Shown here: in pieces, positions 1 through 57,755 of the stretch
How the letters are laid out: each line of letters begins with the position of its first letter
Position numbering within the stretch: the stretch's first letter is position 1
IMG/VR virus record: IMGVR_UViG_3300005664_000003
Location: 1-57,755 of that record
DNA from: a virus
Length of the DNA stretch: 57,755 nucleotides
Strand: one strand, 5' to 3'
Position numbers and translations under genes: made by a program
Notes under the pieces: model-generated
Database searches by the model: none
What the model saw: only the letters and a program-made list of their open reading frames with translations
Told to the model about the DNA's origin: nothing

Positions 1-560
1 AGTTAGAAGATGCTAACGGCCGGAGAATCTTTGAAGAATCCAAAGTAACCAACTACAGAATAAATAAAGATGATGCAGCTCGACCCAACATCTTTTACTC
101 TAATCCTTGGATAAACCAAAGTTCAGATGGAACTACAGGTTATCCAACTGAAGAACCTAACATTATTATTAACATACAGGGAGGGGATTTAACTCCAGCT
201 CAAATATATCACACAGACTACTACACAATAAAAGGAAACATGATTCAAACTTCTTTTGAATGTGGGTACGTTAAAATGACTTACTGGGCTATTCCTACGT
301 GTGATGAAGGCTACCCCCTAATTCCGGATAATGAAAACTATAAGCAAGCCTTAGAATGGCATATTATCAGAAGATTAATAGGGTCTGGTTATGAACATAA
401 GGTGTTTACTTACAAAGAAGCAGATACGTACTTTGAACAATACGCAACAAGAGGTATGAATGAGGTTAGTTACTACTCACCTGATTCAGCAGCAAAGCTG
501 AACAGAACTATAGTGAGATTAATTCCTCCTATGTATTACGGTGAAACATTCTTTGCATAA
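1..560 (+). CDS. C-terminal part of a structural (neck/ring-type) protein, 5' end outside window
   Basis: The frame is open from base 3 to the stop at 558-560, about 185 residues, so the gene begins upstream of the window. An internal ATG at 240 is not the likely start because the reading frame continues well before it. The visible part is rich in Tyr, Asn and Thr, with no membrane segment or catalytic motif. It lies directly before small membrane genes and the muzzle-like gene, a position held by neck or ring proteins in crAss-like phages. The structural assignment is inferred from position only. Confidence 0.6.
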   Translation, partial: LEDANGRRIFEESKVTNYRINKDDAARPNIFYSNPWINQSSDGTTGYPTEEPNIIINIQGGDLTPAQIYHTDYYTIKGNMIQTSFECGYVKMTYWAIPTCDEGYPLIPDNENYKQALEWHIIRRLIGSGYEHKVFTYKEADTYFEQYATRGMNEVSYYSPDSAAKLNRTIVRLIPPMYYGETFFA

Positions 561-561
561 C

Positions 562-825
562 ATGAAACAACCTTTAAAAGAACTTAAAAGAAGATTTGAA
601 GCTCCTACTCCTTTGCGGGCTGTAAAAATCGGGCAAGCTATAAGCCACTTTGGAACAACAATACAGATGGTAGTAGCCGGATTGCAGATTAGTGAAGACA
701 TCATGAGTAAACGGGCATACTTTATTTTCGTAATTAGTCTCGCTGGCTTACAATGGCTTGGAACTACAATAACTTCATTTGCTACAGAAGACAAAGTAGA
801 AGAGATACAAAATGGACAAGTATAA
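562..825 (+). CDS. Small membrane protein, holin candidate
   Basis: This 87-residue protein starts with ATG two bases after the preceding stop. A GTG 21 bases upstream is in frame but lies inside the previous gene. Two hydrophobic stretches (about residues 27-45 and 52-70) flank a short polar turn, and the C-terminus is acidic. Size, topology and position beside two spanin-like genes fit a holin, but no family motif identifies it. It overlaps the next gene by 14 bases. Confidence 0.55.
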   Translation: MKQPLKELKRRFEAPTPLRAVKIGQAISHFGTTIQMVVAGLQISEDIMSKRAYFIFVISLAGLQWLGTTITSFATEDKVEEIQNGQV

Positions 826-1171
826 ACTACAGGTAGGAGTACTTATGTTAGCCATCATTATAGGGATGGCTTTAGGAGCTTTCTACACCGGGAAGAATAA
901 AAATAAAGAACTTCTTGAATTACAAGAGAAGCACGTAAAACAGTTAGAGAAGCAGAATAAGCAATCTTTAAAGATTATTAAAGAAAGAGAGAAGAAGATA
1001 GAGATTCTTGAAGATAGTAGTAAAAAGGATTCACTTCTTATTCTAAAGCTGGAAAAGAGCTTAGAACAGGATGGGGTAAAAGTGGAACAGAAAAGAAAAC
1101 AAGTAAAAAACCTAAGCAATGAACAAAAGAAACAATGGCTTGTGGATCGTTATTCTACTCCTTCTAACTAG
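812..1171 (+). CDS. Membrane-anchored coiled-coil protein, inner-membrane spanin-like
   Basis: The protein has 119 residues with one N-terminal membrane segment (about 8-25). A long, highly charged Lys/Glu coiled coil follows, to about residue 105. This is the layout of Rz-type inner-membrane spanins. The next gene starts inside its 3' end in another frame, as in nested spanin pairs. The role is inferred from layout and neighbours. Confidence 0.55.
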   Translation: MDKYKLQVGVLMLAIIIGMALGAFYTGKNKNKELLELQEKHVKQLEKQNKQSLKIIKEREKKIEILEDSSKKDSLLILKLEKSLEQDGVKVEQKRKQVKNLSNEQKKQWLVDRYSTPSN

Positions 1172-1508
1172 CTTAACAGCATTTAGTCAGGACTCTGTAA
1201 CATTAGACATCCGTACTGTTAACGGGATAATTGATGATCTCATTCTATTCGATGCAGCTAAAGTTGAATTGGTAAAAAAGGATTCAATTATTTTAATATA
1301 CAAGCATAAGGATGAGATTAACGCTCAACAAATAATTGAGTACAAGCTCAATGAACAAGAGTACAAAAAGGTAGTTGCTAGGAAAGACGAACTTCTAGCT
1401 TTTGAGAAAGCTAAGAATAAAGATCTCAAAAAGCAACTCAGAAGAACAAGAATCAAGGCAATTATTACTATAATAGCTATAACTACAGTAACAATAATAG
1501 CACTGTAA
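1119..1508 (+). CDS. Secreted or anchored small protein, possible spanin partner
   Basis: The protein has 129 residues. It has a clear signal peptide (hydrophobic core about 8-22, then AFSQ), a charged middle with coiled-coil character, and a C-terminal hydrophobic segment (about 111-128). The signal peptide lacks a lipobox cysteine, so it is not a standard Rz1 lipoprotein. An N-terminal export signal plus a C-terminal anchor resembles a single-protein spanin. The start is nested in the previous gene with a 53-base overlap. The stop is just before the next start. Confidence 0.5.
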   Translation: MNKRNNGLWIVILLLLTSLTAFSQDSVTLDIRTVNGIIDDLILFDAAKVELVKKDSIILIYKHKDEINAQQIIEYKLNEQEYKKVVARKDELLAFEKAKNKDLKKQLRRTRIKAIITIIAITTVTIIAL

Positions 1509-1509
1509 G

Positions 1510-4500
1510 ATGCAATTAATTAAAGGACTATACACCGATTGTGTTGAAAAGGATCAACCTCAAGGAACCTACCGATTCGCTAAGAATATGGTTGATTCTA
1601 ACATGCTTGGTAGTTTGGAAAACGAGGATGGATTCTTACAATTTGAAGAACTAACTCCCTATACTCTCATAGGAGTAATTCCGGTTAGAAATGATTTTGT
1701 AGTCTTTTCTACAGATGATACTGACTCAGAAATAGGACTTATTACAAGAACCGGGTCTACTCTCAATTATACACAAATCTATAACGATCCTGATCTCAAC
1801 TTCAGTACTTCTGCTCCTATAAAAGGAGAGTACAGAAAGGGAGCAACAGGAGGAAGGGTAGTTGCGTGGATAGACGATATTAACAGTCCAAGAATACTGG
1901 ATATAGACAACTTAAGTGATATTAACAACATCTCAGACTTAGATACTTTCCCCGACATTCAAAACCCTACACTCATCTCGCCTGTTATTAATGATACAGG
2001 AGGTAGCCTGCCTACAGGAACTCTAATACCTATAACTCAGTATAGCAGCGATGAACAACCATCTACTAGTTGGTTTGTACACGACTTTAATTTTGTTATA
2101 AATGACGATAGTAAGTCAATTGCTTTTAACCAAAACGATGGAGCTGAGCCAGGAACCATTTCAAATAAGTCTGTTACTTTTACATTAACAGGAGTTGATA
2201 CTAATTTCAGTTCGATTACTGTAGGTTACATTTCAATAATAGATGGTATAGTAAGAGCTTACAAACTACCTGAACGCACTACAAGCAGTACACTTTCTAT
2301 TACAATAACAGGAAATGAAACAGCAACTGAAGTAGCAATAGATGAGGTGCTAACTCCTACAGCTATATACAACAATGCAAAAGCTATTACTCAATTAGCA
2401 GGAAGGCTGTATTTGGGAAACCTTACTTCTCCTGACCTACCGGATCTGCAAGCTGCAGCTTTGGATATAAAGATAGACTACACTGCTTCATTAACTTCAG
2501 TAATAAGTAACACAGGAACACACAAAGATGTTCTTCCTCCAACCTTCATGCCTGGAGAAGTATATGCTTTCTACCTTGGAGTAGAATTAAAGAAAGGTGG
2601 TTGGGCATTCTACCACATTCCAGGAAGAGCTGCTGTTGGTACAGAAACACAAACTGTAACAGATGAGGGAATTACGTATAAAAGATTTCAGGTAGAAAAC
2701 ACAACCAATGCTGGAGGAGGCTACTCCAACATGGGCTACTGGGAAAATAGTAATGAAACATACCCTAACGATCCCTCATTTGTAGGTTCATTAGCCGGGG
2801 ATTTAAGAGGACTTGCAGTAAGACACCACAGATTTCCTACTGCAGGTAAATTAGCTGATACATATTCAGGATTCTCTACATTTGGAGTGAGTGCTTTACC
2901 TGTATTAGGTATTAACGTAAGTAACGTAAACATTCCAACAGAGATACAGGAAAACATTTCCAGATGGAAGATTTTCTTCGCTAAGAAAGATCCACAAAAC
3001 TCTTTGGTACAAGGAAGTGATTTACTACAATTCAGTACTTCTCCTACAGATGATCCAAACATCAGATGGTCATCAGGTGGAAATTGGAGAACAGAGTTTG
3101 AAGAAAGTGGTACAAATAGAGAAATGCCTGATGTTGAAACTGACAGTATACGTGGACACAGTTTGGACATGCTATTTAACACAGCTTCTGTCACTCCTAC
3201 CTACGCAAACTTCTTTTATAAACTAAGAAGAAAGAATCTTAATGAATCTTATTCAGGTTTCAGGAGTGAGGGTGGTACAATAACAATAGCTGGAGGTTAC
3301 ATAACAGACGGGCAAGCGAACGAAAGTTATGTGGCTTCTATGGTTGTAGATTACACTGTACCAACCCAAACCACAAGAACTAACATAACTCCATTTATCA
3401 AACGGTTAGATAACTTTAGATATGTTCCGGAAAACGCTTTGGATGATACTGTAAAAACACAGAGTTCTGAAGGAGTATTTGCAGCAACTATTAGTCCGGG
3501 ATCTTCATTCAGTAGCCTGGAATTTACAAGATTGCACATGGCCGCAGCTAATACAACAGGCCCCACTGAACAATTTGAAGAGTTTGATGGTACTTCTGAT
3601 CCGGATAACGGAAAAGAGGATACTATGTACATGCAATACTTCAGTCTTCTCTCTTCAGTCCATAACTCATTTAACTCACAAGATTTAGTTCCAACAAGAG
3701 AATACGGACAACCAACAGATACAAGTTTATCCTCTATTTACGGAGGAGATTCTTACATTTGTTACATGAGTTATTTATCAGCTGGGCCAAGAAGTACAGA
3801 TGCAGACAACATAGATGTAAAAAGAACTACCCAAGGAGTAAGAGCCTGGAAAGCGTATGTAGGTTATTCAAGATACAACTTTAACTACCGCTACCAGGAA
3901 ACAGGTAACTTATCAACTTACTACCACGGTAAGGTAGATGTAAGAACTCTATACTCTGTTATCATTGAGGATGATCCTTTTCCTAAAACAGATATTGATA
4001 TTAGATCACTCATTGATACAAATAGTCCTGTTAACCAAGTAATGTATACAGAAGATTACAACGCTTCAAATACTTATACGGTAGGAGTTATTAAACACCC
4101 CGATGTTATAAATCAGACAGAATTCCCTAACACAATTGTTTACTCTAAAGTACAGAATGAAGAATCTGAGGAATTCTCTTGGAGTGTGTTCAAAGCTGGT
4201 GATAGAGTAGTAATAGGTAGTAACAGGGGAGATATAACTAACTTGCAAGGTTTCAAGAACAAGCAGTTAATAATCCACACACAAGATAGCTTCTTCAGAA
4301 CAAGAACAGATATTCAAGTAGAAGCTCAGGAAGAAAACGTATTCTTTCAATCTTCTAACCTATTCCAGTTAGCTCCTGAAGAACCAGTACCAAACTATGC
4401 AGGAACACAACATAAGTTCGCTTGTGTTATGACTAAGTTAGGCTACGTATTTCCGGACGACAAGACAGGAAAGTATTTCTTGTATGATGGGGAACAGCTG

Positions 4501-5310
4501 CAGGAAATATCATCTAATGGAATGAGAGCTTTCTTTCGTGACTTCATGGGTGTAAATGAAGATAATCCATTCACTTCAAATGGTTATACATCGGCTTATG
4601 ATGAAAGAATGAATAGGCTTATTGTCTCTAAAAAGAACGGTGATGAATCATGGACATTAAGCTATAACCCATCTAAGAGAACCTGGACTTCTTTCCACGA
4701 TTACACTCCGGATTACATGTTCAATACGGCAGATAACAACCTATATTCAATAAAAGATAATATCTTCTACTTGAACAATCCTGTTCCGGAAGCTTCTATA
4801 CAGAAAGGCAGATACTACGGAGATACTATTTATTCATCTTACGTAGACGCTGTATTTAACCCAGAACCTGCGGAGAATAAACAATTTGCTGCTCTTGAAT
4901 GGGTATCTGAATCTTACCCTCAAGGTATGATTGAAGGACAATACAGTACTAGCTACGATTATAACACTACTTGTACCCATTTAACATTACGTTCTGCAGA
5001 CCACTGTACAGGAAGGATAAGCTTGTCAAGATACACAGAACTTGACTCATTCTACTCTACAAGTATTAGAAATGTTACCAGAACATGGTACTTCAACGAT
5101 ATTAGAGATTATGTAATAAGCCCCGGTTTCCTATTTGGTTTTTACCAGGATTTTACAATTGATCCTACAAAGCTTAATACAAACATGGAGTGGTATGACC
5201 AGCGCAAATTTACAGATAAATATGTAGTTTGCAGGTTCGAATACGATAACGTAGTTAACAACCGCTTCCTGTTACTGGAGACTAATATGATGTACAGATA
5301 TGCAAGGTAA
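1510..5310 (+). CDS. Large tail/muzzle-like structural protein
   Basis: The protein has 1,266 residues and is rich in Thr, Ser, Asn, Tyr and Asp, typical of beta-rich phage structural proteins. The N-terminus contains the phrase KGLYTDCVEKDQPQGTYR, a style seen in the long 'stabilisation' or muzzle proteins of crAss-like phages. There is no catalytic motif or membrane segment. The position between neck genes and cargo genes matches the muzzle gene of the crAss-like virion described structurally for crAss001. Family and position support a tail-vertex component; the exact name is an inference. Confidence 0.7.
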   Translation: MQLIKGLYTDCVEKDQPQGTYRFAKNMVDSNMLGSLENEDGFLQFEELTPYTLIGVIPVRNDFVVFSTDDTDSEIGLITRTGSTLNYTQIYNDPDLNFSTSAPIKGEYRKGATGGRVVAWIDDINSPRILDIDNLSDINNISDLDTFPDIQNPTLISPVINDTGGSLPTGTLIPITQYSSDEQPSTSWFVHDFNFVINDDSKSIAFNQNDGAEPGTISNKSVTFTLTGVDTNFSSITVGYISIIDGIVRAYKLPERTTSSTLSITITGNETATEVAIDEVLTPTAIYNNAKAITQLAGRLYLGNLTSPDLPDLQAAALDIKIDYTASLTSVISNTGTHKDVLPPTFMPGEVYAFYLGVELKKGGWAFYHIPGRAAVGTETQTVTDEGITYKRFQVENTTNAGGGYSNMGYWENSNETYPNDPSFVGSLAGDLRGLAVRHHRFPTAGKLADTYSGFSTFGVSALPVLGINVSNVNIPTEIQENISRWKIFFAKKDPQNSLVQGSDLLQFSTSPTDDPNIRWSSGGNWRTEFEESGTNREMPDVETDSIRGHSLDMLFNTASVTPTYANFFYKLRRKNLNESYSGFRSEGGTITIAGGYITDGQANESYVASMVVDYTVPTQTTRTNITPFIKRLDNFRYVPENALDDTVKTQSSEGVFAATISPGSSFSSLEFTRLHMAAANTTGPTEQFEEFDGTSDPDNGKEDTMYMQYFSLLSSVHNSFNSQDLVPTREYGQPTDTSLSSIYGGDSYICYMSYLSAGPRSTDADNIDVKRTTQGVRAWKAYVGYSRYNFNYRYQETGNLSTYYHGKVDVRTLYSVIIEDDPFPKTDIDIRSLIDTNSPVNQVMYTEDYNASNTYTVGVIKHPDVINQTEFPNTIVYSKVQNEESEEFSWSVFKAGDRVVIGSNRGDITNLQGFKNKQLIIHTQDSFFRTRTDIQVEAQEENVFFQSSNLFQLAPEEPVPNYAGTQHKFACVMTKLGYVFPDDKTGKYFLYDGEQLQEISSNGMRAFFRDFMGVNEDNPFTSNGYTSAYDERMNRLIVSKKNGDESWTLSYNPSKRTWTSFHDYTPDYMFNTADNNLYSIKDNIFYLNNPVPEASIQKGRYYGDTIYSSYVDAVFNPEPAENKQFAALEWVSESYPQGMIEGQYSTSYDYNTTCTHLTLRSADHCTGRISLSRYTELDSFYSTSIRNVTRTWYFNDIRDYVISPGFLFGFYQDFTIDPTKLNTNMEWYDQRKFTDKYVVCRFEYDNVVNNRFLLLETNMMYRYAR

Positions 5311-6898
5311 GAAAAAGAAGAAAAAAGCAGACGGAGGATTCTTAGACCAATACGGAAAACCTCTACAACAAGGAACTCTCCTGGCAGGAAGCCTGATCGG
5401 TGCTAATACACCAGGAGTAGGCGGAGCTGCAATTGGAGGAGCTTTAAAAGGAGCTGGAGCAGGTCTGGCGCTGGGCCCAATAGGAGCTGTTGCAGGCGGT
5501 CTGCTTGGAGGAATACTTGGAGGTAGAGCAAAACGCAAAGAACAGGAACAACTCGCTGAGATCAAAGACGAACAAAAAGGACTACAAACACTACAGTTAC
5601 AAGAGAACCTTATTTCTAATTCAGGAAGACAATTAGCTAAAGGAGGTAAGTTAAAGAATAAACTTAATCTTGTTGGGGGAGGTGATCTAAACCCAGTTTC
5701 AGAAGATGCTGTAGAAGTTGTAGCAAACAATCCAAATGCTACAGACAGTGTTGAATTAGATTCAGCTTTTGTAGATAACAACGAGATAATAGATAAAGAG
5801 AATAGAGTATTCTCTGATGACCTTACTCTACCTTCCGGTCGTTCAATTGCTAAAGAAGCTAAAAGACTGGAGAAGATGAAAAGTGATAATCCAAGATTTC
5901 TTGAATCTAACGAAAGAATAGGACAAAAGCTAGATAGCTTATTTGACTACCAGGAGGGCTTAAAGAGTGATCCAGGACCAAAGACTAAGAAAAAACCAAC
6001 TTACTCTCCAACAGGAAACTATACTGAAAGAATGCTAAATAAGTGGGACTCTGTATTACAAACTAAAGAACCTTACGGAGTAGATCGGGAAGCATACTTA
6101 GATAAAGCATACAAGAAGATAAGAAAACAAGTTGTTAGACAATTAGACGCAGAAGATATGGCTAAGGCTAAAAAACCCTCAAAAGCAGTGGGAGGAAAAT
6201 TAGATGAAAACAATCCCTACGGTACGATAGACACATTAAGACCTGATGTACAGGTTCAAAACAAGCCGTTTGACATGCAACCTCTACTTACAACTGCAGC
6301 TACTTTTGGACCAAACTTGAATAATGCTTTACTTCAAAAAAGACTAAAGGGACCAAAAGCTCCACAACTGGAAAGTGCTGTACAACTGAAAAAGATAAAT
6401 CCAAACGCTCAATTAGCTGATGTGAATAGGGCTTATAATCAAGCCAAGGAAGTTATTACTTCCAACACTAGCCAAGGTAGTAATTTAGCTTCTTCTATTG
6501 GAAACCTGATGGCTAAACGGGTAGCCGGTCAGAATCAAGTCTACGGTCAAACTAACCAGATTAATACTTCTATACAGAATCAACAAGCTGGTCTTAACCA
6601 AGGAGTGAAAGCTAGAAATGCGGGAAGAATTAATGACTTCCAGGACAGTGTTGTAAACTTCCAGAACAAGAAACTTCAATTATCCTCTGAAAACGTATCT
6701 AACTTATCAGGTAAAATACTGCAGATTGGACGGGAACGTAACCAGATGCAGCGTGATTCTGAAGCTCTTGAAATTATGAAACAAGCCTACGGGGACTCTA
6801 ATGTCCTTTCCCGCCTCAGCCCTGAAGCTATGGCAGCTTTGGAGAAATACTCCAAGCAAGGGAAGCGTAAAGGTGGAAAACTCAATATTAAGAAATAA
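5300..6898 (+). CDS. Cargo-like virion protein with glycine-rich hydrophobic N-terminus
   Basis: The 532-residue protein opens with a run of lysines. A long Gly/Ala-rich hydrophobic segment (about residues 24-75) follows, of the glycine-zipper kind expected of a membrane-inserting protein. The remainder is polar, helical and rich in Lys, Gln and Asn, ending with basic residues. Its start overlaps the previous stop by 11 bases. The position between the muzzle-like gene and the virion polymerase suggests a cargo protein ejected with the genome. Confidence 0.6.
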   Translation: MQGKKKKKKADGGFLDQYGKPLQQGTLLAGSLIGANTPGVGGAAIGGALKGAGAGLALGPIGAVAGGLLGGILGGRAKRKEQEQLAEIKDEQKGLQTLQLQENLISNSGRQLAKGGKLKNKLNLVGGGDLNPVSEDAVEVVANNPNATDSVELDSAFVDNNEIIDKENRVFSDDLTLPSGRSIAKEAKRLEKMKSDNPRFLESNERIGQKLDSLFDYQEGLKSDPGPKTKKKPTYSPTGNYTERMLNKWDSVLQTKEPYGVDREAYLDKAYKKIRKQVVRQLDAEDMAKAKKPSKAVGGKLDENNPYGTIDTLRPDVQVQNKPFDMQPLLTTAATFGPNLNNALLQKRLKGPKAPQLESAVQLKKINPNAQLADVNRAYNQAKEVITSNTSQGSNLASSIGNLMAKRVAGQNQVYGQTNQINTSIQNQQAGLNQGVKARNAGRINDFQDSVVNFQNKKLQLSSENVSNLSGKILQIGRERNQMQRDSEALEIMKQAYGDSNVLSRLSPEAMAALEKYSKQGKRKGGKLNIKK

Positions 6899-6920
6899 GC
6901 CCTAAAATTTGGTAGTATAA

Positions 6921-6977
6921 CATAAACCAGTTACCTTTACTCCTCAACTTTTGGAGTAAATACAAAACTGGTTTATG
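6921..6977 (+). promoter_or_regulatory. Two-tier RNA hairpin that buries the start codon of the next gene
   Basis: Bases 6921-6932 and 6966-6977 are perfectly complementary over 12 bp. Inside them, 6936-6943 and 6953-6960 form a perfect 8-bp stem with a 9-base loop. The last three bases of the outer stem are the ATG of the following gene (6975-6977). There is no U-run, so it is not a usual terminator. It could restrain translation, protect the mRNA end, or serve as an RNase III site. Confidence 0.65.
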
Positions 6978-8768
6978 CCTTTATCCTACAACGATTTCAA
7001 CTTAGATTCTGGTCAATATATCCCTCAATATGCAGGGGTTCCTCTGGATCAGATCAGACAAACTGCAGATACTCTATCCCAGAGACACTATCAGAACTTA
7101 GCCAATGCTAGTCAACTAGAGATTCTAGCTAACCAGATGAAGTCTAAGATGCTTCCTGGGGCAAAGAGCTACGTAGACACCCACATCACCGCTATTGATC
7201 AAGCCTTGAAAGAGATGGCTGCAGGAGGAGGAGAAAACTCCACTGCTAGAATAAACGCTCTTGCGACTACATTACAAAGTGATCAAGGAATCCTCACAGG
7301 ACTCCAACAAGCCGAAAGAGTAAACGAAGAAATTAAGTTAGAGCAAGCCCTCCTTGCTCAAGGTAAACAACCTCTTCGTAAACCGGGAGTAAGAGAAGCA
7401 ATTATGAACTCAAATGTGATTGATCCGGAAACTGGTCAGCTTACTTCAGTTTATGCTACTCCTTACCAAAGCACAGTAGAACCTTATGAAGATCCTGTTC
7501 CCCACATGGAAAACATCTGGAAAACAGTTAATCCTGATTCTATAGAAACAGCAATCAGGGCAGCAGGAGATACTACAATCTCCAAACTATTACCAGGAGC
7601 ATACCAAAACGGTCAACTCGATTTACCTCTATTCTTTGAATCTCTTACCAAAGCTGGGATCAGTCAGGGAAAGATTGATAAACTATTAGGTTCTGCTTGG
7701 TCAAGTTATAAGCTAACTCCAGCTTATAAACAGCAAAAGAATATCTTAGGAAAGTCTGATGATGAATTGAAGAAGGAATTCTATAACCAGGGATTGCTCA
7801 GAACCTTTACGAATTTAAGTAGAGATTACAAACCTACTCCAGCATGGGCTGGAAGTGATGATGGTGGTTCAGGTAAAACTACTGCTATGCAATTACCTAC
7901 TCAAGCCCCGGCTCAGATTGTAGAAAGTGAAATTCCTTACAATGAATCTACTGGAGTAGATAAAACAAAGGGAGTAGTTACAGGTACAGCTCCTATCTAC
8001 AGATTTGGAAAGGGTGCAGATATTGTAACAAGCTCTACTAAAGGTAAAGATGACGTACAACACCCTCAATATGTAAAAGACCTGAATACAGCAAAAGAAA
8101 TATTCGGTCCCAACGCTAAGATTACAGATTACACAGATCTCATCAAACAACGTGTAAGTAATCCTTGGGTTATTCCTTTTGACGCTAAACAAGCTACTGA
8201 GTTCAATAAAGAACTACAAGCTCAGTTTGCTCTTCGGGAGTATATGGATCCTCAAACAGGAGAAGTAGTCGCAGCAATAGGTAAAGATGGAGAAATGACT
8301 GATGAATTTAAAGAGCTTACTGGAGGAGATCCAAGCAAGTTTATGGTAGAGTCAGTTTATGATCCAAAAAACCACTATACAACTAACCCTGCAGGAAATG
8401 AGAAGTTTGTTAAACCTTTTGCAGTAGTAGCTGTAGATAAGGATGGTAATGCTCGTAGGTTCTTAGCAAGTCAATTACCGGGAGGATTCTACACAGATGC
8501 TGTTGACATAAACGAGAACAAAATTTATACTACTGTAAACACAAGACCCGGACAACTAACAGAATTAGCTCCTGGTATTAAGGCAAGAGAACTGTACGGT
8601 AAACAGTTAGAAAAAGCACAACAAGACTACGGCTTAACCCAAGAACAGTGGGCAAACGTAACTACACTTATAGAAGCTGAGATAAATGGAAAAACAATGT
8701 TATTCTCTTCTCCACGCCACTTAGCTTCAACATTAGCAGAACAAGGAGTACAACTTAAATTGAAATAA
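6975..8768 (+). CDS. Cargo-like virion protein
   Basis: The protein has 597 residues. It is mostly soluble and predicted helical in the first third (many Gln, Ala, Leu), with a Gly/Thr/Pro-rich middle and a mixed C-terminal domain. No enzyme motif is visible. The stop TAA shares its last base with the ATG of the giant polymerase gene, so the two are probably translated together. The position next to the virion polymerase points to an ejected internal protein. The start codon lies in a strong hairpin. Confidence 0.6.
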   Translation: MPLSYNDFNLDSGQYIPQYAGVPLDQIRQTADTLSQRHYQNLANASQLEILANQMKSKMLPGAKSYVDTHITAIDQALKEMAAGGGENSTARINALATTLQSDQGILTGLQQAERVNEEIKLEQALLAQGKQPLRKPGVREAIMNSNVIDPETGQLTSVYATPYQSTVEPYEDPVPHMENIWKTVNPDSIETAIRAAGDTTISKLLPGAYQNGQLDLPLFFESLTKAGISQGKIDKLLGSAWSSYKLTPAYKQQKNILGKSDDELKKEFYNQGLLRTFTNLSRDYKPTPAWAGSDDGGSGKTTAMQLPTQAPAQIVESEIPYNESTGVDKTKGVVTGTAPIYRFGKGADIVTSSTKGKDDVQHPQYVKDLNTAKEIFGPNAKITDYTDLIKQRVSNPWVIPFDAKQATEFNKELQAQFALREYMDPQTGEVVAAIGKDGEMTDEFKELTGGDPSKFMVESVYDPKNHYTTNPAGNEKFVKPFAVVAVDKDGNARRFLASQLPGGFYTDAVDINENKIYTTVNTRPGQLTELAPGIKARELYGKQLEKAQQDYGLTQEQWANVTTLIEAEINGKTMLFSSPRHLASTLAEQGVQLKLK

Positions 8769-11700
8769 TGGAATTAGCACCAGGATTTGGAGAAGAATTA
8801 AAACCTTTAGCTCCCATAGGAGGAGATGACCCAGGGGATCCAAAGAAAAAGAAAGCATTAGCCCCAGGATTTGGTCAACAATATCCAAGTTTACCAAATC
8901 CCACTCAACAACCTACAGAAAGTCCAAGACTATCTAAGAATTATATTGCCCAAGCTGATCTGGAAAACTACATGGCTGGACAGCAAAGTGGCCTTGAACT
9001 AATAGGAAAGACTATTGGACAAGCTATTCCTAACGCTATCCTTGGGACTGTAGAAGCAGGCTCTTATCTGTTAGACGTAGAGCAAATGATTGACAAGTTA
9101 AAAGGAGATGAAGCAGAGTATACAAACTGGCTTGCAGACGCAATGAAACAAGCTAAAGAAAGTATAGCTCAAGATAGCTCATTAAAAGTATTTCAAACTG
9201 CAGAAAGCCGTGAAGGATTTGCTCCTGGAGACGCTACTTGGTGGGCCTCACATACTCCAGATACAATAGGGTCTGCACTATCTCTTATGCTTCCTGCAGC
9301 CGGAGTTGCTGGGTTAGTAGGGAAAGGTGCAAGAGCTCTTAAAATGGGAGAAGGAGCGACTAAAGTAGCTCAAGGAGTTGGAGCAACACTAGCTTCAAGG
9401 TATGCAGAATCCACAATGGAAGCTTCTGCAGTTTATGAACGGGCTTACACAGATCTGCTAAATAAAGGAATAAGTCCTGAAGTTGCTAGAATGCGTGCTG
9501 GTCAACAGGCTTCTAACGTATGGAACACTAACTGGATATTCGCTATGCAAGACTTCTTGCAATATTCTAGTATGTTGAAAGGGTTTTCTACCGCAGCTAA
9601 AGGGGGTATTGGAAAGAGTATTGCAGAGATAGCTACACAGACAGCTAGTGAAGGAGCAGAAGAAGCAGGGCAGTTCATAGTAGGTGAAGAAGCTTACCGT
9701 GCAGCAATGGATACTGAAACCGATTACTTCGGTAAAGGATTCAATCAACGCTTGTACGAATACATCAACGACCCTGAATTTAAAGCTTCAACATTACTTG
9801 GGGCCTTTGGGGGTGGAGTATTCACAGCCGCTGGACCGTTAGGCAGAGCTGCTGAAAAAGGTTCTAGCCGGGTAGCTGATATTGTATCTAAACAAGTAAA
9901 AAACATAGTTGATCTAGGTCTTAAAAAAGAAAGAGCTAACTATGTTGGAGATACAGCTACTTCCCAGACAATAGATGATGTACAGTTTGCTCAAACAGCA
10001 TTTCAAAAATTAAAAGAAGGAAAACTTGCAAACTACAAACAGGAGTTAGAAGCGTTAAAAACTTCAAAAAACTTAACCCCTGAAGTTAGACAGAACTTGG
10101 ATAATTATACCCAGGATATAGACTTTATTGCTGACGAACAAGCTAAGTTAAAAGCCAGTAAATTACCTGCTGATGTACATGAACGAGTTCTTGCAACAAA
10201 GCTCGAACAGCGCCAGTTAGGTAGACTGGATAACGCGTTAACAAATGAACTTCGTGAGATCGAACAAGAATTAGTCAACAACAAAGAGCTTCCCAGCGAG
10301 TTAGTTAACCTTAAGCAAACTCAAGCCAACCTCGAGGCGTATAAAAAACTTGCCTCAACAAATAATCAATTCCAACCTAAAGTTGCGGAGATACAAAAAG
10401 CTTATGACCAGTTAAAGATGTCTGGAGAGTTAGGATTTCCTAATCTCAACGAAGCACTTACAACTAGTAGGGATAACGATCTATTCTCTAAAACCTTTCA
10501 ATTAGTTTCAACTAAAGAGAAACAAGCTGCCGTAAAAAAGAACCTTGCTGAGTTAACTACTCCTGAAGGAATAGCTAAAGCAAGGAAAGAAGCTGAAACA
10601 AGAAAAGTAAATGAACAAGCTAAAGCTGTTCTAAATAATCCTGATGCTAAGCAAGAAGAAATTCTGCAAGCTGCAGCTAATACTACAGATGAAGCACTAA
10701 AGACAGCTTTAGCTCAAAAGCACCAAGCTTTAGTTGATTCAAAAAAAGCAGCTAACCAAGAGGAAACAAAGAAGTTTGTAGAAGAACCTCCAGCTCCAAT
10801 ACCAAGTAGTGAAGAAGTATTAGTTGAACCTCCTACAGAGTCAGAGTATGCTCCTGAAATGGAAGCTCCTCCAGTAGACGATTCTGCTCCTATTGAAATA
10901 CCTTTTGCAGGAGGAATTACTCCTGAACAAGCTACCCGTTGGGGAGGATTGACTAAAGAACAGGTATCCTCTATTCTTGAACGTATAGAAATTGAACAGA
11001 AAAAAGAAGTTCCTCCTGTAGTCACACAGCAAGCTGAGAAAGACAAGAAAGCTGAAGAATCAAGACAAAGAACAACTGTTCCAGCTTGGTTAAAAGAAGT
11101 AAATGAAGATGGTTCAGCTACAGTTTATACTAACAATATTACAGGTGAAACCGCTACCGCAGACAAGATCTTTGCTGTAGATACTGAAACAGGACAGTTA
11201 CTTGCAAACACCCCAAAGGTTCTTGCTGGACAACAGGTTATTTTAAAGCTTGAGAATGATTTTCCTTGGACATTAACTCCAGGATTTAAACCGGATAAAG
11301 TAGAAAACTATGTAATTAATGTTTACGTAGAAGGAAACCCACGTCCTATTAAACAACTACCTTCTGCTGATAATCCAAGGCTGGCAGATCAAAGAGTTAT
11401 AACTTACTTACGTAATGAAGTAATAGCAAGAGGGGAAGTAAAAACCCGTATAGCTAGTAAGAATGTAGGTACTATCCGTAAGTCTTCTACCCTAAACTCT
11501 TTAGATATTTTAAAGAGTGATTACGTACAAGTAAACGAAGAACAGTGGAAGTTTGAGAATACTGCACACAAGCCTATTCTTGGATTCATAGATTTCAATG
11601 GTAATATTACAACTCCAAATATTGGAGCGATGAAAGGTATTACCAAGAATGTAATAGATCAGGTAAACAATACTCAGATTGTTCCAAGATCAAATGACTT

Positions 11701-14700
11701 AGCTAAACTCAGAGGTAAGGTAATTACATTCAGAACAGCCCCTGACGGAAGTAAGCGTATTATTGGACTTGAGCCCAGAAACCTTAACCAAACTGAAATT
11801 GATTGGTTAAATAATAACATAGCTCAATTACTGGTTTCAAAAGACTTTACTACTCTAAATAATGTAGTTTACTTACCTCAACACTCTGCTGGAGTATACT
11901 CTACAAAAGGAGATAAAAAGCCTGATGTGCTTGAACTTAATAGATCAAGAATACACATTGTTAATACAACTGCAAATACAGCAGATGTACTTATTCCTGT
12001 TAAAGGAACTCAGCCTGTATGGGTTATTGTTGACTCTAAACAGGTAGGAGAAATGTTAGCTGCTAAACCTTATGCGTTTAGAGTGATGACTCCTGATGGT
12101 AATAAATCAGAAGTATTTTATAACCATGCAGGACAAGGACAAATAACAACTAAATTCAAAGAACTGCTTTCTAAACAGTTCAAGAATGTACCAGTAACTA
12201 ATTTAAACTCAGAAATAAGATATACAGACCCTGTTACAAACAAGGCTTATAATACGTACTATGATTATTTGGTTGAAACTTCATCTGTGCAGACTAATCT
12301 TCCAGGTTCTAAAACTATGGGAGTTGGTGAAGATTCCAGCTACTCTTTTAACCAAGTGGCTCTATATCTTGATCCAAACATTGAAGAATCTCAATTTACT
12401 CTAGTAGAGGAGAATGATGAACCTGTTATTACAAACATAATAGGCACAGAGAAGGATTTAAGAGATAGAATTGAATCTCTAGATGTTGAAATAAGAAGAG
12501 AAAAGTATAGTGTAAATACAAGTGAAGGGCAGTTCTACAAAGAAAATGGTAAATGGTTTGACTACAAAAACAAAGAAGTAACAGATCCTATAATCATTAA
12601 GATCTTTGAACACAATTTAGCAGCTAACTTAAAGGGGAGAAAAATAGATACTACTCCAGATAAAGCTTTAGACGATTTCTTCGGTCCTGATGCTAAGCTT
12701 AAGCCAGCTACGGAACAAGGCTTTAAATTACTTACTGAGAAAGAACTAACTTGGTTCAAAGATAACATTGGTGAGCAAGCTATTGAAGTAGCTCAAAATG
12801 TAGATAGGTTCATTTCCAAGAATGGAATAGCTGCGTTTGGTCAATACTACAATGGGCTAGTTACAATAGCTGAATTTGCTCCTGAAGGTACAGCTTATCA
12901 CGAAGCTTTACACTTCTTTGCTGATCCAAGCAATGGACTTGTTACAAAAAAGCAAAGTGAGTTGATCAATAAGATTGGAGAAGAGAAACTTGCTGAGGAG
13001 TTTGAGAAATACAAACTTAGTGATGGCAAATATAAGCCTGCTGAACCAGTACGTAACTTCTTCAAGAAGCTTTGGCTGATGATCAAGAATCTACTTGGAT
13101 TTAAAACTCCGGTAGAAAAGTTATTTGCTCAACTCGACAATCTAAACTTGTCTCTGGAACAGCAAAAAGCTATTCAAGAGAAAGCTAAACTGCAATTAGA
13201 TCCTGCAGAACCTCGTTATAAGAAACTACCTGGTTTCAGATACATCAAACAACAACAAGAAAGTATTGTAGCTTGGACTTCTGAAGTCATTAGACTAAGT
13301 GGGGAACTGGCAAGACAAGAAGAGGTAAGTCTTGGGGAATACTTAACTAACCCTAAAAACCTCGATGCTATCCTCGGTTCAATCAAGTCTAACTTTGAGA
13401 AAGACTTTGAAAGAATAAAAGGAAGTAAAGAAAGAAGTAAGGTTGACCAAGCCAGGTATTATAGCTATCTCGCTATGGGAATAGGCACTCCTTCTGCAGG
13501 AGAAGAGAGCTTTGTTGGATCATTTGAAGATGTTACAACAGCTACAGGATTACCTGAAGACGGATTCAGAACTAAAGTATTAAAAGACTTAAGCAGATAT
13601 GGATTTAGTGTTAGACTAAAAGATGGTTCAACCTACACTAACTCTCAAGAAGAGTTTGCTGAAAGCGTAGATAATGCAGAACTAAAGTCACAGGACGAGG
13701 CTGAAAGACTGTATGACATTGATCATACGTTGATTAATCCTAGTGAATCAATGAGTAACAGGGTTAAACTATTCCTTGCAAGCATCCCTGAACCAGTATT
13801 GGATCAATCAGGAATGCCTACCGGGGAGAATAAGCAAACTGTCTTTGGTACAACTAAATTCCTTGACTTTAGGAGAGTAGATGGAAACCTGGCTCTTAAG
13901 TTAAGAGATGCAAGTAATCCTATTACTAAACTTACAGAGTTAGCTGAAAACGATGCTATTGCTAAGGTTGTACTGGATGCCTTAATGAACGAAAAGAACA
14001 AGGGTAACATACAATTGTTCAATGAGTTTGCGGCTAAGTACAAACGTGACGGTTATTATAAAAAGACAGTTCTTCACGGAACTAAGAAAGTTCCTATTGA
14101 TAAGAATGACCCTTCAGATATAGATCCTGAGAATCCTTTTGCTACCCACAGAATTGAGAACTTTGCTAAAACAATAGACTCAGACCGTGCAAGTAGTGAT
14201 CGTGTACTCCATAACAGATGGAGAGAGGAAGGAGTTCGTAAGAAAATAGTAGATACAGACGGTACTGTAAATACAAAGAAAGCTGCTGCTATATTTGCAA
14301 GACTGGAGGCATTTAAGAATAAGTTCTACATCGCTAAACAGAAGAAAGCTAATTTGCCTTACACTGAAGTTAAAGATGAATTTAACTCTATTCTTTCTGA
14401 GCTTGGAGTTTCTGTACCTAACCAAATGTGGAAAGAGCTTGATGCTTTGCCTAATCCTGGTTTTAAGTATAGAAAAGTTGAAAACATGTTCTTCGGTACA
14501 AGAAGCAGAACATTAGAACAACTGTTATTAAATGCTAAGGAAGGAAAGGATCCTTTTGAAGGTTCAAGTCTTTTAACTAACCTTGCTAAAACAAGCTCAG
14601 TTTACATAGATGATTCCCGTGGAGGAGCTTATAGAAATGACGAAGGTAACCTGGAAAACCCTATTAACTGGCCTTCAGCCCTTACAGAATTAGCCAACAA

Positions 14701-17700
14701 CATCAAGAATAATCCACAAGATGTTGTAAGTTATTATGAACAGGATTCATTCTATTCAGATAATCAATTCTTACAAGCTATCAAAAATAGCTCTGACAAG
14801 ATTGACCTTAATTTTACTTCTGTAATCAGACGTAATGAGGATAATCCTAAAGCGTTTGAGAAAAGGACTGAGATTGAGTCTATGATAATGAGATTCACTA
14901 CCTTCTACAATAATGGGGGAAGTGAAGGATATTTCTTTACAGGAACACCTGCAGATAAGACTAAACAACCTATTATAAGCCTGCCTAAGAAGAAAGGTAC
15001 TCAAGCAGCAAAAGACTTCTTGTTTACTGTTCTTAAAGGCACAATGAACAGTGAGGTAGTACGTATCCAAAGATTAGCTAAGTTCCAAAACTCAGCTAAT
15101 GAGGATAATGCATTACCAAAAGATATAGCAAACTTAAAGAACTCATCAAGATTCATCTATATTCCTGGACTAAATACTGTACCTAAATTGAAAGAATCCC
15201 TTTCAAGCGGAGATATAAGTACAGAAGAATACACTAAAGCTCTACAAACAGCAGAGAAGATAATTGAGGACTTTATTGAGTCTGAATTCTCAGCTTTTAA
15301 AAGCTTCCTTGCAGAAAACGACATCATTAACATTAATGAAAAAGGTGAGGTAACAAGTGAGAGAATACCAACTCAGATACTTGACAGAAAGAGCTTGTCT
15401 GCATTCCTGGAGGAGTTTTTCTACAACGATTTAGCTTGGAGACTAGAAGTTTCCAAGGTACTGATGGGAGACATTGCATTCTATAAAAGCCCTGATGACT
15501 ATTTCAAGCGTGCTTATCAGACTGTAACTCCTGGTATTAAAGGTTACAGTGAAACTCCGGTAACCTTAACGAGAGGTATTTACGCTAAACAGATGAAAGT
15601 AAATACTCCTGAATATCTGAATTCATTAGCTGAGTTAGCTGGAGATAAGAGTATTGCAGAAAAGTATCAATCAGTTAATAAAACTGATGCTCAATCCTTA
15701 ATGGACATAGATAGTTACAAGGTACTTGCAGAAAGTCTTGGACAGTGGAGTAAGGACCATGAACGTCTTTACAAATTAGCTTGGAGCAAAGGTATCACTG
15801 TACGGTATGCAACAAGACAATTATTAGATAAAGAATTAATTACTGAGGAACAAGCTAAAAGACTGCGTAGTGCTGCTGCTAAGATATTACTACAACCTTT
15901 CAAGCCATTCCAATTTAACAACAGAAAGATAACTCTTCCTGATGGATCTACTATGATCATAAAGGAACAGTTCAAAGACTCTATTACCCCAATTACACCA
16001 GAATTAACTAAAATACATTCTGGATTCAGAGACCTTCTTGCTTTCATGAAAGCTAATAACATTGGTATCATGTCAGCAGAAGATACTACTAAAGTAGGGT
16101 TATATGGAGTAATTAATGACATTAGTCAGCCGGTACAGGACTGGCAGAAAAGGGTAGTTAACTTGTCTGACTTCAGGTTCCCGCAACTTATTCCTGACAA
16201 GAAGAAGACTGATATTAAAGGTACTCAGTTCCACAAACTCATACTTGGTAACATAGACGACAAGACTATGTACAAAGTAGGAAGTACATCTATGCTTGGT
16301 AGTACTTTAAAAGAGAAGTACAACGAATTATGGGAAGAAAAGATACAAGCCTCGGCAAGTAATTTACAAAAACGACTTGGAGTAGGAAAGGAATTCAAAT
16401 TATCTGACGATAAAGCTAAGAGAAAAGAACAGCTGTTTAAACTCAAAACAACTCTGGAACAGGAGCTGATGTCAAGAGACTTGAATGAAAACTACCAGGA
16501 TGTACTTGAATTAGTAAGAGCAGTTAATAACGAAATCGACTTTGCTGTTCCTATTTCCTTCCCTGCATTTGGACAGAAGTTCCAGTCTATCTTGACTAAC
16601 TTATGGAAAAAGAATGTTCTTGGACAAGACAGCCCAGGATATTCTGCTATTAACCTTGCAGACTTTGGAGTTGGATATGATGACGAATTAAAATTTGTCA
16701 CAAACAACGAAGGTGAATTAACTGAAGCTGAGATAGCTTTACCCCTTGACAATTTAGGTCAGATAGGATTACGTTACGGTGATAATATACTACCTAATGG
16801 ACGTATTATTTGGGATAAATTAACAGAGAACCAGAAGAAAGCTCTACAATTCATTCTATACCGTATCCCTACTTCCAACAAGAGTTCAATGATTCCTGTA
16901 AGGGTAGTGAAGATTGTACCAAGTAACCTCAACAACGTAGTTATTATTCCGGGAGAATTAACTATTCAACAAGGTCTTGACTTTGACGTTGATAAGTCAC
17001 AATTACTACGCAGAGTTACAGATAAGGAAGGAAAGATTGATAGCGAGAGTGTGGATACTAAGTTATTCAATATCTACTGGGGAATCTTAACAAACAAAGC
17101 TCATACAAAAGAATTACTTACTCCTCTTGCCAGCCCTACACTTGAAGCTAAATTTAAAGAATATCAGGAAATGGGGCTTATAGACTTAGGTACAAGTTCC
17201 AGTGTAGCTTCAACACAAGCTGATGTTAAAGCTGAGATTCGTAACAAGGACGGTAAAGCTGAGATTGGTATTGCGTCCAGATTTAATACTGGTCACACAG
17301 TACTACAGACAATTAAAGACTTTATTGGTGTAAATGTTGAAATAGGTATTACAATTGACCAAAAGTATAAGTTCAATGAGCTTGGGCGTACCTTTGACGC
17401 TTCAGGAACACTAATTTCAGAGAACCATGCTGAAAGTCAACAAGCAGCTCTTGATGCGGCTAAAAACCCCTTGCTGGCTTATTTAGGTGTAGTTACTGGA
17501 ACAATGGCTAGTTTCCATACAATGATTGACTTTGGGGTACCATTACCTGTTATTACAGACTTCTTCATGCAGCCTGTAGTAAGGGAATGGACTAAATTCT
17601 ACAAGCAGGAAGGTCAGGATAGTCGTAAGGCTACTGAAAAGCTGTTCGAGTCCTATCCTGCTATTAAAGATCAGTACAACATATTAGATAGAGATGAAAC

Positions 17701-20700
17701 AGTTAGTACCGAGGCGTTAAAAGAAGGGTTAAAGTCTGCTATAGACGCAAACCCTGCTCATGATGCTATGGTGTTAAATCAATTCATTAAAACAAACATA
17801 ATTGCAGGGCAATTAGGAAAGATAAACAATGTACTTTCAATAGATACTTTCCAGGATGCTACAGGAATAGAAGCCTTAGAAGCTATGTTACAACAGAAAA
17901 ATGAAGTAACTAATCCTGAAGCTTTAGTATATATCGACTCAAGAGTATTTGATACAGCAACAACACCAGCTGTAGGTAAGAGACTTGCCAGCTTCTTTAA
18001 GCACGGAATACAAGATGCACTTACCTATACTGGACAATTCTTCCCTTCTACCAGCATGGCTTACTCACAAGTAAGAACAGCTTATGCTGAGAATATAGGA
18101 CAAGCAAGCATTACTGATAAAGGTCTAATCAAACAACTTAACCAGTTTATTGATTACTATAACTTGGAAGGAGATAGTCTCCTCTCACGTACCTTGATTG
18201 CTATCCATCCTCAAAAAGGACAGGAAGATTACAGAAACCGTTGGTCATTATTCAGTGCAGAAAAGAGTATCTGGAAGTATATTGATCAAATGGTAGATAA
18301 GCACCCTGTTCTCAAGAACAACGAACTTATTAAAAATCTTGAGACAAGCAAAACAGGAGTTGATCAAGTACAGATTGTAGGTATTCGTAACACGGATAAC
18401 AATACAAATAAGACTGAAGTAACTAACGGATGGTATGAAATGCTTAACCACCCTAACATAGAAGTACGTGGGTTGGCTCATGACCTTATACGTTACGCGA
18501 TTATGACAACAGGGTTTAACTTTAATGCTAAATCCATGTTTGAACTTATTCCGGTTAGTTTCTGGATAGAATCAGGATTAGATAACGCATGGAAGAATAT
18601 AATTAAAGCTGCTCCTTCTATGAACATAGATCAGGAAGCTGCTGTAGTTAACTTTATTCGTCATAACTTCAAGAATCTTGACAGATTCCCTGAACTATAC
18701 GGTAAGTTCCAGAAAGATAAAGGGTTCTTCTCTAATATGATTAAGAACGCCAAGATAACTTCCGGAACAAGACATATAACTGAATTCTACTTATCTGACG
18801 AATACAGTGAAGCTGAAGTACTACCTAAATTCATAAGATTTAATGATCGTGAATTAGGAGATTACAGACTGTATGAGGCTGATCCAAAAGACCTGTCTCA
18901 CTTTAGAGAAGTACAACCTCTTGGGTCAAGAAACAACTTCTATGAAGTATCTGCTGATGGACGTAGTCAGAGTAAGGCACCAGGCAACAGGAAATTGAAC
19001 CTCAATCCGGACCCTTGGGGACTAGGGGGGGACAACTTGACTGTGCGTAGTCCTTTATTTGGTCGGGTGAATTCAGAGATAGATTCAAGACTGAGATTCT
19101 ATTTACCTACTGACAAAGAAGCAACATCTTCTGTGATCAAACGGTTGATGCTTGACGAAAGCAATCCCGAAACGTTGAGAAATCTTGAAATTCTGTTAAA
19201 GAACTCAAGTAAGATCAATACACCTATTATTCTGGATAGTACACTTGGGACTAACAACTTTGGTAAATTCATTTACAAAGGAGAAAGTGGTGCAAGTGAA
19301 ATCTTAATTAATAGAAATGGAGCGGTAGAATCTGAAAAGGAATTACGCCACGTTCTTACACACGAAATAAACCACGCATTCTCTGTAGCTGTTATACAGA
19401 ACCCGGAAGGAGAAGAACAGATCAACTTTGTAAGAAATCTGGATAGGATCTTCAATGAAGCAACTAAACTTCCTGATGTACAAGGTGAGTACGGTCTAAC
19501 AAACTCAAAAGAGTTTATAGCTGAACTAGCTTCTAATTCTAAGTTCAGAGCTAAGTTAAGAGGTACAAGTCTATGGAGCAGGCTTATAAGAGCTTTACGT
19601 AAGTTACTTGGGTTTACAGATAAGTTTGATCAAATCTTAGAGGAATACTACAAAGTACTTGACAAAGCTGATAACTTACAGAACTACAGTCCTGTAGAAC
19701 TTGGTTTTGAAAAGAAGGAAACTAAGGTTGGAAGTAAGAGAATAGACTTACTTGATCAAATGCTTGCGTCTCTTAAAGCCAGAGAAGAAAGACTTAAAAC
19801 AAAGGGCAAAAGAGCTGAAGCTAAACAACTTGGAGGAAACATAGAAGTACTTACTGAGTTGGTTAAAACTAAGCGTAACGAAGCTGTAGTTAAATACTTG
19901 ATTACAGTAGAGGAAGAAATGAATAAGCTGAAGGAAGCTTACAACTTAATGGCTAAAGATCCAGGTAAGATCAACCCTGATACACTCTTTGCTATGAGAG
20001 AACAGCTTGTGTCCTATAAGTTACTTGATGCCTTCTCTGACCAAATTCACCAAAACCCGGATAACTTTATTCCTGAAGGGGGTAATAGTGAGGTTCTTTT
20101 GAAGAGCTTGGATCAACTTCGTGCAGATGTACATAAAATGAACAATGACACAAGACGTCTTGCTATTAAGAGGTTTGCTTCAGTTATTAAGAATACCCTT
20201 ACTGACCCTAATATAACCCTTGAATCAATTGTAGATCAACTGGAAGTTGCAGATCGTGACATTGATTGGTTAAATCGCTGGACAGAAGTGGGCATGGAAA
20301 TGGATGACGTAGCAGTACGTACAGCACATAAAATGCTCACAAATAACACTACATCAGCTTACCGTGCGATTCAGGATGACCTTTATACTACAGAGAAGAA
20401 AAAACAGAAAGCTGTAGTTGTATTAAAAGTACCTACTGAAAAAGGTAAGTATAAGTGGGAAAAGAAGACTATAGAGTTTACCTCTACAGGTATGCTTAAG
20501 TCTTTAAATGAGTACGAAGGTTGGTTAAAATCTAAAGGCAGAAACCCAAACAGTATTGTAGATAAGTTTGCTCCAATCCTGGATATGGAAAGTCTTGCTG
20601 AGAACGAGAATGGTGTAAAACTAATTTCTCCTTGGAGCAAAGAAGGGAAAGCAATTCTTTCTATAAAAGAAGGTAGTCCTGATTTCCCTCTAAGACAGTT

Positions 20701-22645
20701 CTATGAAACCTTTGTGTTAGGTTACTTAAAGTCACAGGAAAACATACCTGCTCTTGCCATGAGACCCGGCTTGAGAATCCCTTCTATCCAACGTTCTATG
20801 CTTGAAGGTATTATTCGTGAAGAAGGTAAAGACAAATTTAATGTTCTAAAAGAACGTGCTATTGATGCAGTTCGTAAAAGATATGACGAAAAAGACTTTA
20901 AAGCTGTAGACGAGAATGGTAAGCCGCAAGAGTACATTCCTGTCAGATTCATAGCTAAACAGGACGGTAAATCTGGAAGACTAAGCACAAGGGAAGTAAG
21001 CTTGGACTTAGCCTCTACTCTACCACTCTTTATTCATGAAATGTATTCAAGAAAAGGACTTGAAAGCCTACACTCTGATCTTGAACTGGGTAAACTTGTA
21101 CTTGCTGAACGTGAAGTAATGAAGACAAGAAGAGTTAAAGGACCAGGCTTAACCCCTTGGTTAACAAGAGAAAGAACTGGTATTCCTTTAGCTTCAGGTA
21201 AGTTTGATACGATCAAAGGAGAGCAAAGCAAGTCCTTTGAAGCCTACGATTCACTACTTAGAAGATTCATGTACGGGCAAGTTAAGAAAAGCGAAGGAGA
21301 TGTAGAAAAAGATGGTAAGAAGTTCTCTGTATCCAAGATGGTTGATAGCTTCCTTGGATTCACTGGATTTAAAATCATGTTCGGTAACCTAGCTATACCG
21401 TTAACTAACGGTATTGTAGGAGAACTTACAATGGTAAAAGAAGTAGTTGGTGGAAACTTAATTGATAAAAAAGATTACGCTTACGCTAATAAATTCTTTA
21501 GTCAAATAGCATTACCTTCTGCTCAGGATCTTGGAAGAAGAGAGAAGAAAACCAAAGCAGGAAGAATATTAACTTACTTCAACCCTCTTGATCATAACAG
21601 AGCTGTAACTGACCTTGGTGTAGATACTAACTGGATGAGAACTATCTGGAATACACTTAGCAGAACAGGAGGAAGTTCAATAGAATTTTACCTTGGATCT
21701 AAAGCTATTGGTGCTACATTTAATAGATTTAAAGCTAAGAATAGCAAAGGGGAAGAAGTTCCGTTGTATGATGCTATTGAAGTAAGTAATACAGGTAAAG
21801 TAACATTATCAGAAGGGTATACCTACAAAGGTAAGAAGAGTATAAGCGGAGAAGATATAAATGAAATCCGCAACTACTCTATTCGGGTATACCAGTTAAT
21901 GAATGGTGTGTACAATCAGATGGATAAACCTGCTGTTAACGAATATGCTGCAGGTAGATTATTATTCTTCATGCGTAACTGGTTAATCCCTGGTATTCAA
22001 GCGAGATGGAAAACTAAGTATTACGATGAAAGATTGCAAAAAGAGAACGAAGGTCATTATCTCTCAGCTTTAATAGCGTTTAACAACAGTTATAGCAGAA
22101 ATGGTATAGTGCAGGGAACAATTGATACTTTACGTATCTTAAGCTGGTTTGGTGCAAGTAATCCTGAATTATTATTACTACCAAATGAATTAGAGCTTTC
22201 CCAGGAAGAGAAGGATAACATCATTAACATGAGAAAAGCTAACATCCGTAAAACGTTGTTTGAACTTTATTCTATTATTGTTTTAACAGCCCTTCTTGGA
22301 TTAGCTTGGGACGATGATGATGAGAGTTATACTAAGTACATGACCGCAAGAATAAGAAGAGAAATGAGTACTTTCTATTCTCCTTCTACAGCTTGGGAGG
22401 TATTACGTTCTCCTACAGTAGCACTCAACACAGTAGATGGTTTAAACAGAATACAAGGAGACTTGTTTAACTCTCTTGGAGCTGTAATAATGGGTGAAGA
22501 TCAACCAGTGTATGAATCAGGTCCGTATAAAGGAGAAAACAAGCTTTCTGCAGACTTAAAGAGACAGCTTGGTCTCGGGTTTGAAAAACAATTTGACGAT
22601 CTCTCCCGTAAAACAAGACTGATACAAAGAGGAGGATATAAATAA
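8768..22645 (+). CDS. Giant virion protein with DxDxD RNA polymerase core and two zincin motifs
   Basis: One uninterrupted 4,625-residue frame. Residues 2738-2742 read DFDVD, the DxDxD metal-binding signature of the YonO-like, single-subunit RNA polymerases packaged in crAss-like virions (known for phi14:2 gp66). Two HEXXH zinc-protease motifs occur: HEALH at 1378-1382 and HEINH at 3532-3536. Residues near 350-720 form long Lys/Glu/Gln coiled coils, and a Glu/Pro-rich linker lies near 680-720. A hydrophobic segment occurs near the C-terminus (about 4497-4512). The protein is about twice the phi14:2 enzyme, so polymerase and other ejected domains appear fused. In this phage type it is injected to transcribe early genes. 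Confidence 0.85.
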   Translation: MELAPGFGEELKPLAPIGGDDPGDPKKKKALAPGFGQQYPSLPNPTQQPTESPRLSKNYIAQADLENYMAGQQSGLELIGKTIGQAIPNAILGTVEAGSYLLDVEQMIDKLKGDEAEYTNWLADAMKQAKESIAQDSSLKVFQTAESREGFAPGDATWWASHTPDTIGSALSLMLPAAGVAGLVGKGARALKMGEGATKVAQGVGATLASRYAESTMEASAVYERAYTDLLNKGISPEVARMRAGQQASNVWNTNWIFAMQDFLQYSSMLKGFSTAAKGGIGKSIAEIATQTASEGAEEAGQFIVGEEAYRAAMDTETDYFGKGFNQRLYEYINDPEFKASTLLGAFGGGVFTAAGPLGRAAEKGSSRVADIVSKQVKNIVDLGLKKERANYVGDTATSQTIDDVQFAQTAFQKLKEGKLANYKQELEALKTSKNLTPEVRQNLDNYTQDIDFIADEQAKLKASKLPADVHERVLATKLEQRQLGRLDNALTNELREIEQELVNNKELPSELVNLKQTQANLEAYKKLASTNNQFQPKVAEIQKAYDQLKMSGELGFPNLNEALTTSRDNDLFSKTFQLVSTKEKQAAVKKNLAELTTPEGIAKARKEAETRKVNEQAKAVLNNPDAKQEEILQAAANTTDEALKTALAQKHQALVDSKKAANQEETKKFVEEPPAPIPSSEEVLVEPPTESEYAPEMEAPPVDDSAPIEIPFAGGITPEQATRWGGLTKEQVSSILERIEIEQKKEVPPVVTQQAEKDKKAEESRQRTTVPAWLKEVNEDGSATVYTNNITGETATADKIFAVDTETGQLLANTPKVLAGQQVILKLENDFPWTLTPGFKPDKVENYVINVYVEGNPRPIKQLPSADNPRLADQRVITYLRNEVIARGEVKTRIASKNVGTIRKSSTLNSLDILKSDYVQVNEEQWKFENTAHKPILGFIDFNGNITTPNIGAMKGITKNVIDQVNNTQIVPRSNDLAKLRGKVITFRTAPDGSKRIIGLEPRNLNQTEIDWLNNNIAQLLVSKDFTTLNNVVYLPQHSAGVYSTKGDKKPDVLELNRSRIHIVNTTANTADVLIPVKGTQPVWVIVDSKQVGEMLAAKPYAFRVMTPDGNKSEVFYNHAGQGQITTKFKELLSKQFKNVPVTNLNSEIRYTDPVTNKAYNTYYDYLVETSSVQTNLPGSKTMGVGEDSSYSFNQVALYLDPNIEESQFTLVEENDEPVITNIIGTEKDLRDRIESLDVEIRREKYSVNTSEGQFYKENGKWFDYKNKEVTDPIIIKIFEHNLAANLKGRKIDTTPDKALDDFFGPDAKLKPATEQGFKLLTEKELTWFKDNIGEQAIEVAQNVDRFISKNGIAAFGQYYNGLVTIAEFAPEGTAYHEALHFFADPSNGLVTKKQSELINKIGEEKLAEEFEKYKLSDGKYKPAEPVRNFFKKLWLMIKNLLGFKTPVEKLFAQLDNLNLSLEQQKAIQEKAKLQLDPAEPRYKKLPGFRYIKQQQESIVAWTSEVIRLSGELARQEEVSLGEYLTNPKNLDAILGSIKSNFEKDFERIKGSKERSKVDQARYYSYLAMGIGTPSAGEESFVGSFEDVTTATGLPEDGFRTKVLKDLSRYGFSVRLKDGSTYTNSQEEFAESVDNAELKSQDEAERLYDIDHTLINPSESMSNRVKLFLASIPEPVLDQSGMPTGENKQTVFGTTKFLDFRRVDGNLALKLRDASNPITKLTELAENDAIAKVVLDALMNEKNKGNIQLFNEFAAKYKRDGYYKKTVLHGTKKVPIDKNDPSDIDPENPFATHRIENFAKTIDSDRASSDRVLHNRWREEGVRKKIVDTDGTVNTKKAAAIFARLEAFKNKFYIAKQKKANLPYTEVKDEFNSILSELGVSVPNQMWKELDALPNPGFKYRKVENMFFGTRSRTLEQLLLNAKEGKDPFEGSSLLTNLAKTSSVYIDDSRGGAYRNDEGNLENPINWPSALTELANNIKNNPQDVVSYYEQDSFYSDNQFLQAIKNSSDKIDLNFTSVIRRNEDNPKAFEKRTEIESMIMRFTTFYNNGGSEGYFFTGTPADKTKQPIISLPKKKGTQAAKDFLFTVLKGTMNSEVVRIQRLAKFQNSANEDNALPKDIANLKNSSRFIYIPGLNTVPKLKESLSSGDISTEEYTKALQTAEKIIEDFIESEFSAFKSFLAENDIININEKGEVTSERIPTQILDRKSLSAFLEEFFYNDLAWRLEVSKVLMGDIAFYKSPDDYFKRAYQTVTPGIKGYSETPVTLTRGIYAKQMKVNTPEYLNSLAELAGDKSIAEKYQSVNKTDAQSLMDIDSYKVLAESLGQWSKDHERLYKLAWSKGITVRYATRQLLDKELITEEQAKRLRSAAAKILLQPFKPFQFNNRKITLPDGSTMIIKEQFKDSITPITPELTKIHSGFRDLLAFMKANNIGIMSAEDTTKVGLYGVINDISQPVQDWQKRVVNLSDFRFPQLIPDKKKTDIKGTQFHKLILGNIDDKTMYKVGSTSMLGSTLKEKYNELWEEKIQASASNLQKRLGVGKEFKLSDDKAKRKEQLFKLKTTLEQELMSRDLNENYQDVLELVRAVNNEIDFAVPISFPAFGQKFQSILTNLWKKNVLGQDSPGYSAINLADFGVGYDDELKFVTNNEGELTEAEIALPLDNLGQIGLRYGDNILPNGRIIWDKLTENQKKALQFILYRIPTSNKSSMIPVRVVKIVPSNLNNVVIIPGELTIQQGLDFDVDKSQLLRRVTDKEGKIDSESVDTKLFNIYWGILTNKAHTKELLTPLASPTLEAKFKEYQEMGLIDLGTSSSVASTQADVKAEIRNKDGKAEIGIASRFNTGHTVLQTIKDFIGVNVEIGITIDQKYKFNELGRTFDASGTLISENHAESQQAALDAAKNPLLAYLGVVTGTMASFHTMIDFGVPLPVITDFFMQPVVREWTKFYKQEGQDSRKATEKLFESYPAIKDQYNILDRDETVSTEALKEGLKSAIDANPAHDAMVLNQFIKTNIIAGQLGKINNVLSIDTFQDATGIEALEAMLQQKNEVTNPEALVYIDSRVFDTATTPAVGKRLASFFKHGIQDALTYTGQFFPSTSMAYSQVRTAYAENIGQASITDKGLIKQLNQFIDYYNLEGDSLLSRTLIAIHPQKGQEDYRNRWSLFSAEKSIWKYIDQMVDKHPVLKNNELIKNLETSKTGVDQVQIVGIRNTDNNTNKTEVTNGWYEMLNHPNIEVRGLAHDLIRYAIMTTGFNFNAKSMFELIPVSFWIESGLDNAWKNIIKAAPSMNIDQEAAVVNFIRHNFKNLDRFPELYGKFQKDKGFFSNMIKNAKITSGTRHITEFYLSDEYSEAEVLPKFIRFNDRELGDYRLYEADPKDLSHFREVQPLGSRNNFYEVSADGRSQSKAPGNRKLNLNPDPWGLGGDNLTVRSPLFGRVNSEIDSRLRFYLPTDKEATSSVIKRLMLDESNPETLRNLEILLKNSSKINTPIILDSTLGTNNFGKFIYKGESGASEILINRNGAVESEKELRHVLTHEINHAFSVAVIQNPEGEEQINFVRNLDRIFNEATKLPDVQGEYGLTNSKEFIAELASNSKFRAKLRGTSLWSRLIRALRKLLGFTDKFDQILEEYYKVLDKADNLQNYSPVELGFEKKETKVGSKRIDLLDQMLASLKAREERLKTKGKRAEAKQLGGNIEVLTELVKTKRNEAVVKYLITVEEEMNKLKEAYNLMAKDPGKINPDTLFAMREQLVSYKLLDAFSDQIHQNPDNFIPEGGNSEVLLKSLDQLRADVHKMNNDTRRLAIKRFASVIKNTLTDPNITLESIVDQLEVADRDIDWLNRWTEVGMEMDDVAVRTAHKMLTNNTTSAYRAIQDDLYTTEKKKQKAVVVLKVPTEKGKYKWEKKTIEFTSTGMLKSLNEYEGWLKSKGRNPNSIVDKFAPILDMESLAENENGVKLISPWSKEGKAILSIKEGSPDFPLRQFYETFVLGYLKSQENIPALAMRPGLRIPSIQRSMLEGIIREEGKDKFNVLKERAIDAVRKRYDEKDFKAVDENGKPQEYIPVRFIAKQDGKSGRLSTREVSLDLASTLPLFIHEMYSRKGLESLHSDLELGKLVLAEREVMKTRRVKGPGLTPWLTRERTGIPLASGKFDTIKGEQSKSFEAYDSLLRRFMYGQVKKSEGDVEKDGKKFSVSKMVDSFLGFTGFKIMFGNLAIPLTNGIVGELTMVKEVVGGNLIDKKDYAYANKFFSQIALPSAQDLGRREKKTKAGRILTYFNPLDHNRAVTDLGVDTNWMRTIWNTLSRTGGSSIEFYLGSKAIGATFNRFKAKNSKGEEVPLYDAIEVSNTGKVTLSEGYTYKGKKSISGEDINEIRNYSIRVYQLMNGVYNQMDKPAVNEYAAGRLLFFMRNWLIPGIQARWKTKYYDERLQKENEGHYLSALIAFNNSYSRNGIVQGTIDTLRILSWFGASNPELLLLPNELELSQEEKDNIINMRKANIRKTLFELYSIIVLTALLGLAWDDDDESYTKYMTARIRREMSTFYSPSTAWEVLRSPTVALNTVDGLNRIQGDLFNSLGAVIMGEDQPVYESGPYKGENKLSADLKRQLGLGFEKQFDDLSRKTRLIQRGGYK

Positions 22646-22652
22646 GAAAAAA

Positions 22653-22688
22653 AATACCCAGACCAAGCCGAAGCTCAATCTGGGTATT
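22653..22688. terminator. Bidirectional rho-independent terminator between late and early gene blocks
   Basis: A perfect 10-bp stem (22653-22662 with 22679-22688, 16-base loop) lies just after the giant gene's stop. A T-rich run follows on the plus strand, and a run of T follows on the minus strand. It therefore ends both convergent transcripts. Confidence 0.85.
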
Positions 22689-22690
22689 AC

Positions 22691-22828
22691 TTACTTTTTA
22701 ACCGTCTTCCAGTAATTCTCAAAAGAGATTTTACCTTTAACGTACTGAGAGATAGGAGAATTGCTGCGTAAGCGTTTCTTCTTTTCTCTTCCGTGCTTGC
22801 GGTTCTTACCGCCATTTACTTTCGCCAT
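22691..22828 (-). CDS. Small very basic protein (45 residues)
   Basis: An ATG-to-TAA frame of 45 residues begins MAKVNGGKNRKHG and contains about 15 Lys/Arg. It resembles small basic ribosomal or nucleic-acid-binding proteins, but no family can be named. It is the last gene of the minus-strand block, and its stop lies 2 bases from the shared terminator hairpin. The coding look (clean start, basic tail, terminator directly after) supports a real gene. Confidence 0.55.
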   Translation of the reverse strand: MAKVNGGKNRKHGREKKKRLRSNSPISQYVKGKISFENYWKTVKK

Positions 22829-22890
22829 GATTTAAGCTATTTAACTTACTTCATGGCACTTTGGGTTAGGTTAAACATAAGATTTTTGTA

Positions 22891-23331
22891 TTAATTTTCA
22901 TTCTCTAATATCTGAAATTTATGTACTTCTAATGCAGGTTCTAACTCAGTTAGATACTTGTTTAGTTTCCACTCATCTCCTTCACGAAGAGAATAGAATT
23001 CTTCGGGTGAGGTAAAAGGATGAACTCTAAGTTCAAAAGTTTTCCATTCCCTGAATTTCTGTTCAGTTCTGCTTAAATGTCCTACTAAAAGATCATTTAA
23101 ATCTTCGCCAGTTGTGTTAATTACTGTGGCTTTAGAGTTTAAAAGTTCTTTCATGAATTTTGTTCCGGCTTGATTACAGCCACTTTTAACATTATTTATC
23201 ACAATCTCTACCTGTTTCTTAGTATAAAGATAGATTTTGGGGGACTTCTTTGAAATCGTGTTAAATGTGTCAGCTCTAAAGCCTTTAAATTCATCATCTT
23301 TCCAATAAGCAAATACAATAGGTTGTTCCAT
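22891..23331 (-). CDS. Hypothetical protein, 146 residues
   Basis: A soluble protein with mixed charge. The N-terminus (PIVFAYWKDDEFKGFRADTF) suggests a compact alpha/beta fold, but no known motif is seen. It shares one base with the preceding phosphatase gene, so the two are probably co-translated. Function unknown. Confidence 0.65.
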   Translation of the reverse strand: MEQPIVFAYWKDDEFKGFRADTFNTISKKSPKIYLYTKKQVEIVINNVKSGCNQAGTKFMKELLNSKATVINTTGEDLNDLLVGHLSRTEQKFREWKTFELRVHPFTSPEEFYSLREGDEWKLNKYLTELEPALEVHKFQILENEN

Positions 23332-24146
23332 TAATTTCTTCCTTTTTCTCCTGGGTATAGTTCCATAGCTTTATCAGACTGCCAATACTCCTTTGTATCA
23401 ACATTCATAATGGTTATAACTCCATTCCAACCACCTCCAGTATCAAGATTGATGATCCTGTCTGTAAAGATAGGAACTGTAATTGGCTGATTAGCTTTAT
23501 CCTTCCAGTAAGTAGTTTGTGTATGCCCGATAAACACCTCATTGATACTCTTATCTTTGAACTTCAGGATTCTATCACTACAAGAGTTATAGTTGATCCC
23601 CGAAGTAGCTAAAGCAGCGTAAAACAAATCTCTATCCCACCATAAAGTATAAGCTACTTGCTCATCCATTAGATAGTGCCTGTTAAACCCTCCATGTACA
23701 AAGATGTTATCTAATCCATCTCTATAATAAGGTTTCTGGTTATAGAAAAAGTCTCTGTGACTCTCTGGAATATCTGTAGGGGCCATTCCAGTAGTTAACC
23801 TTCTTGGGTCACCAAGATCCCAGCCACCAGTCTGCAGCTTACCGTAGCCAAAGCCCAGCTTCTTAGTATATGATCTAAGAGTTCCTTCTCCGCCTTGTAC
23901 CCAGTTGTCTGGATGCTTGTCAGTTTTTAACCACTGCAAAAACCAATCATCATGATTACCATGAATATCGACTCTATTCTTGATAGTTAACAGCTCTTCT
24001 ACACATTCGTATACTTCGTGCCAACCATCAGCAATGTCTCCCAAGGTGATTAATTGATCTTTCTCTTTGTCAAACCCACTTCTTTCAAGACATTGCACGA
24101 GAGCCTTATGGTTCCCGTGAATGTCTCCTATTGCAAATCTTTTCAT
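23331..24146 (-). CDS. Calcineurin-like metallophosphoesterase
   Basis: The 271-residue protein has the full motif set of lambda-type Ser/Thr phosphatases: GDIHG (7-11), GDIADG (36-41), HGNHDD (62-67), then FVHGG and FIGHTQT. These bind the two catalytic metals. Relatives act on phosphoproteins or on nucleotides such as Ap4A (ApaH type), and the substrate cannot be told from sequence. The gene overlaps its neighbours by 1-4 bases and follows the NAMPT-like gene in the same run, so a link to nucleotide metabolism is possible. Confidence 0.85.
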   Translation of the reverse strand: MKRFAIGDIHGNHKALVQCLERSGFDKEKDQLITLGDIADGWHEVYECVEELLTIKNRVDIHGNHDDWFLQWLKTDKHPDNWVQGGEGTLRSYTKKLGFGYGKLQTGGWDLGDPRRLTTGMAPTDIPESHRDFFYNQKPYYRDGLDNIFVHGGFNRHYLMDEQVAYTLWWDRDLFYAALATSGINYNSCSDRILKFKDKSINEVFIGHTQTTYWKDKANQPITVPIFTDRIINLDTGGGWNGVITIMNVDTKEYWQSDKAMELYPGEKGRN

Positions 24147-24502
24147 TTTAGTAATTCGTAAGTTAAGATTAACTGGACGTAATGTAAGATTTGATCAAAT
24201 CCTATAACTACAAAACCATTATGGTAGTCTCCTTCATCAAAACACTGTTTAACAATGTGACTAGTAATAAGATCAATAGCAAAGTGTGTAACGAATGTAA
24301 TTACTGCAAAGACTACACCTGTCCCGAAATGTTCAAAGTGAATGGTAGAGAAGAGCAACCAAACTAAAGAGTAGGTTGCTACATGTTTTAGTAATGCAAA
24401 CATGTCGTCTGATTTATTAGACGCTTGCCAATGAGTCTGTAGAGCAAAATCTGCTAACCAGTGGATTAACCCAATGGCTAGCAGTAATTTGTAGCTTATC
24501 AT
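24143..24502 (-). CDS. DUF3307-type membrane protein
   Basis: The 119-residue protein has four hydrophobic segments. The motif HWLADFALQTHW (about 14-25) and a later HFAIDLITSH are typical of the DUF3307 family of small phage and bacterial membrane proteins. Conserved His and Asp in membrane segments hint at metal or substrate binding, but the function is not known. It lies between the NAMPT-like and phosphatase genes with 4-base overlaps on both sides. Confidence 0.7.
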   Translation of the reverse strand: MISYKLLLAIGLIHWLADFALQTHWQASNKSDDMFALLKHVATYSLVWLLFSTIHFEHFGTGVVFAVITFVTHFAIDLITSHIVKQCFDEGDYHNGFVVIGFDQILHYVQLILTYELLK

Positions 24503-26214
24503 ACTTTCAATCTTTCTCTGATTTCTTCCAGGGTAGTAGTTCTTACTAACTCACCGTTTTTGAAAACAGTTTCAAGTAAGCCTCCGTTTTCTTGTTCCCA
24601 AGTACATTGATCATTTACTTTCAACTCATCAGTTCCATCAAACTTCTGCATTGCTGGATGAGTATCCCAATAATTGTTAAATACTTGTAAAAGACCTTTC
24701 TTAGACCTCTTAGTACCATCATCAGTAATTGGATCTTTGTAGATTTCTCTAGTTTCAACAAGATCTTCTCTACCAGTCAGACTGTAAGTTGCTTTGATAA
24801 GATCAAGATGTTTAGGGTTAGAACGATCAAAAGCTATTTCAACTTCTTCTCCTCCAGCCTTCTTTACTTTAACAGTAGGTACATTTAATACTTCACCGTA
24901 GGTAGCTTTCATCGCAAAGCCGAAAGTATCACGAGTATTATACTGGTAAGTGTAACTACCAATACCAAGAACCACATTAGTCGAAGCGAAACCTTTAGCT
25001 TTGAGTCTCTCACAAATCTGAGCGGCACGTTCCAGAGTGATAGAATCGCCATAGATAGCACCAATATGAGGATCAAGTTCTTTATATCCATATTCATTTA
25101 CTTTACCTCCAAACAAATCCCAGAGAAGTTCAATTACACCTTTTCTTTCTGGTTCAGGTACTTCCTTAAGTTGTCCTCCACGCTTGTAGTAATATTTCCC
25201 ATCCGTATTTTGATAATACTCTACTCCACATAGAATATCTACAGGGTCACCAGAATCTGGACGAATAACAAGTTTACCATCTCTTGAAAGGATTTGATCC
25301 TTAATTTGAGGAAGGTGAACTGTCAGGACTTCCCAAAGATTCCATGTATCAGAAACGACACTAAGAATACCAGTAGGATATAGATCCAGAAGCCTTTTGA
25401 AGGTGTCCACCTCAGCTTCTTTAGTACCCATACACATAACACTGTGCTCAGTAGCAGGTACAGAAGCACCGATAAGCCCTGTAGCTCCGTAAGATTCTTC
25501 AAGCTGATATATAGCTGGAATAGTATCCGTTCCGGTAAACGATGTAAGATGACCCATGCCAGAAAGAATAGCGGATTCAATACTAGACATACCACGCATA
25601 GAAAAGTCATGACCTTGCCACTGAACGAATTCTGAAGATCCTGTAGTTTCCAATGCGTATTTTGAAAGGACTTTTTTGTATTCATAAGCTATTGTTGCTG
25701 AAGTAATTGGTTGCCACATCATAGTTGAAATTAAGGTTTCCAAGTAATTTGTTAACCAGGCAAAGTCAGGATGTGTATTTTTAATTGTAAAGCAGGGAAC
25801 TCCAATTGGAACTAAAGTACCTTCTGGAACAGCTTTAATTTCAATAGGTAAATAACCTAAATCCCACAAAGCTTCAATGTGCTTAGTATCTACAGGAATG
25901 TGCTTCTGATACTCTTTAATAACAGAGGACTTGTAAATTAACTTGATAGTGGTTAATGTTTTACTGTCAACTCCTTGAAGACCTCCAAGTCTTTCAACTT
26001 CATTCTCTATGTCCTGTTTGTGAAAGAAGAGCTTGTCAAATTCTTTAATCAAATACTCAAGACAGAAATGCTGTAATCCAAAGAATACAACCTTGTCTAT
26101 TCCAGGAATTCTACTCTTTCTTGGAGTGAAGTTGGAATAGATCATTGTAGTACCTTCTGGTAGCATACGATGATGTTCCGTTTTATAATAATCAACTAAT
26201 AGTAGTGGATTCAT
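24499..26214 (-). CDS. NAMPT-like nicotinamide transferase (Namat-type candidate)
   Basis: The 571-residue protein follows nicotinamide phosphoribosyltransferase throughout. Landmarks are the N-terminal DYYKTEHHRMLPEGT, YLETLIS (about 157-163), the catalytic histidine in SVPATEHSVM (H257) and RPDSGDP (318-324), which contacts the phosphoribosyl substrate. Length is somewhat above human NAMPT (491). In phages, a NAMPT-like enzyme next to a Prs-like enzyme forms NARP1, in which nicotinamide is joined directly to ADP-ribose pyrophosphate to rebuild NAD+ destroyed by host defences. The Prs-like gene is two short genes upstream and no NMN adenylyltransferase is visible, which favours NARP1. Confidence 0.9.
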   Translation of the reverse strand: MNPLLLVDYYKTEHHRMLPEGTTMIYSNFTPRKSRIPGIDKVVFFGLQHFCLEYLIKEFDKLFFHKQDIENEVERLGGLQGVDSKTLTTIKLIYKSSVIKEYQKHIPVDTKHIEALWDLGYLPIEIKAVPEGTLVPIGVPCFTIKNTHPDFAWLTNYLETLISTMMWQPITSATIAYEYKKVLSKYALETTGSSEFVQWQGHDFSMRGMSSIESAILSGMGHLTSFTGTDTIPAIYQLEESYGATGLIGASVPATEHSVMCMGTKEAEVDTFKRLLDLYPTGILSVVSDTWNLWEVLTVHLPQIKDQILSRDGKLVIRPDSGDPVDILCGVEYYQNTDGKYYYKRGGQLKEVPEPERKGVIELLWDLFGGKVNEYGYKELDPHIGAIYGDSITLERAAQICERLKAKGFASTNVVLGIGSYTYQYNTRDTFGFAMKATYGEVLNVPTVKVKKAGGEEVEIAFDRSNPKHLDLIKATYSLTGREDLVETREIYKDPITDDGTKRSKKGLLQVFNNYWDTHPAMQKFDGTDELKVNDQCTWEQENGGLLETVFKNGELVRTTTLEEIRERLKV

Positions 26215-26402
26215 TTTTTCAATTTTTTAATTAATTCATCTACTGTATGAACACCATGTTCATTACAGAGTTGTTTAAGGTGGTTGTAGAAAGTATCTCC
26301 TTCTTTTAACCCTCTCAAGAAATGAGGACGTATGTTCAATAAATCACATACGTACTCATATTCTTCGTAGTCATCGTTAATTCGACTCAAAATCGACCCC
26401 AT
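26211..26402 (-). CDS. Small acidic protein, 63 residues
   Basis: A small soluble protein with an acidic, Tyr-rich N-terminal half and a Lys-rich end. It overlaps the NAMPT-like start by 4 bases (ATGA type), so it is translationally coupled to the NAD+ genes. It shows no recognisable family. An accessory role in the same pathway is possible, from position only. Confidence 0.55.
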   Translation of the reverse strand: MGSILSRINDDYEEYEYVCDLLNIRPHFLRGLKEGDTFYNHLKQLCNEHGVHTVDELIKKLKK

Positions 26403-26475
26403 AAAAGATTTTAGCTATTAATCTGTTAAACCAGTTATTATCTACTACCTGATAGACTTTTTTACTTTCGTTCAT
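26377..26475 (-). CDS. Micropeptide of 32 residues coupled to the Prs-like gene
   Basis: ATG at 26475 overlaps the Prs-like stop in an ATGA arrangement, and the frame ends at 26377 inside the next gene. The peptide (NESKKVYQVVDNNWFNRL near its start) is amphipathic, with aromatic residues. The 4-base coupling is the only reason to call it. Function unknown. Confidence 0.4.
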   Translation of the reverse strand: MNESKKVYQVVDNNWFNRLIAKIFYGVDFESN

Positions 26476-27245
26476 ATTATTTTAAATTGAGTTACAAATG
26501 GATGATCTACATCCTTTACTGAATTAGTACAGAAGATGTGTGATAAACCACAATCTTCTAATACATTAATACCCTTGGAAAAATATCCATGAGTAGCATA
26601 GAGGTACACACGCTTTGCTCCTTGTTCAAGAAGCTTTTTAGCAAGAACGATGAATGTGTACCCACCATCGCAAATGTCGTCTACAATAAGACAATTCTTG
26701 TCTTTTACATCTCCTGTAAACTGAAGATCTATTTTTCCTTCGTTATCTCTGTGCTTAACTCCCGCAACTACAGGAAGTTCAAGATTAGTACCTAGTTCAA
26801 ATACTTTCTTGTACGCTCCGGCATCGGGGGAAACAAGTACTATCTCTTCTTTTGTTAATTTAGCTATAGACTCAACGGCTTGAGTTACAAAGTGTTCAAC
26901 ACCTTCTTTGTAAGACTTATTAATTAAAGCAAGTGTTACGTCTGAATGAGGATCCAGGATATTAACAGTTGTAAAATTACAGCTATTAATTACTTCAGCA
27001 ATTAACTTTAAGTCAAAGGATTGGTGAGGATGAAACCTACGATCACTTCTTTGACCAAACATACAAGGTATTGCTACATGAATGATTGGGTCTGCATAAG
27101 CTGTGTGAATAGCATCAGCTAATGCTCTTAAGAAGAACAAGTCTTCATAAGAGTTTATTCTTTCTCTGATCTCCAACGGACCTTCTATATCAGTTATTTT
27201 AACTGAGATCTGTCCATCAGGATACTTTATTCTTTCGTATTTCAT
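26472..27245 (-). CDS. Prs-like pyrophosphokinase (Adps-type candidate of NARP1)
   Basis: From ATG at 27245 the protein has 257 residues. It carries the N-terminal KYPDGQ, the FGQRSDRRFHPHQ region equivalent to the ATP/metal region of PRPP synthetase, SPDAGAYKK, and the PRPP loop IVDDICDGGYT. It is shorter than bacterial Prs (about 310). The frame stays open upstream to about 27335 with a non-ATG start, but that stretch overlaps a strong RNA fold and is probably not coding. In NARP1 the Prs-like Adps makes ADP-ribose pyrophosphate from ADP-ribose. Pairing with the downstream NAMPT-like gene supports that role over plain PRPP synthesis. Confidence 0.85.
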   Translation of the reverse strand: MKYERIKYPDGQISVKITDIEGPLEIRERINSYEDLFFLRALADAIHTAYADPIIHVAIPCMFGQRSDRRFHPHQSFDLKLIAEVINSCNFTTVNILDPHSDVTLALINKSYKEGVEHFVTQAVESIAKLTKEEIVLVSPDAGAYKKVFELGTNLELPVVAGVKHRDNEGKIDLQFTGDVKDKNCLIVDDICDGGYTFIVLAKKLLEQGAKRVYLYATHGYFSKGINVLEDCGLSHIFCTNSVKDVDHPFVTQFKII

Positions 27246-27254
27246 AATAAAAGT

Positions 27255-27366
27255 AAGCCATCGCAAGATCGTCAATCTTGCATCTTTACGCTCGTCTTCG
27301 TAGGCTCTATTTTTACATACAGGAGAAGCTATCAAAAACCCGTATAGACTTTGAGCTAAATGGCTT
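27255..27366 (-). ncRNA. Structured leader RNA before the NAD+ genes
   Basis: Bases 27360-27366 and 27255-27261 form a perfect 7-bp closing helix. Inside are a hairpin at 27339-27345 / 27317-27323 (7 bp, one G-U) and one at 27276-27281 / 27263-27268 (6 bp, 7-base loop) that sits one base from the closing helix. The layout recalls a tRNA acceptor plus T arm, but the T-loop consensus is missing. The element ends 10 bases before the Prs-like ATG. It could be a riboswitch-like leader or a processed tRNA-like RNA. Confidence 0.5.
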
Positions 27367-27373
27367 GGTTAGT

Positions 27374-27622
27374 TTAATTTTGATTAGGCTTTATAAACTT
27401 TTCAGCTTTTGCCATGTTATCCAGGTCTTTTGCTACACCCAGTACACCATCTTTTTTGTCTTTAGCTGCTTGGTGAGTCATGAGAATTGCACACCACATC
27501 TCGACACCTAAAATTTTTTCCTCATCAGGAACTATTCTATAGTTCTGTATTGCACCTTCAAGCCTGTCTACGATCTCCTCTGTTGATAAGAGTCCGGCAG
27601 CCACTAAAACCATGTTGTTCAT
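27374..27622 (-). CDS. Hypothetical protein, 82 residues
   Basis: A small helical, mildly acidic soluble protein with no known motif. It lies between a 54-residue gene and the structured leader of the Prs-like gene. The codon pattern and clean ATG support coding. Function unknown. Confidence 0.6.
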   Translation of the reverse strand: MNNMVLVAAGLLSTEEIVDRLEGAIQNYRIVPDEEKILGVEMWCAILMTHQAAKDKKDGVLGVAKDLDNMAKAEKFIKPNQN

Positions 27623-27626
27623 TGTA

Positions 27627-27791
27627 TTAAAATATCGAGATTTCGAGCTCGACTCTCCTTAGTTTTTCTTCAAGTAAAATTAACCAAACATCCTTGGAAT
27701 ACAGAGCATATTTGTCGATCATAGCTTGTAGCTTAGAGTCTGATATTTGTCTTTTCCAATAATGGATGTATTTCATGTAATCTGCTTCCAT
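27627..27791 (-). CDS. Small helical protein, 54 residues
   Basis: A complete ATG-to-TAA frame of 54 residues that begins MEADYMKYIHYWKRQIS. Regular heptad-like hydrophobics and charged residues suggest a short helical protein. It ends 4 bases before the next gene's start and follows a tRNA-like gene. No family recognised. Confidence 0.5.
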   Translation of the reverse strand: MEADYMKYIHYWKRQISDSKLQAMIDKYALYSKDVWLILLEEKLRRVELEISIF

Positions 27792-27810
27792 ATTGTTTGT
27801 TTTATTTCGC

Positions 27811-27948
27811 TGTGGGTGTAGGGTTCGAACCTACTGGTTATCAGGCAGTATTTCACTATCCTCGATTACTCAATCGTAGCTGACCTACTTTCACCTTTCA
27901 GATAAGTGCCTTTGTCGATAACTTTCAGCCTCCAGGCATATACCCACA
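27811..27948 (-). tRNA. Non-canonical tRNA-like gene with about 60 extra bases
   Basis: The ends are a perfect 7-bp acceptor (27942-27948 with 27811-27817), and next to it lies a perfect T arm with loop TTCGAAC (27818-27834). No CCA is encoded. The span is 138 bases against the usual 73-90. The interior holds several hairpins, GTAG/CTAC and CGATT/AATCG among them, plus nested stems GTTATC/GATAAC and GGCA/TGCC. A CTG/CAG variable arm would suggest a Leu/Ser-type tRNA, but the anticodon cannot be assigned. It may be a tRNA with an inserted structured intron or a tRNA mimic. Confidence 0.55.
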
Positions 27949-27964
27949 AAATAAAAGTGGGATG

Positions 27965-28168
27965 TTACTCCCACTCTCTTGTTTCTTTATTAAACTTTAT
28001 TCCTCGCTTTTCTAAGATCTTGAGTACTTCTATTGTACTGTCGTAAACAGGAAATCTTTCTATGTCACCTCCAGACAAAAAGAGATACTCTTCCCAGTCA
28101 GTTTCTACTTTTCCCTTTAATACCCAAAGAGGTACAGGTATTTCTTCATCTTCGTTCATAAACTTCAA
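27965..28168 (-). CDS. Small acidic protein, 67 residues
   Basis: A soluble acidic protein overlapping the sigma-like gene's end by 23 bases. It contains LWVLKGKVETDWEEYLFL and ends in a Lys/Glu-rich helix. No family recognised. The overlap suggests co-translation with the sigma-like gene, so it could act with it, but nothing in the sequence shows this. Confidence 0.55.
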   Translation of the reverse strand: MKFMNEDEEIPVPLWVLKGKVETDWEEYLFLSGGDIERFPVYDSTIEVLKILEKRGIKFNKETREWE

Positions 28169-28703
28169 CTAAAGTTTCACGAATGTACCTAATTGTTTCT
28201 GTAGTAGTACTCCTTGATAGTCCCATTGCTTCTTGTATTTCACTATGTCCACATCCTTGTTTCATTAACTCGTAAGCAGCATTGTAATCTACCCGATTAT
28301 TTCCATGCTTATTTAACATCAGCTTTGCAGTAACCGTCTTCTGAAAGTAAGCATCTAATTCGTCTCTTATGTAATTATCTTCAATAGATTCATTATTGGG
28401 AAAGTTGTAAACGGGGTCACCATCAGGATAAGTGTCACTAAGACTTATTTCACTCTTAGGTAACTTCATGGAAGTTCCCTTTTGAGCAAAAGATTTAGCT
28501 TTCCATAGAATTCCAAAATACTGCTTGACAGCAACGTAGATTCTTACAGGATCTTCTTCAAAAAGATCCCTATCGTAGTACTTCCTCCACTTAATGTAAC
28601 AGTCGTGAACTACGTCTCTTGGATCTATATTTTTGTCAAATGATCTTGAAAATCTTAAAGAAAGATTATACTTCTTAGGATCCACAGGATACACATCCAT
28701 CAT
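28146..28703 (-). CDS. ECF-type sigma-factor-like protein
   Basis: The 185-residue protein has a region-2-like segment (DPRDVVHDCYIKW, about 27-39), a variable middle, and a C-terminal helix-turn-helix like sigma region 4 (SEIQEAMGLSRSTTTETIRY, about 154-173). Size fits ECF sigma factors. It would direct the host RNA polymerase to phage promoters, complementing the virion polymerase. Region 2 is divergent, so a plain DNA-binding regulator cannot be excluded. Confidence 0.65.
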   Translation of the reverse strand: MMDVYPVDPKKYNLSLRFSRSFDKNIDPRDVVHDCYIKWRKYYDRDLFEEDPVRIYVAVKQYFGILWKAKSFAQKGTSMKLPKSEISLSDTYPDGDPVYNFPNNESIEDNYIRDELDAYFQKTVTAKLMLNKHGNNRVDYNAAYELMKQGCGHSEIQEAMGLSRSTTTETIRYIRETLVEVYERR

Positions 28704-29001
28704 CCATACTGCAGGATTCAGGAGCTGGTGTTGATTTAACTGGTCCTACCACATCAAGAGCTGTGAGCACTCTCTCGTGGTTAATTTGGGTATTTTTCTT
28801 GTAGTTTAAGTAAGGCTTCTCCAGATCAACAATTATTTTCTTACCTTCTACTATGAAGTACTTAACAAATTCATTATCGTCTTCTAAGTGACGGAGTATA
28901 AATTGTAAATCAAAATATCCTCTTTTTCTCGCCTCTTTTTCTGTAATTACTTCATCTACATTCTCTCCTGTAATAGGATTCTTGTATTTCACTTCTTCCA
29001 T
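28675..29001 (-). CDS. Hypothetical protein with cysteine-rich tail, 108 residues
   Basis: The ATG at 29001 is preferred because the upstream extension lies inside the preceding gene. The protein is charged and helical and ends CSMDDGCVSCGS, three cysteines in ten residues that could bind metal. Its 3' end overlaps the sigma-like gene by 29 bases. It may act with that regulator; no family recognised. Confidence 0.55.
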   Translation of the reverse strand: MEEVKYKNPITGENVDEVITEKEARKRGYFDLQFILRHLEDDNEFVKYFIVEGKKIIVDLEKPYLNYKKNTQINHERVLTALDVVGPVKSTPAPESCSMDDGCVSCGS

Positions 29002-29014
29002 TTCTTTATAAAAA

Positions 29015-29542
29015 TTAACAAGGTTGTAACTTATTTGATAGATTAAGGTTATAGAAATTATCTTCACCTGGAATAGATGCCAGTTCTGCATCATTGTCTA
29101 TCTTTGTTCCCAAAGATTCTTCCAGATGCTTCTTTAACACTTTGTCTTTATCTAATGCTAGCAACTCAGGGGCAGACCTATACCCTCCTCCCGGAATTGG
29201 TACTTTGTAAGGTAAACCAGATTTCTTCCTAATCATGTTTTTAGCTGATTCTGTAAGTTGTGAGTACTTACCTTCTCTAAACTTTTTAACATCTTCACGG
29301 TAGTATACAGGTACATCAAAGACGGCAATATAGACGTCTCCTTTCTCCATACCTAACTTGAAATTAGGGTGATTAACAATTACAGTAGAATATTGATGAG
29401 TGCATTCCACAACGATATGCAGATCATCTTCACTAACGTAACTGTTTATAAACTTCTCTGGCGAACCAAAACTATACCTGTTGAGCCCAAGTAAGGGCAG
29501 AACATAGGTACTGCATAAATTAACACTTCTCTTTTCGCTCAT
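29015..29542 (-). CDS. Hypothetical protein, 175 residues
   Basis: A soluble alpha/beta protein with a conserved-looking VPIPGGGYRSAPELLAL segment (about 114-130) and an N-terminal half rich in beta-forming residues. No catalytic motif known to me. It sits between the exonuclease and the Cys-tail gene, so an early nucleic-acid role is possible. Confidence 0.6.
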   Translation of the reverse strand: MSEKRSVNLCSTYVLPLLGLNRYSFGSPEKFINSYVSEDDLHIVVECTHQYSTVIVNHPNFKLGMEKGDVYIAVFDVPVYYREDVKKFREGKYSQLTESAKNMIRKKSGLPYKVPIPGGGYRSAPELLALDKDKVLKKHLEESLGTKIDNDAELASIPGEDNFYNLNLSNKLQPC

Positions 29543-29610
29543 TTTTCTTTTGTTGAGAAGTGATAAAGGTAATTAATCTTTCTTGTTAAGTCAACTAAAC
29601 TTAGTAAGTT

Positions 29611-30402
29611 TTATAAAGGAAATTCTTCTTGTTGTATTTGCTTAATAGTAGGGGATTCAACTGGTAATGGAATAGAGAAATTAGGGGCGTAATCAAGTAA
29701 TCTTAAAGAAACATAGTTTTTATAAAACTCCTTTATTCCAGAATCAACCCCAAAAAACTTAATGTAGGCATTAAACGTTGCATTTGGATAATTACTTTCC
29801 TGCTCAAACAACTTCTTTGTAAAAGCTTCCCCCTTTCCTGGGATACCTTTAACGTTGTCTATAGGCTGTCCTACAATCATATCTGACCAGAATCTGTAAG
29901 CAGCTTCCTCTGAAGCAACAGTAGTCCATTCTCCCTTTCTCCAGTTATAATGGGTACCGGGCAAGCTTAAAAGGTCTTTATCAATAGCAACAATAAAGGA
30001 ATCACTAAGCTGTAACTTGGTTATATTAACAGCGTCATCAACCTCAATGTCATCTACATAAACAGCCTTCCACTCAAGATGCAACTGATTCTGAACAAAG
30101 TTCCACCATTTAGGAGGTTCTGTTGACCTTTGAGCTTTGTAGTTAGGGTTTATTGCTTTCCGGCTATCCGTAGTATTAAACCCCTTCATGTAACCAATAT
30201 AATGAGTAGCTCCGCAAGAACGTAGAATATCAGACATAACCTTGTTGGCAGCATCTATCAATTCAGAGTCAGTTTTCTCTTGATAAACTAACCTGTTTCC
30301 TTCTTTCTTGAAGCTGCCGTCAGGTAATGTAATCTTATTCCCATGACCTATTGTGTAACATACTGAATCCAGGTCAATTATTGCTATCTTCTTCGTACTC
30401 AT
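29611..30402 (-). CDS. 5'-3' exonuclease (FEN / PolI N-terminal type)
   Basis: Start at 30402 gives 263 residues beginning MSTKKIAIIDLDS, with metal-binding D10 and D12. A second acidic cluster, VDDIEVDDAV, and the helix-3-turn-helix signature VKGIPGKG follow in the right order for the flap-endonuclease fold. It removes primers or 5' flaps. The family A polymerase of this phage lacks such a domain, so this separate gene supplies it. The start overlaps the upstream acidic small gene by 29 bases. Confidence 0.8.
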   Translation of the reverse strand: MSTKKIAIIDLDSVCYTIGHGNKITLPDGSFKKEGNRLVYQEKTDSELIDAANKVMSDILRSCGATHYIGYMKGFNTTDSRKAINPNYKAQRSTEPPKWWNFVQNQLHLEWKAVYVDDIEVDDAVNITKLQLSDSFIVAIDKDLLSLPGTHYNWRKGEWTTVASEEAAYRFWSDMIVGQPIDNVKGIPGKGEAFTKKLFEQESNYPNATFNAYIKFFGVDSGIKEFYKNYVSLRLLDYAPNFSIPLPVESPTIKQIQQEEFPL

Positions 30403-30559
30403 CCTCTTCGTCCAACTCACGAGCTAAGTTTACCTCTCTTACAAATACTCCTTCTACTTTCAATTCTTTCAATTCTTTCTCTAATATTTGTTGTATTTTG
30501 CTCGTGGTGGATTTATCATCACCCACAATCTGGATTTCTGCTTGGAATAGTCTAGCCAT
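30374..30559 (-). CDS. Small protein with acidic tail, 61 residues
   Basis: The first 45 residues form an alpha/beta pattern, and the tail is very acidic (about nine Asp/Glu in the last 13). It overlaps both neighbours (8 bases upstream, 29 downstream). An acidic C-terminus is common in partners of DNA enzymes. Function unknown. Confidence 0.5.
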   Translation of the reverse strand: MARLFQAEIQIVGDDKSTTSKIQQILEKELKELKVEGVFVREVNLARELDEEDEYEEDSNN

Positions 30560-30899
30560 ATAGTTCTACGTTTTCTTCAACCCAGTTAGCGATTTGCTTA
30601 AAGTCACTTCCGTTATCATTCATTGTAGATAACTCAATAGGTAAAGAGTTTCTCATTCCAGTTAGCTCTTTAGGAATTAAATGGATGTTTTTTATTTCAT
30701 CTGCATAAATGATCATCTGTGCTTCTGGCTCTACTATTTCAACCCCTTCAGTTATAGCACAAGCTACCCCTAAGCAACAATAACGGCCATTGTGCTTTAA
30801 ATAATCTTGTCCTTGCATGTACTCTCCAGATCTAAGAGCAGCCAACCATTTATCAGCAAATTGTCTTGGTAGTCTAAATTTAGTTTTTTCAGTTTGCAT
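30552..30899 (-). CDS. Conserved phage protein of the YCCLGVAC type, 115 residues
   Basis: The pattern KWLAALRSGEY - QGQDYL - GRYCCLGVAC near the N-terminus, with STMNDNG and a NWVEENV end, recurs in many small phage proteins of unknown function. The paired cysteines could bind metal or be catalytic. It lies just after uracil-DNA glycosylase with an 11-base overlap. Confidence 0.65.
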   Translation of the reverse strand: MQTEKTKFRLPRQFADKWLAALRSGEYMQGQDYLKHNGRYCCLGVACAITEGVEIVEPEAQMIIYADEIKNIHLIPKELTGMRNSLPIELSTMNDNGSDFKQIANWVEENVELYG

Positions 30900-31605
30900 T
30901 AAGTTTCCAGTCTATTTCAGGTAACTGGCCCCTGTAAAAATAGTTATTAATTTTTGAAAAATGATTACAACCTGAGAATTTATCCTTACCATGACTTCCT
31001 GAAGCAGGATGTCCTGATTCAAGAATATAGTGAACTTGTTTAGGGTTAGCTTTAACTACAGGAAGTAATGCTTTCTTTGCTTGTTCTCCCCAAACTACAA
31101 AAACCAGACTTCTGTCCAGATTCCATAAACTTGTTAATACAAACTCAATAAATGGGGTCCAACCAAGTTCTTTGTGGGAGTTTGGTTCCCCAGCTCTTAC
31201 AGTTAAAGAAGTATTAAGTAGCAATATACCCTGTTTAGCCCAGCTATCCAACCTGTTAGTTGGAAAAGCTTGTTTATACTCCTGATAAGAAGTAGTACGG
31301 GTAATATCCCGATCTACTTCTCTCAAGATATATCTCAAGGATGCTGGTGTATCTTCTTCTTTAGAAGAGAAAGCTAATCCATCAGCATGACTACCAAACG
31401 GATAAGGATCCTGCCCGATTACAACTATTCTTGTATCTTCAAATGCACATAATTTAAATGCTTTAAAGATGTCAGCTGGAGCTGGTCTTACAGGATATTT
31501 AGCATACTCATTCTTCAATTCTGATTTAAGTTGTTGGAACCGTTCTTGATTCATTTCCTGTTCCAGTACTTTGAACCACGACTCTCCTAACATCTCTTTG
31601 TTCAT
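30889..31605 (-). CDS. ung: Uracil-DNA glycosylase, family 1
   Basis: The 238-residue protein has the water-activating motif GQDPYP (64-69), the LLLNTSLTVRAGEPNSH segment, and the DNA-intercalating loop SGHPAS near residue 200. Length matches bacterial Ung (about 225). It removes uracil from DNA during replication. Its start lies inside the nuclease gene upstream (80-base overlap). Neighbouring repair genes and the pyrophosphohydrolase-like gene at 36535 fit genome-quality control. Confidence 0.9.
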   Translation of the reverse strand: MNKEMLGESWFKVLEQEMNQERFQQLKSELKNEYAKYPVRPAPADIFKAFKLCAFEDTRIVVIGQDPYPFGSHADGLAFSSKEEDTPASLRYILREVDRDITRTTSYQEYKQAFPTNRLDSWAKQGILLLNTSLTVRAGEPNSHKELGWTPFIEFVLTSLWNLDRSLVFVVWGEQAKKALLPVVKANPKQVHYILESGHPASGSHGKDKFSGCNHFSKINNYFYRGQLPEIDWKLNAN

Positions 31606-31981
31606 ACTCTCTTAGTTTCTTCACTATTGCCATAAAGTCATTCATATACATTATAGCAAACCTGTCTCTCGTTATGAACCTATTACCAACCTTTTGAGTT
31701 TGGTTATGTAGAATAACTTTTGTTATTCCTGGTTCATTAGGTAATTCTGCAAGAACAGCAGGATACTTTAAAGTACCTGCAACATTCTTACATTGAACTG
31801 CCCAAGGCAATCTGCCTGAATTTATTTCATCTCTGTTCACCAGATCAATCTTCTGAGCATCTCTGCTTCTGTTAGAACTTCTGGACGAAACAACGTCATT
31901 AAATCCAGCTTGCTTAAAGGCATTAACACAGAACAATTCAAATCTATGTCCTGCTTGCCTGTTTCTCTTTCCGTTCGTCAT
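31526..31981 (-). CDS. PD-(D/E)XK nuclease, Holliday-junction-resolvase-like
   Basis: The 151-residue protein has E15 in GHRFELF, D46 in KIDLV, and QCK (63-65), in the order and spacing of Hjc-like PD-(D/E)XK nucleases. SRSSNRSRDAQ just before D46 matches the basic strand of that fold. It probably cuts branched DNA during recombination or before packaging. The C-terminus overlaps the ung start by 80 bases. Confidence 0.75.
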   Translation of the reverse strand: MTNGKRNRQAGHRFELFCVNAFKQAGFNDVVSSRSSNRSRDAQKIDLVNRDEINSGRLPWAVQCKNVAGTLKYPAVLAELPNEPGITKVILHNQTQKVGNRFITRDRFAIMYMNDFMAIVKKLREYEQRDVRRVVVQSTGTGNESRTVPTT

Positions 31982-32817
31982 TAAAGGTTTTGTTCTTCAA
32001 CTACAGTTTTAGCAAGTTCTACAAGGTTTGCTTTAGAAGGAACACTGTAAGGACCAATTAAATAACTATCCATTACCTCTTTGTCTACATAGTTCCTTTC
32101 CACACTGTTCTTGCTTATAAACTGCCCAAATCCACTACTTGTTGACAATACTTCCTTAATAGCCCTGCCTTCGTAAACGTCAGGGTTGTTTATAGTAAAG
32201 AGTTTAAAGTCTTCAAAAGGAATGTTGAAAGGTTGTTCTAAATGCTGGCATATTCTTATTAGTGGAATATGTTTAGCTTTAACTAACACTAAAGCACATG
32301 GTTTAAAAGCAAACAACAAATCATGTCTCCTGAAAATAGTATGAGCTAAAAATTGTTTACTGGACAAGGTGCTTATTGCAGAACTGTAATTAGAACCTTG
32401 CATTTTACAAACCAAACCTGGAAGTGCATAATAAGTACCATCATAGAAGCATGGAGACAACCCGTTAAAAGTCTTAACTAAGTCATTCCAGCCTGAGCCA
32501 TAACTAACATTATTCTTAACAACCCTGTAACTTAAAGGAACTGAATATCTGTCAGGATAACTATAGTTGAATTGTTTTATTAGTCTTTCTCTTACCTCCT
32601 CTGCTGTATAGTTTTTGCTACTAACTCCCAAGTCTTTTTCATCAGATAAAACTAAATACATCCCCTGCCCCTGTAGAACGTAGTTGAATCTATACCTTCT
32701 GTGAGTGTAAATAACATCAGAATCGAAAGCTGTAAATAAAGGAATAAACTGATCAGGGCTTGTTACTTCAACTGGATAAGTTAAAATCCATTCTTCTCCA
32801 CTAAACTTCGTTAACAT
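31981..32817 (-). CDS. Hypothetical protein of the E1/JAB cluster, 278 residues
   Basis: The protein is soluble, alpha/beta, and rich in Tyr and Phe, with a Cys-containing segment (FKPCALVLVKAKH, near residue 170). No family identified. It follows the ThiF-like gene with a 17-base overlap and precedes the nuclease with a shared base, so it is part of the same transcript. It could be the conjugation partner or target of the ubiquitin-like cluster, but only position supports this. Confidence 0.6.
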   Translation of the reverse strand: MLTKFSGEEWILTYPVEVTSPDQFIPLFTAFDSDVIYTHRRYRFNYVLQGQGMYLVLSDEKDLGVSSKNYTAEEVRERLIKQFNYSYPDRYSVPLSYRVVKNNVSYGSGWNDLVKTFNGLSPCFYDGTYYALPGLVCKMQGSNYSSAISTLSSKQFLAHTIFRRHDLLFAFKPCALVLVKAKHIPLIRICQHLEQPFNIPFEDFKLFTINNPDVYEGRAIKEVLSTSSGFGQFISKNSVERNYVDKEVMDSYLIGPYSVPSKANLVELAKTVVEEQNL

Positions 32818-33556
32818 AAACTTCTGTTTTTACTTTGTACTTTGGTTGATCGAAAATCATTAATTGTAAATGAAATTCAATATTTGAAGTAGTTCTTGGA
32901 ACATTCTCCTCTAAACCATTATTAAACCAATTAGTAATCTGAGCAGTCATTAATGATGCTATTAAAGCCCCGCAATGACTTGTAGCTTTCATACTGCAAG
33001 GTAATTCTACCCTTTCTGATTCAGGAAAATAAGTTTGCTCATAAGCTGTAAAATCCAGTTCCAAAGAGTCTTTGGAAAGAGTGAAAATCTGACCATTTTC
33101 TGCTGACAATCTTCCGTCAACAAAGAATGACTTTTCTTTACCATTAGCCCTCCACTCCTTGTATACAAGTTCCCTTGCTTTAAGGTTGTCAAAACCTACG
33201 CAAACTACATCACTCTGAGCTATCAAGTTAGTCCACAACCCTCCATTTTCATCTATAAAGGTTTCTACAGGGGTTATGTTATTCTCTCCACAAAGTCTTG
33301 TAACTACATCTGAAATGGCTTCAACTTTACTCTTACCTACGTCTTCCTTACCGTACAATTGACCGGCAAGATTTACTTCATCTACTACATCGTTGTCTAC
33401 TACATAAATAGTAGCCCCGGCTCTTGCAAGAAAGAAAGTTAACCAGGATGATATTCCTCCAGCACCTCCAATAAAGATACTGGAATTAGAGATCGGCTCG
33501 AACCACGGAAGACCCTTGAAACGGCCAAAGTGAGTCGTATTCTTCTCTGAGCTCAT
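32801..33556 (-). CDS. ThiF/E1-like adenylyltransferase
   Basis: The 251-residue Rossmann protein has the nucleotide loop GGAGGISS (30-37), the acidic DND (54-56) and the NLAGQLY stretch (62-68) that matches the NL-RQ segment of E1 enzymes. Cysteines at 187 and 195 in the crossover region could be the thioester site. E1-like enzymes adenylate the C-terminus of a ubiquitin-like protein. The gene overlaps a JAB protease gene by 71 bases, a pairing found in PRTRC and other bacterial ubiquitin-like systems. Confidence 0.85.
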   Translation of the reverse strand: MSSEKNTTHFGRFKGLPWFEPISNSSIFIGGAGGISSWLTFFLARAGATIYVVDNDVVDEVNLAGQLYGKEDVGKSKVEAISDVVTRLCGENNITPVETFIDENGGLWTNLIAQSDVVCVGFDNLKARELVYKEWRANGKEKSFFVDGRLSAENGQIFTLSKDSLELDFTAYEQTYFPESERVELPCSMKATSHCGALIASLMTAQITNWFNNGLEENVPRTTSNIEFHLQLMIFDQPKYKVKTEVYVNEV

Positions 33557-34583
33557 TAGTTAAATTCTTTAAATGTCCTACAAGCCAACCGTGATGATGA
33601 TTTAGAAACTTCCTAATACCATCAAGAACTTCTGTATGTTCAATCTTAGTGTCAGAAAAGTGTTTATCAAACCAAACACTTGTAAAGTAAGCTTTAAACG
33701 CTTTCTTATAGTTTTCCATATCTTCCACCTTCAAATCCCGATCAACTACTGTTATTGATTCAAGTGGAGTTACTAACTTCAAACAGTTTAAAGAAACAAG
33801 TTCCGGGAAGTTATTAAGAACTCTCTTCATTGTTTCCTGACTAACGTCTGTAGCCGCATCTCCCTCATGGGGAAGTAATACTTTATTAGTACTTTCTTGT
33901 TGAGGTGGTTTGTAGCTATACTGCGAGGTTTTCTTTCTTGCTGCAAGCTGTTCTGTTTGATCTACAAACCAATCTTCTTGCTCATAAGTAGTCTTACAAG
34001 CAATGGTAAATACACCAGGTTTTTGTTTTTCCTCTTTCTTTACCGCTTTTTTCCAAGTCTTCCAACTCTTAAACTTCCATTCTGTTCTTGTAAGAACTAT
34101 CTCCTTGGACTCCATAGCAATCGCTAATTTGCAATCTAACTCACACTTATAATTTACAATAAGTGAAAGGAAGATAGGTAACTTAGGAGCATTTTGTTCT
34201 AAGTCAGTGTTATCTGTTACTGAATGAAACACGTTCATGTTATGGTGGCTATGAATTTTACCCACATACCAGCCCGGTTCGGGATTCATTGGATCAATTT
34301 GAGGGTATTGCTGGAAACATTTAATCCAATCTACACTCCCCTCAAAGCTGGTGAATCCTGCGTCTCCAAAATCCATTGGGAACACAGCTTCAGCCTTTAT
34401 TTCTAAGTAAGCTTTATCGTTTTTTGTGAATTCGTCAACATCCCCTTCAACAATTTGGTAGACTAAAAGTCCTGACCATTCTGTTCCTGTAGGACATTGA
34501 CTATGCAGGAAGTGTATTTGCCCTGCTAACTTCTCTGTTACTACTACTAGTACTTCCCTCTTTGGGGTTTGTTCTTTTTGCAT
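33486..34583 (-). CDS. JAB/MPN metalloprotease (deubiquitinase-like)
   Basis: The 365-residue protein has a complete JAMM zinc site: E35, H111-x-H113 in KIHSHHN, S121 and D124 in SVTDNTD. The enzyme half covers about residues 1-160. The rest is helical with a Lys-rich linker and may bind partners. JAB proteases next to E1-like genes process or remove ubiquitin-like tags. Overlaps with both neighbours (83 bases upstream, 71 downstream) indicate one translational unit. Confidence 0.85.
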   Translation of the reverse strand: MQKEQTPKREVLVVVTEKLAGQIHFLHSQCPTGTEWSGLLVYQIVEGDVDEFTKNDKAYLEIKAEAVFPMDFGDAGFTSFEGSVDWIKCFQQYPQIDPMNPEPGWYVGKIHSHHNMNVFHSVTDNTDLEQNAPKLPIFLSLIVNYKCELDCKLAIAMESKEIVLTRTEWKFKSWKTWKKAVKKEEKQKPGVFTIACKTTYEQEDWFVDQTEQLAARKKTSQYSYKPPQQESTNKVLLPHEGDAATDVSQETMKRVLNNFPELVSLNCLKLVTPLESITVVDRDLKVEDMENYKKAFKAYFTSVWFDKHFSDTKIEHTEVLDGIRKFLNHHHGWLVGHLKNLTNELREEYDSLWPFQGSSVVRADL

Positions 34584-35772
34584 GTTTATTTAATGCTTGT
34601 ATCAATATTGAATTAGTTCCTCTGGTTACTACCTCTATTGCTGTTCTTGATAACCTGGTAATTGTTTTTGTTTTATTCGTATTTTGTTCTTCTTCTATCA
34701 CTCTTGGTTTGATACCAGGAAGGTGTTTATTAAGTCTATAGCTTTCATAGTAATCTAAAACATCTCTCGGTAAGCTATAAGTGTTTGAAGTCTGATTAAC
34801 TCCACTAACCACATACTGTCCTGTATCTTCATTCCACTGTTTTAAGTGAGCCCCAGCTACTATTTTAGTTAAAGTATTTACCTCAAAGTCAAAAAACTTT
34901 TTGCTAACCAGACCAGGATCAAATACAGGAATTCCTAATGGAGTAAAGTAAATGCTGTCAAGATTAGTATCAATAAAAGACATACATGTTTTACCACCTA
35001 ACTTTTCCAGATTTAAAATTTCATCTGTTGTACGAAAAGCACTATCTCCAGAATCTGCTATAGCTCCAGACAAGCTTAAAATACTCATGTGGGGAGTACC
35101 TTCAAGACTTTCCCAACATAAATAAGAGTTTAACTGTAAAATAAATAACTCAAACTGTTCCTTTGTCACACTGCCTGAACAACACAAATTATTGACCATC
35201 TTTTGAAAGGTACTACCTCCCCCTAAACAGAAAGGATTATTAAAAGAGTGATAATTAGTTTTTAAGTGTGAATGAATGTAACCTTTTGCTAGTTCTCTTT
35301 GACTTAAAGAGAACCTCATACCATATAAAGATGAAAGTAAAGTACCGTTTGTTGGATCTACTGTAAAATTAACAACTAAGTCATAGATTTTATGACTTGC
35401 ATCATGACTGTTAGTTATTGTTAACTCAGGGTAGTGAATGTAAATTATACCATTATCGTCAGGCATATAATAATGCCCAGGATGTAAGCTCTCCAACACT
35501 TCTTTAAATTCAACTATAGCATCTGGTAACTCAACTTCTATTAAATCTTTACGTAATACGGGTAAAAATGCACTATCTCCAATACCGTGTACCTTTACAT
35601 AAGATACTGGACCGTGATTTGCTAATACACTTAAATCATATTCTTCTTTGACTGGTAGTTTATGTCTTCCTTCTGAATGTCCGGGACCCAAGGAATAGTG
35701 AGTAACGTATCTAGGATAAGAACCATAAAATTCTTCTATAGCCTTTCGGCTAATTTTAAATAATTTTCTCAT
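34501..35772 (-). CDS. Possible E2-like protein of the JAB/E1 cluster, 423 residues
   Basis: First gene of the cluster, after a terminator. A beta-rich N-terminal region is followed by GYIHSHL (164-170) and FCLGGG with Cys182. This HxH then xCLG arrangement resembles the His-Pro-His to Cys-Leu-Gly stretch around the catalytic cysteine of divergent prokaryotic E2 enzymes. The C-terminal 50 residues are basic and low complexity. The E2 assignment is an inference from this motif and the JAB/E1 neighbours. It could equally be an unrelated partner. Confidence 0.5.
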   Translation of the reverse strand: MRKLFKISRKAIEEFYGSYPRYVTHYSLGPGHSEGRHKLPVKEEYDLSVLANHGPVSYVKVHGIGDSAFLPVLRKDLIEVELPDAIVEFKEVLESLHPGHYYMPDDNGIIYIHYPELTITNSHDASHKIYDLVVNFTVDPTNGTLLSSLYGMRFSLSQRELAKGYIHSHLKTNYHSFNNPFCLGGGSTFQKMVNNLCCSGSVTKEQFELFILQLNSYLCWESLEGTPHMSILSLSGAIADSGDSAFRTTDEILNLEKLGGKTCMSFIDTNLDSIYFTPLGIPVFDPGLVSKKFFDFEVNTLTKIVAGAHLKQWNEDTGQYVVSGVNQTSNTYSLPRDVLDYYESYRLNKHLPGIKPRVIEEEQNTNKTKTITRLSRTAIEVVTRGTNSILIQALNKHAKRTNPKEGSTSSSNREVSRANTLPA

Positions 35773-35793
35773 TTATCTGTTTGCAAAGAGTAA

Positions 35794-35819
35794 AAAGGTG
35801 AGGTATTAACCCCACCTTT
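35794..35819 (-). terminator. Rho-independent terminator before the E2/JAB/E1 cluster
   Basis: A 10-bp stem with one G-T pair (35810-35819 with 35794-35803) closes a 6-base loop and leads into T-rich sequence on the minus strand. It lies between the 49-residue SSB-tail gene and the 423-residue gene. The JAB/E1 cluster therefore probably needs its own promoter or read-through. Confidence 0.7.
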
Positions 35820-35842
35820 AAATAAAAACTCTATTTTTCCTT

Positions 35843-35992
35843 TTAGAAAGGAGTATCGTCTTCTTCGCTTGGTTTTTTGCTATTCACTAAGTGATTTTGT
35901 TGTTCAAACTGCTTTACAAAAGCATCTATAACTTCAAGCACTTCAGGAATAACATTACCTGATTCTTCGTTAGTCGTTTTTGCCTGAGTCAT
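35843..35992 (-). CDS. 49-residue protein ending in an SSB-like acidic tail
   Basis: A complete ATG-to-TAA frame, overlapping the previous gene's end by 23 bases. A helical middle (PEVLEVIDAFVKQFEQQN) is followed by the C-terminus SEEDDTPF. Acidic residues followed by xPF is the tip by which bacterial SSB proteins recruit repair and replication enzymes (for example DDDIPF). There is no OB fold. It may act as a detached or competing SSB tail, or be the interaction tail of a phage single-strand-binding complex. Confidence 0.6.
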   Translation of the reverse strand: MTQAKTTNEESGNVIPEVLEVIDAFVKQFEQQNHLVNSKKPSEEDDTPF

Positions 35993-36215
35993 TTTTCTCT
36001 ACTAAGAAGTACAATGTAAAGTCTCCTTCAGGTAGGGATTGACTGTCGCTTGTAAGAGAAGTACTGGTTTCTTTTACAAAGGCTTTCATTCCAATGGACC
36101 GAGCGCCTAATTCAGCGTCTTCGCTCTTCAGCTGGCCCCAGGTAGTAGCTGCCGAAAAGACAGTGTTCTGACCTGGTGCTGCTGTAGATGTCCACACAAT
36201 TTTACGTGTGCTCAT
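35970..36215 (-). CDS. Small beta-rich protein, possible ubiquitin-like fold (81 residues)
   Basis: The predicted order is strand-strand-helix-strand-strand: RKIVWTS, NTVFSAAT, TWGQLKS, GMKAFVKE, and the closing DSQSLPEGDFTLYFLVEK. The LPEGDFTLYFLV end resembles the last strand of MoaD- and PRTRC-C-like ubiquitin folds. It lacks a terminal Gly-Gly, ending SGKND, so a protease would have to trim it. It is two genes upstream of an E1/JAB cluster but separated by a terminator. G/C content is higher than that of neighbours. The fold call is tentative. Confidence 0.5.
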   Translation of the reverse strand: MSTRKIVWTSTAAPGQNTVFSAATTWGQLKSEDAELGARSIGMKAFVKETSTSLTSDSQSLPEGDFTLYFLVEKNDSGKND

Positions 36216-36237
36216 TCTTTCTTTTTTCGCGTTTTAA

Positions 36238-36510
36238 TTAGTCTGCAAATTCTTCAGACAGAATTTTCTTAGCGAGGGCGAGGTTATTTTTGTTTTCCTC
36301 AATTTCCTTCACCAAACCGAATACACGGTTGATTTGGAAATTACCATCACTGAAAGCTGCTTCATAAGCTGCTTCCAATGTAGCTGCTTTAGCAGTCAAA
36401 CGAGAAACCTCTTGCTCAGTTTGTGCTTTTGCGTTTGATGCAACCAATTTGTTTGAAGCTGCATTCTTTTCGTCTTTGCCTTGGTTCAGGCGGTCTAAAA
36501 ATTTACTCAT
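36238..36510 (-). CDS. Coiled-coil protein, 90 residues
   Basis: An Ala/Lys/Glu-rich helical protein, coiled coil over about residues 15-85. The codons are more G/C-rich than in flanking genes, as for the 81-residue gene next to it, suggesting high expression. No family recognised. It belongs to the early replication operon. Confidence 0.6.
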   Translation of the reverse strand: MSKFLDRLNQGKDEKNAASNKLVASNAKAQTEQEVSRLTAKAATLEAAYEAAFSDGNFQINRVFGLVKEIEENKNNLALAKKILSEEFAD

Positions 36511-36534
36511 TTTGCTTTATTTGTTTTGTTTTAA

Positions 36535-36873
36535 TTAAGCCTTCTTTTCAATCTCTTGTTTTACAAAGGGATTGTTCCTTTGATCACTGAAACTATCATT
36601 TCTGTGATGGTATAGGTAAAACATACAGTTAGCCATTATGTTAGCTATGTGATAAGTGCCAAGTTCCTGATCAACCTCTTCTTTTTCAAAGGTTGAAATT
36701 AAGTGTCTCTGTATTGATTCAAGGATTTCTTCTCTGTTTAATCCTTTTTTCCAATTATCAGGTCCGTACTTAATTGCTCCTGCTTCCAGGACTTTGACCA
36801 TTTCACCAACTGCTTCAAAATCAACTAAACCCCAGCGGAGTTTGCCTTTATTGAATCTTTTTGCTTGTTCCAT
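36535..36873 (-). CDS. DUF5664-type dATP/dGTP pyrophosphohydrolase-like protein
   Basis: The 112-residue protein reads RFNKGKLRWGLVDFEAVGEM, then AIKYGPDNWKKG, QRHL, E-x-D-x-E (EEVDQELG) and HI-x5-N. This is the conserved chain of the phage DUF5664 family of all-alpha NTP pyrophosphohydrolases. Relatives hydrolyse dATP or dGTP and can rebalance the dNTP pool, sometimes with base-modification pathways. No modification enzyme is visible here. Confidence 0.75.
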   Translation of the reverse strand: MEQAKRFNKGKLRWGLVDFEAVGEMVKVLEAGAIKYGPDNWKKGLNREEILESIQRHLISTFEKEEVDQELGTYHIANIMANCMFYLYHHRNDSFSDQRNNPFVKQEIEKKA

Positions 36874-37207
36874 CTTTTTTCTTTGATAATGGAACGTAGT
36901 AATTAAGTCGTGTTTTAAACTCTTCTTGTACTACAGTTGCTACTTTGTTAAGTAACTCTCTTGGCATATCATAACCTGCTGTAGAGAAGATAAAAACAGG
37001 ACTCTTTGAAGCCCTTCCTTTAGCAATTACTTTAGCTAATTCGGTATTCTCTTTATCACTGGGATTCTTTATTGAATAACCAAATGTAGCTACTCTTCCA
37101 ACTGCATCATCTTCATCATCACGCAAAGTATGTACTTCTGCCGCAAGGGTTAATTTTCGATCACCTTCCAGATCTACTGCCGGGAATACAATCATTCCGT
37201 CTTTCAT
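36848..37207 (-). CDS. Hypothetical protein, 119 residues
   Basis: A soluble alpha/beta protein with an acidic DDEDDAVGR stretch and a basic C-terminus (SKKKDGTSKKIQ). It lies between the primase and the pyrophosphohydrolase-like gene with 4- and 26-base overlaps. No known motif. A replication accessory role is possible from position. Confidence 0.55.
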   Translation of the reverse strand: MKDGMIVFPAVDLEGDRKLTLAAEVHTLRDDEDDAVGRVATFGYSIKNPSDKENTELAKVIAKGRASKSPVFIFSTAGYDMPRELLNKVATVVQEEFKTRLNYYVPLSKKKDGTSKKIQ

Positions 37208-38190
37208 GTTAATAATTTATTTATTGTTTCTTGAGCGTGTTCAAATCCATACTTGAAACATAGATCACTTTTGTCCTTAGCTTCTTCGAGAAATCTTGGT
37301 TTTAGCCAAGGATATAGAGACATGTATTTCTCTACCTGCTTTCTTCCAGCAGCATCAGGATCAAGAGTTAAGTAAACTTCGTCAAATCGTTCTTTTAGTT
37401 CAAGCATTTTATTGTGTGGAATCATAGTTGTTTCACTCTTCCCACTTACTGCAGGAAATCCCAGTCTATGACAAAAGATAACATCCTTCATTGACTTGTC
37501 AATTACAAGCTTTTGACCAGTCTTGGGGAGTTGCATATATCCAAGAAAATAGTTTTCAGGAAGATCATTCCTGAATTTATATTTCTTGTCTACATAAGGG
37601 GCGTAGAGTTGGTAATATTCTCCTACTCTGTAGTAAAACATTGGGTCTGGGGCTAGTTGTGGAGTAGCTTGACCTTCGTATGTCCAATAAAATTTAACTT
37701 GACCTGCGTTAAAAAAGGATAAAAGAGCCTGATCTACTTTTAAGGTAGACCAGTACTCTTTCGCCACCTTAGTCAAATTACAATCGACTACTTTTATTTT
37801 AATGTTGTTTTCAACAGGTTTTTCATACCATACAATCTTCTCTTTCCTAACTGGATTAGTGGTATTGTAACCTAAGTCGAAATCTTCATTTATCCTTGCA
37901 AGTACTTCATTTGAATTGTTAAGCCCTTCAATCATCCGTATCAACTTAAAGATACTACCTGCTTCACCTGTAGCGTGGTCCTTCCACATATATTCAATAC
38001 GTGGGGATCTACACTCATAAATGGAGAAGCTTGGATAATTGTCTTTTCTGTAATAAGGAGCTTGATAAGCTTTACCAGGAATGATATTATCTATTCCTGT
38101 GTAATAGCAGTACAAAGTGTACTCATCTACCAGATCAAGTACAGCTTCTTCTGTAAGAACTATGGACTTGTAAACTTCATCAAAGTCCAT
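37204..38190 (-). CDS. DnaG-type DNA primase
   Basis: The 328-residue protein has a TOPRIM domain in its second half: VIDKSMKDVIFCHRLGFPAV (about 229-248), then TLDPDAAGR with D277 and D279, and a final KDKSDLC. The usual glutamate at the start of TOPRIM appears replaced by Asp231. A basic N-terminal region with several Cys and His precedes it. It makes RNA primers and probably pairs with the helicase encoded nearby. It is shorter than bacterial DnaG and lacks the helicase-binding domain. Confidence 0.75.
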   Translation of the reverse strand: MDFDEVYKSIVLTEEAVLDLVDEYTLYCYYTGIDNIIPGKAYQAPYYRKDNYPSFSIYECRSPRIEYMWKDHATGEAGSIFKLIRMIEGLNNSNEVLARINEDFDLGYNTTNPVRKEKIVWYEKPVENNIKIKVVDCNLTKVAKEYWSTLKVDQALLSFFNAGQVKFYWTYEGQATPQLAPDPMFYYRVGEYYQLYAPYVDKKYKFRNDLPENYFLGYMQLPKTGQKLVIDKSMKDVIFCHRLGFPAVSGKSETTMIPHNKMLELKERFDEVYLTLDPDAAGRKQVEKYMSLYPWLKPRFLEEAKDKSDLCFKYGFEHAQETINKLLT

Positions 38191-38198
38191 AAGACTTA

Positions 38199-38876
38199 TT
38201 AATTAAACAGTGATTCTGCTTGTTTAGCGTCTTCTGCAGACACTTGTTGTTGACCTCCTACAGGTTCAGGGTTTGCATAACCGTTCTCTGTTTCCCACTT
38301 AGTAAATTTCACTTTACTTTGAGCCTTTGGTACTACCATTGGTTCAATAAATGGATTAGAATCCAGGAATTTAGTACGCAGACGTGGGTAATGTTTAGCC
38401 TTAGATTGGCGAATAAACAACACACGCATTTTCTTACCTGACTCTCCTACAAATGGAGCCATCTGGGCAATGAACTGATCTACAATATTGCTGTAAACCT
38501 TGTCAATTACTCCTTGAGTTGTCAATTTCTTGTTAAAGTCATCTCCTGCAGTAAGTCCTGTACCTGCAAAGATGTCCCATGTAATGCTGTCTTTAGTTTT
38601 GTATTGTTGCAAGATCTTGTTGAGAGGATCTCTAACATCTGCAATATCTTTCATCAAGACATCTGCAGTTTTAGTTTCTCCTTGCATGTTCTCCAGTTTA
38701 GGAGGATAGATCAGAAGATCTTGTTCATTTTTATCAAAGGACACGGAGTCAGATGAATTCATTGCAGCAATAGGATCAATCTCCCCCGCTTCTTTAAACC
38801 CAATAACCAATGTTCCTTGATCGTTTTTTGTCGTTTTAGTGATCACTAAGTTCTCGTGAATACCGACTTTTAGCAT
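38199..38876 (-). CDS. Hypothetical replication-block protein, 225 residues
   Basis: A soluble protein with a mixed fold, a basic patch (IRQSKAKHYPRLRTK, about 155-169) and a Gln/Glu-rich tail ending QAESLFN. Its position between primase and recombinase genes suggests a DNA-binding helper, possibly a single-strand-binding protein, but no motif proves this. Confidence 0.6.
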   Translation of the reverse strand: MLKVGIHENLVITKTTKNDQGTLVIGFKEAGEIDPIAAMNSSDSVSFDKNEQDLLIYPPKLENMQGETKTADVLMKDIADVRDPLNKILQQYKTKDSITWDIFAGTGLTAGDDFNKKLTTQGVIDKVYSNIVDQFIAQMAPFVGESGKKMRVLFIRQSKAKHYPRLRTKFLDSNPFIEPMVVPKAQSKVKFTKWETENGYANPEPVGGQQQVSAEDAKQAESLFN

Positions 38877-38897
38877 GTATAGAATAGTTTAAGTTAA

Positions 38898-39524
38898 TTA
38901 CACTTTTGATGTTTGTTGAACTTCCTGTGGTGAAGTTGTTGCTTTACGCATCTCCTCCAGATTCTCAGTTGTGTTCAACGGGTAAATTGTAAGATTTTCT
39001 CTCCGTTCGTTCGTTTTGTTTCCAGCTTCAGCTCCTCTTTCAATTGTTTTTGGTATATAAGCAATACCATCTTCAGTCTTGATGGGATAATCAATAACTA
39101 CTTGCAGATCGCAGTACTTCTGTTCATCTGTCAAATAGCCCATTGATCTCACAAGACTAAGTAACTCTTTACACACAGAACCTTGGGTTTGTACACTAGA
39201 TAGTGGATTTCCTTCTGAATCAAATCTACATGTACTAAATAAGGTTACTTTAGCTTCAGATTTAGGGACAGCAGCAACCAGAATCATACGGGGTAATTCT
39301 GCTGTTGGAGTCCATTCAGTGGAATCAAACACATCAAAACCGTTACCCCTGTTCTCACTGCTTTTAATCTTATACTCTAAATCAAACTTGTCTGTTAATT
39401 CCTTACTTGGATAAACTTCTCCGGTACTAAAAATCCTCAAGGCTAAACCTTCAGGGTGTCTTGTAGTAGGAACTCTTTTCCTGGTTGTGTCTTTGAGTGT
39501 TAAATTTTGCAAAAAAGAATACAT
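38898..39524 (-). CDS. Hypothetical replication-block protein, 208 residues
   Basis: A soluble, beta-rich protein with many Thr and charged residues and a low-complexity Thr/Gln end. No recognised domain. It sits directly downstream of the Sak4-like ATPase gene, so a recombination accessory role is likely but unproven. Confidence 0.6.
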   Translation of the reverse strand: MYSFLQNLTLKDTTRKRVPTTRHPEGLALRIFSTGEVYPSKELTDKFDLEYKIKSSENRGNGFDVFDSTEWTPTAELPRMILVAAVPKSEAKVTLFSTCRFDSEGNPLSSVQTQGSVCKELLSLVRSMGYLTDEQKYCDLQVVIDYPIKTEDGIAYIPKTIERGAEAGNKTNERRENLTIYPLNTTENLEEMRKATTSPQEVQQTSKV

Positions 39525-39536
39525 CTTCTTTTATTT

Positions 39537-40271
39537 TTAATCAATATAGATCTTATTCCAGCTTGTTTCTATTGTTCCGTCCTCTTTGAGTTCAGATAAT
39601 GGAAACTTAGCATTACGTAAATGTGGCGATCTGGCTCCACAAGTTACTTCATCAGTAGTTTGAAATGTAATAATGTTCTTATTACCTTCACGGTACATGA
39701 AACCGATTGCATCAGCATTAGCACAAACAATAGTCTTTAACTTACCAGTTAAATCTATGTCTTTAGCTGACACTTCCTTCCCTCCTTTTTCAATTATTTT
39801 ATCTTTAATATGACCAAACAATATCATACGCTCACATACTCCAGCTACCATGTCAATCATCATCATGTAGGCTTCACGGATATACAAGTAACCTGCACCA
39901 TTAGGCAGGTTAAGGATATTATCTGTGTAGCTTCTTCCCATTGGAGTCTTTTGATACAGTTTTAAAGCTAATGGAACAACTAATGTTTCCAGTGCTGTAC
40001 CTGTATCAAGCGCTATGTACTTGTAAGGCTTTCCTTGTTTCTTAATTTCTTCTACTATTGCGTATAGTTCCTGATATGTGCTGGCTTTCAACACCATCAG
40101 GTTGTCAACTGAATCACTACCATTCTCAATATCAATAAGAAGAGAATTCTCCAGTCCTGACATTAAACTTGTTTTACCTACTTTTGGAGCAGAGTAAATA
40201 ACTAGTTTTTGTGGGGATTTGGTGATTGCCTTCCTTGTTTGAGTTGGTAGTTTAATTGTTTCTTCAGGCAT
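39537..40271 (-). CDS. Sak4-like RecA-fold ATPase (phage recombinase)
   Basis: The 244-residue protein has a Walker A SAPKVGKTS (27-35), the acidic strand LLIDIENGSD (44-53) and the Walker B-like KYIALDTGTALE. This arrangement and size match the AAA_24/Sak4 single-strand annealing recombinases of phages. It would promote strand pairing with the phage's single-strand-binding protein. It overlaps the helicase gene upstream by one base. Confidence 0.75.
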   Translation of the reverse strand: MPEETIKLPTQTRKAITKSPQKLVIYSAPKVGKTSLMSGLENSLLIDIENGSDSVDNLMVLKASTYQELYAIVEEIKKQGKPYKYIALDTGTALETLVVPLALKLYQKTPMGRSYTDNILNLPNGAGYLYIREAYMMMIDMVAGVCERMILFGHIKDKIIEKGGKEVSAKDIDLTGKLKTIVCANADAIGFMYREGNKNIITFQTTDEVTCGARSPHLRNAKFPLSELKEDGTIETSWNKIYID

Positions 40272-41347
40272 TAATTATATCTTGTTGCTTGTAAGTAATC
40301 TTCTGCAGTCATGTCTTTTGCATACGGTAATTGATCAAAGTAATTGACTGCTCCGTATGCTTTAATGGGTATGTATTTGTTCATAACTCCTTCCCTGTGT
40401 TTTAGAATATGTAAGGTTCTCAGCCATGACTGTAACTGTTCCATATCATATCCTTTAAACGTAGTTTGTCCTTCCTTCATGTGCCTTATTGGTTCATAAA
40501 GACCTAGTACAATATTAGCATCTTTAGTTGGTCTTCTTGAATCTTCTGCATCTCGCAGGATTGGAGAAGTAATGCCGTATCTTGACCGGTCTGTTGAAGC
40601 AATTTCAGCTGATATTTGTTGTAGAATACAGATAAAGAACCTACACTTGTTCCTGAATAAAACTGAAATACGACTAATCCTGTCAATACTACTTTTAACA
40701 GTATCATGACCAGGTTCTACCTCAGCAATATTAATGGTATCAAAGATAGCAATAAGTAGTTTATTTGGATTGTTTGGAACCCAATTACCACACTCACTAA
40801 CCCATCTTCCCTCTCTTTCAAATGTTCCATTCCTCTTTGCCATTTCAAACAAAACATCATGATAAAGAGTGGGGGAAACCTCTCCATCAACGATAGTACA
40901 CTTCCTTTCAAAGTCCTCAAAATATGAAGTATACTCAGCACTATGAACTAATGCTGCTTGTTCCTGATCCAGCTTTCTACCACCCCATCCAAAGATATTA
41001 GCGGTTGGAATAATCTTTCCATATTCCATGAAAGCTTTCCTGCTTATAGCAGCAGCCATATTATTCTCTGCAGCTATTTCAAGACTGAAATCAGCTATTT
41101 CAACATCAAACTTAGTTGGGTCATTTACTGACCTATAATGCTCGTAAGGAGTATGTACATACAGATGACGACCTAAACCTGTTTTACCAACAGCTGTTTC
41201 TGCTATCATATTAACGTATACTGCCTGTCTCACACCATACAGATATTCGTTATATAACGGCAGGTTAGTTGGAACCCAGTTTGGTATATCACTATGACCA
41301 GAGTTACTTAAAGCAAGTGTTCTTCCAATCAGACTCATGATTCCCAA
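40271..41347 (-). CDS. DnaB-type replicative helicase
   Basis: The 358-residue RecA-fold protein has Walker A ETAVGKTG (50-57), Walker B-like LLIAIFDTINI, the ILQQIS sensor strand and a late ILKHREG segment, as in DnaB/gp41 family helicases. It lacks the DnaB N-terminal primase-binding domain, common in phage forms. It should unwind DNA ahead of the family A polymerase. The stop shares a base with the Sak4-like start. Confidence 0.75.
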   Translation of the reverse strand: MGIMSLIGRTLALSNSGHSDIPNWVPTNLPLYNEYLYGVRQAVYVNMIAETAVGKTGLGRHLYVHTPYEHYRSVNDPTKFDVEIADFSLEIAAENNMAAAISRKAFMEYGKIIPTANIFGWGGRKLDQEQAALVHSAEYTSYFEDFERKCTIVDGEVSPTLYHDVLFEMAKRNGTFEREGRWVSECGNWVPNNPNKLLIAIFDTINIAEVEPGHDTVKSSIDRISRISVLFRNKCRFFICILQQISAEIASTDRSRYGITSPILRDAEDSRRPTKDANIVLGLYEPIRHMKEGQTTFKGYDMEQLQSWLRTLHILKHREGVMNKYIPIKAYGAVNYFDQLPYAKDMTAEDYLQATRYN

Positions 41348-41814
41348 CGATTACTACCGTCATTGTTTTGTACTGCTTTGTTTTCAGGTTTATACTCATC
41401 ATATTCATGTTTCCAGGTACCGTTCACGAGGTAATTACTTAAGATTTGCTTATAAGATACTGTCTTATAATAATGCTTTGTTGAAGCTACTAATCTCTCA
41501 TAATTAATACTTGGATCATTAACAATCTTCACAAGAGCTTTAACTGCAACTTCTGAATATTGTCTAACAGTGTATTGTCCTGTACCGTTAGGAGATGTAA
41601 CCCTGTGAGGGATCTCTGCATCTGCTATGAACTTATTCCACAACTCCTTCCTGTCTGAAGGATTAGAAATTGTAGCTACTCTTAAAGGAATCACAATTTC
41701 GTCTCCTCCTCCCAACTCGTTATTTAACTTCTGAGTTGGGACGAATTGACCAGATACCATAACTCCATACCCATTATCCAGCAGCCACTGTACTGCTTCC
41801 CTTAAATTCTCCAT
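41335..41814 (-). CDS. Hypothetical protein between two helicase genes, 159 residues
   Basis: A soluble helical protein with a Gly-rich ELGGGDE loop and a Trp/Asn-rich tail. It overlaps the SF2 helicase end by 41 bases and the DnaB-type start by 13. It may be a helicase loader or accessory factor by position. No motif supports that. Confidence 0.6.
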   Translation of the reverse strand: MENLREAVQWLLDNGYGVMVSGQFVPTQKLNNELGGGDEIVIPLRVATISNPSDRKELWNKFIADAEIPHRVTSPNGTGQYTVRQYSEVAVKALVKIVNDPSINYERLVASTKHYYKTVSYKQILSNYLVNGTWKHEYDEYKPENKAVQNNDGSNRWES

Positions 41815-43042
41815 CTTTAATTTTCAATGTACTATCCAGTACAATTGTTCTTGAACTGCCTTTAAATGAGGCCAGCATTCTTTCTACCCATTTCTGAGCT
41901 TGTGTAGGGATAATTATAGCCTTAAACGCTCCTGTTTCAGTTCTCACATAGTCCCAAAACTGAGGTATTAGAAGTATGTACTTAGCTGTTTGATCTGGTC
42001 TTAATCTCATTAAACGTCCATGAGTTTGATGAAAATCAGTCTCACCTCCATCATAAGATTCCTTTATACTATAGTTTACTCCAACCAGGTTTACACCACG
42101 GTTAAGTTTCTTCACTACAGAAAGGGTATTTATATTACCAGCATTCAACTCTGCAACTCCATCAAACCACTTTGGGGACTTCCCGTGAAAAGGGTAAGGA
42201 AACTTGTCGGCTTGGGAGGTGAGATTACTGAATATGATGACCTTATTACCTTCTTCTGAATGAATTATTCTAAGTAGTTCTTTGACAACCTCAACTGAGG
42301 AATTAAGACTATCCAGAATCTTTTTACGTTTGGCAGCAACAATCCTCAACTTCCACTCAGCAGCTTTATAATCGCTCTGGTTAGAAGGATCAACACCCTC
42401 TATAAAGTATTTCTTTTCCAGTTTGGATTTAACAACAAGAGCTTTTTGAAACTCTTTGTCATAATACTTGTACAGATCATTTTCAGAGGTAAAGAAGGTA
42501 CCTCCTGCTCTTTTCTTTTGTTCAATATTTTTAACCTTACTTAAAGGAAACTTGATGAAAATAAGCTCACTCTTATTCAACATACCTGCTTCCTGCATAG
42601 TATCAATAGATTCTTTAAAACAGATAGGTGCGTACTTATTAATAAGCTCTTCTTTCTTCTCTGTCGTAAATCCTGTAAGACCAAGAATTACTTTACAGAC
42701 ATTATTTTCAAAGAACTGTGCGTACCCTTCTGCTATAAAATCTATCTCATCAGCTATTACAAAATCAAAACTTTTATCCTTCCAACGATAAACTGTTTGA
42801 TAACATTCAGAAACAACTTTACTATAGTCAAATCCAAACTTATCAAATTCTGCTTTCCAGTTTACATCTCTGAGTTGTTCTGAGTTTGTAAGTAAAAGAA
42901 CACTGGGGGGATTGATTTCTTTTACAAGATCGATTGCTACTTTACTTTTACCCCCGCCTGTTGGCAAGATAATAGTACTCTTCTTATTGGAATTAAGCCA
43001 TGCTTGTTTGGCTTTTTCCTGTATCTCCTCCCTTGGATCCAT
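41774..43042 (-). CDS. Superfamily 2 DNA helicase
   Basis: The 422-residue protein has motif I LPTGGGKS (26-33), motif II DEID (98-101), motif III-like LGLTGFT, and a motif VI-like QTHGRLMRLRPDQ (about 345). The set is that of UvsW/RecG-like SF2 enzymes used in phage repair and fork processing. The motif VI arginine pair is present, so it should be active. Confidence 0.8.
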   Translation of the reverse strand: MDPREEIQEKAKQAWLNSNKKSTIILPTGGGKSKVAIDLVKEINPPSVLLLTNSEQLRDVNWKAEFDKFGFDYSKVVSECYQTVYRWKDKSFDFVIADEIDFIAEGYAQFFENNVCKVILGLTGFTTEKKEELINKYAPICFKESIDTMQEAGMLNKSELIFIKFPLSKVKNIEQKKRAGGTFFTSENDLYKYYDKEFQKALVVKSKLEKKYFIEGVDPSNQSDYKAAEWKLRIVAAKRKKILDSLNSSVEVVKELLRIIHSEEGNKVIIFSNLTSQADKFPYPFHGKSPKWFDGVAELNAGNINTLSVVKKLNRGVNLVGVNYSIKESYDGGETDFHQTHGRLMRLRPDQTAKYILLIPQFWDYVRTETGAFKAIIIPTQAQKWVERMLASFKGSSRTIVLDSTLKIKDGEFKGSSTVAAG

Positions 43043-43223
43043 CCCTTTCTTTTAAATATTTTTCAACAAGTTCCTTCGTTCTGAATGAGATTATCTTATG
43101 ATGTATTGTGTCACTATAAAACTTCTTTTTCCAGAGACTAACACCATCCCATACATAACCATTATCAGATACCCATTCAGCAAAATTACCTAAATCAGCT
43201 TCTCTTTGCTCTTCGTTTTGCAT
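42993..43223 (-). CDS. Small hypothetical protein, 76 residues
   Basis: A mixed alpha/beta protein with WVSDNGYVWDGVSLWKK near the middle and a Gly/Ser/Lys tail that overlaps the helicase start by 50 bases. No family recognised. It is likely co-translated with the helicase. Confidence 0.5.
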   Translation of the reverse strand: MQNEEQREADLGNFAEWVSDNGYVWDGVSLWKKKFYSDTIHHKIISFRTKELVEKYLKERDGSKGGDTGKSQTSMA

Positions 43224-43791
43224 TTTTCTTCTTAGGAGCTACTTTCATAGCTAAAGCAACTACTTCAGTACCACGTTCATTCAGGATATACTTAGTTCCT
43301 TTTGGAATAATCATTCTCTGATACCTTTTAGGTAAGGCATCAGTGTTGATGTTATGATTCTCCATGCGGTGTTGTGTATAAGCATGAAGGCCTTCAGCTA
43401 CTGAAATATGACGGCTGCCCATTGACAACCCAAACTTCTTTACTTTAACTAAACCAGTTTTTGGCCATTTAAAATGTTGATAAGGTGTAACGTAATGAGT
43501 TGCTGTTTCATCGCTCAGTGAAAATTCTTTGTAACAAACAATATCTTTTTCAGCTACCTTAATTACATCTTTAGCGTATATCTCAGCTTCTTTCTGCACA
43601 AATTTATCTTCTTGGCTATAATACTGACTATCAAGCTTATCCATTTTCTTTCCAAGAACCCTCATTTCTTTTTCTAAATCTGCTTGTTCCTGTTTCCACT
43701 TCTTTTCTAAAAGTTTGTGCTGATTAAGTAATTCTTTAACTTTTTCCTGTCGTCTGGCTGTTAATTTAACAGTTTCAGTTGTTAAACACAT
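43195..43791 (-). CDS. Coiled-coil protein with conserved C-terminal domain, 198 residues
   Basis: The ATG at 43791 follows the polymerase stop by one base. An upstream TTG inside the polymerase gene is less likely. Residues 10-75 form a charged coiled coil. The second half has GLHAYTQHRM and MIIPKGTKYILNERGTEVVA, a 'PKGTKY' block that I have the impression recurs in Bacteroidetes phage proteins. The tail is very basic (KKKNAKRRAKRS). DNA contact is plausible. Confidence 0.6.
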   Translation of the reverse strand: MCLTTETVKLTARRQEKVKELLNQHKLLEKKWKQEQADLEKEMRVLGKKMDKLDSQYYSQEDKFVQKEAEIYAKDVIKVAEKDIVCYKEFSLSDETATHYVTPYQHFKWPKTGLVKVKKFGLSMGSRHISVAEGLHAYTQHRMENHNINTDALPKRYQRMIIPKGTKYILNERGTEVVALAMKVAPKKKNAKRRAKRS

Positions 43792-43792
43792 A

Positions 43793-45895
43793 TCATTTTT
43801 TCCAATGTGGAGCAATGCGCATATCTACGTCCATTTCAATCTCTTTGATCAAGTAGTGTTTGGCTGCTCTTTTCATTAATTCTTTAATTTTCTCTCCAAG
43901 AAACTCAGCTTGTTCTGTAGGTACACTACAAACATACTCATCATGGACTGTGAGCATAAACCGAATGTCTTGTTTAAATAGTCTGCGCCACAAGTCTATC
44001 ATACAAATAGCTTCTTTCATTAAGTCACTGTTTGTCCCTTGGATAGGACTATTTCTTGCAGCAAACTCAACTTCAGCTATCTCTGACTTACTTAATGGCC
44101 AGCCATAATGCTTATGGTTTAATATTGAACTAAACCATCTCCTTGAACCTGTACGTGTATTATGTACTACGTAACCGGTTTCTACAGCTTCTTTAGACTT
44201 GCCGTCTAAGAAGTTAATCACATCAGGAATTTCTGCTTTAATAGCATCAATCATTACCTGACCTTCCTGATTTGTTATTTTAGAAGTAGCAGCAACTTTA
44301 GCTGCAGCAACTCCATAAGCAACAGGGAATAATCCCCCACTGTTTTTAAATACAGTTCTTTCCTTATCCTTTTCCGGAGTAGATTTGTTCATCTCATAGT
44401 TTTGAGACAACTCAAGCCATTTAGGATCACTAGTTTTCTTATAGCGATATTTGTATATCTCCCTCCAAGACTTAGTACCAAGATATGAATGACTATCCTT
44501 CATCTGGATAATCTGTTTCATATTCATGTCACCGGATAGAGAAGTCATAACAACACCTTCGCAATTAGCGTAATCAAGGGTGATTATTGTTCTTCCCTCA
44601 CCATCTCCAAAACAACCCCTGTATTCAGGTGGACTTGGTATTTGTTGCATGTTTGGATACTTCTTATTCTTTCCTTTAGAACCTGAAGTAAACCTGCCAG
44701 TATCAGCTCCAGCTTGATCAAGTTTAGTATGTACTCTCCCTGTAATAGGATTGGTATATTGTACTATCCACTTCTCTCCAAAAGAGTTTACATTGTGGAT
44801 TAACTTTTTATACTTGTCAAATTTCTCCATGACAGGATAAAATGGAGAATCTTGGTTATTTACAAACCAGTTAGCTCGTGCTTCCTTTCCTACACTGGGT
44901 TTAAACTCTCTTGTCTTTTTATCTTTAGCTTGAGGTAAAGGAACTCCAACTTTGTTAAAGAACTTTAATACTTGAGGTTGTGAGCCCCAGTTAATAATGC
45001 CACTTTCCTCCTGAACCGACTCTTGCGGTGTAGTAAGAAGTTTCTCCAGTTGTTCCTTCTGTTTGAGATAAGACTTTAGATGGGTTTTGTTTGCGTCCTG
45101 TAGTCTTTTTAACTGGGTTTGAAGTTTTGTTATTCTTACCTCTAACTTGTTTTCTTTTCTTTCTTTCTTCTCCCTCTCTTTTTTTAGAGTTGGATTTATT
45201 TCTTCCGGGTTTATCTGATACTGTTGTACCACTAACCCGTCTAGTTCTTTGCATATTTCATCTGCTTTTGTTTTCCTGTCTCTTGCAATCTCACTCCATT
45301 TGTCCGCATCGTGTCTAATTCCATACATTTCTGCTTCAGCGATGGGGATAATGAGTCTGGAGTTAATTGTGTTGTTGAGGAAAAGTTGATTTTGTATTGC
45401 TGCTTGTCTGATTTGCTCAGCAAGAAGCTGTTTAAGTCGAATAGTGTCAGCTGCATTGTATAAAACTTGATCGTCTGTTAAGGTACCATCATGGTCACTA
45501 AATTGACTCCTGATGTCTTTATTCATCCATTCAGGAATTGCTTTTGGTCCTAATCTTCGTGAGATTTCTGAAACCAAATCAAATCTATACCCTTCCTGAC
45601 CGGATAAAAGACGTTTACTATTAACCATTGTACAAGCATACCTGGCTGGTAAGAAGTTTGTTCTTACTCCCCAAGAAGCTTCATGATCAGCATTATGAGC
45701 TACGAATAGACAATGAGCAAGTACCTCTTTTGAGAATACTTCACTGTTGTCTACACTTGTATTATCAATAGTTAGTACATTCTCTCCATCATTACAGAAA
45801 GAGCTAAGAATAAGATTCTCCTTTACAGGAAAGTCACCCTTATTCTCAATATCATGACCTAATACCCACCAATCTTTAAACTCAGTCTCTTCCAA
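43793..45895 (-). CDS. Family A DNA polymerase with 3'-5' exonuclease
   Basis: Start TTG at 45895 gives 700 residues. It avoids overlapping the 63-residue gene upstream, and the extra N-terminus of the longer frame (to 46060) looks non-coding. Exonuclease motifs are GHDIE (D15, E17), VAHNADHE and YNAADT. Polymerase motif A is LDYANCE (Asp441), motif B runs from RTVFKNSG to VAYG (about 513-528), and motif C is VHDE (650-653). A charged linker of about 100 residues joins the two halves. There is no 5'-3' nuclease domain; a separate gene at 29611-30402 supplies that activity. Confidence 0.92.
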   Translation of the reverse strand: MEETEFKDWWVLGHDIENKGDFPVKENLILSSFCNDGENVLTIDNTSVDNSEVFSKEVLAHCLFVAHNADHEASWGVRTNFLPARYACTMVNSKRLLSGQEGYRFDLVSEISRRLGPKAIPEWMNKDIRSQFSDHDGTLTDDQVLYNAADTIRLKQLLAEQIRQAAIQNQLFLNNTINSRLIIPIAEAEMYGIRHDADKWSEIARDRKTKADEICKELDGLVVQQYQINPEEINPTLKKEREKKERKENKLEVRITKLQTQLKRLQDANKTHLKSYLKQKEQLEKLLTTPQESVQEESGIINWGSQPQVLKFFNKVGVPLPQAKDKKTREFKPSVGKEARANWFVNNQDSPFYPVMEKFDKYKKLIHNVNSFGEKWIVQYTNPITGRVHTKLDQAGADTGRFTSGSKGKNKKYPNMQQIPSPPEYRGCFGDGEGRTIITLDYANCEGVVMTSLSGDMNMKQIIQMKDSHSYLGTKSWREIYKYRYKKTSDPKWLELSQNYEMNKSTPEKDKERTVFKNSGGLFPVAYGVAAAKVAATSKITNQEGQVMIDAIKAEIPDVINFLDGKSKEAVETGYVVHNTRTGSRRWFSSILNHKHYGWPLSKSEIAEVEFAARNSPIQGTNSDLMKEAICMIDLWRRLFKQDIRFMLTVHDEYVCSVPTEQAEFLGEKIKELMKRAAKHYLIKEIEMDVDMRIAPHWKK

Positions 45896-46073
45896 ACATA
45901 GCGTTGAATTGCTCGTCAGTAAGATCGTTGATAGATCTACTTCTTCCGGTTTCAACAACTTTATTAGTGGACTCGCGATCTTGTGCTGCTTTCTTGTTAC
46001 TAACCATACGGTCATAAGCTCCCTTGTAAAGTTCGATTTTCTGCTTGAAATCTGATTCAATTAATTTTGTCAT
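45882..46073 (-). CDS. Small charged protein before the polymerase, 63 residues
   Basis: A clean ATG frame beginning MTKLIESDFKQKIELYKG, rich in Lys, Asp and Arg, predicted helical. Its stop overlaps the proposed polymerase TTG start by 14 bases. A strong terminator lies 34 bases upstream of its start, so this gene may begin the polymerase transcript. No family recognised. Confidence 0.6.
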   Translation of the reverse strand: MTKLIESDFKQKIELYKGAYDRMVSNKKAAQDRESTNKVVETGRSRSINDLTDEQFNAMFGRD

Positions 46074-46106
46074 ATCATTAATATATTAAATTCTGAAAAA
46101 AAAAAT

Positions 46107-46139
46107 AACCCCAATAGACGGATCTTTTCTATTGGGGTT
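46107..46139 (-). terminator. Strong rho-independent terminator
   Basis: A perfect 12-bp stem (46128-46139 with 46107-46118), 9-base loop, and a run of about ten T on the minus strand directly after. It ends the transcript of the 162-residue gene upstream. Confidence 0.9.
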
Positions 46140-46164
46140 GTTTACTTATTTTGAAATGATTTTC

Positions 46165-46653
46165 TTAAGCGTGCTCAAGAGTTTTTACTGCTGCCTGTTC
46201 AGTTGCTGCTGGTGCTTCAACACCGAAGAACTCATTCAGAGAGATCTTCTGAGCAACTTTAGAAGGCTTACGCTTCAGGCTGGTGATACGCAAAACCTTT
46301 TCTTCGCCTTCACGAGGAGTTACGTAGTCAACAATTGCGTCAACTGTTTCACCCTTCATAGGCAGGTCAGAGTTCTGTCCTTCACGCTTCCAAACGTTGG
46401 CAGTCATGAAGCAACCATTTGTTTGCTCGATGTTGATTTCTGTTTTGTTACCGAAAGCAGCTTTCAACTGATCAAGTTTGTCGCTTGCAACAGCTTTCAA
46501 GTTTACGATGTGGCGGGCATTACTCCCATCTTCATCAATGATCAAACGATCAGGTGACACATCGCTTGCAACTTCAAGCTCATACTTACCAGGCAGCGTA
46601 ATAACTGCGTAGTTCGCCAATTGGCTTCTTTTAAATTTAATTTGAGTTTCCAT
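46165..46653 (-). CDS. Probable abundant early protein, 162 residues
   Basis: A soluble, beta-rich N-terminal domain (about 1-110) is followed by a basic patch (SLKRKPSK) and an Ala-rich tail. Codons are distinctly more G/C-rich than in neighbours, and the gene is isolated between its own leader hairpin and a strong terminator, signs of high expression. It could be a single-strand DNA-binding protein by context, but the C-terminus lacks an SSB tip. Identity not established. Confidence 0.6.
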   Translation of the reverse strand: METQIKFKRSQLANYAVITLPGKYELEVASDVSPDRLIIDEDGSNARHIVNLKAVASDKLDQLKAAFGNKTEINIEQTNGCFMTANVWKREGQNSDLPMKGETVDAIVDYVTPREGEEKVLRITSLKRKPSKVAQKISLNEFFGVEAPAATEQAAVKTLEHA

Positions 46654-46721
46654 TTTGCTTTTGTTTTTATAACATTTAACTTATTTTATCCTGCTCTGTG
46701 TTTACGCTGAGTTGCAACAGC

Positions 46722-46744
46722 TATAGAATGATCCTGATTCTATA
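46722..46744 (-). promoter_or_regulatory. Perfect inverted repeat upstream of the 162-residue gene
   Basis: Bases 46722-46729 and 46737-46744 form an 8-bp perfect inverted repeat with a 7-base spacer, about 70 bases before the start codon. It could be an operator or a leader-RNA hairpin. Nothing decides which. Confidence 0.35.
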
Positions 46745-46757
46745 CTCACATTAGGAT

Positions 46758-46781
46758 AAAGAAGGCATTTCTACCTTCTTT
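46758..46781. terminator. Hairpin terminator after the SPFH gene
   Basis: A perfect 8-bp stem (46758-46765 with 46774-46781) and 8-base loop lie 12 bases past the SPFH stop. The downstream T-run on the minus strand is weak, so the site may also act as a processing hairpin. Confidence 0.6.
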
Positions 46782-46792
46782 ATTTGTTTCTT

Positions 46793-48019
46793 TTAATTTC
46801 CAGGCTTTACATCAACAGCAAGTTCTTTAGCAGCTTTAGCACTCATTAACTCCATGAAGTTAAGAGCATTATTACTATTACCAGTAGAACCTGTTTGAAT
46901 CTGGGGAACCAGGTTACCCTGAAACTTACCAAATGCTTCCCACTTCTTCTCCTCAGAGAACTTCCAAGCATCTAATCGCTTGTCAAGAGCGTTATCTGCC
47001 TGAATAGTAGTCTTCTTCTCATAAGCAGCTACATCAGCAAGTGTTTGACGTTTCTTAGCTTCAATCTGAGCAGTTTCATACTCAATCTGCATTTGCAGTT
47101 TGTTCTGACTGGCTACAGCAACTTTAGTTTGAGCTGCTACAGTTTGTTTAGTCTGTTCCTGCTTTTGCTGATATTCAATTTCTACAAGTTTCTTCTTACC
47201 TTCAGCTTCAGCTGTTAAAGACTGTTGCTGGGCGGTCATAAGTTCCTGCTTAGAAATAGCTGATTTAGTTACTGCGTCAATAATCTTGACAAGTTTCTGG
47301 TCAACCTTATCCTCGTAATCTACATCAGTGATTGCAGCATCGGCAACAGTAATTCCATACTCCTTAATAGAAGATATTTTACGTTTGGCAGTACCTGATT
47401 TATCAGTCTGAACTTCAGTTTGGTATACTCTTTTCTTTTCATGTTCAAGTGAATCATAAACATACCCCTCTTCAGTTCTGAGCAAGAATACTCCATCTTT
47501 TAATTGATCTAAGAAATCCTGAGCCATTTGTGCCCTTCCTCCTCCATAATGCTTCTCACTACTCATTAACTGAGCTGAAGATTGAAGACACTCTTTAGTA
47601 TAGGGAGCAAGTCTTTTAGCTACCAGGGATACAGGAGTTCTGTGGGTATTGTGGATTAGGATCATCTCCTTTTCATCATTAGGCAGAATATACTGAGTAA
47701 TTCCTTTCACATCAGCTGTTGTAGCATCACTGAAACGAATCATTACCTTACCCACTTCAATACCGTTATCTTCTAGTTCCAAAGTAGGCGTTTCAGCATT
47801 GTAAGTTACTGAAATCTGGTTTGGCCATTCTTTTTCCTTGGCGAAGAATCCTGCATAAAAAATACCAGGTGCAAACTGGACTTTCTGAGTACCGTCTGTT
47901 CTTTCTACGACTGTACGATTACCGGCATCATTCCACGAAAAGGGGTTTACAATAAGAAATAGGATAAAGAGCACTATGGCTACTACTCCCATTCCAATCA
48001 TTTTAACTTGTTTGTTCAT
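46793..48019 (-). CDS. SPFH/band-7 (prohibitin-like) membrane protein
   Basis: The 408-residue protein has an N-terminal membrane segment (about 8-26), an SPFH domain with the IKEYGITVADAAITDVDYED stretch, then a long Ala/Gln/Lys/Glu coiled coil (about 245-345). This is the order of prohibitin-like proteins, which form membrane rings or scaffolds. In phages such proteins may protect or remodel the host membrane. A 45-residue membrane peptide gene overlaps its start by 17 bases. Confidence 0.8.
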   Translation of the reverse strand: MNKQVKMIGMGVVAIVLFILFLIVNPFSWNDAGNRTVVERTDGTQKVQFAPGIFYAGFFAKEKEWPNQISVTYNAETPTLELEDNGIEVGKVMIRFSDATTADVKGITQYILPNDEKEMILIHNTHRTPVSLVAKRLAPYTKECLQSSAQLMSSEKHYGGGRAQMAQDFLDQLKDGVFLLRTEEGYVYDSLEHEKKRVYQTEVQTDKSGTAKRKISSIKEYGITVADAAITDVDYEDKVDQKLVKIIDAVTKSAISKQELMTAQQQSLTAEAEGKKKLVEIEYQQKQEQTKQTVAAQTKVAVASQNKLQMQIEYETAQIEAKKRQTLADVAAYEKKTTIQADNALDKRLDAWKFSEEKKWEAFGKFQGNLVPQIQTGSTGNSNNALNFMELMSAKAAKELAVDVKPGN

Positions 48020-48140
48020 CTTTGTTTTTAGTTATGTTGTTCTGTTTTTGTTTGAAAAAATCTGTTAGTAGGGTTACTACTACATAAGCTACTATACCGA
48101 ATACGGCTAAGAAGCCTATTGCTAATGCTAATCTTATCAT
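48003..48140 (-). CDS. 45-residue single-pass membrane peptide
   Basis: ATG at 48140. One strong membrane helix (about residues 3-27) is followed by a Lys/Gln/Asn-rich tail. The stop overlaps the SPFH gene's start region by 17 bases, so the two are probably translated together. It may be a subunit of the same membrane complex, by position only. Confidence 0.5.
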   Translation of the reverse strand: MIRLALAIGFLAVFGIVAYVVVTLLTDFFKQKQNNITKNKDEQTS

Positions 48141-48146
48141 AATTCG

Positions 48147-48479
48147 TTATAATCTTGTCTTACCTACTGTAAGATGGATATTTGCCTTCATGTAATCAAG
48201 CATCTCATAGTAGGATTTAATCATTTGGTTTACTCCGTGTTGAGAATTATCAAGAGTTCTTTTAGCTTTAACAACTCTTTTGTCACGTCTCCAAAGCTCC
48301 GGATCTCTCGGTGCTACCAATACTAATGGAGCTATAGGTTTATTTTGAGCTACACCATCGACTCGATCTGCAGCATAATCTTTACGTTTGTCTGGATTAT
48401 TTCCAAAGGCTCTGCCATAAGCTAAGTCTCCTTCAAATACTCCTCTTGTTGGGTGTGGGTCTTTAAGTTGTGTTCTCAT
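48147..48479 (-). CDS. Basic hypothetical protein, 110 residues
   Basis: A soluble protein with many Arg, Lys and Asp (KRKDYAADRVDG, RDPELWRRDKRVVKAKR) and no membrane segment. It lies between the M15 peptidase and the membrane peptide gene. No family recognised. Confidence 0.55.
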   Translation of the reverse strand: MRTQLKDPHPTRGVFEGDLAYGRAFGNNPDKRKDYAADRVDGVAQNKPIAPLVLVAPRDPELWRRDKRVVKAKRTLDNSQHGVNQMIKSYYEMLDYMKANIHLTVGKTRL

Positions 48480-48504
48480 ATAGTATAGGTAGATTAAAAA
48501 AGTT

Positions 48505-49104
48505 TCACTTCCAAGAACGGTGAGTTGGTTTTATAAATGCGTACATGTCTGTAACTTCTGGTCTGTATTCCCAATGCCACTTCTCACTTTTTACTGTGCG
48601 CACAAACCCAAACTTTATTCCATTCTGTTTTAACCATCCATATACTTCTTTATCTGAAGTATTAAAATCAAATGCTATACCTCTTTGATGGCTGCTATAA
48701 CCCGGTTTAGCTGTTACTGGATGGAATTTACTTGATTCAGCACTTAATAGAAACGCTGTATCTCTTTTATATTTCTTTCTTGCATTGTTTATTCTACAAG
48801 CAAATTGCTCTTCAAATGTTCTATAACCAGAAGCTATTGTTATGCGTACACTGTCTTTAAGTGCTGCATTAAACATACTATCCAGAATATTGAACATCTT
48901 TTCTGTAATTCTGATGTTGCCTAATAATACTACTGTTGAGGAATCAACAACAAATCCACTGTCGTACAATGGGTAATAGACCTTTACAGGTTCTACTATA
49001 ACTTCCTCTACAGGAATGGAGATTATCTGCTCCAATACAGGATTATTGTTTGCGTTACTAACCGTAGTTAGAAACAGAATAAGTAATAACCATACTTTCT
49101 TCAT
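48505..49104 (-). CDS. M15 peptidase (VanY-type), endolysin or cell-wall enzyme
   Basis: The 199-residue protein has a signal peptide (about 1-18). The M15B core follows: SGYRTFEEQ, then SSHQRGIAFDFN with the zinc His and Asp, then EKWHWEYRP with the last zinc His. These enzymes cleave D-Ala-D-Ala or peptide stems of peptidoglycan. The signal peptide implies export by the host Sec system. It is the only cell-wall enzyme seen here, so it is probably the lysis enzyme. A hairpin lies 33 bases upstream. Confidence 0.85.
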   Translation of the reverse strand: MKKVWLLLILFLTTVSNANNNPVLEQIISIPVEEVIVEPVKVYYPLYDSGFVVDSSTVVLLGNIRITEKMFNILDSMFNAALKDSVRITIASGYRTFEEQFACRINNARKKYKRDTAFLLSAESSKFHPVTAKPGYSSHQRGIAFDFNTSDKEVYGWLKQNGIKFGFVRTVKSEKWHWEYRPEVTDMYAFIKPTHRSWK

Positions 49105-49136
49105 GATTGTTTTGTTTGGTTGAACATATACAGAAT

Positions 49137-49166
49137 AAAGTTACAGAAATAATTATCTGTAACTTT
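49137..49166. terminator. Perfect 11-bp hairpin upstream of the M15 gene
   Basis: Bases 49137-49147 and 49156-49166 pair perfectly around an 8-base A/T loop. It separates the M15 gene from upstream small genes. It could be a terminator or a 5' leader hairpin; no long T-run follows. Confidence 0.55.
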
Positions 49167-49189
49167 AAACTGTTGTACCTTAAAAGCCA

Positions 49190-49330
49190 AACAGTAAAAA
49201 GGCTACGTGCGAATAGTAGCTATGTACGTACACTCTCATTGTTGTTCTACTTACTGATCAAGGTAAGCACCAGAATAATAGCTGCTAATTAGCATACCGT
49301 CTGAATGGCGGAGTTGACGCGGGTACATTC
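49190..49330. other. Gene-free stretch with conserved hairpin and RNA-like folds
   Basis: No convincing coding frame. The plus-strand hairpin 49202-49206 / 49216-49220 closes the loop GTGCGAATA, which is nearly repeated at 57074-57093 on the other strand. A second G/C-rich part near 49290-49325 contains GAATG/CATTC pairing and CCG/CGG. It could be a noncoding RNA. Strand and boundaries are unknown. Confidence 0.35.
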
Positions 49331-49335
49331 ACCTG

Positions 49336-49539
49336 CTATGACATTTTACTTTGTTCGGCTTGTGATTCCAAATGAAAATCTTCTGGAAGTTCCTCATAGG
49401 TTTCTGGGTTAGTTATTCGTTTTTCATACTCGTGTTCCATCCACAAGTACATCATTTGCTCTTCTGTTAGTTTAGTTCCTGGTCCTCCAGAAATGACTGC
49501 ATCTGGAACCAATCTTGGTTTGGATAGTTGTTTAGACAT
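49336..49539 (-). CDS. Small acidic protein, 67 residues
   Basis: A soluble, Glu-rich protein with a Gly-Pro-Gly turn after the first 20 residues. It overlaps the membrane protein gene upstream by 73 bases, long for a small gene, so the true start may be an internal ATG. No family recognised. Confidence 0.45.
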   Translation of the reverse strand: MSKQLSKPRLVPDAVISGGPGTKLTEEQMMYLWMEHEYEKRITNPETYEELPEDFHLESQAEQSKMS

Positions 49540-49736
49540 AAACTAGCTTGTCTTTCTGTTAGTTCATAAGTTCTTTCAAGATAGGCTTGAGCATAACTAA
49601 AAGACTCTCCGTTTAATTCTATTAACTCTTCTATGTCATCGTAGACTTGCTTCCATCTTGGCTTATGTCCAAATATAACATAACCGAAATAAAGCACCGC
49701 ACAAGCAGCTACAATAACTATTACTACTTGTATCAT
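49467..49736 (-). CDS. Single-pass membrane protein, 89 residues
   Basis: N-terminal membrane helix (about 3-22), then a charged, Tyr-rich cytoplasmic domain (RWKQVYDDIEELIELNGESF). It lies directly after the tRNA-like array. Function unknown. Confidence 0.55.
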   Translation of the reverse strand: MIQVVIVIVAACAVLYFGYVIFGHKPRWKQVYDDIEELIELNGESFSYAQAYLERTYELTERQASLCLNNYPNQDWFQMQSFLEDQELN

Positions 49737-49761
49737 ATTAAGTTGTTTTTATTAAAAATCA

Positions 49762-49871
49762 GATGTGCAGGATATTCCACACCAAGTACCTCCTGTTTGG
49801 GTGTTGGATTCGAACCAACTCGTTTTGCTTTATGTACAGAAAATTTGAATTAACATTGCTGTTCTCACATC
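49762..49871 (-). ncRNA. tRNA-like RNA unit 3 of the array (degenerate)
   Basis: Closing stem AGATGTG with CACATCT (7 bp), then AGAACAGCA. Next come a perfect T arm (GTTGG, loop TTCGAAT, CCAAC) and a 6-bp acceptor-like helix with one bulged C that closes an 11-base loop. No proper D arm can be drawn. CTGTACA upstream of the T arm could hold a GTA anticodon. Being last in the array and imperfect, it may be decaying or a mimic rather than a tRNA. Confidence 0.45.
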
Positions 49872-49877
49872 TTATCA

Positions 49878-50002
49878 GTTTACTTTTGTTTGCATAGAGC
49901 TCTACCACTGAGCTATCTCCCCGTAAGTGGGGAGAGCCGGATTCGAACCAGCGACCTCTTCGTTATGATCGAAATTGCGTTTTTAATTTGCTGTAAGTAA
50001 AC
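49878..50002 (-). tRNA. tRNA-like RNA unit 2: circularly permuted, CAT anticodon
   Basis: Order along the minus strand: outer stem AGTTTACTT, ACAGCA, anticodon arm with loop ATCATAA (anticodon CAT) closed by TTTCG/CGAAG, variable AGGTC, T arm GCTGG-TTCGAAT-CCGGC, acceptor strand TCTCCCC, then A and CTTAC. The other acceptor strand GGGGAGA follows, then TA, D arm GCTC-AGTGGTA-GAGC and outer stem AAGTAAACT. The 3' part thus precedes the 5' part, and both acceptor strands pair perfectly. Joining GAGC-T-CT to TCGATCATAA would complete a 5-bp anticodon stem. Either a permuted tRNA-Met/Ile2 gene or a tRNA mimic. Confidence 0.6.
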
Positions 50003-50007
50003 TTATC

Positions 50008-50123
50008 AGAGTTCTTTTTTATGCGTGTCCTAACCACTAGACGACCGACCAGTTACGGCCAGGCAAGATTCGAACCTACGTTCCGCCCCCCATAAGGAAT
50101 TTTTAAAATGCTGTTTGAACTCT
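50008..50123 (-). tRNA. tRNA-like RNA unit 1: circularly permuted
   Basis: Outer stem AGAGTTC with GAACTCT, then AAACAGCA. Next: T arm GTAGG-TTCGAAT-CTTGC, acceptor strand CTGGCCG, 4-base link TAAC, acceptor strand TGGTCGG (7 pairs, three of them G-T), TC, and D arm GTCT-AGTGGTTA-GGAC of the Glu/Gln/Asp style. Joining CGC from the D-arm side to CC-TTATGGG-GGGCG would give a perfect 5-bp anticodon stem. The resulting anticodon (ATG) is odd, so the join point or identity is uncertain. Confidence 0.55.
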
Positions 50124-50127
50124 TATC

Positions 50128-50185
50128 AGGTTAGTTCTTTTCTCAAAACCAAAATTTGAATTTTAAGAATTGCTGTTACTAACCT
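50128..50185 (-). ncRNA. Array unit 0: hairpin without tRNA-like body
   Basis: Stem AGGTTAGT with ACTAACCT (8 bp) encloses AACAGCA and an A/T-rich loop of about 40 bases resembling the spacers of the other units, but no T or D arm. It is followed by the same GATA spacer. It shows the repeat frame of the array without an insert, either an ancestral empty unit or a leader. Confidence 0.55.
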
Positions 50186-50291
50186 TATAGTAAGAGAGGA
50201 GATCCGTCTAACCTCCTCCTTACCGACCTTAATCACTAACTCTACCTATGGGCAAGATAGAATACCTTTATATATGCAAGTAATAAAAGCC
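50186..50291 (-). other. Gap between the Ro60-like stop and the array, with a long hairpin
   Basis: No gene. A hairpin with arms GTAAGGAGGAG and CTCCTC-T-CTTAC surrounds an 11-base loop (about 50187-50222) and is followed by ATA-AG, the same junction that separates array units. It may end the Ro60-like mRNA or be the first, divergent unit of the array. Confidence 0.4.
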
Positions 50292-52013
50292 TTACATTTC
50301 AATACGAGCCATAACTTCCTGATCCATAGCTGCTTCAAACAGCTCTACATCAGTTTTAGGCTCTTTCTTTTGACCTTCTACACCAGTTAAGAATGCTATG
50401 ATTGAACCATCATAACCTCCAAAGTAGTATACATTCTCAGTTTCTCCGTACGTTTCAAACTTCTCACCACTACCTTTTCCGTAATAGCTATTCTGTAAAT
50501 TCCACAGAACAATCTTGAAGTTATTGACATAAGTTTCAGAGAATCCTGCTTTAGTTAAAGTAGCCCTGGCTGTTTCAACATTAGTTTTACCTAATGAAGT
50601 AGGATTAAACTCTGAGTCTGATATACAAAGAATACCAGTAGGAAACTCAGATTCAGCTACTCCCTGTCTTTTTATTTGGCAGAAAAGTTCTATAACTGAC
50701 TGAAAATTAGTACTACCTACAATACCAGAATGATCATTCATCCACTTTTCTGTAGCTGTTTTACCTTTCCAGGTGTGCATCTTTGCAGTTGTATTAAATT
50801 CAATCCAACTGTTTGCAAATGCTCCTGCTGGTAACATTTCAGAGAAGAATAAAGCCAGTGCCTTACCTATATTGTAACAAGATAGTTTTGTTCCTGGTGC
50901 AAGAGAAGACATGGAGAGTGAAGTATCACGTACTACAATCAGTGAAGTGTCTTTCTTTGCATTCTTTTTAGCTGTTTCTACCAGTCCGTCAAACTGCTTG
51001 TTGATAGTATGAATTTGATACTTCTTTAAAGTAGTAAGATCAAGATTAGGATGTTGATATTTACCAACAGTTGAGTACTTCTCAAATAGCTCATGTACAT
51101 AACCTGTGAACTTAGCTACTGGTTTAGAAGCAATCCAGGTTTCATATTGCTTTTCGAGCTTATTGTTTGCAATAAACTTCCCCGAAACTAGCAGGGAGAG
51201 AGCTCTTCCATGAACAGTATCGAAATTAATTTCCAGCATTTTACCTCTCGAAATTAGCTGTTGCCATACATGAGCATTACCTGAAGCTTTTAACTGACGA
51301 TATTTCTTGTATGAAGCACTTTCATTCTCTTTCTTCGAACCGAATAAAAGAGAACAAATCCATTTAGCAATAATATTATCAGCTTGTGAAGCTAAAGTTG
51401 TACATTTCTTGTTTGACTTAATAGTAGGCAAATACTTCTTAACTAAGTTATTAGTCTTTGGGTTTTCAAGCCCAGCAAGCAACAGCTTACCAAACTCATC
51501 CCAATGAAGTTGTCTTCCTTCCCAACCATTGTACTGTAAATCGTAGGAAAGCAATTGAATAACATCTTTCCAGGAACCAACGGAAATAAACAACTCTATA
51601 TTTTTCCAGAACACGGTTGGGTGATTTACAGCAATCCATAATGATCGTGTAATCCCCTCATGTCTTAGACCAGAACCTCTTTGTACAGTAGTTGTCTTCT
51701 CTCCTGTGAAGAAGGATACAACACGGGTAATCATTCTCAGAAATAGGGTGAATGCTACTGTCATCTTTGGGTTAATAGCCCATAGAGTTGACATATCTGA
51801 AGCTATATCATTATACCCCCTTGGTTGTTTGTACAATCCTGTTTTTGAGAATTGATCCACAAAGTCATTACCTGTTGTAGTATATTTTAAAGCACCATTA
51901 CCTGATTTGGTTTGGGCTGATTTCTTTAAACCTTGTTGAACAAATCCATTTGTGGTTGCAACAGATGCTTGCTCTTCTTTTGTGAAGAGTGTTGATTGTT
52001 TTTTGCTGAACAT
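50292..52013 (-). CDS. Ro60/TROVE-like protein with vWA domain
   Basis: The 573-residue protein has a helical-repeat N-terminal part (about 60-340) with RGSGLRHEGITRSLWIAVNHP and SVGSWKDVIQLL, features of TROVE/DUF2828 proteins. A C-terminal vWA domain has the metal site DTSLS (363-367), then an SDSEF segment. Ro60 proteins bind Y RNAs and help RNA quality control. Bacterial Y RNAs contain tRNA-like modules, and here a tRNA-like array follows 100 bases downstream. The family call is from motifs I can see; DUF2828 is the main alternative name. Confidence 0.65.
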   Translation of the reverse strand: MFSKKQSTLFTKEEQASVATTNGFVQQGLKKSAQTKSGNGALKYTTTGNDFVDQFSKTGLYKQPRGYNDIASDMSTLWAINPKMTVAFTLFLRMITRVVSFFTGEKTTTVQRGSGLRHEGITRSLWIAVNHPTVFWKNIELFISVGSWKDVIQLLSYDLQYNGWEGRQLHWDEFGKLLLAGLENPKTNNLVKKYLPTIKSNKKCTTLASQADNIIAKWICSLLFGSKKENESASYKKYRQLKASGNAHVWQQLISRGKMLEINFDTVHGRALSLLVSGKFIANNKLEKQYETWIASKPVAKFTGYVHELFEKYSTVGKYQHPNLDLTTLKKYQIHTINKQFDGLVETAKKNAKKDTSLIVVRDTSLSMSSLAPGTKLSCYNIGKALALFFSEMLPAGAFANSWIEFNTTAKMHTWKGKTATEKWMNDHSGIVGSTNFQSVIELFCQIKRQGVAESEFPTGILCISDSEFNPTSLGKTNVETARATLTKAGFSETYVNNFKIVLWNLQNSYYGKGSGEKFETYGETENVYYFGGYDGSIIAFLTGVEGQKKEPKTDVELFEAAMDQEVMARIEM

Positions 52014-52228
52014 CTTTTTCGTTTTAGTTTATGAGGAGGAAATTCATTAGTATACAGTAATGCTCCATTATCACTAACTGTATACACTGTACCTTTGTTA
52101 GAAGAAGCTTGTAATAGTTTCTTCTGAAAATAAGCAAATGCTTTTGGTACATTAATGTGTATTGCTTGTTGTTTGACAAAGACCTTCCTGGTCCTATCAT
52201 AAGTCCATTTATGAACGTCTTTTGTCAT
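51926..52228 (-). CDS. Basic hypothetical protein, 100 residues
   Basis: The N-terminal 65 residues look like a real small domain, and the Lys/Gln/Ser-rich tail runs 88 bases into the Ro60-like gene in another frame. The basic tail could bind RNA. Because of the long overlap the true end may reflect a frame change. Function unknown. Confidence 0.45.
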   Translation of the reverse strand: MTKDVHKWTYDRTRKVFVKQQAIHINVPKAFAYFQKKLLQASSNKGTVYTVSDNGALLYTNEFPPHKLKRKRCSAKNNQHSSQKKSKHLLQPQMDLFNKV

Positions 52229-52235
52229 AATATCT

Positions 52236-52478
52236 TTAAATTGAGTCTGTAAAAGCTTTTATTAAAAGAAGTAACTCTTCGAGTGAATCTGAATAGATGT
52301 CATGGGAAGCAGTTGTATTACCAGTTTTGAAATAGATGGTAGCAGCATTCTTTTTATTGTCTCTAAACATAGAACTACGTTCAGAATTTAATTCTATTTT
52401 AATCCTGATAATGTTTTCTTTATTTATAGGATTTGGAATATTAGGCAGTTGCTGAAATTGTTTAAGTAGTGCATTCAT
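52236..52478 (-). CDS. Small alpha/beta protein, 80 residues
   Basis: A soluble protein with IIRIKIELNSERSS and AATIYFKTGN strands and a Leu-rich C-terminal helix. It lies 7 bases before the next gene in the same direction. No family recognised. Confidence 0.5.
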   Translation of the reverse strand: MNALLKQFQQLPNIPNPINKENIIRIKIELNSERSSMFRDNKKNAATIYFKTGNTTASHDIYSDSLEELLLLIKAFTDSI

Positions 52479-52496
52479 TATTTAAAAGTTTGAAAT

Positions 52497-52514
52497 AAAG
52501 CCCCGAAGGGCTTT
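52497..52514 (-). terminator. Terminator with TTCG tetraloop
   Basis: A 7-bp stem (AAAGCCC / GGGCTTT) closes the stable loop TTCG on the minus strand, followed by a T-rich stretch. It ends the transcript of the secreted-protein gene at 52523-52951. Confidence 0.85.
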
Positions 52515-52522
52515 TCTATTTT

Positions 52523-52951
52523 TTATTCTACCATGTTTACGCGAACGTAATAATCCTCATTTGAGGTATACGTAAAGAAACCAGGAGGCGGACAAATACC
52601 ACAACTGATGGTCTCAGTGCATGATCGGCTATATTCCTTTGTGTAACCAAATGAATCATAACTAACATGATCCAAGGTATATCCACTTGGCGCGGATGTT
52701 GATGCTGTTCCAGTTACATAAACATCGTCACCACAGGCCGGAAGAATGGAAACCGTCATAACCTCAGCGTTCAAATTAAACTCCGGGATGGCTTCAATCT
52801 GAACAATAGAAATAATTTGATTTGCCGCTTCAATTTTAGCCGGTTCTGTTTTCTTGTCCTTACCCGGATCACCATTGTTGGCGGTTGCTGTAAAGCCAAC
52901 TGCAAGCATGAGCAGAATAGCAAACAGACTTGTTGCAAACTTAAACTTCAT
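52523..52951 (-). CDS. Secreted protein with cysteines, 142 residues
   Basis: A clear signal peptide (about 1-24, ending TATA-N) is followed by a charged stalk. The Thr/Ser/Tyr-rich domain then carries four cysteines, including CTETISCGICPPPG. Export to the periplasm or surface is expected. Base composition is richer in G/C than in the phage core, as in the next several genes. This suggests recent transfer, possibly from a host. Function unknown. Confidence 0.6.
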   Translation of the reverse strand: MKFKFATSLFAILLMLAVGFTATANNGDPGKDKKTEPAKIEAANQIISIVQIEAIPEFNLNAEVMTVSILPACGDDVYVTGTASTSAPSGYTLDHVSYDSFGYTKEYSRSCTETISCGICPPPGFFTYTSNEDYYVRVNMVE

Positions 52952-52995
52952 AATAATTGCGGCAGTGTTTATTCTCTCGCCTTGAGATTAAAATC

Positions 52996-53280
52996 TTAAT
53001 CGGCACTGAATGATGCCCGTCTTCTTGTCGTTGTTGTTGAAGTAACGTTCCTGGTTGGAGGAATTGTCCCGAAGTCAAGTGTGTATGTTTCACAAGTAGT
53101 TTGAACATACCACACAATGCAAGTTCCGGAAGGCTTGCTGCAAGGTTCTTCAACCGGAATCAATGAGTTGTCACATCCGGTGTATTCCTGAAATACAACA
53201 TTCTTTTCAACATTGATTTCTTTTGTTGTGGCCAACAGTGAGCTACCCACCATTAAGGCCAATATAATTAACTTTTTCAT
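52996..53280 (-). CDS. Secreted cysteine-rich small protein, 94 residues
   Basis: Signal peptide (about 1-17), then a compact region with four Cys (CDN, CSK, CIV, CET), followed by a Thr/Arg-rich tail. It resembles its downstream neighbour in design: exported, Cys-containing, Thr-rich. The two probably act together outside the inner membrane. No family recognised. Confidence 0.55.
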   Translation of the reverse strand: MKKLIILALMVGSSLLATTKEINVEKNVVFQEYTGCDNSLIPVEEPCSKPSGTCIVWYVQTTCETYTLDFGTIPPTRNVTSTTTTRRRASFSAD

Positions 53281-53591
53281 TGTTTCTTTTCCAGTTTGGC
53301 TATACGCGCTCTCAGGGTGGTAATCTCTTCAATAAGATTTATTGCTGTTTTTGCTAATACTACGCCCGCCTCCGGATGGAAGTATTTAGCCTTGTCGATT
53401 ATTAAGTCTGGCTTTTCTTCCTTCTCTGCCTCTTTCGGTTCTGAGAATGTGACAACGGCTTCCGGATTATATGCCTTTATCGCGCTTTCAACAAATGAAG
53501 ACCAGTGGTGGATTGCGCGTGACGCTTCCTGATAATGCTCTAACGCTGCTTTGCGTTGGTCTTCGATTGGGTTCTGTAATGGCTGTTCCAT
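53277..53591 (-). CDS. Coiled-coil protein, 104 residues
   Basis: A soluble protein with an N-terminal helix (DQRKAALEHYQEASRAIHHW), an acidic linker, and a C-terminal coiled coil (IEEITTLRARIAKLEKKQ). The C-terminus resembles the trimeric tail seen at the ends of fibre chaperone domains, but the protein is too short to call. It overlaps the next gene by 4 bases. Confidence 0.55.
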   Translation of the reverse strand: MEQPLQNPIEDQRKAALEHYQEASRAIHHWSSFVESAIKAYNPEAVVTFSEPKEAEKEEKPDLIIDKAKYFHPEAGVVLAKTAINLIEEITTLRARIAKLEKKQ

Positions 53592-53592
53592 G

Positions 53593-53859
53593 TTATTTCA
53601 TTTCGTCAATGATGGATAGTATTGATTGTTTGTTGCACTTGATGTGTTCAATATAACCATCGTTGTCATCAAGCCTGAATTTATCGGTCGGAAATGAATC
53701 CGTACCGTTTAAGTAAGTTGCGTCTACCTTCGCCCTCTCCGCAGCTTCGCGTAGTAGCATCTCTCCGTATCCGTGCATAGCTTTAACAAAAGTATCTCTG
53801 TCAACACGATCAAATCTGTTAATTATGTACTGGTCAAGTATTTCTTCTGCTGTCTTCAT
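53593..53859 (-). CDS. Small MKTAEEIL-type protein, 88 residues
   Basis: It opens MKTAEEILDQYI, an opening I have the impression is common in small Bacteroidetes phage and prophage proteins, and has a helical KAMHGYGEMLLREAAERAK segment. Function unknown. It overlaps the upstream gene by 4 bases, so it is part of a compact operon in the G/C-richer island. Confidence 0.55.
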   Translation of the reverse strand: MKTAEEILDQYIINRFDRVDRDTFVKAMHGYGEMLLREAAERAKVDATYLNGTDSFPTDKFRLDDNDGYIEHIKCNKQSILSIIDEMK

Positions 53860-54128
53860 CGCTCTAAGTGTTTTTTAGTTTCTGCTTTTAGTTGATCATT
53901 TTCTACAGCAAGCTTGGCGTTAGCTTTTATATACCGATCTTCAAAACTTTCCTTGTCTTTCTTCATTCTGTTAAGTTTATCTACGTACCTCCTTTCGAGA
54001 AATCCATTCAGCCATTCGTGATACGCAACCCTTCTTTTTAAAGCGCCTACTTTTGTTTTAAAAAATAACCAGCACACAACAAAACATAGAATAATCCAAA
54101 TTATTAACCAAAGTTCAATATTTTTCAT
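53856..54128 (-). CDS. Membrane-anchored coiled-coil protein, 90 residues
   Basis: The ATG at 54128 is preferred; the longer frame adds 24 basic residues that overlap the tiny gene upstream. N-terminal membrane helix (about 5-23), then a charged coiled coil to the end. The layout is that of inner-membrane spanins (Rz-like). A 42-residue lipoprotein gene lies about 700 bases upstream in the same run. Confidence 0.5.
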   Translation of the reverse strand: MKNIELWLIIWIILCFVVCWLFFKTKVGALKRRVAYHEWLNGFLERRYVDKLNRMKKDKESFEDRYIKANAKLAVENDQLKAETKKHLER

Positions 54129-54153
54129 TTTATTTCTGCTTTTAGTTGATCTA

Positions 54154-54249
54154 TCAGGGAGATGGCTTTTTGTTCTGCATTTCTTGGATTGCTCTACCAA
54201 TGAAGTAACCGATTATAAGTCCTTCAATTAAATAAACTATATATTCCAT
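54154..54249 (-). CDS. 31-residue membrane micropeptide
   Basis: ATG at 54249, one hydrophobic helix (EYIVYLIEGLIIGYFIG), then a short polar tail. It starts 2 bases after the neighbouring gene ends. Coding is plausible from spacing and composition only. Confidence 0.35.
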   Translation of the reverse strand: MEYIVYLIEGLIIGYFIGRAIQEMQNKKPSP

Positions 54250-54250
54250 A

Positions 54251-54589
54251 CTACATCACTGGTTTAGGTTCGTATACATACCCTCGTCCGCTGATCAATC
54301 CTGTTCTTTCACTAAATGTCGCGTCAGTTGTCAATCCAGCTTCCTTACGAACTGATTTGAAATAACCATCAGTCCATCCAAACTTTTTAAGTACACTATT
54401 TTTGCCGGGAAGAAATCCAGCGCAATTCCAAGCAAAAACGTACAGACGCAATTTATCAACATCAGAAAGCCCCTCGTAATTGATAACGCCTTCATTGGTG
54501 AGACTATCTTCAAAACCACAAGTATTATTATACCAAGATGTGTAATATGGTTTTTCTGTAATTCTGAACTTCATTTCTTGCTCTGTCAT
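54251..54589 (-). CDS. Hypothetical protein, possible DNA-binding, 112 residues
   Basis: Central segment VLKKFGWTDGYFKSVRKEAGL has a helix-turn-helix-like spacing. The rest is mixed, with a Gly/Tyr-rich end. It belongs to the G/C-richer island. Function not established. Confidence 0.5.
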   Translation of the reverse strand: MTEQEMKFRITEKPYYTSWYNNTCGFEDSLTNEGVINYEGLSDVDKLRLYVFAWNCAGFLPGKNSVLKKFGWTDGYFKSVRKEAGLTTDATFSERTGLISGRGYVYEPKPVM

Positions 54590-54616
54590 GGCATCACTGG
54601 TTTAGGTTGATAGGGG

Positions 54617-54802
54617 TTAGGGAATGTATCTTGGAGGCTCACCGACTTGTCCATCAAGAACCCATTTTAACAATCGTTCAGAATGTTCAATCTGCCGATC
54701 CATCGCAGTTTCTCTTTGTCTGCTTCCAAGCGCGTTTGCGGCAAGTCTTATTGCATTTTGCGCTTGTTCAATAATGTATTGCGGTACTGTAATTGTTTTC
54801 AT
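54617..54802 (-). CDS. Small helical protein, 61 residues
   Basis: It opens MKTITVPQYIIEQAQNAIRL, then a Gln/Arg-rich helix and a Pro-rich end. The N-terminal pattern recalls short ribbon-helix-helix proteins, but it is too short to be sure. It lies at the upstream edge of the G/C-richer island. Confidence 0.5.
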   Translation of the reverse strand: MKTITVPQYIIEQAQNAIRLAANALGSRQRETAMDRQIEHSERLLKWVLDGQVGEPPRYIP

Positions 54803-54803
54803 A

Positions 54804-54932
54804 TCAGTATCTCGTTGGTATATGTGGTGTCATTTTCTTAGGAGGTTGTTGCACTACTTTCTTACTACAACCCTGACACATAAGTACACTCATAAACAAC
54901 ATGACTAGTATAAAATATATTAATGTTTTCAT
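54804..54932 (-). CDS. 42-residue lipoprotein, possible outer-membrane spanin
   Basis: A hydrophobic signal segment (about 3-18) ends in MCQGC, a lipobox-like site. The mature part, SKKVVQQPPKKMTPHIPT, is short and proline-containing. Tiny proline-rich lipoproteins are typical Rz1 outer-membrane spanins. It is one base before the next gene and upstream of the coiled-coil membrane protein at 53856, a possible partner. Confidence 0.5.
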   Translation of the reverse strand: MKTLIYFILVMLFMSVLMCQGCSKKVVQQPPKKMTPHIPTRY

Positions 54933-55187
54933 AATTTCAAATTTAAAAATAAGCGTTTCGCCCCCTTTATCTGCTTGGTCCAGGCCATATTTCTATGCGG
55001 TATCACGGCAAGGATGCTCAAGGTACGCCTTGACGACACTACTATGGAGTTACATAAAGTTCACTTTGAGTAGTTTGAGGGAGCCACCCCACTTATTAAA
55101 GTTATGATTCTTTTAAAGGAAATAATGGGGCATTGCACCCCTTTCAGTTTTACAACTGTGTTTTTTATTCAGGTATGGTACCTTGTA
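54933..55187. other. Gene-free, fold-rich stretch
   Basis: No coding frame. Bases about 54970-55100 are more G/C-rich and contain TCAAGG/CCTTGA with a 4-base loop, ACTACT/AGTAGT enclosing AAAGT/ACTTT, and further pairing. A GGGG-CATTGCA-CCCC hairpin follows at 55127-55141. Together this suggests an untranslated RNA with its own terminator. Strand and identity are unknown, and it has no tRNA T-loop. Confidence 0.4.
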
Positions 55188-55304
55188 TTAGCCGTGGATT
55201 CCTCCATTGCTAATTAACCAGCCAATCAAGATAACAAATCCTACTGCAGCAACAATTGCCACAATCTTTGCCATCTTGTTGTCATTTTCTTCTAATGTGC
55301 TCAT
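55188..55304 (-). CDS. 38-residue single-pass membrane peptide
   Basis: ATG at 55304. Acidic N-terminus, one membrane helix (about 14-33), short Gly-rich end. It starts directly after another small membrane gene's stop (2-base gap). Function unknown. Confidence 0.45.
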   Translation of the reverse strand: MSTLEENDNKMAKIVAIVAAVGFVILIGWLISNGGIHG

Positions 55305-55306
55305 AT

Positions 55307-55471
55307 TCAATGAGTTAAGTAGTAAAACATTCCCCACAAAATACAAGCAAGTACGCCTGTATAAGGCTCAGGGGCAGCCTTATTAAACTTGACAGCATAT
55401 ACAATATTCTCTACCAGTCTACCAGTAAAGAAGAGACACACTGTAAATAAAATTGCAATAAAAATACTCAT
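55307..55471 (-). CDS. 54-residue membrane peptide
   Basis: ATG at 55471. Two hydrophobic segments (about 1-16 and 39-52) with a short polar loop between them. It ends 2 bases before the next small membrane gene. It may be a holin-like or superinfection-exclusion peptide; no motif decides. Confidence 0.45.
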   Translation of the reverse strand: MSIFIAILFTVCLFFTGRLVENIVYAVKFNKAAPEPYTGVLACILWGMFYYLTH

Positions 55472-55527
55472 AGCTTTTTGTATTTAGTTATTAGTAGTTC
55501 CCTCTGTACTCAACTTATCTGTTTTTA

Positions 55528-55716
55528 TTACTCATTGTAGTAATTTGTAAGTTGCTCATCCTTGGGAAATGAGTTATGGTACATTAAACTAACACTACTA
55601 CTATGCTTGCGACATAAAAGTAATAGTGTTGACTGGCAGCTTACCAGATAGTCCTTACAATTTATTAAACGGAGTGTAGGTACAAAGCCGTTGCAAGTCT
55701 TAATTTCCTTCTTCAT
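55528..55716 (-). CDS. Small cysteine-containing protein, 62 residues
   Basis: ATG frame with four Cys in the first 36 residues (CNG, CKD, CQS, CRK) and a polar tail. Spaced cysteines could bind metal. Codon use is unremarkable and there is no second support, so coding is uncertain. Confidence 0.35.
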   Translation of the reverse strand: MKKEIKTCNGFVPTLRLINCKDYLVSCQSTLLLLCRKHSSSVSLMYHNSFPKDEQLTNYYNE

Positions 55717-55778
55717 ACCAGATATTATCCTGGATAGAAGAGTCTAGTAGCTTTTTCATGTTGAGGTGGTTTAGTTTG

Positions 55779-56201
55779 TTAAATGCTTACACATTCAAGA
55801 GTTTTACTCTCTGAAAGTATTTTATACACTTCAGAGATACCTACCTTTTCAAGAATACAATACGGCACATCTATCTCTACAGAGATTTCAGGTAACTCAA
55901 GTCTTTTTTCTGGAGTTAATATTAAAGCGTCAAACTTGCTGATGTACAATAAGGCCTTGGTAGGTAAATGAATGGGCGTGGACATGTTTAAGATACCATC
56001 ATTAGCATAGTAATAAGGGTAGATTTTGAGTCCTACACAAGCTTCTGGCCATATTTCGCGCACAGCTAATGCAAAAGCACAATTAGAACCAATTGATGAC
56101 TTTTGAAGTTCTTTTATAGAACCTGTTTCAGGTACCGCATGGTAACCACACATCATACTTTTCTTGAGTATGTCTTTAGTTACTTTAATTAAAATCTTCA
56201 T
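55779..56201 (-). CDS. Hypothetical protein, 140 residues
   Basis: A soluble alpha/beta protein with a KILIKVTKDILKKSM start and alternating strands later. It includes GSNCAFALAVREIWP, which could hold a reactive Cys. It overlaps the upstream gene by 4 bases. No family recognised. Confidence 0.6.
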   Translation of the reverse strand: MKILIKVTKDILKKSMMCGYHAVPETGSIKELQKSSIGSNCAFALAVREIWPEACVGLKIYPYYYANDGILNMSTPIHLPTKALLYISKFDALILTPEKRLELPEISVEIDVPYCILEKVGISEVYKILSESKTLECVSI

Positions 56202-56401
56202 GTTTTTTGAAGTTTAGGTTTTTTGTTTTTCTTCTTCTCAAGTTCTTTTAAGTATCCATCAGCATATTGTTTAGGAACGAAGTATGCTGCGTAACCAACA
56301 GTATCAAACTGATTAGCGTCATTCATAAGAACACATTCTTTGAACCAACTTTTATCCATAAGTCCTTGACTATCAGGCCATTTGATTAAAATATATTCCA
56401 T
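56198..56401 (-). CDS. Small basic-tailed protein, 67 residues
   Basis: It opens MEYILIKWPDSQGLMDKSWF and ends with a Lys-rich tail (LEKKKNKKPKLQKT). The first part looks like a small beta domain. It is coupled by 4 bases to the next gene. Function unknown. Confidence 0.55.
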   Translation of the reverse strand: MEYILIKWPDSQGLMDKSWFKECVLMNDANQFDTVGYAAYFVPKQYADGYLKELEKKKNKKPKLQKT

Positions 56402-56402
56402 G

Positions 56403-56629
56403 TTATTTTACGTTTTGTTCAAACCATTTTTTAAGGTCATTATATTGTCTAATTCCATCAATATGACCATCATAACAAATTAGATCTTCATTGCTATCGC
56501 AATCTTCCGCAAACTGTAAAAGTATTTGTAGCACCTCTTCTCTGGTTCATATACAGGTTCAAACCATAGATCAAGTACTTTTAATTCTTTAGCCGTTCTT
56601 TCTATATCGCTACCTACAACCTTTTTCAA
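56403..56629 (-). pseudogene. Small gene with a frame break
   Basis: From a TTG at 56629 one frame reads KKVVGSDIERTAKELKV and on to EPVYEPEK. A second frame continues naturally as EVLQILLQFAEDCD and on to KKWFEQNVK, ending at 56403. The two join by a one-base backward shift near 56540 at AGAGAAGAGG. Neither half looks complete alone. It is a decayed gene, a sequencing or assembly error, or a programmed frameshift. Confidence 0.4.
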
Positions 56630-56905
56630 AATTTACTTACTTTGCATACAAGCTTAGACCGATTTCTAACTGTGTTGGATTAGTAAATCTAATACCTCAA
56701 GTATAGTAGTCTTGTAAGTGTTGCTGCTTTGAAACAGCAATTAAGATGTAAATGTAATAGAATTAATTCACTTAGGTTATGAATTAATAATGAATAATAA
56801 TAATGCAGCATCTCACTGCTTTACACCTACGAGACTCAGCTATGAGGAGCAACCCTCAAAGTGATACATTCATGTGTGTGGCTGTTCATAAACTAGCTTA
56901 ATTAG
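56630..56905. other. Gene-free stretch with several hairpins
   Basis: No coding frame. Perfect hairpins are TTGCTG/CAGCAA (56721-56726 / 56735-56740) and a 9-bp ATTAATTCA/TGAATTAAT (56762-56770 / 56780-56788); AGCA/TGCT and others follow toward 56830. It lies directly downstream of a tRNA-like gene on the minus strand. It may hold a further noncoding RNA or processing signals. Confidence 0.35.
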
Positions 56906-56907
56906 AG

Positions 56908-57027
56908 GAGGCAAGGTAAGATTCGAACTTACGTATATATGCAACTAGGTGTACACTCTGTTACCTTAACATTGTATTTCCTGCACAGAGATCTGTGTGT
57001 GATAATACCCGCTTTGCTACATGCCTC
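56908..57027 (-). tRNA. Non-canonical tRNA-like gene with extra bases
   Basis: The T arm is perfect (GTAAG-TTCGAAT-CTTAC, 56916-56932), and the adjacent acceptor pairs AGGCATG with CTTGCCT, with one T-T mismatch. The 5' part TA-GCAAAGCGGGTA resembles a tRNA-Cys D arm. The span is 120 bases. A CACAG-ATCT-CTGTG hairpin and GTTA-AGG-TAAC lie where the anticodon arm should be, and no clear anticodon can be placed. It is probably a tRNA with an insertion or a tRNA mimic. Confidence 0.5.
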
Positions 57028-57048
57028 ATGTAAATTTAATATTAGCTT

Positions 57049-57093
57049 CAGCAAGATTATGAGTCTTGCTGACGTAACTATTCGCTACGTTAC
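57049..57093 (-). ncRNA. Twin hairpins upstream of a tRNA-like gene, one like a Met anticodon arm
   Basis: On the minus strand CAGCAAGA-CTCATAA-TCTTGCTG (57049-57071) is a perfect 8-bp hairpin. Its 7-base loop equals the classical tRNA-Met anticodon loop. Just 5' of it, GTAAC-GTAGCGAATA-GTTAC (57074-57093) repeats, with a changed but still paired stem, the hairpin at 49202-49220. No T arm is attached. Confidence 0.4.
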
Positions 57094-57163
57094 CCTTCTG
57101 TAAAAGAGTGTGTTTTTGTACAAATTGGTTACAGCCTCTTTGCTTTGTTCACAAGCTAGTGTT

Positions 57164-57709
57164 TTATAACTCCTTTGGGTTAATTTGAATAATTTGTTTA
57201 CCAACTGATTGTGCATATTTTACACAATTAGCTGTACCACCAGATGAACCATCCCAAACTGCAATTAATAGATCACAGTTGTTTACCATCCAGATATTTC
57301 GCTGTTGCATTTTCTGGGTAGAATATGAGTTACCGCTAGGTGAAAGACAAGTTTTAAGATTGTCCAAATCTTTGTGCAATGAAACTCTATGGTCTACCAA
57401 AAACACATCATGGGATTGTGTCAGGATATTGAAATATTGATCTACTGACTTTTTAGGCCATCGTGTGTACTGTCCTTTACAAGGAATAGCAGCTATGAAC
57501 GGTATTCTTAAACTGATAGCTATTTGAGCAAACAGAGTATCAATGCCTAATGCCATCCCTGTGATTAGCGTAAGATCAGTTTCACTCATGAAATCATACT
57601 TAGCTAGTAAGTTCTCAATTTGATACTTAATTAGCTGAAGTAATGGACTAGTAAGATCATAGTCATTACCAAGTTTATGTGGTCTATGACCTGTTATTGC
57701 TATTTTCAT
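57164..57709 (-). CDS. SLOG-type (DUF1273-like) nucleotide-binding protein
   Basis: The 181-residue Rossmann-like protein starts MKIAITGHRPHKLG, then has LITGMALGID (the glycine-rich strand-turn) and WDGSSGGTANCV, the pattern of YspA/DUF1273 SLOG proteins. SLOG domains bind nucleotides such as NAD-derived molecules, and some act in defence or counter-defence. Given the NARP1-like genes in the same window, a link to NAD+ or ADP-ribose sensing is possible but only inferred. Confidence 0.7.
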   Translation of the reverse strand: MKIAITGHRPHKLGNDYDLTSPLLQLIKYQIENLLAKYDFMSETDLTLITGMALGIDTLFAQIAISLRIPFIAAIPCKGQYTRWPKKSVDQYFNILTQSHDVFLVDHRVSLHKDLDNLKTCLSPSGNSYSTQKMQQRNIWMVNNCDLLIAVWDGSSGGTANCVKYAQSVGKQIIQINPKEL

Positions 57710-57755
57710 ATAAGATTGTTAATATTTATGTCTGTTACTTAGACCACGAAAATGC

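Follow-up and report, generated by a model that had tools for sequence, protein, structure and literature searches.

Does a bacterial virus carry in its own genome everything needed to attach a ubiquitin-like protein (Ubl) to other proteins? The question is raised by a block of minus-strand genes in the window, i.e., the whole 57,755-nucleotide stretch analysed here, in which an earlier note had seen a ubiquitin-like conjugation cluster of E2-like, JAB, and E1 proteins. The source DNA is a fragment of a crAss-like phage: its primase/UDG neighbourhood is like that of crAss001, and its giant ORF resembles phi14:2 g066, the catalytic RNA polymerase subunit, which places the window within Crassvirales. 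The crAss-like phages are the dominant group of the human gut virome. An ORF check confirmed the coordinates given previously for the consecutive minus-strand ORFs of 423, 365, 251, and 278 aa, as well as the overlaps of 83, 71, and 17 bases between them. Just upstream of the E2-like gene lies a Ubl gene that was overlooked in the earlier reading. The cluster is composed as follows:

35970..36215, minus strand: ubiquitin-like protein (Ubl), 81 aa, beta-grasp, invariant G78
34501..35772, minus strand: E2-like protein, 423 aa, predicted active site H169 and C182
33486..34583, minus strand: JAB/JAMM metalloprotease, 365 aa, with E35, H111, H113, S121, and D124
32801..33556, minus strand: E1/ThiF adenylating enzyme, 251 aa, GxGGI loop, D123, and predicted catalytic C187
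31981..32817, minus strand: 278-aa protein without assigned function, sharing 17 bases with the E1 gene and listed by position only

The answer is, in our assessment, a confident though not a certain yes: the phage encodes a self-contained ubiquitin-like conjugation pathway, the activity of which is inferred, there being no biochemical data. The gene identities rest on sequence and models. In the E1 protein, the ThiF domain (PF00899) was detected with E=1.4e-24 (87 bits, cut-off 28), and the full nucleotide site reported before is indeed there, with both the GxGG loop and D123 kept in 75/75 family members. The predicted catalytic C187 (codon 32996-32998) is present in all 74 proteins compared, usually as part of C-[ST]-x-K-Q-[TS]; the catalytic cysteine of an E1 is in place, and thioester activity on it is only inferred. 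The PDB matches of this protein are MccB, UBA5, MoeB, Uba1, NEDD8-E1, and Cap2 (Cap2 structures at 9e-6). The JAMM site of the 365-aa protein is likewise complete, with E35 (codon 34479-34481), H111-S-H113, S121, and D124 (codons within 34212-34253) forming the zinc site E + HxH x7 S xx D. The family motif E...HSHxxMxxFxSxTD is nearly invariant (E35 69/69, H111 70/73, H113 73/73, S121 74/75, D124 74/74). The Prok-JAB model stays under its curated cut-off on the window protein (E=0.005, 17 vs 25 bits) and matches 5/5 homologues of it (best 6.5e-5); matches in the PDB, to CSN5 and archaeal JAMM1, are weak. The 278-aa protein, regarded earlier as an E2 candidate or a conserved component, gained no support. 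It has no family match. When its gene was tried as a fifth component, a seeded HMM seemed to match the window, but a model built without the window gave E=15, i.e., the protein is unlike the gene at the equivalent position in crAss-like phages; its membership of the cluster is unproven and relies on position only.

The beta-grasp domain of the Ubl ends with ...EKNDSG78 (G78 codon 35982-35984) and is followed by the tripeptide KND. The protein can be aligned to the N-terminal part of crAss001 gp79 and of the counterparts in Fpv3, DAC15, and cr111_1. The AF2 model (pLDDT 86.3) has the b-b-a-b-b-b order of a beta-grasp fold, and Foldseek assigned a probability of 1.00, though with E about 2e-3. 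In structural alignments, Z was about 7 for ubiquitin, ISG15, SUMO, and NEDD8, and 8.8 for DIX. Residues 1..78 of the model overlie residues -2..76 of ubiquitin (4ii2_B) and of NEDD8 (3gzn_I), and G78 falls on ubiquitin Gly76. This glycine is found in 71/71 Ubls and the preceding S77 in 68/71; the terminal motif is usually K-x-K-S-G, not GG. None of the 71 distinct Ubls stops at the glycine. Behind it stand from 1 to 252 residues, the shortest tails being R, K, KF, and KND, and most relatives have a long C-terminal extension. As no Ubl ends at the glycine, C-terminal trimming seems likely from sequence, and the JAB protein is probably, by inference, the trimming enzyme. Since the tails differ so much in length and share no common residue after the glycine, the glycine is the only basis for inferring the cut site. 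In one locus, an inserted ORF splits the Ubl domain from its tail; a search of the window for the tail domain as a separate gene gave no match.

The order Ubl-E2-JAB-E1 just after primase was observed in the named relatives and in nearly all of the 80 IMG/VR loci, essentially every locus without a contig-end cut having it, and all 80 of the 80 loci with a primase match keep the cluster at a constant position within the replication block. The sole locus seemingly without Ubl has in the Ubl position an 81-aa ORF ending ...TRTKAGN. The E2 and JAB genes overlap in 77/84 loci (median 89 bases). Pairwise identity within the families is low (median 19–37%, 71–75 proteins). When both the window and its nearest relative were excluded from HMM building, the models still matched the window Ubl (E=6e-16), E2 (6e-37), JAB (3e-41), and E1 (1e-62), which, together with the invariance of residues at such low identity, argues that the likeness is not due to chance. 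The same gene set occurs in the cultured phages crAss001 (its E1 being gp76), DAC15, and Fpv3; crAss001 and the PhiCrAssBcn phages grow on Bacteroides intestinalis, DAC15/DAC17 on B. thetaiotaomicron, and Fpv-type phages on Flavobacterium psychrophilum. A search of bacterial genomes with the E1, carried out by a pattern method of limited reach, returned only one short MAG contig, which, within that limit, is compatible with a phage-borne system. The constant place of the cluster, in the replication block and behind primase, suggests targets that arise or are encountered while the genome is copied, i.e., phage replication or host proteins, instead of a structural role.

Known ubiquitin-like systems of this kind protect bacteria from phages. 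If the phage genes served to defeat such systems in the host, e.g., BIL or type II CBASS, an established antiphage defence (PMC10449767, PMC11153139), then JAB might strip host Ubl off phage proteins, or the phage Ubl might pre-occupy the same lysines. This possibility is kept open by the activity of the related bacterial systems against phages and by a likely NAD-restoring counter-defence gene pair on the same fragment. However, a protease alone would suffice for that purpose, whereas the phage's own Ubl, activating enzyme, and conjugating enzyme are always kept, and the fixed position described above contrasts, as we infer, with the patchiness usual for anti-defence genes. We therefore hold counter-defence to be possible but doubtful.

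The preferred pathway takes the 423-aa protein to be an E2. The HxH...CLG segment, pointed out in the earlier note, is real (H167-S-H169...C182-L-G); within it, H169 (codon 35266-35268; 73/73) and C182 (codon 35227-35229; 74/74) are invariant, as expected of an active-site cysteine with a preceding histidine, and H167 is not (HSH in 59, QSH in 10, and FSH in 3 proteins). The spacing between the histidine and the cysteine is 11–20 residues in nearly all members, and G184 together with the motif E221-S222..G225..P227 is present in 74/74. In the AF2 model, the core (residues 85–235) has pLDDT mostly above 80–90. No sequence profile ties the family to any E2 model: profile searches against PDB sequences and Pfam gave no E2 match, and plain Foldseek with the model returned nothing significant. 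These negative results, the only moderate structural scores, and the invariant E221-S222-x2-G225-x-P227, which lies outside classical E2 signatures, would fit an unrelated thiol enzyme or ligase, in which case the Ubl would be transferred by some other chemistry or E1 would act with JAB alone. Against this stand the helix-strand-strand-strand-His...Cys-helix-helix order of the core, the re-aligned structural neighbours, nearly all of them E2 or RWD domains (Z <=5.7, under the clear-match level of the tool), and the strict co-occurrence of the gene with E1, JAB, and Ubl. A UBC fold of the core is thus indicated by the model, more weakly than the other assignments, and a non-E2 identity of the protein is judged improbable. 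The cluster reading was to fall if this protein proved an unrelated structural protein and no ubiquitin-like partner existed in the genome; the 423-aa protein does not look like one, and the partner adjoins the E2-like gene. Also improbable is the proposal that the Ubl carries sulfur as a thiocarboxylate, in the manner of ThiS/MoaD, with E1 as activator and JAB as trimmer, and so supplies a nucleotide, a tRNA, or a cofactor. It can draw on the match of E1 to ThiF/MoeB models and on Ubl + JAB + E1 sets known in sulfur chemistry (Iyer et al. 2006, PMC1779556), but the E2-like protein with its invariant His/Cys pair is always there, the two CxxC of the ThiF/MoeB zinc site occur in 0/75 E1 proteins (a CxxC at all in 1/75), the window proteins scanned showed neither a rhodanese nor any other sulfur-transfer domain, and the closest folds of the Ubl are DIX, ubiquitin, ISG15, NEDD8, and SUMO, a single molybdopterin synthase chain coming at rank 50.

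In the conjugation pathway that we prefer, near-invariant residues are available for each step, while the reactions themselves and the targets are inferred only. The Ubl would be made with residues behind ...SG (KND here, a long extension in most relatives), and JAB would cut behind SG to expose the C-terminal glycine. Next, E1 would use ATP to adenylate this glycine and form a thioester on Cys187, from which the Ubl would be handed to Cys182 of the E2-like protein with the assistance of His169. Finally, the E2-like protein would join the Ubl to at least one target protein; its later removal by JAB is also possible. No E3 or substrate was identified. It can be proposed, tentatively and with less than even confidence, that a lineage of crAss-like phages holds a complete, fixed replication-block pathway conjugating a viral Ubl to phage replication or host proteins, the long tails being partner proteins freed by JAB; eukaryotic ubiquitin, made fused to ribosomal proteins, offers an analogy. 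Ubiquitin-like conjugation in bacteria has been described chiefly as a defence of the host. In the present case, the whole Ubl-E1-E2-JAB set is virus-borne, also in relatives of the viruses most abundant in the human gut, and protein tagging similar to that in our own cells is thus probable for some bacterial viruses. The names now used in databases ('thiamine biosynthesis', 'metalloprotease', 'hypothetical') mask this nature. A literature search, largely not covering bioRxiv preprints, found no paper tying crAss-like phages to ubiquitin-like proteins, and, under the terms searched, no mention of the cluster genes came up in the paper describing the isolation of crAss001, in the survey of crAss-like genomes, or in the paper on the virion structure. 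The cultured carriers permit a direct test of whether the phage tags proteins in infection, and which ones.

Among known systems, the bacterial BIL operons encode BilA (Ubl), BilB (E2), BilC (JAB), and BilD (E1). The same four activities are predicted here from adjacent genes, that of E2 by fold and active site. However, BIL is a bacterial defence, whereas the present cluster is phage-encoded and fixed beside primase, and most of its Ubls have long C-terminal tails. No Bil-labelled family was among the PADLOC or NCBIfam matches, though these libraries may lack Bil models. PRTRC and the type 6d systems of Iyer 2006 likewise have genes for a stand-alone Ubl with a conserved terminal glycine, JAB, E1, and an E2-like protein, but the conserved E2 histidine follows the cysteine in type 6d and precedes it in the phage family (PMC1779556). 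The curated PRTRC cut-offs were unmet (ThiF 34/144.75 bits, A 14.4/101.8 bits; B and C unmatched), and an E1 search of plasmids, aimed at annotated PRTRC operons, gave no match. The TAPI (Ubl) and TAPK (JAB) proteins of lambdoid/T1 phages are also phage-borne, with a conserved glycine at which JAB is proposed to cut, but they belong to tail assembly and lack E1 and E2, whereas the present cluster has both E1 and E2-like proteins and lies in the replication block (PMC1779556). The E1 domain is related to those of CBASS type II Cap2/Cap3 and 6A-MBL (PADLOC E1-E2 models, E down to 1e-10; the Cap2 structures mentioned above, 9e-6). In these systems, a single fusion protein contains both E1 and E2, and the operon lacks a Ubl gene of its own; the CBASS-modified nucleotide cyclase is absent from the neighbourhood of the phage cluster. 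Finally, the precursors of ubiquitin, NEDD8, SUMO, and ISG15 resemble the phage Ubl in combining a beta-grasp with removable residues behind the active glycine, but they differ in having GG where the phage motif is usually K-x-K-S-G, and the trimming enzyme of the phage would be a JAMM protease.

Directly upstream of the minus-strand stretch that the earlier note had described as an E2-like, JAB and E1 cluster is an 81-residue ORF, absent from the note, encoding a ubiquitin-like protein (Ubl):

35970-36215, minus strand: Ubl, 81 aa, directly upstream of the E2-like gene
34501-35772, minus strand: E2-like protein, 423 aa
33486-34583, minus strand: JAB protein, 365 aa
32801-33556, minus strand: ThiF/E1-like protein, 251 aa
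31981-32817, minus strand: 278-aa protein

The coordinates and strand reported previously for the last four ORFs were correct, as were their overlaps of 83, 71 and 17 bases, and the absence of a Ubl partner, which would have counted against the earlier reading, is ruled out by the 81-aa protein. It matches the N-terminus of larger proteins at the same position in the Bacteroides phages crAss001 (gp79), DAC15 and cr111_1 and in the Flavobacterium phage Fpv3, and AlphaFold2 with 65 homologues predicted a beta-grasp fold with confidence (mean pLDDT 86). Among solved structures, the model was closest to DIX domains (Z 8.8), followed by ubiquitin, ISG15, FAT10, SUMO and NEDD8 (Z about 7); its last aligned residue, 78, falls on Gly76 of ubiquitin and NEDD8 chains in activating-enzyme complexes. 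Z values of such size are by themselves no proof of kinship, and the identification rests on fold, glycine and gene neighbourhood all pointing the same way. The gap to the E2-like gene (35773-35969) is 197 bases, compared with a median of 61 among relatives.

Of the 71 distinct Ubls, not one has the glycine as its last residue; it is followed by R, K or KF in three related loci (L007, L042 and L058, respectively), by KND in the window, and otherwise by 64 to 252 residues. Because no Ubl ends at glycine, a processing step is expected, and the protein is probably made as a precursor. From this analysis, the JAB protein, whose gene lies two positions further downstream, would be the natural candidate for the trimming enzyme, which remains an inference. 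For TAPI/TAPK of lambdoid phages, JAB processing of Ubl was proposed by Iyer and colleagues (PMC1779556).

The 251-aa protein scored 87 bits against PF00899 in a domain scan (cut-off 28), and on sequence grounds its assignment as a ThiF/E1 enzyme is beyond doubt. The JAMM site noted earlier in the 365-aa protein is complete, and Prok-JAB was matched by all five of its homologues scanned. For the 423-aa protein, sequence searches gave no convincing family match, except PHROG families of unknown function. Its AlphaFold2 model is of good quality mainly at residues 85-235, where a helix (85-96), three long strands (within 109-157), H169, C182 and two helices (188-198 and 204-218) follow one another in what is, as modelled, the order of a UBC domain. 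The best 50 VIA-align neighbours are nearly all E2 enzymes, the remainder being mainly RWD domains; however, Z does not exceed 5.7 for 423 residues with large parts uncertain, and Foldseek alone found no significant match to the model. The protein is likely an E2, though this is not proven. The E-S-x-x-G-x-P motif (221-227) following the last core helix is invariant in the family, and of the HxH pointed out earlier, the second histidine (H169) is kept, but the first is replaced in 13 proteins.

A search of IMG/VR with the E1 family yielded 80 loci, to which one HMM per gene was then applied. In 86 sequences, phage records and the window included, E1 was found in 86, E2 in 84, JAB in 84 and Ubl in 81; missing genes are explained by contig ends, with the sole exception of locus L055, where an 81-aa ORF at the Ubl position (end ...TRTKAGN) is evidently a Ubl of divergent sequence. 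When the window and its closest relative were left out of the HMMs, these still detected the window's Ubl (E=6e-16), E2 (6e-37), JAB (3e-41) and E1 (1e-62); the 278-aa protein was not detected by an HMM built in this way (E=15). The order Ubl, E2, JAB, E1 is constant, a crAss001-type primase gene lies upstream in 80 loci, and overlapping E2 and JAB genes are seen in 77 of 84 loci (median 89 bases), from which coupled translation of the two may be inferred. Among named phages, the carriers belong to the Crassvirales family Steigviridae (crAss001, DAC15, cr111_1) or are Fipvunavirus phages that infect Flavobacterium psychrophilum; the cluster also occurs in many contigs from the environment, up to 166 kb in length, and a scan of bacterial genomes returned one short MAG contig and no more. 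In annotated records its genes are named thiamine biosynthesis protein ThiF, metalloprotease domain containing protein or hypothetical protein, the last being used for Ubl. Judged by its sequence, the window comes from a crAss-like phage of this kind, of which it is a fragment: part of its single giant 4,625-aa ORF (8768-22645, plus strand) is similar to g066, the catalytic RNA polymerase subunit of Cellulophaga phage phi14:2.

Several cluster genes are interrupted. Group I introns, which often sit in important phage genes, were found (Rfam RF00028) in four loci:

L023:5142-5354, in the JAB gene
L048:5749-6051, in the JAB gene
L061:4537-4796, in the JAB gene
L036:3207-3438, in the E2-like gene

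For other groups of crAss-like phages, introns within core genes have been reported (PMC7886860). The JAB gene is also split into two ORFs in Fpv1 (4722-7014) and in loci L035 and L067, and no group I intron exceeded the threshold there; Fpv1 has an opposite-strand ORF (5238-5987) between the halves. The 639-aa E2-like ORF of L045 (3867 onward) matches its family in two pieces, and the extra segment of about 200 residues is possibly an intein. At L058:2722-3922, an ORF starting like an HNH homing endonuclease separates the Ubl domain (end KIKSG-KF) from its C-terminal tail domain.

Elsewhere on the window's minus strand, a Nampt-like phosphoribosyltransferase gene (24499-26214; phrog_448, E=1.5e-185) adjoins one for a ribose-phosphate pyrophosphokinase-like protein (26472-27335; phrog_619, E=3e-61). 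Together they resemble NARP1 (Adps, Namat), a phage gene pair for NAD+ reconstitution and a known counter-defence (PMC12774641). The same strand encodes an SPFH/Band 7 domain protein (46793-48019; PF01145, E=1.1e-5; phrog_11908, E=1.3e-53) and a 573-aa protein (50292-52013) matching phrog_850, annotated as RNA-binding protein, and, weakly, DUF2828.

Median pairwise identity in the cluster is low (Ubl 26%, E2-like 19%, JAB 25%, E1 37%), and yet in the family alignments the catalytic residues scarcely vary: Ubl G78 (71/71); E2-like H169 (73/73) and C182 (74/74); JAB E35 (69/69), H111 (70/73), H113 (73/73), S121 (74/75) and D124 (74/74); E1 GxGG (75/75), D123 (75/75) and C187 (74/74). Selection has therefore preserved every residue a working pathway would need, and the cluster is most simply explained as a ubiquitin-like conjugation pathway belonging to the phage. 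Counter-defence remains possible and could be among its uses, but a core function is favoured by the constant position within the replication block and by the completeness of the conjugating set. The E2-like protein, which is always present, and the E1, which lacks the paired CxxC, speak against a sulfur-carrier role.

In bacteria, PRTRC, BIL and CBASS type II systems are known examples of operons that combine Ubl, E1, E2 and JAB genes. By the curated cut-offs, which its scores do not reach, the cluster is not PRTRC. Bacterial operons with these four genes were classified as types 6a-6e (Iyer et al., 2006; PMC1779556); the cluster differs from type 6d in that the conserved E2 histidine precedes the cysteine. 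A complete, conserved, phage-carried set in the replication block appears to be undescribed in the literature searched, which did not extend to preprints and subscription journals. In phage tail assembly, the known pairs consist of Ubl and JAB, with no E1 or E2 (PMC1779556).

What the first reader, a model, noticed from the sequence alone, without database searches (positions are those of the whole stretch)
49762..50185. GATA-spaced tandem array of permuted tRNA-like RNAs
Seen directly: four consecutive units, each bounded by its own complementary stem (8, 7, 9 and 7 bp, all different in sequence, so pairing is conserved and not sequence). Each stem begins AG and ends CT. Neighbouring units are separated by exactly GATA, and ACAGCA follows every 5' stem. 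Two or three units enclose a tRNA with its halves in reverse order. I know of no described phage element with this layout. Permuted tRNA genes are known from red algae, green algae and an archaeon; bacterial YrlA RNAs mimic tRNA.
Basis: partly seen in the sequence, partly recalled or inferred. Interest (0 to 1): 0.92.

Follow-up and report, generated by a model that had tools for sequence, protein, structure and literature searches.

The report
Phage Y-RNA array mimicking tRNA pieces
Next to a phage gene for a relative of the Ro60 RNA-binding protein lies a string of small RNAs that share one probable protein-binding handle and display different copied pieces of tRNA; the same handle recurs in phages of very different hosts and matches a family of RNAs so far reported only from social amoebae.

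Summary
The four stem-bounded units are real: minus strand, 50185-49761, stems of 8/7/9/7 bp, exact GATA linkers, ACAGCA after each 5' stem. They are best read not as permuted tRNA genes but as Y RNAs: short RNAs with a terminal stem plus ACAGCAA, encoded just downstream of a Ro60-fold protein gene (50292-52013, DUF2828/DUF7788 type). Homologous units flank related genes in about 30 phage contigs and, found with a held-out covariance model, in Leptolyngbya, E. coli (Felix O1-like), Klebsiella, Listeria, Bacillus and Enterococcus phages; 342 kb of control gave none. Stems covary strongly and all units lie on the Ro strand. Interiors differ: some carry a T-arm/closed-acceptor/D-arm module (YrlA-like, hence 'permuted tRNA'), many short ones an anticodon stem-loop mimic. 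Ten relatives also have a unit-like hairpin over the Ro start codon, suggesting autoregulation. The handle (AAG-stem-UUACAGCAA...stem-CUG) matches Rfam's dictyostelid Class I RNA model far above control. Most likely function, inferred: tRNA-mimicking adaptors or decoys displayed on the Ro-like protein, perhaps against anticodon nucleases. Phage Y RNAs are known; this handle, the ordered arrays and the anticodon mimics look like a new variant.

The parts
50292..52013 (-). Ro60-like RNA-binding protein gene (573 aa, P0001): HEAT-like ring plus vWA domain with MIDAS residues D363, S365, S367, T435, D466
   Evidence: phrog_850 'RNA-binding protein' E 4.6e-29; DUF2828/DUF7788; AlphaFold2 pLDDT 87.6; five best PDB matches are all Ro60, E 1.1e-6 to 8e-5; MIDAS residues invariant in 24 homologues
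51962..52016 (-). unit-like element over the Ro start codon: AAG-AUG-UUCAGCAAA ... CAUCUG with an inner CUCUUC/GAAGAG hairpin; candidate autoregulatory site, weak in the window
   Evidence: sequence; AG-ATG paired with CATCTG in 10 of 11 Ro genes with AG before ATG against 0 of 17 control ORFs; outer stem not the minimum-energy fold in the window itself
50190..50223 (-). G+C-rich hairpin between the Ro stop codon and the array (GTAAGGAGGAG ... CTCCTCTCTTAC)
   Evidence: read by eye; a hairpin lies at the same place in L123 and L126; role not tested
50128..50185 (-). unit 1: short Y RNA, 8-bp terminal stem, ACAGCAA, inner hairpin
   Evidence: z -3.32; R1 55.7 bits, but this unit is in the model's training set; RF01414 17.4 bits
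50124..50127 (-). GATA linker
50008..50123 (-). unit 2: 7-bp stem, tRNA-like module: T arm 50079-50063, acceptor 50062-50056 with 50051-50045 (7/7 pairs, loop TAAC), Glu-like D arm
   Evidence: RF02553 15.6 bits; not unusually stable as a whole (z -0.83)
50004..50007 (-). GATA linker
49877..50003 (-). unit 3: 9-bp stem; anticodon-arm-like TTTCG-ATCATAA-CGAAG 49974-49958; T arm 49952-49936; acceptor 49935-49929 with 49922-49916 (7/7); D arm 49913-49899
   Evidence: RF02553 37.2 bits and RF01414 21.0 bits; z -3.41
49873..49876 (-). GATA linker
49761..49872 (-). unit 4: 7-bp stem; T arm 49819-49803; hairpin CAGGA-GGTACTTGGTGTGGAATA-TCCTG 49795-49768 ('class B' module)
   Evidence: the hairpin recurs with a compensated stem in L130, L141, L143, L154; z -0.33

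Best explanation
The array is a set of four phage Y RNAs made with, and probably bound by, the Ro60-like (DUF2828/DUF7788-type) protein encoded just upstream. The terminal stem (AAG...CUG) plus the single-stranded (U)ACAGCAA motif is the protein-binding handle. The interior is a cargo that imitates a piece of tRNA: elbow plus closed acceptor (YrlA-like) in some units, an anticodon arm in many short units. Shown here by comparison: the units, their stems, their linkage and strand, the Ro60-like predicted fold and the tRNA-like cargoes. Inferred: binding to the protein, cutting in the A-rich GATA-type linkers, and function. The likeliest function is to bring tRNA-recognising host enzymes to the Ro-like protein or to decoy them, for example anticodon nucleases. 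In some relatives the protein probably also binds a mimic of the handle at its own start codon and so limits its own synthesis. Confidence applies to the identity as Ro-linked Y RNAs; the decoy/adaptor function alone I put at about 0.4.
For: Linkage: Ro-fold gene 107 bp upstream on the same strand; units beside homologous genes in 29 of 30 IMG/VR loci by script and in phages of six known host groups. Same strand 80:0. Covariation: (score 0.478 against 0.164 +/- 0.019 shuffled and at most 0.131 slid). Specificity: model R1 finds held-out units down to E 6e-11; 342 kb of control viral sequence has no match below E 0.89. tRNA mimicry: 7/7 acceptor pairing in ten units of different sequence; 7-nt hairpin loops in 45/60 short units against 20.4 +/- 3.3 in shuffles, anticodon-loop-like 26/60 against 4.0 +/- 1.9, including CUUUUAA (Lys) eight times, CUGUAAA (Tyr) and CUGCAAA (Cys). 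Start-codon element. Precedent: the tRNA-like domain of Salmonella YrlA was proposed as a competitive inhibitor of an anticodon nuclease (PMC7790460), and phage tRNAs blunt anticodon nucleases (PMC11555353).
Against: No expression or binding data exist for this phage. U2 and U4 are not more stable than shuffles. TM-scores to Ro60 are only 0.39-0.47 with high rmsd, so the domain arrangement differs or is mispredicted, and there is no TROVE hit by sequence. Salmonella YrlA was not cut by the anticodon nuclease. GATA is only the commonest linker, not universal. The start-codon stem is weak in the window itself. In U1 the anticodon-like reading competes with a longer hairpin. Unit 1 of the window is in the training set of R1, so its R1 score is not independent.
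Confidence: 0.85

Rival explanations
1. Permuted tRNA genes: the outer stems bring the ends of each unit together so that the halves are joined, and RNases cut the acceptor loop, giving functional tRNAs.
For: U2 and U3 have reversed halves with perfect acceptor pairing; U3 also has an anticodon-arm-like hairpin with loop ATCATAA (CAU).
Against: Most units in relatives have no T-arm/acceptor/D-arm module; acceptor loops lack CCA; the constant part is the stem plus ACAGCAA, not the tRNA; the arrays follow Ro-like genes rather than standing alone.
Confidence: 0.05
2. Y RNAs that tether the Ro-like protein to a nuclease such as PNPase or gate its RNA-binding ring, as in Deinococcus; the tRNA mimicry serves folding or stability, or binding to tRNA-modifying enzymes, and is not a decoy.
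For: The published bacterial Ro/Y RNA mechanism is a PNPase tether (PMC7790460, PMC8058203); ring-plus-vWA fold.
Against: Does not explain the variety of exact anticodon loops or several different cargoes in one array.
Confidence: 0.35
3. A multivalent binding array that stays in one transcript: the units are operator sites through which the protein controls stability or translation of its own mRNA and of downstream genes, and the tRNA pieces are incidental.
For: Same strand and close linkage; unit-like hairpin at the Ro start codon in about 10 relatives.
Against: In L125, L131, L155 and Listeria phages the units lie apart from, or upstream of, the gene; tRNA-like cargo is strongly conserved in form.
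Confidence: 0.15

Closest known systems
YrlA, bacterial Y RNA (Rfam RF02553)
   Same: T arm, closed acceptor hairpin and D arm in permuted order inside a terminal stem; gene beside a Ro-type protein gene; also found in phages
   Different: Below the gathering score (37.2 of 69 bits). The YrlA Ro-stem consensus cggCga-AUGC...AcUuG-ucGccg is absent and a stem plus ACAGCAA stands in its place. Many units carry an anticodon arm or no such module; units come in tight GATA-spaced arrays
Ro60 / Rsr (TROVE) proteins
   Same: predicted ring plus vWA fold, MIDAS residues, RNA genes alongside
   Different: no TROVE match by sequence; belongs to the DUF2828/DUF7788 (phrog_850) branch; about 10% identity to Ro60 in the structural alignment
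Dictyostelid Class I RNAs (Rfam RF01414)
   Same: starts AAG, about 6-bp terminal stem, motif CCUUACAGCAA directly after the 5' stem, variable interior, ends CUG, about 42-65 nt for the short units; model RF01414 hits these phages far above control
   Different: best phage unit 39.3 bits, gathering score 41.5; eukaryotic promoter and the RRM protein Rnp1A; published as absent outside Dictyostelia; no Ro-type partner reported
Y RNA arrays of actinophages BRock and Atuin
   Same: several units, some with a permuted tRNA module, beside an annotated Ro-like protein
   Different: handle TTACTTC with different stem sequences; partner annotated Ro-like RNA-binding protein
Putative Y RNAs of Listeria phage CKA15 (PMC12282133)
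   Same: DUF2828-type protein CKA15_055, noncoding transcripts on the same strand within 2 kb; three ACAGCAA units at 25290-25552 of its genome
   Different: the paper's most abundant region is 26,236-26,727, not these units; the other two regions' coordinates are not given in the text read

Membership tests
YrlA (RF02553) | permuted tRNA-like module: T arm, closed acceptor, D arm | tested here: met
   U2 and U3, 7/7 acceptor pairs; U3 matches model positions 24-84. Not met by U1; only the T arm in U4
YrlA (RF02553) | reaches the curated gathering score of 69 bits | tested here: not met
   best 37.2 bits in the window; 47.8 bits in the Enterococcus phage
YrlA (RF02553) | YrlA Ro-binding stem consensus (cggCga-AUGC ... 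AcUuG-ucGccg) | tested here: not met
   consensus read; window match covers only the module
YrlA (RF02553) | gene next to a Ro-type protein gene | tested here: met
YrlA (RF02553) | tRNA-type modification and binding to Ro | not testable with these tools
   needs RNA from infected cells
Ro60/Rsr protein | TROVE domain by sequence | tested here: not met
   Pfam gives DUF2828/DUF7788 only
Ro60/Rsr protein | ring plus vWA fold | tested here: met
   five best PDB hits are Ro60, probability 1.00; overall TM 0.39-0.47
Ro60/Rsr protein | vWA metal site (MIDAS) | tested here: met
   D363, S365, S367, T435, D466 invariant in 24 sequences
Dictyostelid Class I RNA (RF01414) | terminal stem plus 11-nt motif, AAG start, CUG end | tested here: met
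   matches at E <= 1e-3 in about 18 of 31 Ro-phage records against 0 of 31 control records; definition from PMC7919456
Dictyostelid Class I RNA (RF01414) | reaches the gathering score of 41.5 bits | tested here: not met
   best 39.3 bits (Lbo-JY46); window 21.0 bits
Dictyostelid Class I RNA (RF01414) | DUSE promoter and expression in dictyostelids | not tested
   not expected in a bacteriophage; promoter not searched
Permuted tRNA gene | 3' half before 5' half with complementary acceptor strands | tested here: met
   U2, U3
Permuted tRNA gene | each unit encodes a complete tRNA | tested here: not met
   U1 and most homologues lack the module
Permuted tRNA gene | ligated mature tRNA product | not testable with these tools
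   needs RNA sequencing

The most novel reading that the evidence does not exclude
A separate branch of Ro ribonucleoproteins (DUF2828/DUF7788 protein plus ACAGCAA-type Y RNAs) exists across phages. Its Y RNAs display exact anticodon-arm and elbow mimics that disarm host tRNA-cutting defences, and the protein represses itself through a Y-RNA mimic at its start codon. The dictyostelid Class I RNAs, of unknown biochemical role, are the eukaryotic members of the same Y-RNA class and should bind a DUF2828/DUF7788 protein.
Probability: 0.3. Interest if true: 0.93.

Novelty: new variant of a known kind. Interest (0 to 1): 0.82.

Why it matters
It gives a defined RNA partner to the common but unexplained DUF2828 'RNA-binding proteins' of phages, including tractable Felix O1-like and Listeria phages. 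It suggests that phages display anticodon-arm mimics on Ro particles, which bears on how phages escape tRNA-cleaving defences. It also links dictyostelid Class I RNAs, reported as unique to social amoebae and without a settled mechanism, to Ro/Y RNA biology, with a prediction that can be tested directly.

Tried and rejected
ARAGORN and Rfam at gathering thresholds found nothing. The first pattern scan (CTGATAAG...ACAGCA) gave 120 loci, of which only L035 was real; the rest served as control. Sequence search of P0001 and its profile in the PDB found no relative, so the fold was predicted. Scans of bacterial genomes found no relative with one profile and one with the other, a Lachnospiraceae MAG contig without ACAGCAA units. 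Hoped that the three abundant CKA15 RNAs were our units: the top one is not, the others cannot be placed from the text read. Group I intron, hammerhead-type ribozyme and splicing readings of the permuted halves were considered first and dropped once the Ro gene and the tRNA-free units were seen. Chen et al. 2014 on bacterial Y RNAs (10.1261/rna.047241.114) is not held, so its content is cited from memory and through PMC12282133. No paper was found on phage DUF2828 proteins. No link between Dictyostelium and a Ro-type partner of Class I RNA was found in the search listings.

Full report
What is in the window. On the minus strand, 107 bp downstream of a 573-aa gene, four units follow each other: 50185-50128, 50123-50008, 50003-49877 and 49872-49761. 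Each is closed by its own stem (8, 7, 9, 7 bp), begins AG, ends CT, has ACAGCA 0-3 nt after the 5' stem, and is separated from the next by exactly GATA. Folded as one 425-nt RNA, the array forms exactly four domains with GATA between them. Folded singly, U1 and U3 are more stable than shuffles (z -3.3, -3.4), U2 and U4 are not.

What the neighbour is. The gene at 50292-52013 matches phrog_850 'RNA-binding protein' (E 4.6e-29) and, as a family, DUF7788 and DUF2828, not TROVE. A model from 24 window and IMG/VR sequences (pLDDT 87.6) has as its five best PDB matches only Ro60 structures (E 1.1e-6 to 8e-5, probability 1.00). TM-scores are modest (0.39-0.47), so the fold class is supported but the domain arrangement is not the same in detail. 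The vWA metal-site residues are invariant. Other viral matches include DUF7788/DUF2828 proteins of giant viruses and an actinophage 'Ro-like RNA binding protein'.

Relatives. Thirty IMG/VR loci encode a homologue, and the script found units in 29. The cyanophage Lbo-JY46 has five GATA-type-spaced units directly behind its homologue. E. coli Felixounavirus EC6 has four units in an unannotated gap behind its DUF2828 gene, Klebsiella KP2025 several, and Listeria A511, with all 54 related Listeria records, three just upstream of the gene. Units are always on the strand of the Ro-like gene (80 against 0 in 28 loci). L126 has six units, and L151 nine by model R1.

Is the structure real? To avoid circularity, units were cut out by their linkers alone: 104 of 110 stem positions pair, against 57.0 +/- 4.8 in 10,000 reshuffles, and the two cases with a broken core stem are merged neighbours. 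On 35 short units the named structure has a covariation score of 0.478, against 0.164 +/- 0.019 shuffled and at most 0.131 when slid. A covariance model from these units finds held-out units in Lbo-JY46 (E 6e-11), EC6, KP2025, Listeria, Bacillus PJN02 and Enterococcus UTI-EfS3, and nothing below E 0.89 in 342 kb of control viral contigs that had been chosen because they contain CTGATAAG...ACAGCA.

The tRNA-like cargo. In ten units of different sequence the T arm is followed by seven acceptor bases that pair 7/7 with seven bases after a loop of 2-18 nt, then a D arm. The YrlA Ro-stem consensus is absent and ACAGCAA stands in its place, so these are not filed as YrlA. Short units carry another cargo. 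In 60 of them, hairpins with loops of exactly 7 nt (or 9) are enriched (45 against 20.4 +/- 3.3 for 7) and those with loops of 3-6, 10 or 11 are at background, 8 only slightly above it; anticodon-type loops (U33, purine 37) occur in 26 against 4.0 +/- 1.9. CUUUUAA (Lys) occurs eight times; CUUGUAA (Thr), CUUCUAA (Arg), CUGUAAA (Tyr), CUGCAAA (Cys) and CUUGAAA (Ser) also occur. The anticodon-arm helix itself has changes on both sides in all five pairs. The loop test used mononucleotide shuffles of A+T-rich interiors; the specificity for 7-nt loops is the stronger argument. A third cargo (U4 type) has a T arm and a hairpin around GGTACTTGGTGTGGAATA whose stem differs and stays paired in L130, L141, L143 and L154.

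The start-codon element. In 11 of 28 Ro-like genes AG precedes the ATG, and 10 of these have CATCTG 20-80 nt downstream, so that AG-AUG can pair as the 5' arm of a unit; among 234 control ORF starts in the same loci 17 have AG and none of those has CATCTG. ACAGCAAA or a close variant sits at the motif place, and its GCAAA is in different reading frames in different phages, which protein conservation does not explain. L137 has a shifted version with a changed, still paired stem. In the window the 5-bp stem is not the minimum-energy fold. The genes are related, so the ten are not ten independent events. Autoregulation is an inference.

The dictyostelid resemblance. Class I RNAs of social amoebae start AAG, have a short terminal stem, an 11-nt motif (CCUUACAGCAA in the Rfam consensus) next to the 5' stem, a variable interior and end CUGU, and were reported as absent elsewhere (PMC7919456). 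Their Rfam model RF01414 matches about 18 of 31 Ro-phage records at E <= 1e-3, best 39.3 bits in Lbo-JY46 (gathering 41.5), and none of 31 control records. Half of the named control genomes ring at E <= 1, so only the stronger matches count. Whether this is common descent, a shared kind of binding protein or convergence is not decided, and a Ro-type partner in Dictyostelium was not tested.

How it most likely works. Established elsewhere: bacterial Ro proteins bind Y RNAs, which tether them to PNPase or gate them; [quoted passage not shown] phage tRNAs counter such nucleases (PMC11555353). Inferred here: the stem plus ACAGCAA is the handle held by the Ro-like protein, and the cargo presents tRNA pieces to host enzymes, as bait or to recruit them. 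The variety of cargoes within one array favours several targets. The Listeria CKA15 homologue was detected in purified particles, and abundant noncoding transcripts lie nearby on the same strand (PMC12282133), but these cannot be equated with the units from the text read.

Verdict. A real and widespread RNA system. Its kind (Ro plus Y RNA in phages) is known; the ACAGCAA handle, DUF2828-type partner, ordered arrays, anticodon-arm cargo and probable start-codon feedback look new to the literature that could be searched. The permuted-tRNA-gene reading is unlikely.

Noticed in passing
L121 2892-3172, L122 2955-3530: Actinophages Atuin and BRock have arrays beside annotated Ro-like genes, seen by eye: units with TTACTTC after the 5' stem and, in BRock, TCGTCGCTTTTTCTAG-like ends, some with a permuted tRNA module. 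No such features are annotated there.
   Followed up: partly
window 49795-49768; L130, L141, L143, L154: Conserved hairpin loop GGTACTTGGTGTGGAATA-like with a compensated stem behind a T arm; no Rfam match. It may be a D-arm substitute.
   Followed up: partly
window 24499-26214 and 26472-27335: Nicotinamide phosphoribosyltransferase and phosphoribosyl-pyrophosphate synthetase-like genes, an NAD salvage pair; KP2025 also has the former near its DUF2828 gene.
   Followed up: no
L124 1393-1726; L164 1392-1742: Phage-encoded tmRNA-like genes (RF00023, 51.9 and 149.7 bits) in two phages with Ro-like genes.
   Followed up: no
L123 8794-8859: Twister-P1 ribozyme-like match, 59.5 bits (gathering 67.2), about 3 kb from the array.
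   Followed up: no
L166 (OR088597.1 26236-26727): The most abundant noncoding transcript of Listeria phage CKA15 is unidentified; it is not one of the ACAGCAA units.
   Followed up: partly
window 8768-22645: One open frame of 4625 aa, uninterrupted; most genes after it are on the opposite strand.
   Followed up: no
window 57164-57709: YpsA/DprA-like SLOG-fold protein at the window's end.
   Followed up: no

What the first reader, a model, noticed from the sequence alone, without database searches (positions are those of the whole stretch)
50292..52013. Ro60/TROVE-like gene directly upstream of the tRNA-like array
Ro60 relatives bind Y RNAs, and bacterial YrlA RNAs carry a tRNA-like module whose acceptor end is closed while the ends form the Ro-binding stem. 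The array units have that topology: closed acceptor, outer stem at the former anticodon side. Protein and RNAs on the same strand, 100 bases apart, suggest a phage Ro-RNA particle with several RNA variants.
Basis: partly seen in the sequence, partly recalled or inferred. Interest (0 to 1): 0.78.

Follow-up and report, generated by a model that had tools for sequence, protein, structure and literature searches.

The report
Phage Ro protein with anticodon-loop RNAs
A phage carries a gene for a ring-shaped Ro60-like RNA-binding protein next to a row of small RNAs that share one handle but display different pieces of tRNA, mostly anticodon loops, which suggests a viral RNA-protein particle that mimics tRNA and resembles an unexplained RNA class known so far from social amoebae.

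Summary
The gene at 50292-52013 (-) encodes a protein predicted to have the full Ro60 fold (best PDB matches are all Ro60/Rsr/TROVE, Z 14-18.5), although the Pfam TROVE model does not match it. 107 bases downstream, on the same strand, lie four tandem RNA units. Each has a 'handle' (AAG, a 6-8 bp stem whose sequence differs per unit, CAGCA(A), CUG) and a variable 'cargo': a lone anticodon stem-loop (U1), permuted tRNAs with a closed acceptor (U2, U3), or a T-arm module (U4). The pair recurs: 13 of 15 array loci found by DNA pattern have the gene in the same record. A model of the handle matches 11 of 12 named phages carrying the gene family and 0 of 5 without it. The handle matches Rfam's Dictyostelium Class I RNA, reported as unique to social amoebae; tRNA-bearing units match YrlA (Y RNA). 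In 10 of 16 genes a handle-like hairpin spans the gene's own start codon, suggesting autogenous control and thus binding. Most likely: a Ro-type RNP presenting non-chargeable tRNA/anticodon mimics, probably as decoys against anticodon nucleases. Binding and function are inferred.

The parts
50292..52013 (-). Ro60-fold protein gene (PHROG_850; weak DUF2828), 573 aa; helical ring plus vWA domain with MIDAS residues D363, S365, S367, T435, D466
   Evidence: ORF; PHROG_850 E 4.6e-29; DUF2828 E 7e-4, below cut-off; AF2 pLDDT 86.5, pTM 0.87; Ro60 Z 18.5 over model residues 30-553; named residues invariant in 14 sequences
51962..52016 (-). possible autoregulatory hairpin: handle-like unit across the gene's own start codon (AAG + AUGUU...CAGCAAA...GCAUC + UG)
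   Evidence: 6-bp stem followed by TG in 8 of 16 genes, codon-shuffled mean 0.19, max 3 of 500; all 10 genes with AAG before ATG have at least 5 pairs + TG, the other 6 have none
50129..50184 (-). U1: handle + lone anticodon stem-loop-like hairpin (TCAAA-TTTTGGT-TTTGA, anticodon UUG, Gln-like)
   Evidence: RF01414 17.4 bits, E 1.9; R1 54 bits (in the training set)
50009..50122 (-). U2: handle + permuted tRNA-like module, closed acceptor TGGTCGG/CTGGCCG, linker TAAC
   Evidence: YrlA 15.6 bits, E 2.4; R1 22.8 bits
49878..50002 (-). U3: handle + permuted tRNA-like module with anticodon stem-loop (loop ATCATAA), T-arm, closed acceptor GGGGAGA/TCTCCCC (linker ACTTAC), D-arm
   Evidence: YrlA 37.2 bits E 1.4e-6 and Dicty Class I 21.0 bits E 0.23; R1 36.9 bits E 5.4e-6, not in the training set
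49762..49871 (-). U4: handle (GATGTG/CACATC, then TGATTTT) + T-arm module without a recognised closed acceptor
   Evidence: not matched by R1
49872..49877 (-). linker TGATAA between U3 and U4 (same between U1/U2 at 50123-50128 and U2/U3 at 50003-50008)
   Evidence: the 6-base linker recurs in the related arrays

Best explanation
The locus encodes a phage Ro-type ribonucleoprotein. The Ro60-fold protein recognises a common RNA handle: AAG start, short variable stem, unpaired (U)NACAGCAA strand, CUG end. The array supplies several such RNAs in one transcript, joined by UGAUAA linkers where they may be cut apart (inferred). Each RNA displays a different piece of tRNA that cannot be charged: an anticodon stem-loop alone, stem-loop plus T-arm, or a permuted tRNA whose acceptor ends are joined. 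The gene's own start codon sits in a handle-like hairpin in half or more of the close relatives, so the protein probably also limits its own translation. Most likely purpose: the particle acts as bait or competitive inhibitor for host enzymes that recognise tRNA, above all anticodon nucleases of anti-phage defence. Shown here: predicted fold, array structure, gene-array association, anticodon-loop excess, start-codon hairpin. Inferred: transcription, processing, binding, purpose. Confidence: Ro-type RNP with tRNA-mimic RNAs about 0.75; decoy against anticodon nucleases about 0.4.
For: Fold: first 9 VIA rows are all Ro60/Rsr/TROVE chains (Z 13.9-18.5); the first other row is a vWA domain alone, Z 10.7; Foldseek ranks 1-5 are Ro (E 2.4e-6 to 2.6e-4). 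Association: 13 of 15 chained-array loci from DNA-pattern scans have the gene, 12 in the held stretch and one in the record, on one strand in all 15 loci where the order was computed. Model R1 hits 11 of 12 named phages with the gene family and 0 of 5 without, and nothing in 100 gene-less loci, 862,512 bases. Handle: stems pair in 36 of 41 units taken without a stem condition. Cargo: in 49 short units 7-base-loop hairpins are in excess (31 vs 15.6 expected, z 5.3), other loop sizes 3-11 are not clearly so (largest z 2.2); canonical loops (U33, R37) 18 of 49 vs mean 3.4, max 10 of 300 shuffles. Closed acceptors: 24 of 48 long units, linker of 6 bases or less in 9. Binding by proxy: start-codon hairpin. 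Context: RNA ligase two genes before the homologue in XbC2 and Serratia BF, directly before it in GAP32; tRNA splicing ligase downstream in A511.
Against: No expression, binding or infection data. 18 of 49 short units show no 5-bp 7-loop hairpin by the search used, and several loops have A or G where a tRNA has U33 (e.g. AATTGGT, AGGTTAA), so not every cargo is a proper anticodon loop. Two array-like chains (L154 and L166, one sequence) have no gene; I judged them chance. Acinetobacter ME3 and the Lachnospiraceae contig L208 have the gene but no R1 match (for L208's genome only 150 of 7207 candidates were scored). In three jumbo phages the R1 matches lie about 200 kb from the gene. YrlA was not cut by the tRNA nuclease in Salmonella (PMC7790460 passage), which fits an inhibitor but not a cleaved bait. 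Minimum-energy folding of the window's start region does not show the outer hairpin.
Confidence: 0.6

Rival explanations
1. RNA repair or quality-control platform: the Ro ring gathers nicked tRNAs and the array RNAs gate or tether it, working with phage RNA ligases; the tRNA pieces hold the repair enzymes in place.
For: Ligase genes near the homologues; bacterial Rsr/Y RNA genes sit in the RNA repair operon (PMC7790460 passages).
Against: In EC6, EfV12-phi1 and BUCT194 no ligase is annotated in the stretches seen; in the window none was found among the 17 proteins scanned with Pfam.
Confidence: 0.25
2. Permuted tRNA genes: units are spliced and opened into working tRNAs.
For: T-arm, D-arm and acceptor of U2/U3 are intact; some related units have longer linkers (10-22 bases, two of 71 and 126) and one has an encoded CCA (BUCT194).
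Against: Short units have no tRNA body; linkers of 1-6 bases in 9 of 24 closed units leave little room for end processing (inference); ARAGORN finds no tRNA in the window, also with introns allowed.
Confidence: 0.1
3. Y-RNA-like tether: cargo brings the Ro protein to a tRNA-binding host enzyme (nuclease such as PNPase, or a modification enzyme), making a degradation machine rather than a decoy.
For: Known role of Rsr/Y RNA with PNPase in Deinococcus (stated in a PMC7790460 passage); YrlA matches.
Against: The excess of anticodon loops with varied anticodons is not needed for a tether to one enzyme.
Confidence: 0.2
4. Unrelated neighbours: a degenerate tRNA cluster that happens to lie beside a vWA/helical-repeat gene.
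For: Many phages with this gene have ordinary tRNA clusters nearby.
Against: Handle with compensating stems, co-occurrence and negative controls, start-codon hairpin.
Confidence: 0.04

Closest known systems
Ro60/Rsr with bacterial Y RNA YrlA (Rfam RF02553)
   Same: Ro60 fold; neighbouring RNA with T-arm, closed acceptor and D-arm in permuted order
   Different: Protein not matched by the TROVE model; RNAs in tandem arrays of several variants; CAGCAA handle; anticodon stem-loops kept or shown alone; YrlA scores at most 45.2 of the required 69 bits
Dictyostelium Class I RNA (Rfam RF01414; PMC7919456)
   Same: AAG start, 6-bp stem with changing sequence, UUACAGCAA-type motif, CUG end, about 50-65 bases for the short units, variable loop; full-length model matches up to 39.7 bits
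   Different: Phage units are in tandem, joined by UGAUAA, some carry whole tRNA modules; motif position 3 (U) is loose; no match reaches the cut-off of 41.5; known partner in amoebae is the RRM protein Rnp1A
Phage tRNAs that counter tRNA-cutting defence (e.g. Septu, PARIS)
   Same: Phage-encoded tRNA sequence, plausible counter-defence
   Different: Those are working tRNAs (recalled); these are non-chargeable pieces. Literature seen as search listings only
Permuted tRNA genes of red algae and archaea (recalled)
   Same: 3' half precedes 5' half
   Different: Here acceptor loops are often very short and an extra conserved handle is present
Bacteroides phage crAss001 Gp96 (TROVE protein)
   Same: Pfam TROVE 5.5e-13, SPFH gene nearby, and five TTAC[AT][GT]CAA motifs in the 961 bases after it versus none in the other 5,040 bases on that strand
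   Different: Motif UUACUUCAA/UUACAUCAA, tRNA in normal order with insert; R1 does not match

Membership tests
TROVE / Ro60 (PF05731) | match to the Pfam TROVE model | tested here: not met
   No TROVE match at E <= 1; only DUF2828 at 7e-4, under its cut-off
TROVE / Ro60 (PF05731) | ring of helical repeats plus vWA domain | tested here: met
   AF2 model aligned to Ro60 1yvr, Z 18.5, rmsd 4.2, 423 residues, model 30-553
TROVE / Ro60 (PF05731) | MIDAS residues DxSxS ... T ... D | tested here: met
   D363, S365, S367, T435, D466 invariant in 14 sequences; motif definition recalled
TROVE / Ro60 (PF05731) | binds Y RNA | not testable with these tools
   Only indirect: co-occurrence and start-codon hairpin
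DUF2828 (PF11443) / PHROG_850 | family model score | tested here: inconclusive
   PHROG_850 E 4.6e-29; DUF2828 19 bits vs cut-off 29; four relatives beside similar RNAs pass the DUF2828 cut-off
YrlA (RF02553) | permuted T-arm / closed acceptor / D-arm inside an outer stem | tested here: met
   U3 alignment to model positions 24-84; U2; not for U1 and U4
YrlA (RF02553) | Rfam gathering score 69 | tested here: not met
   37.2 bits in the window; best elsewhere 45.2
Dictyostelium Class I RNA (RF01414) | AAG start and CUG end with conserved first G | tested here: met
   A3: A1 A2 invariant, G3 28 of 31, T54 G55 invariant, C53 nearly so; first base G in 73 of 87 units. AA and TG were conditions of one unit search
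Dictyostelium Class I RNA (RF01414) | 6-bp stem kept by compensatory changes | tested here: met
   36 of 41 units without stem condition; covariation score 0.907 vs 0.214 (units chosen for a stem)
Dictyostelium Class I RNA (RF01414) | 11-nt motif, near-invariant T3, C6, C9, A10, A11 | tested here: inconclusive
   C6, C9, A10 87 of 87 (CAGCA was a search condition), A11 85 of 87, but T3 only 36 of 87; hand-cut named-phage units T3 12 of 21
Dictyostelium Class I RNA (RF01414) | Rfam gathering score 41.5 | tested here: not met
   0 of 19 records; best 39.7
Dictyostelium Class I RNA (RF01414) | DUSE promoter about 60 nt upstream | not tested
   Amoebal element, not expected in a phage
tRNA gene | recognised by a tRNA finder in the given order | tested here: not met
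   ARAGORN 0 genes in the window; doubled units give permuted readings for 11 of the 70 units tested

The most novel reading that the evidence does not exclude
Class I RNAs of social amoebae, an orphan class of unknown mechanism reported as unique to Dictyostelia, and these phage RNAs are one RNA class: ligands of Ro60-fold proteins whose variable part is a display site. Phages use it to present anticodon loops as bait for tRNA-cutting immunity, with the protein sensing its own level through a copy of the handle across its start codon.
Probability: 0.35. Interest if true: 0.95.

Novelty: new variant of a known kind. Interest (0 to 1): 0.87.

Why it matters
It gives a widespread, unexplained phage gene family (also in phages of E. 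coli, Listeria, Enterococcus and Vibrio) a predicted RNA partner, a recognition rule and a testable role. It ties three puzzles together: what bacterial Ro/Y RNAs do with a tRNA-like domain, what Class I RNAs of social amoebae bind, and how phages withstand anticodon nucleases. The start-codon hairpin makes the binding claim testable with a simple reporter.

Tried and rejected
Plain tRNA cluster: rejected, no tRNA found and a conserved handle is present. Self-cleaving ribozyme or intron: considered from the linker sequence, no Rfam family match supports it. Break in the anticodon loop: first assumed; replaced, for U3, by a break between D-arm and anticodon arm. The ARAGORN anticodon for U3 on doubled sequence (TCG) was set aside because a complete stem-loop with CAT lies in the 3' half. 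In one search the automatic anticodon search also caught T-loops (TTCGAAT and the like, 19 of 48 rows); I do not use those rows. Sequence search for Ro60 among solved structures: none, single sequence or profile. Profile comparison with crAss001 Gp96: probability 34.6 only, vWA part. PADLOC: no defence model for the gene. Rows dropped before counts: L107 and one L162 unit (judged chance); L006, L010, L154, L166; the weak chains L154/L166 are counted as misses above.

Full report
1. What is there. The window is a 57,755-base virus record. The ORF at 50292-52013 (-) has 573 codons. Downstream on the same strand, 107 bases after the stop, four units follow in tandem. They share a handle: (U)AUAAG, a stem whose sequence differs in every unit, a CAGCA(A) strand, an A-rich stretch, the second stem strand ending in C, and UGAUAA or UGAUUU. 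The combination TGATAAG-N(5-9)-ACAGCA occurs three times in the window against 0.01 expected.

2. The protein. Pfam gives only DUF2828 below its cut-off, PHROG_850 'RNA-binding protein' at 4.6e-29, and no solved structure is found by sequence. AlphaFold2 on 13 relatives gave pLDDT 86.5 and pTM 0.87. Foldseek ranks 1-5 are Ro60 chains (E 2.4e-6 to 2.6e-4), and VIA-align gives Z 18.5, rmsd 4.2, 423 residues, for the Ro autoantigen 1yvr, spanning model residues 30-553; the nine best rows are all Ro60, TROVE or Rsr, and the next (Z 10.7) matches only the vWA domain. So it is a Ro60-fold protein, but by the Pfam test not a TROVE member.

3. The same pair elsewhere. Protein search found four IMG/VR relatives and Leptolyngbya phage Lbo-JY46, 46% identical. 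Arrays follow the gene in L001, L002, L003 and L005; in L004 not directly, but its record has RF01414 matches about 3.5-6.7 kb upstream. Independently, three DNA-pattern scans gave 160 loci. A chain criterion on stems and linkers marked 15 of them; 12 of the 15 hold the gene in the stretch and L073 in its record; L154 and L166 (one sequence) do not, and I take them for chance. Of the other 145, two hold the gene (L095, L111), and both turned out to have units. Gene and array share the strand in all 15 loci where this was computed and in the window. The order varies: in L135 and L141 the array precedes the gene.

4. The handle. Without any stem condition, 36 of 41 units between consecutive linkers pair at all six outer positions; strands of different units do so in 1.6% of 1640 combinations and in 0 of 62 from the same array. 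On 31 aligned short units the seven pairs are formed in 95.3% of cells, with a covariation score of 0.907 against 0.214 in shuffles; those units had been chosen for a stem, so one search is the fairer test.

5. Relatives of the handle. Rfam RF01414, Dictyostelium Class I RNA, matches U3 (E 0.23) and U1 (E 1.9) in the window. In six related loci (59,633 bases) it matches 9 times at E <= 10, all inside arrays, best 39.3 bits, E 5.6e-4. In seven named-phage loci (59,158 bases) it matches five times, all beside the gene. Over 19 records all have a match at E <= 1, but so do 7 of 14 unrelated control genomes; at E <= 0.0022 it is 17 of 19, the exceptions being the window (0.047) and G011 (0.525). 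None reaches the cut-off. Kjellin et al. 2021 (PMC7919456; abstract, passages and sections 8, 14, 15 and part of 16 read) describe the class by an AAG start, a 6-bp stem with compensatory changes, an 11-nt motif and a CUGU end, and report none outside Dictyostelia; their searches as described there covered eukaryotes and Myxococcus, not phages. My searches for 'class I RNA' with 'phage' and 'DUF2828' listed no paper on this. Whether this is common descent or convergence is open.

6. The tRNA pieces. YrlA (RF02553) matches U3 at 37.2 bits, four units in other loci, and in EfV12-phi1 and KP2025 full length at up to 45.2 bits, always under the cut-off of 69. Of 48 long units, 41 have a T-arm and 24 a closed acceptor; linkers are 1-22 bases in 22 of the 24 and 6 or fewer in 9. 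Short units mostly carry a lone hairpin: among 49, 7-base loops are in excess (31 vs 15.6, z 5.3), other sizes 3-11 are not clearly so (z at most 2.2), and U33 with a purine at 37 is found in 18 against a mean of 3.4 and a maximum of 10 in 300 shuffles. Loops such as CUUUUAA (Lys), CUUGUAA and CUCGUAA (Thr), CUUCUAA (Arg), CUGCUAA (Ser), CUGCAAA (Cys) and UUAGGGG (Pro) appear (amino acids from the code table). Others deviate, for example A at position 33, and 18 of the 49 have no such hairpin.

7. Named phages. Model R1, built from units of IMG/VR contigs and Lbo-JY46 only, matches 10 of 11 chosen phages with the gene family and KVP40, so 11 of 12; the miss is Acinetobacter ME3. It matches none of five phages without the family (T4, SPO1, phiKZ, rv5, K), nor crAss001, which has a Pfam TROVE protein. 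In six of the eleven the matches lie within about 0.5 kb of the gene (KP2025, EC6, A511, EfV12-phi1, PJN02, BUCT194), in KVP40 about 7 kb and in S13 about 10 kb away, and in GAP32, XbC2 and Serratia BF about 200 kb away; for GAP32 this is a region with annotated tRNAs. I chose these phages by hand from the 166 records with a match, KVP40 and the controls from memory. R1 found nothing at E <= 0.1 in 100 of the roughly 142 gene-less pattern loci, 862,512 bases. The Lachnospiraceae contig L208 has the gene and no match.

8. A handle on the gene itself. R1 also matched the start of the gene in five of the 20 loci searched (L030, L111, L131, L133, L148). In 8 of 16 close relatives the base before ATG and the next five pair perfectly with a hexamer 45-72 bases on that is followed by TG; codon shuffling gives 0.19 on average and at most 3 in 500 runs; internal ATGs do so in 5 of 589. 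All ten genes with AAG before ATG have at least five pairs and TG, the six others none. The window's copy runs from AAG at 52016 to the TG after GCATC at 51962, with CAGCAA after the first strand. As the sequence at this place is coding and poorly conserved as protein, I read it as an operator: the protein binds the handle and shuts off its own start. This is the best sequence evidence for protein-RNA recognition, but it is indirect, the 16 genes are related, and minimum-energy folding of the window's copy does not show the hairpin.

9. How it may work. Ro60 binds Y RNAs on its outer surface and loose 3' ends in its ring (recalled). Here each handle would bind the protein and leave the cargo exposed. 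Cargo without a free acceptor cannot be charged, but can be bound by anything that reads anticodon arms. Hughes et al. 2020 (PMC7790460; passages read) propose for YrlA that its tRNA-like domain, itself not cut, may act as a competitive inhibitor of the anticodon nuclease; the phage arrays look like an elaboration of that idea with many anticodons. RNA ligases near the gene in jumbo phages and A511 and a passage on TROVE proteins in jumbo-phage RNA repair (PMC7824862) point the same way but suit the repair rival too. Y RNAs near Ro60 in phages have been reported before (Chen et al. 2014, recalled; seen only as a citation in PMC7790460), so a phage Ro-RNA pair as such is not new; the arrays, the anticodon cargo, the Class I link and the start-codon hairpin are what I did not find in the searches named.

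10. Verdict. A Ro-type protein with an array of tRNA-mimic RNAs is well supported by sequence. Its closest kin are Ro60/YrlA and, unexpectedly, Class I RNAs. Function is inferred.

Noticed in passing
window 24499-26214 (-) and 26472-27335 (-): Nicotinamide/nicotinate phosphoribosyltransferase (Pfam 9.8e-37) beside a PRPP-synthetase-like gene (3e-10): an NAD salvage pair, possibly counter-defence. KP2025 also has such a transferase gene near its DUF2828 gene.
   Followed up: no
window 56913-57031 (-): tRNA-like sequence in normal order (GAGGCA...TGCCTC, T-arm GTAAGTTCGAATCTTAC) with a long insert; ARAGORN with introns finds no tRNA.
   Followed up: partly
window 57164-57709 (-): SLOG-family protein (YpsA 1e-11; PADLOC ShosA 2e-9).
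   Followed up: no
L229 1466-2370 (-), crAss001 95965-96869: Unannotated 0.9 kb after the TROVE gene with five TTAC[AT][GT]CAA motifs, an Arg-UCU-like stem-loop (ATAAT-CTTCTAA-ATTAT) and a tRNA with an 82-base insert: probably a sister array.
   Followed up: partly
L207 2765-3005 (Vibrio phage BUCT194): A unit whose acceptor linker holds a second, normal-order tRNA that is itself interrupted; 126-base linker beginning CCA.
   Followed up: partly
L200 2198-2749 (Listeria phage A511): ROOL RNA match, 87.5 bits, just under its cut-off of 99.1, about 1 kb before the Ro-like gene.
   Followed up: no
window 50190-50250 (-): Hairpin (GTAAGGAGGAG...CTCCTCTCTTAC) between gene and first unit; by eye, hairpins also lie between gene and array in L002 and L005.
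   Followed up: no
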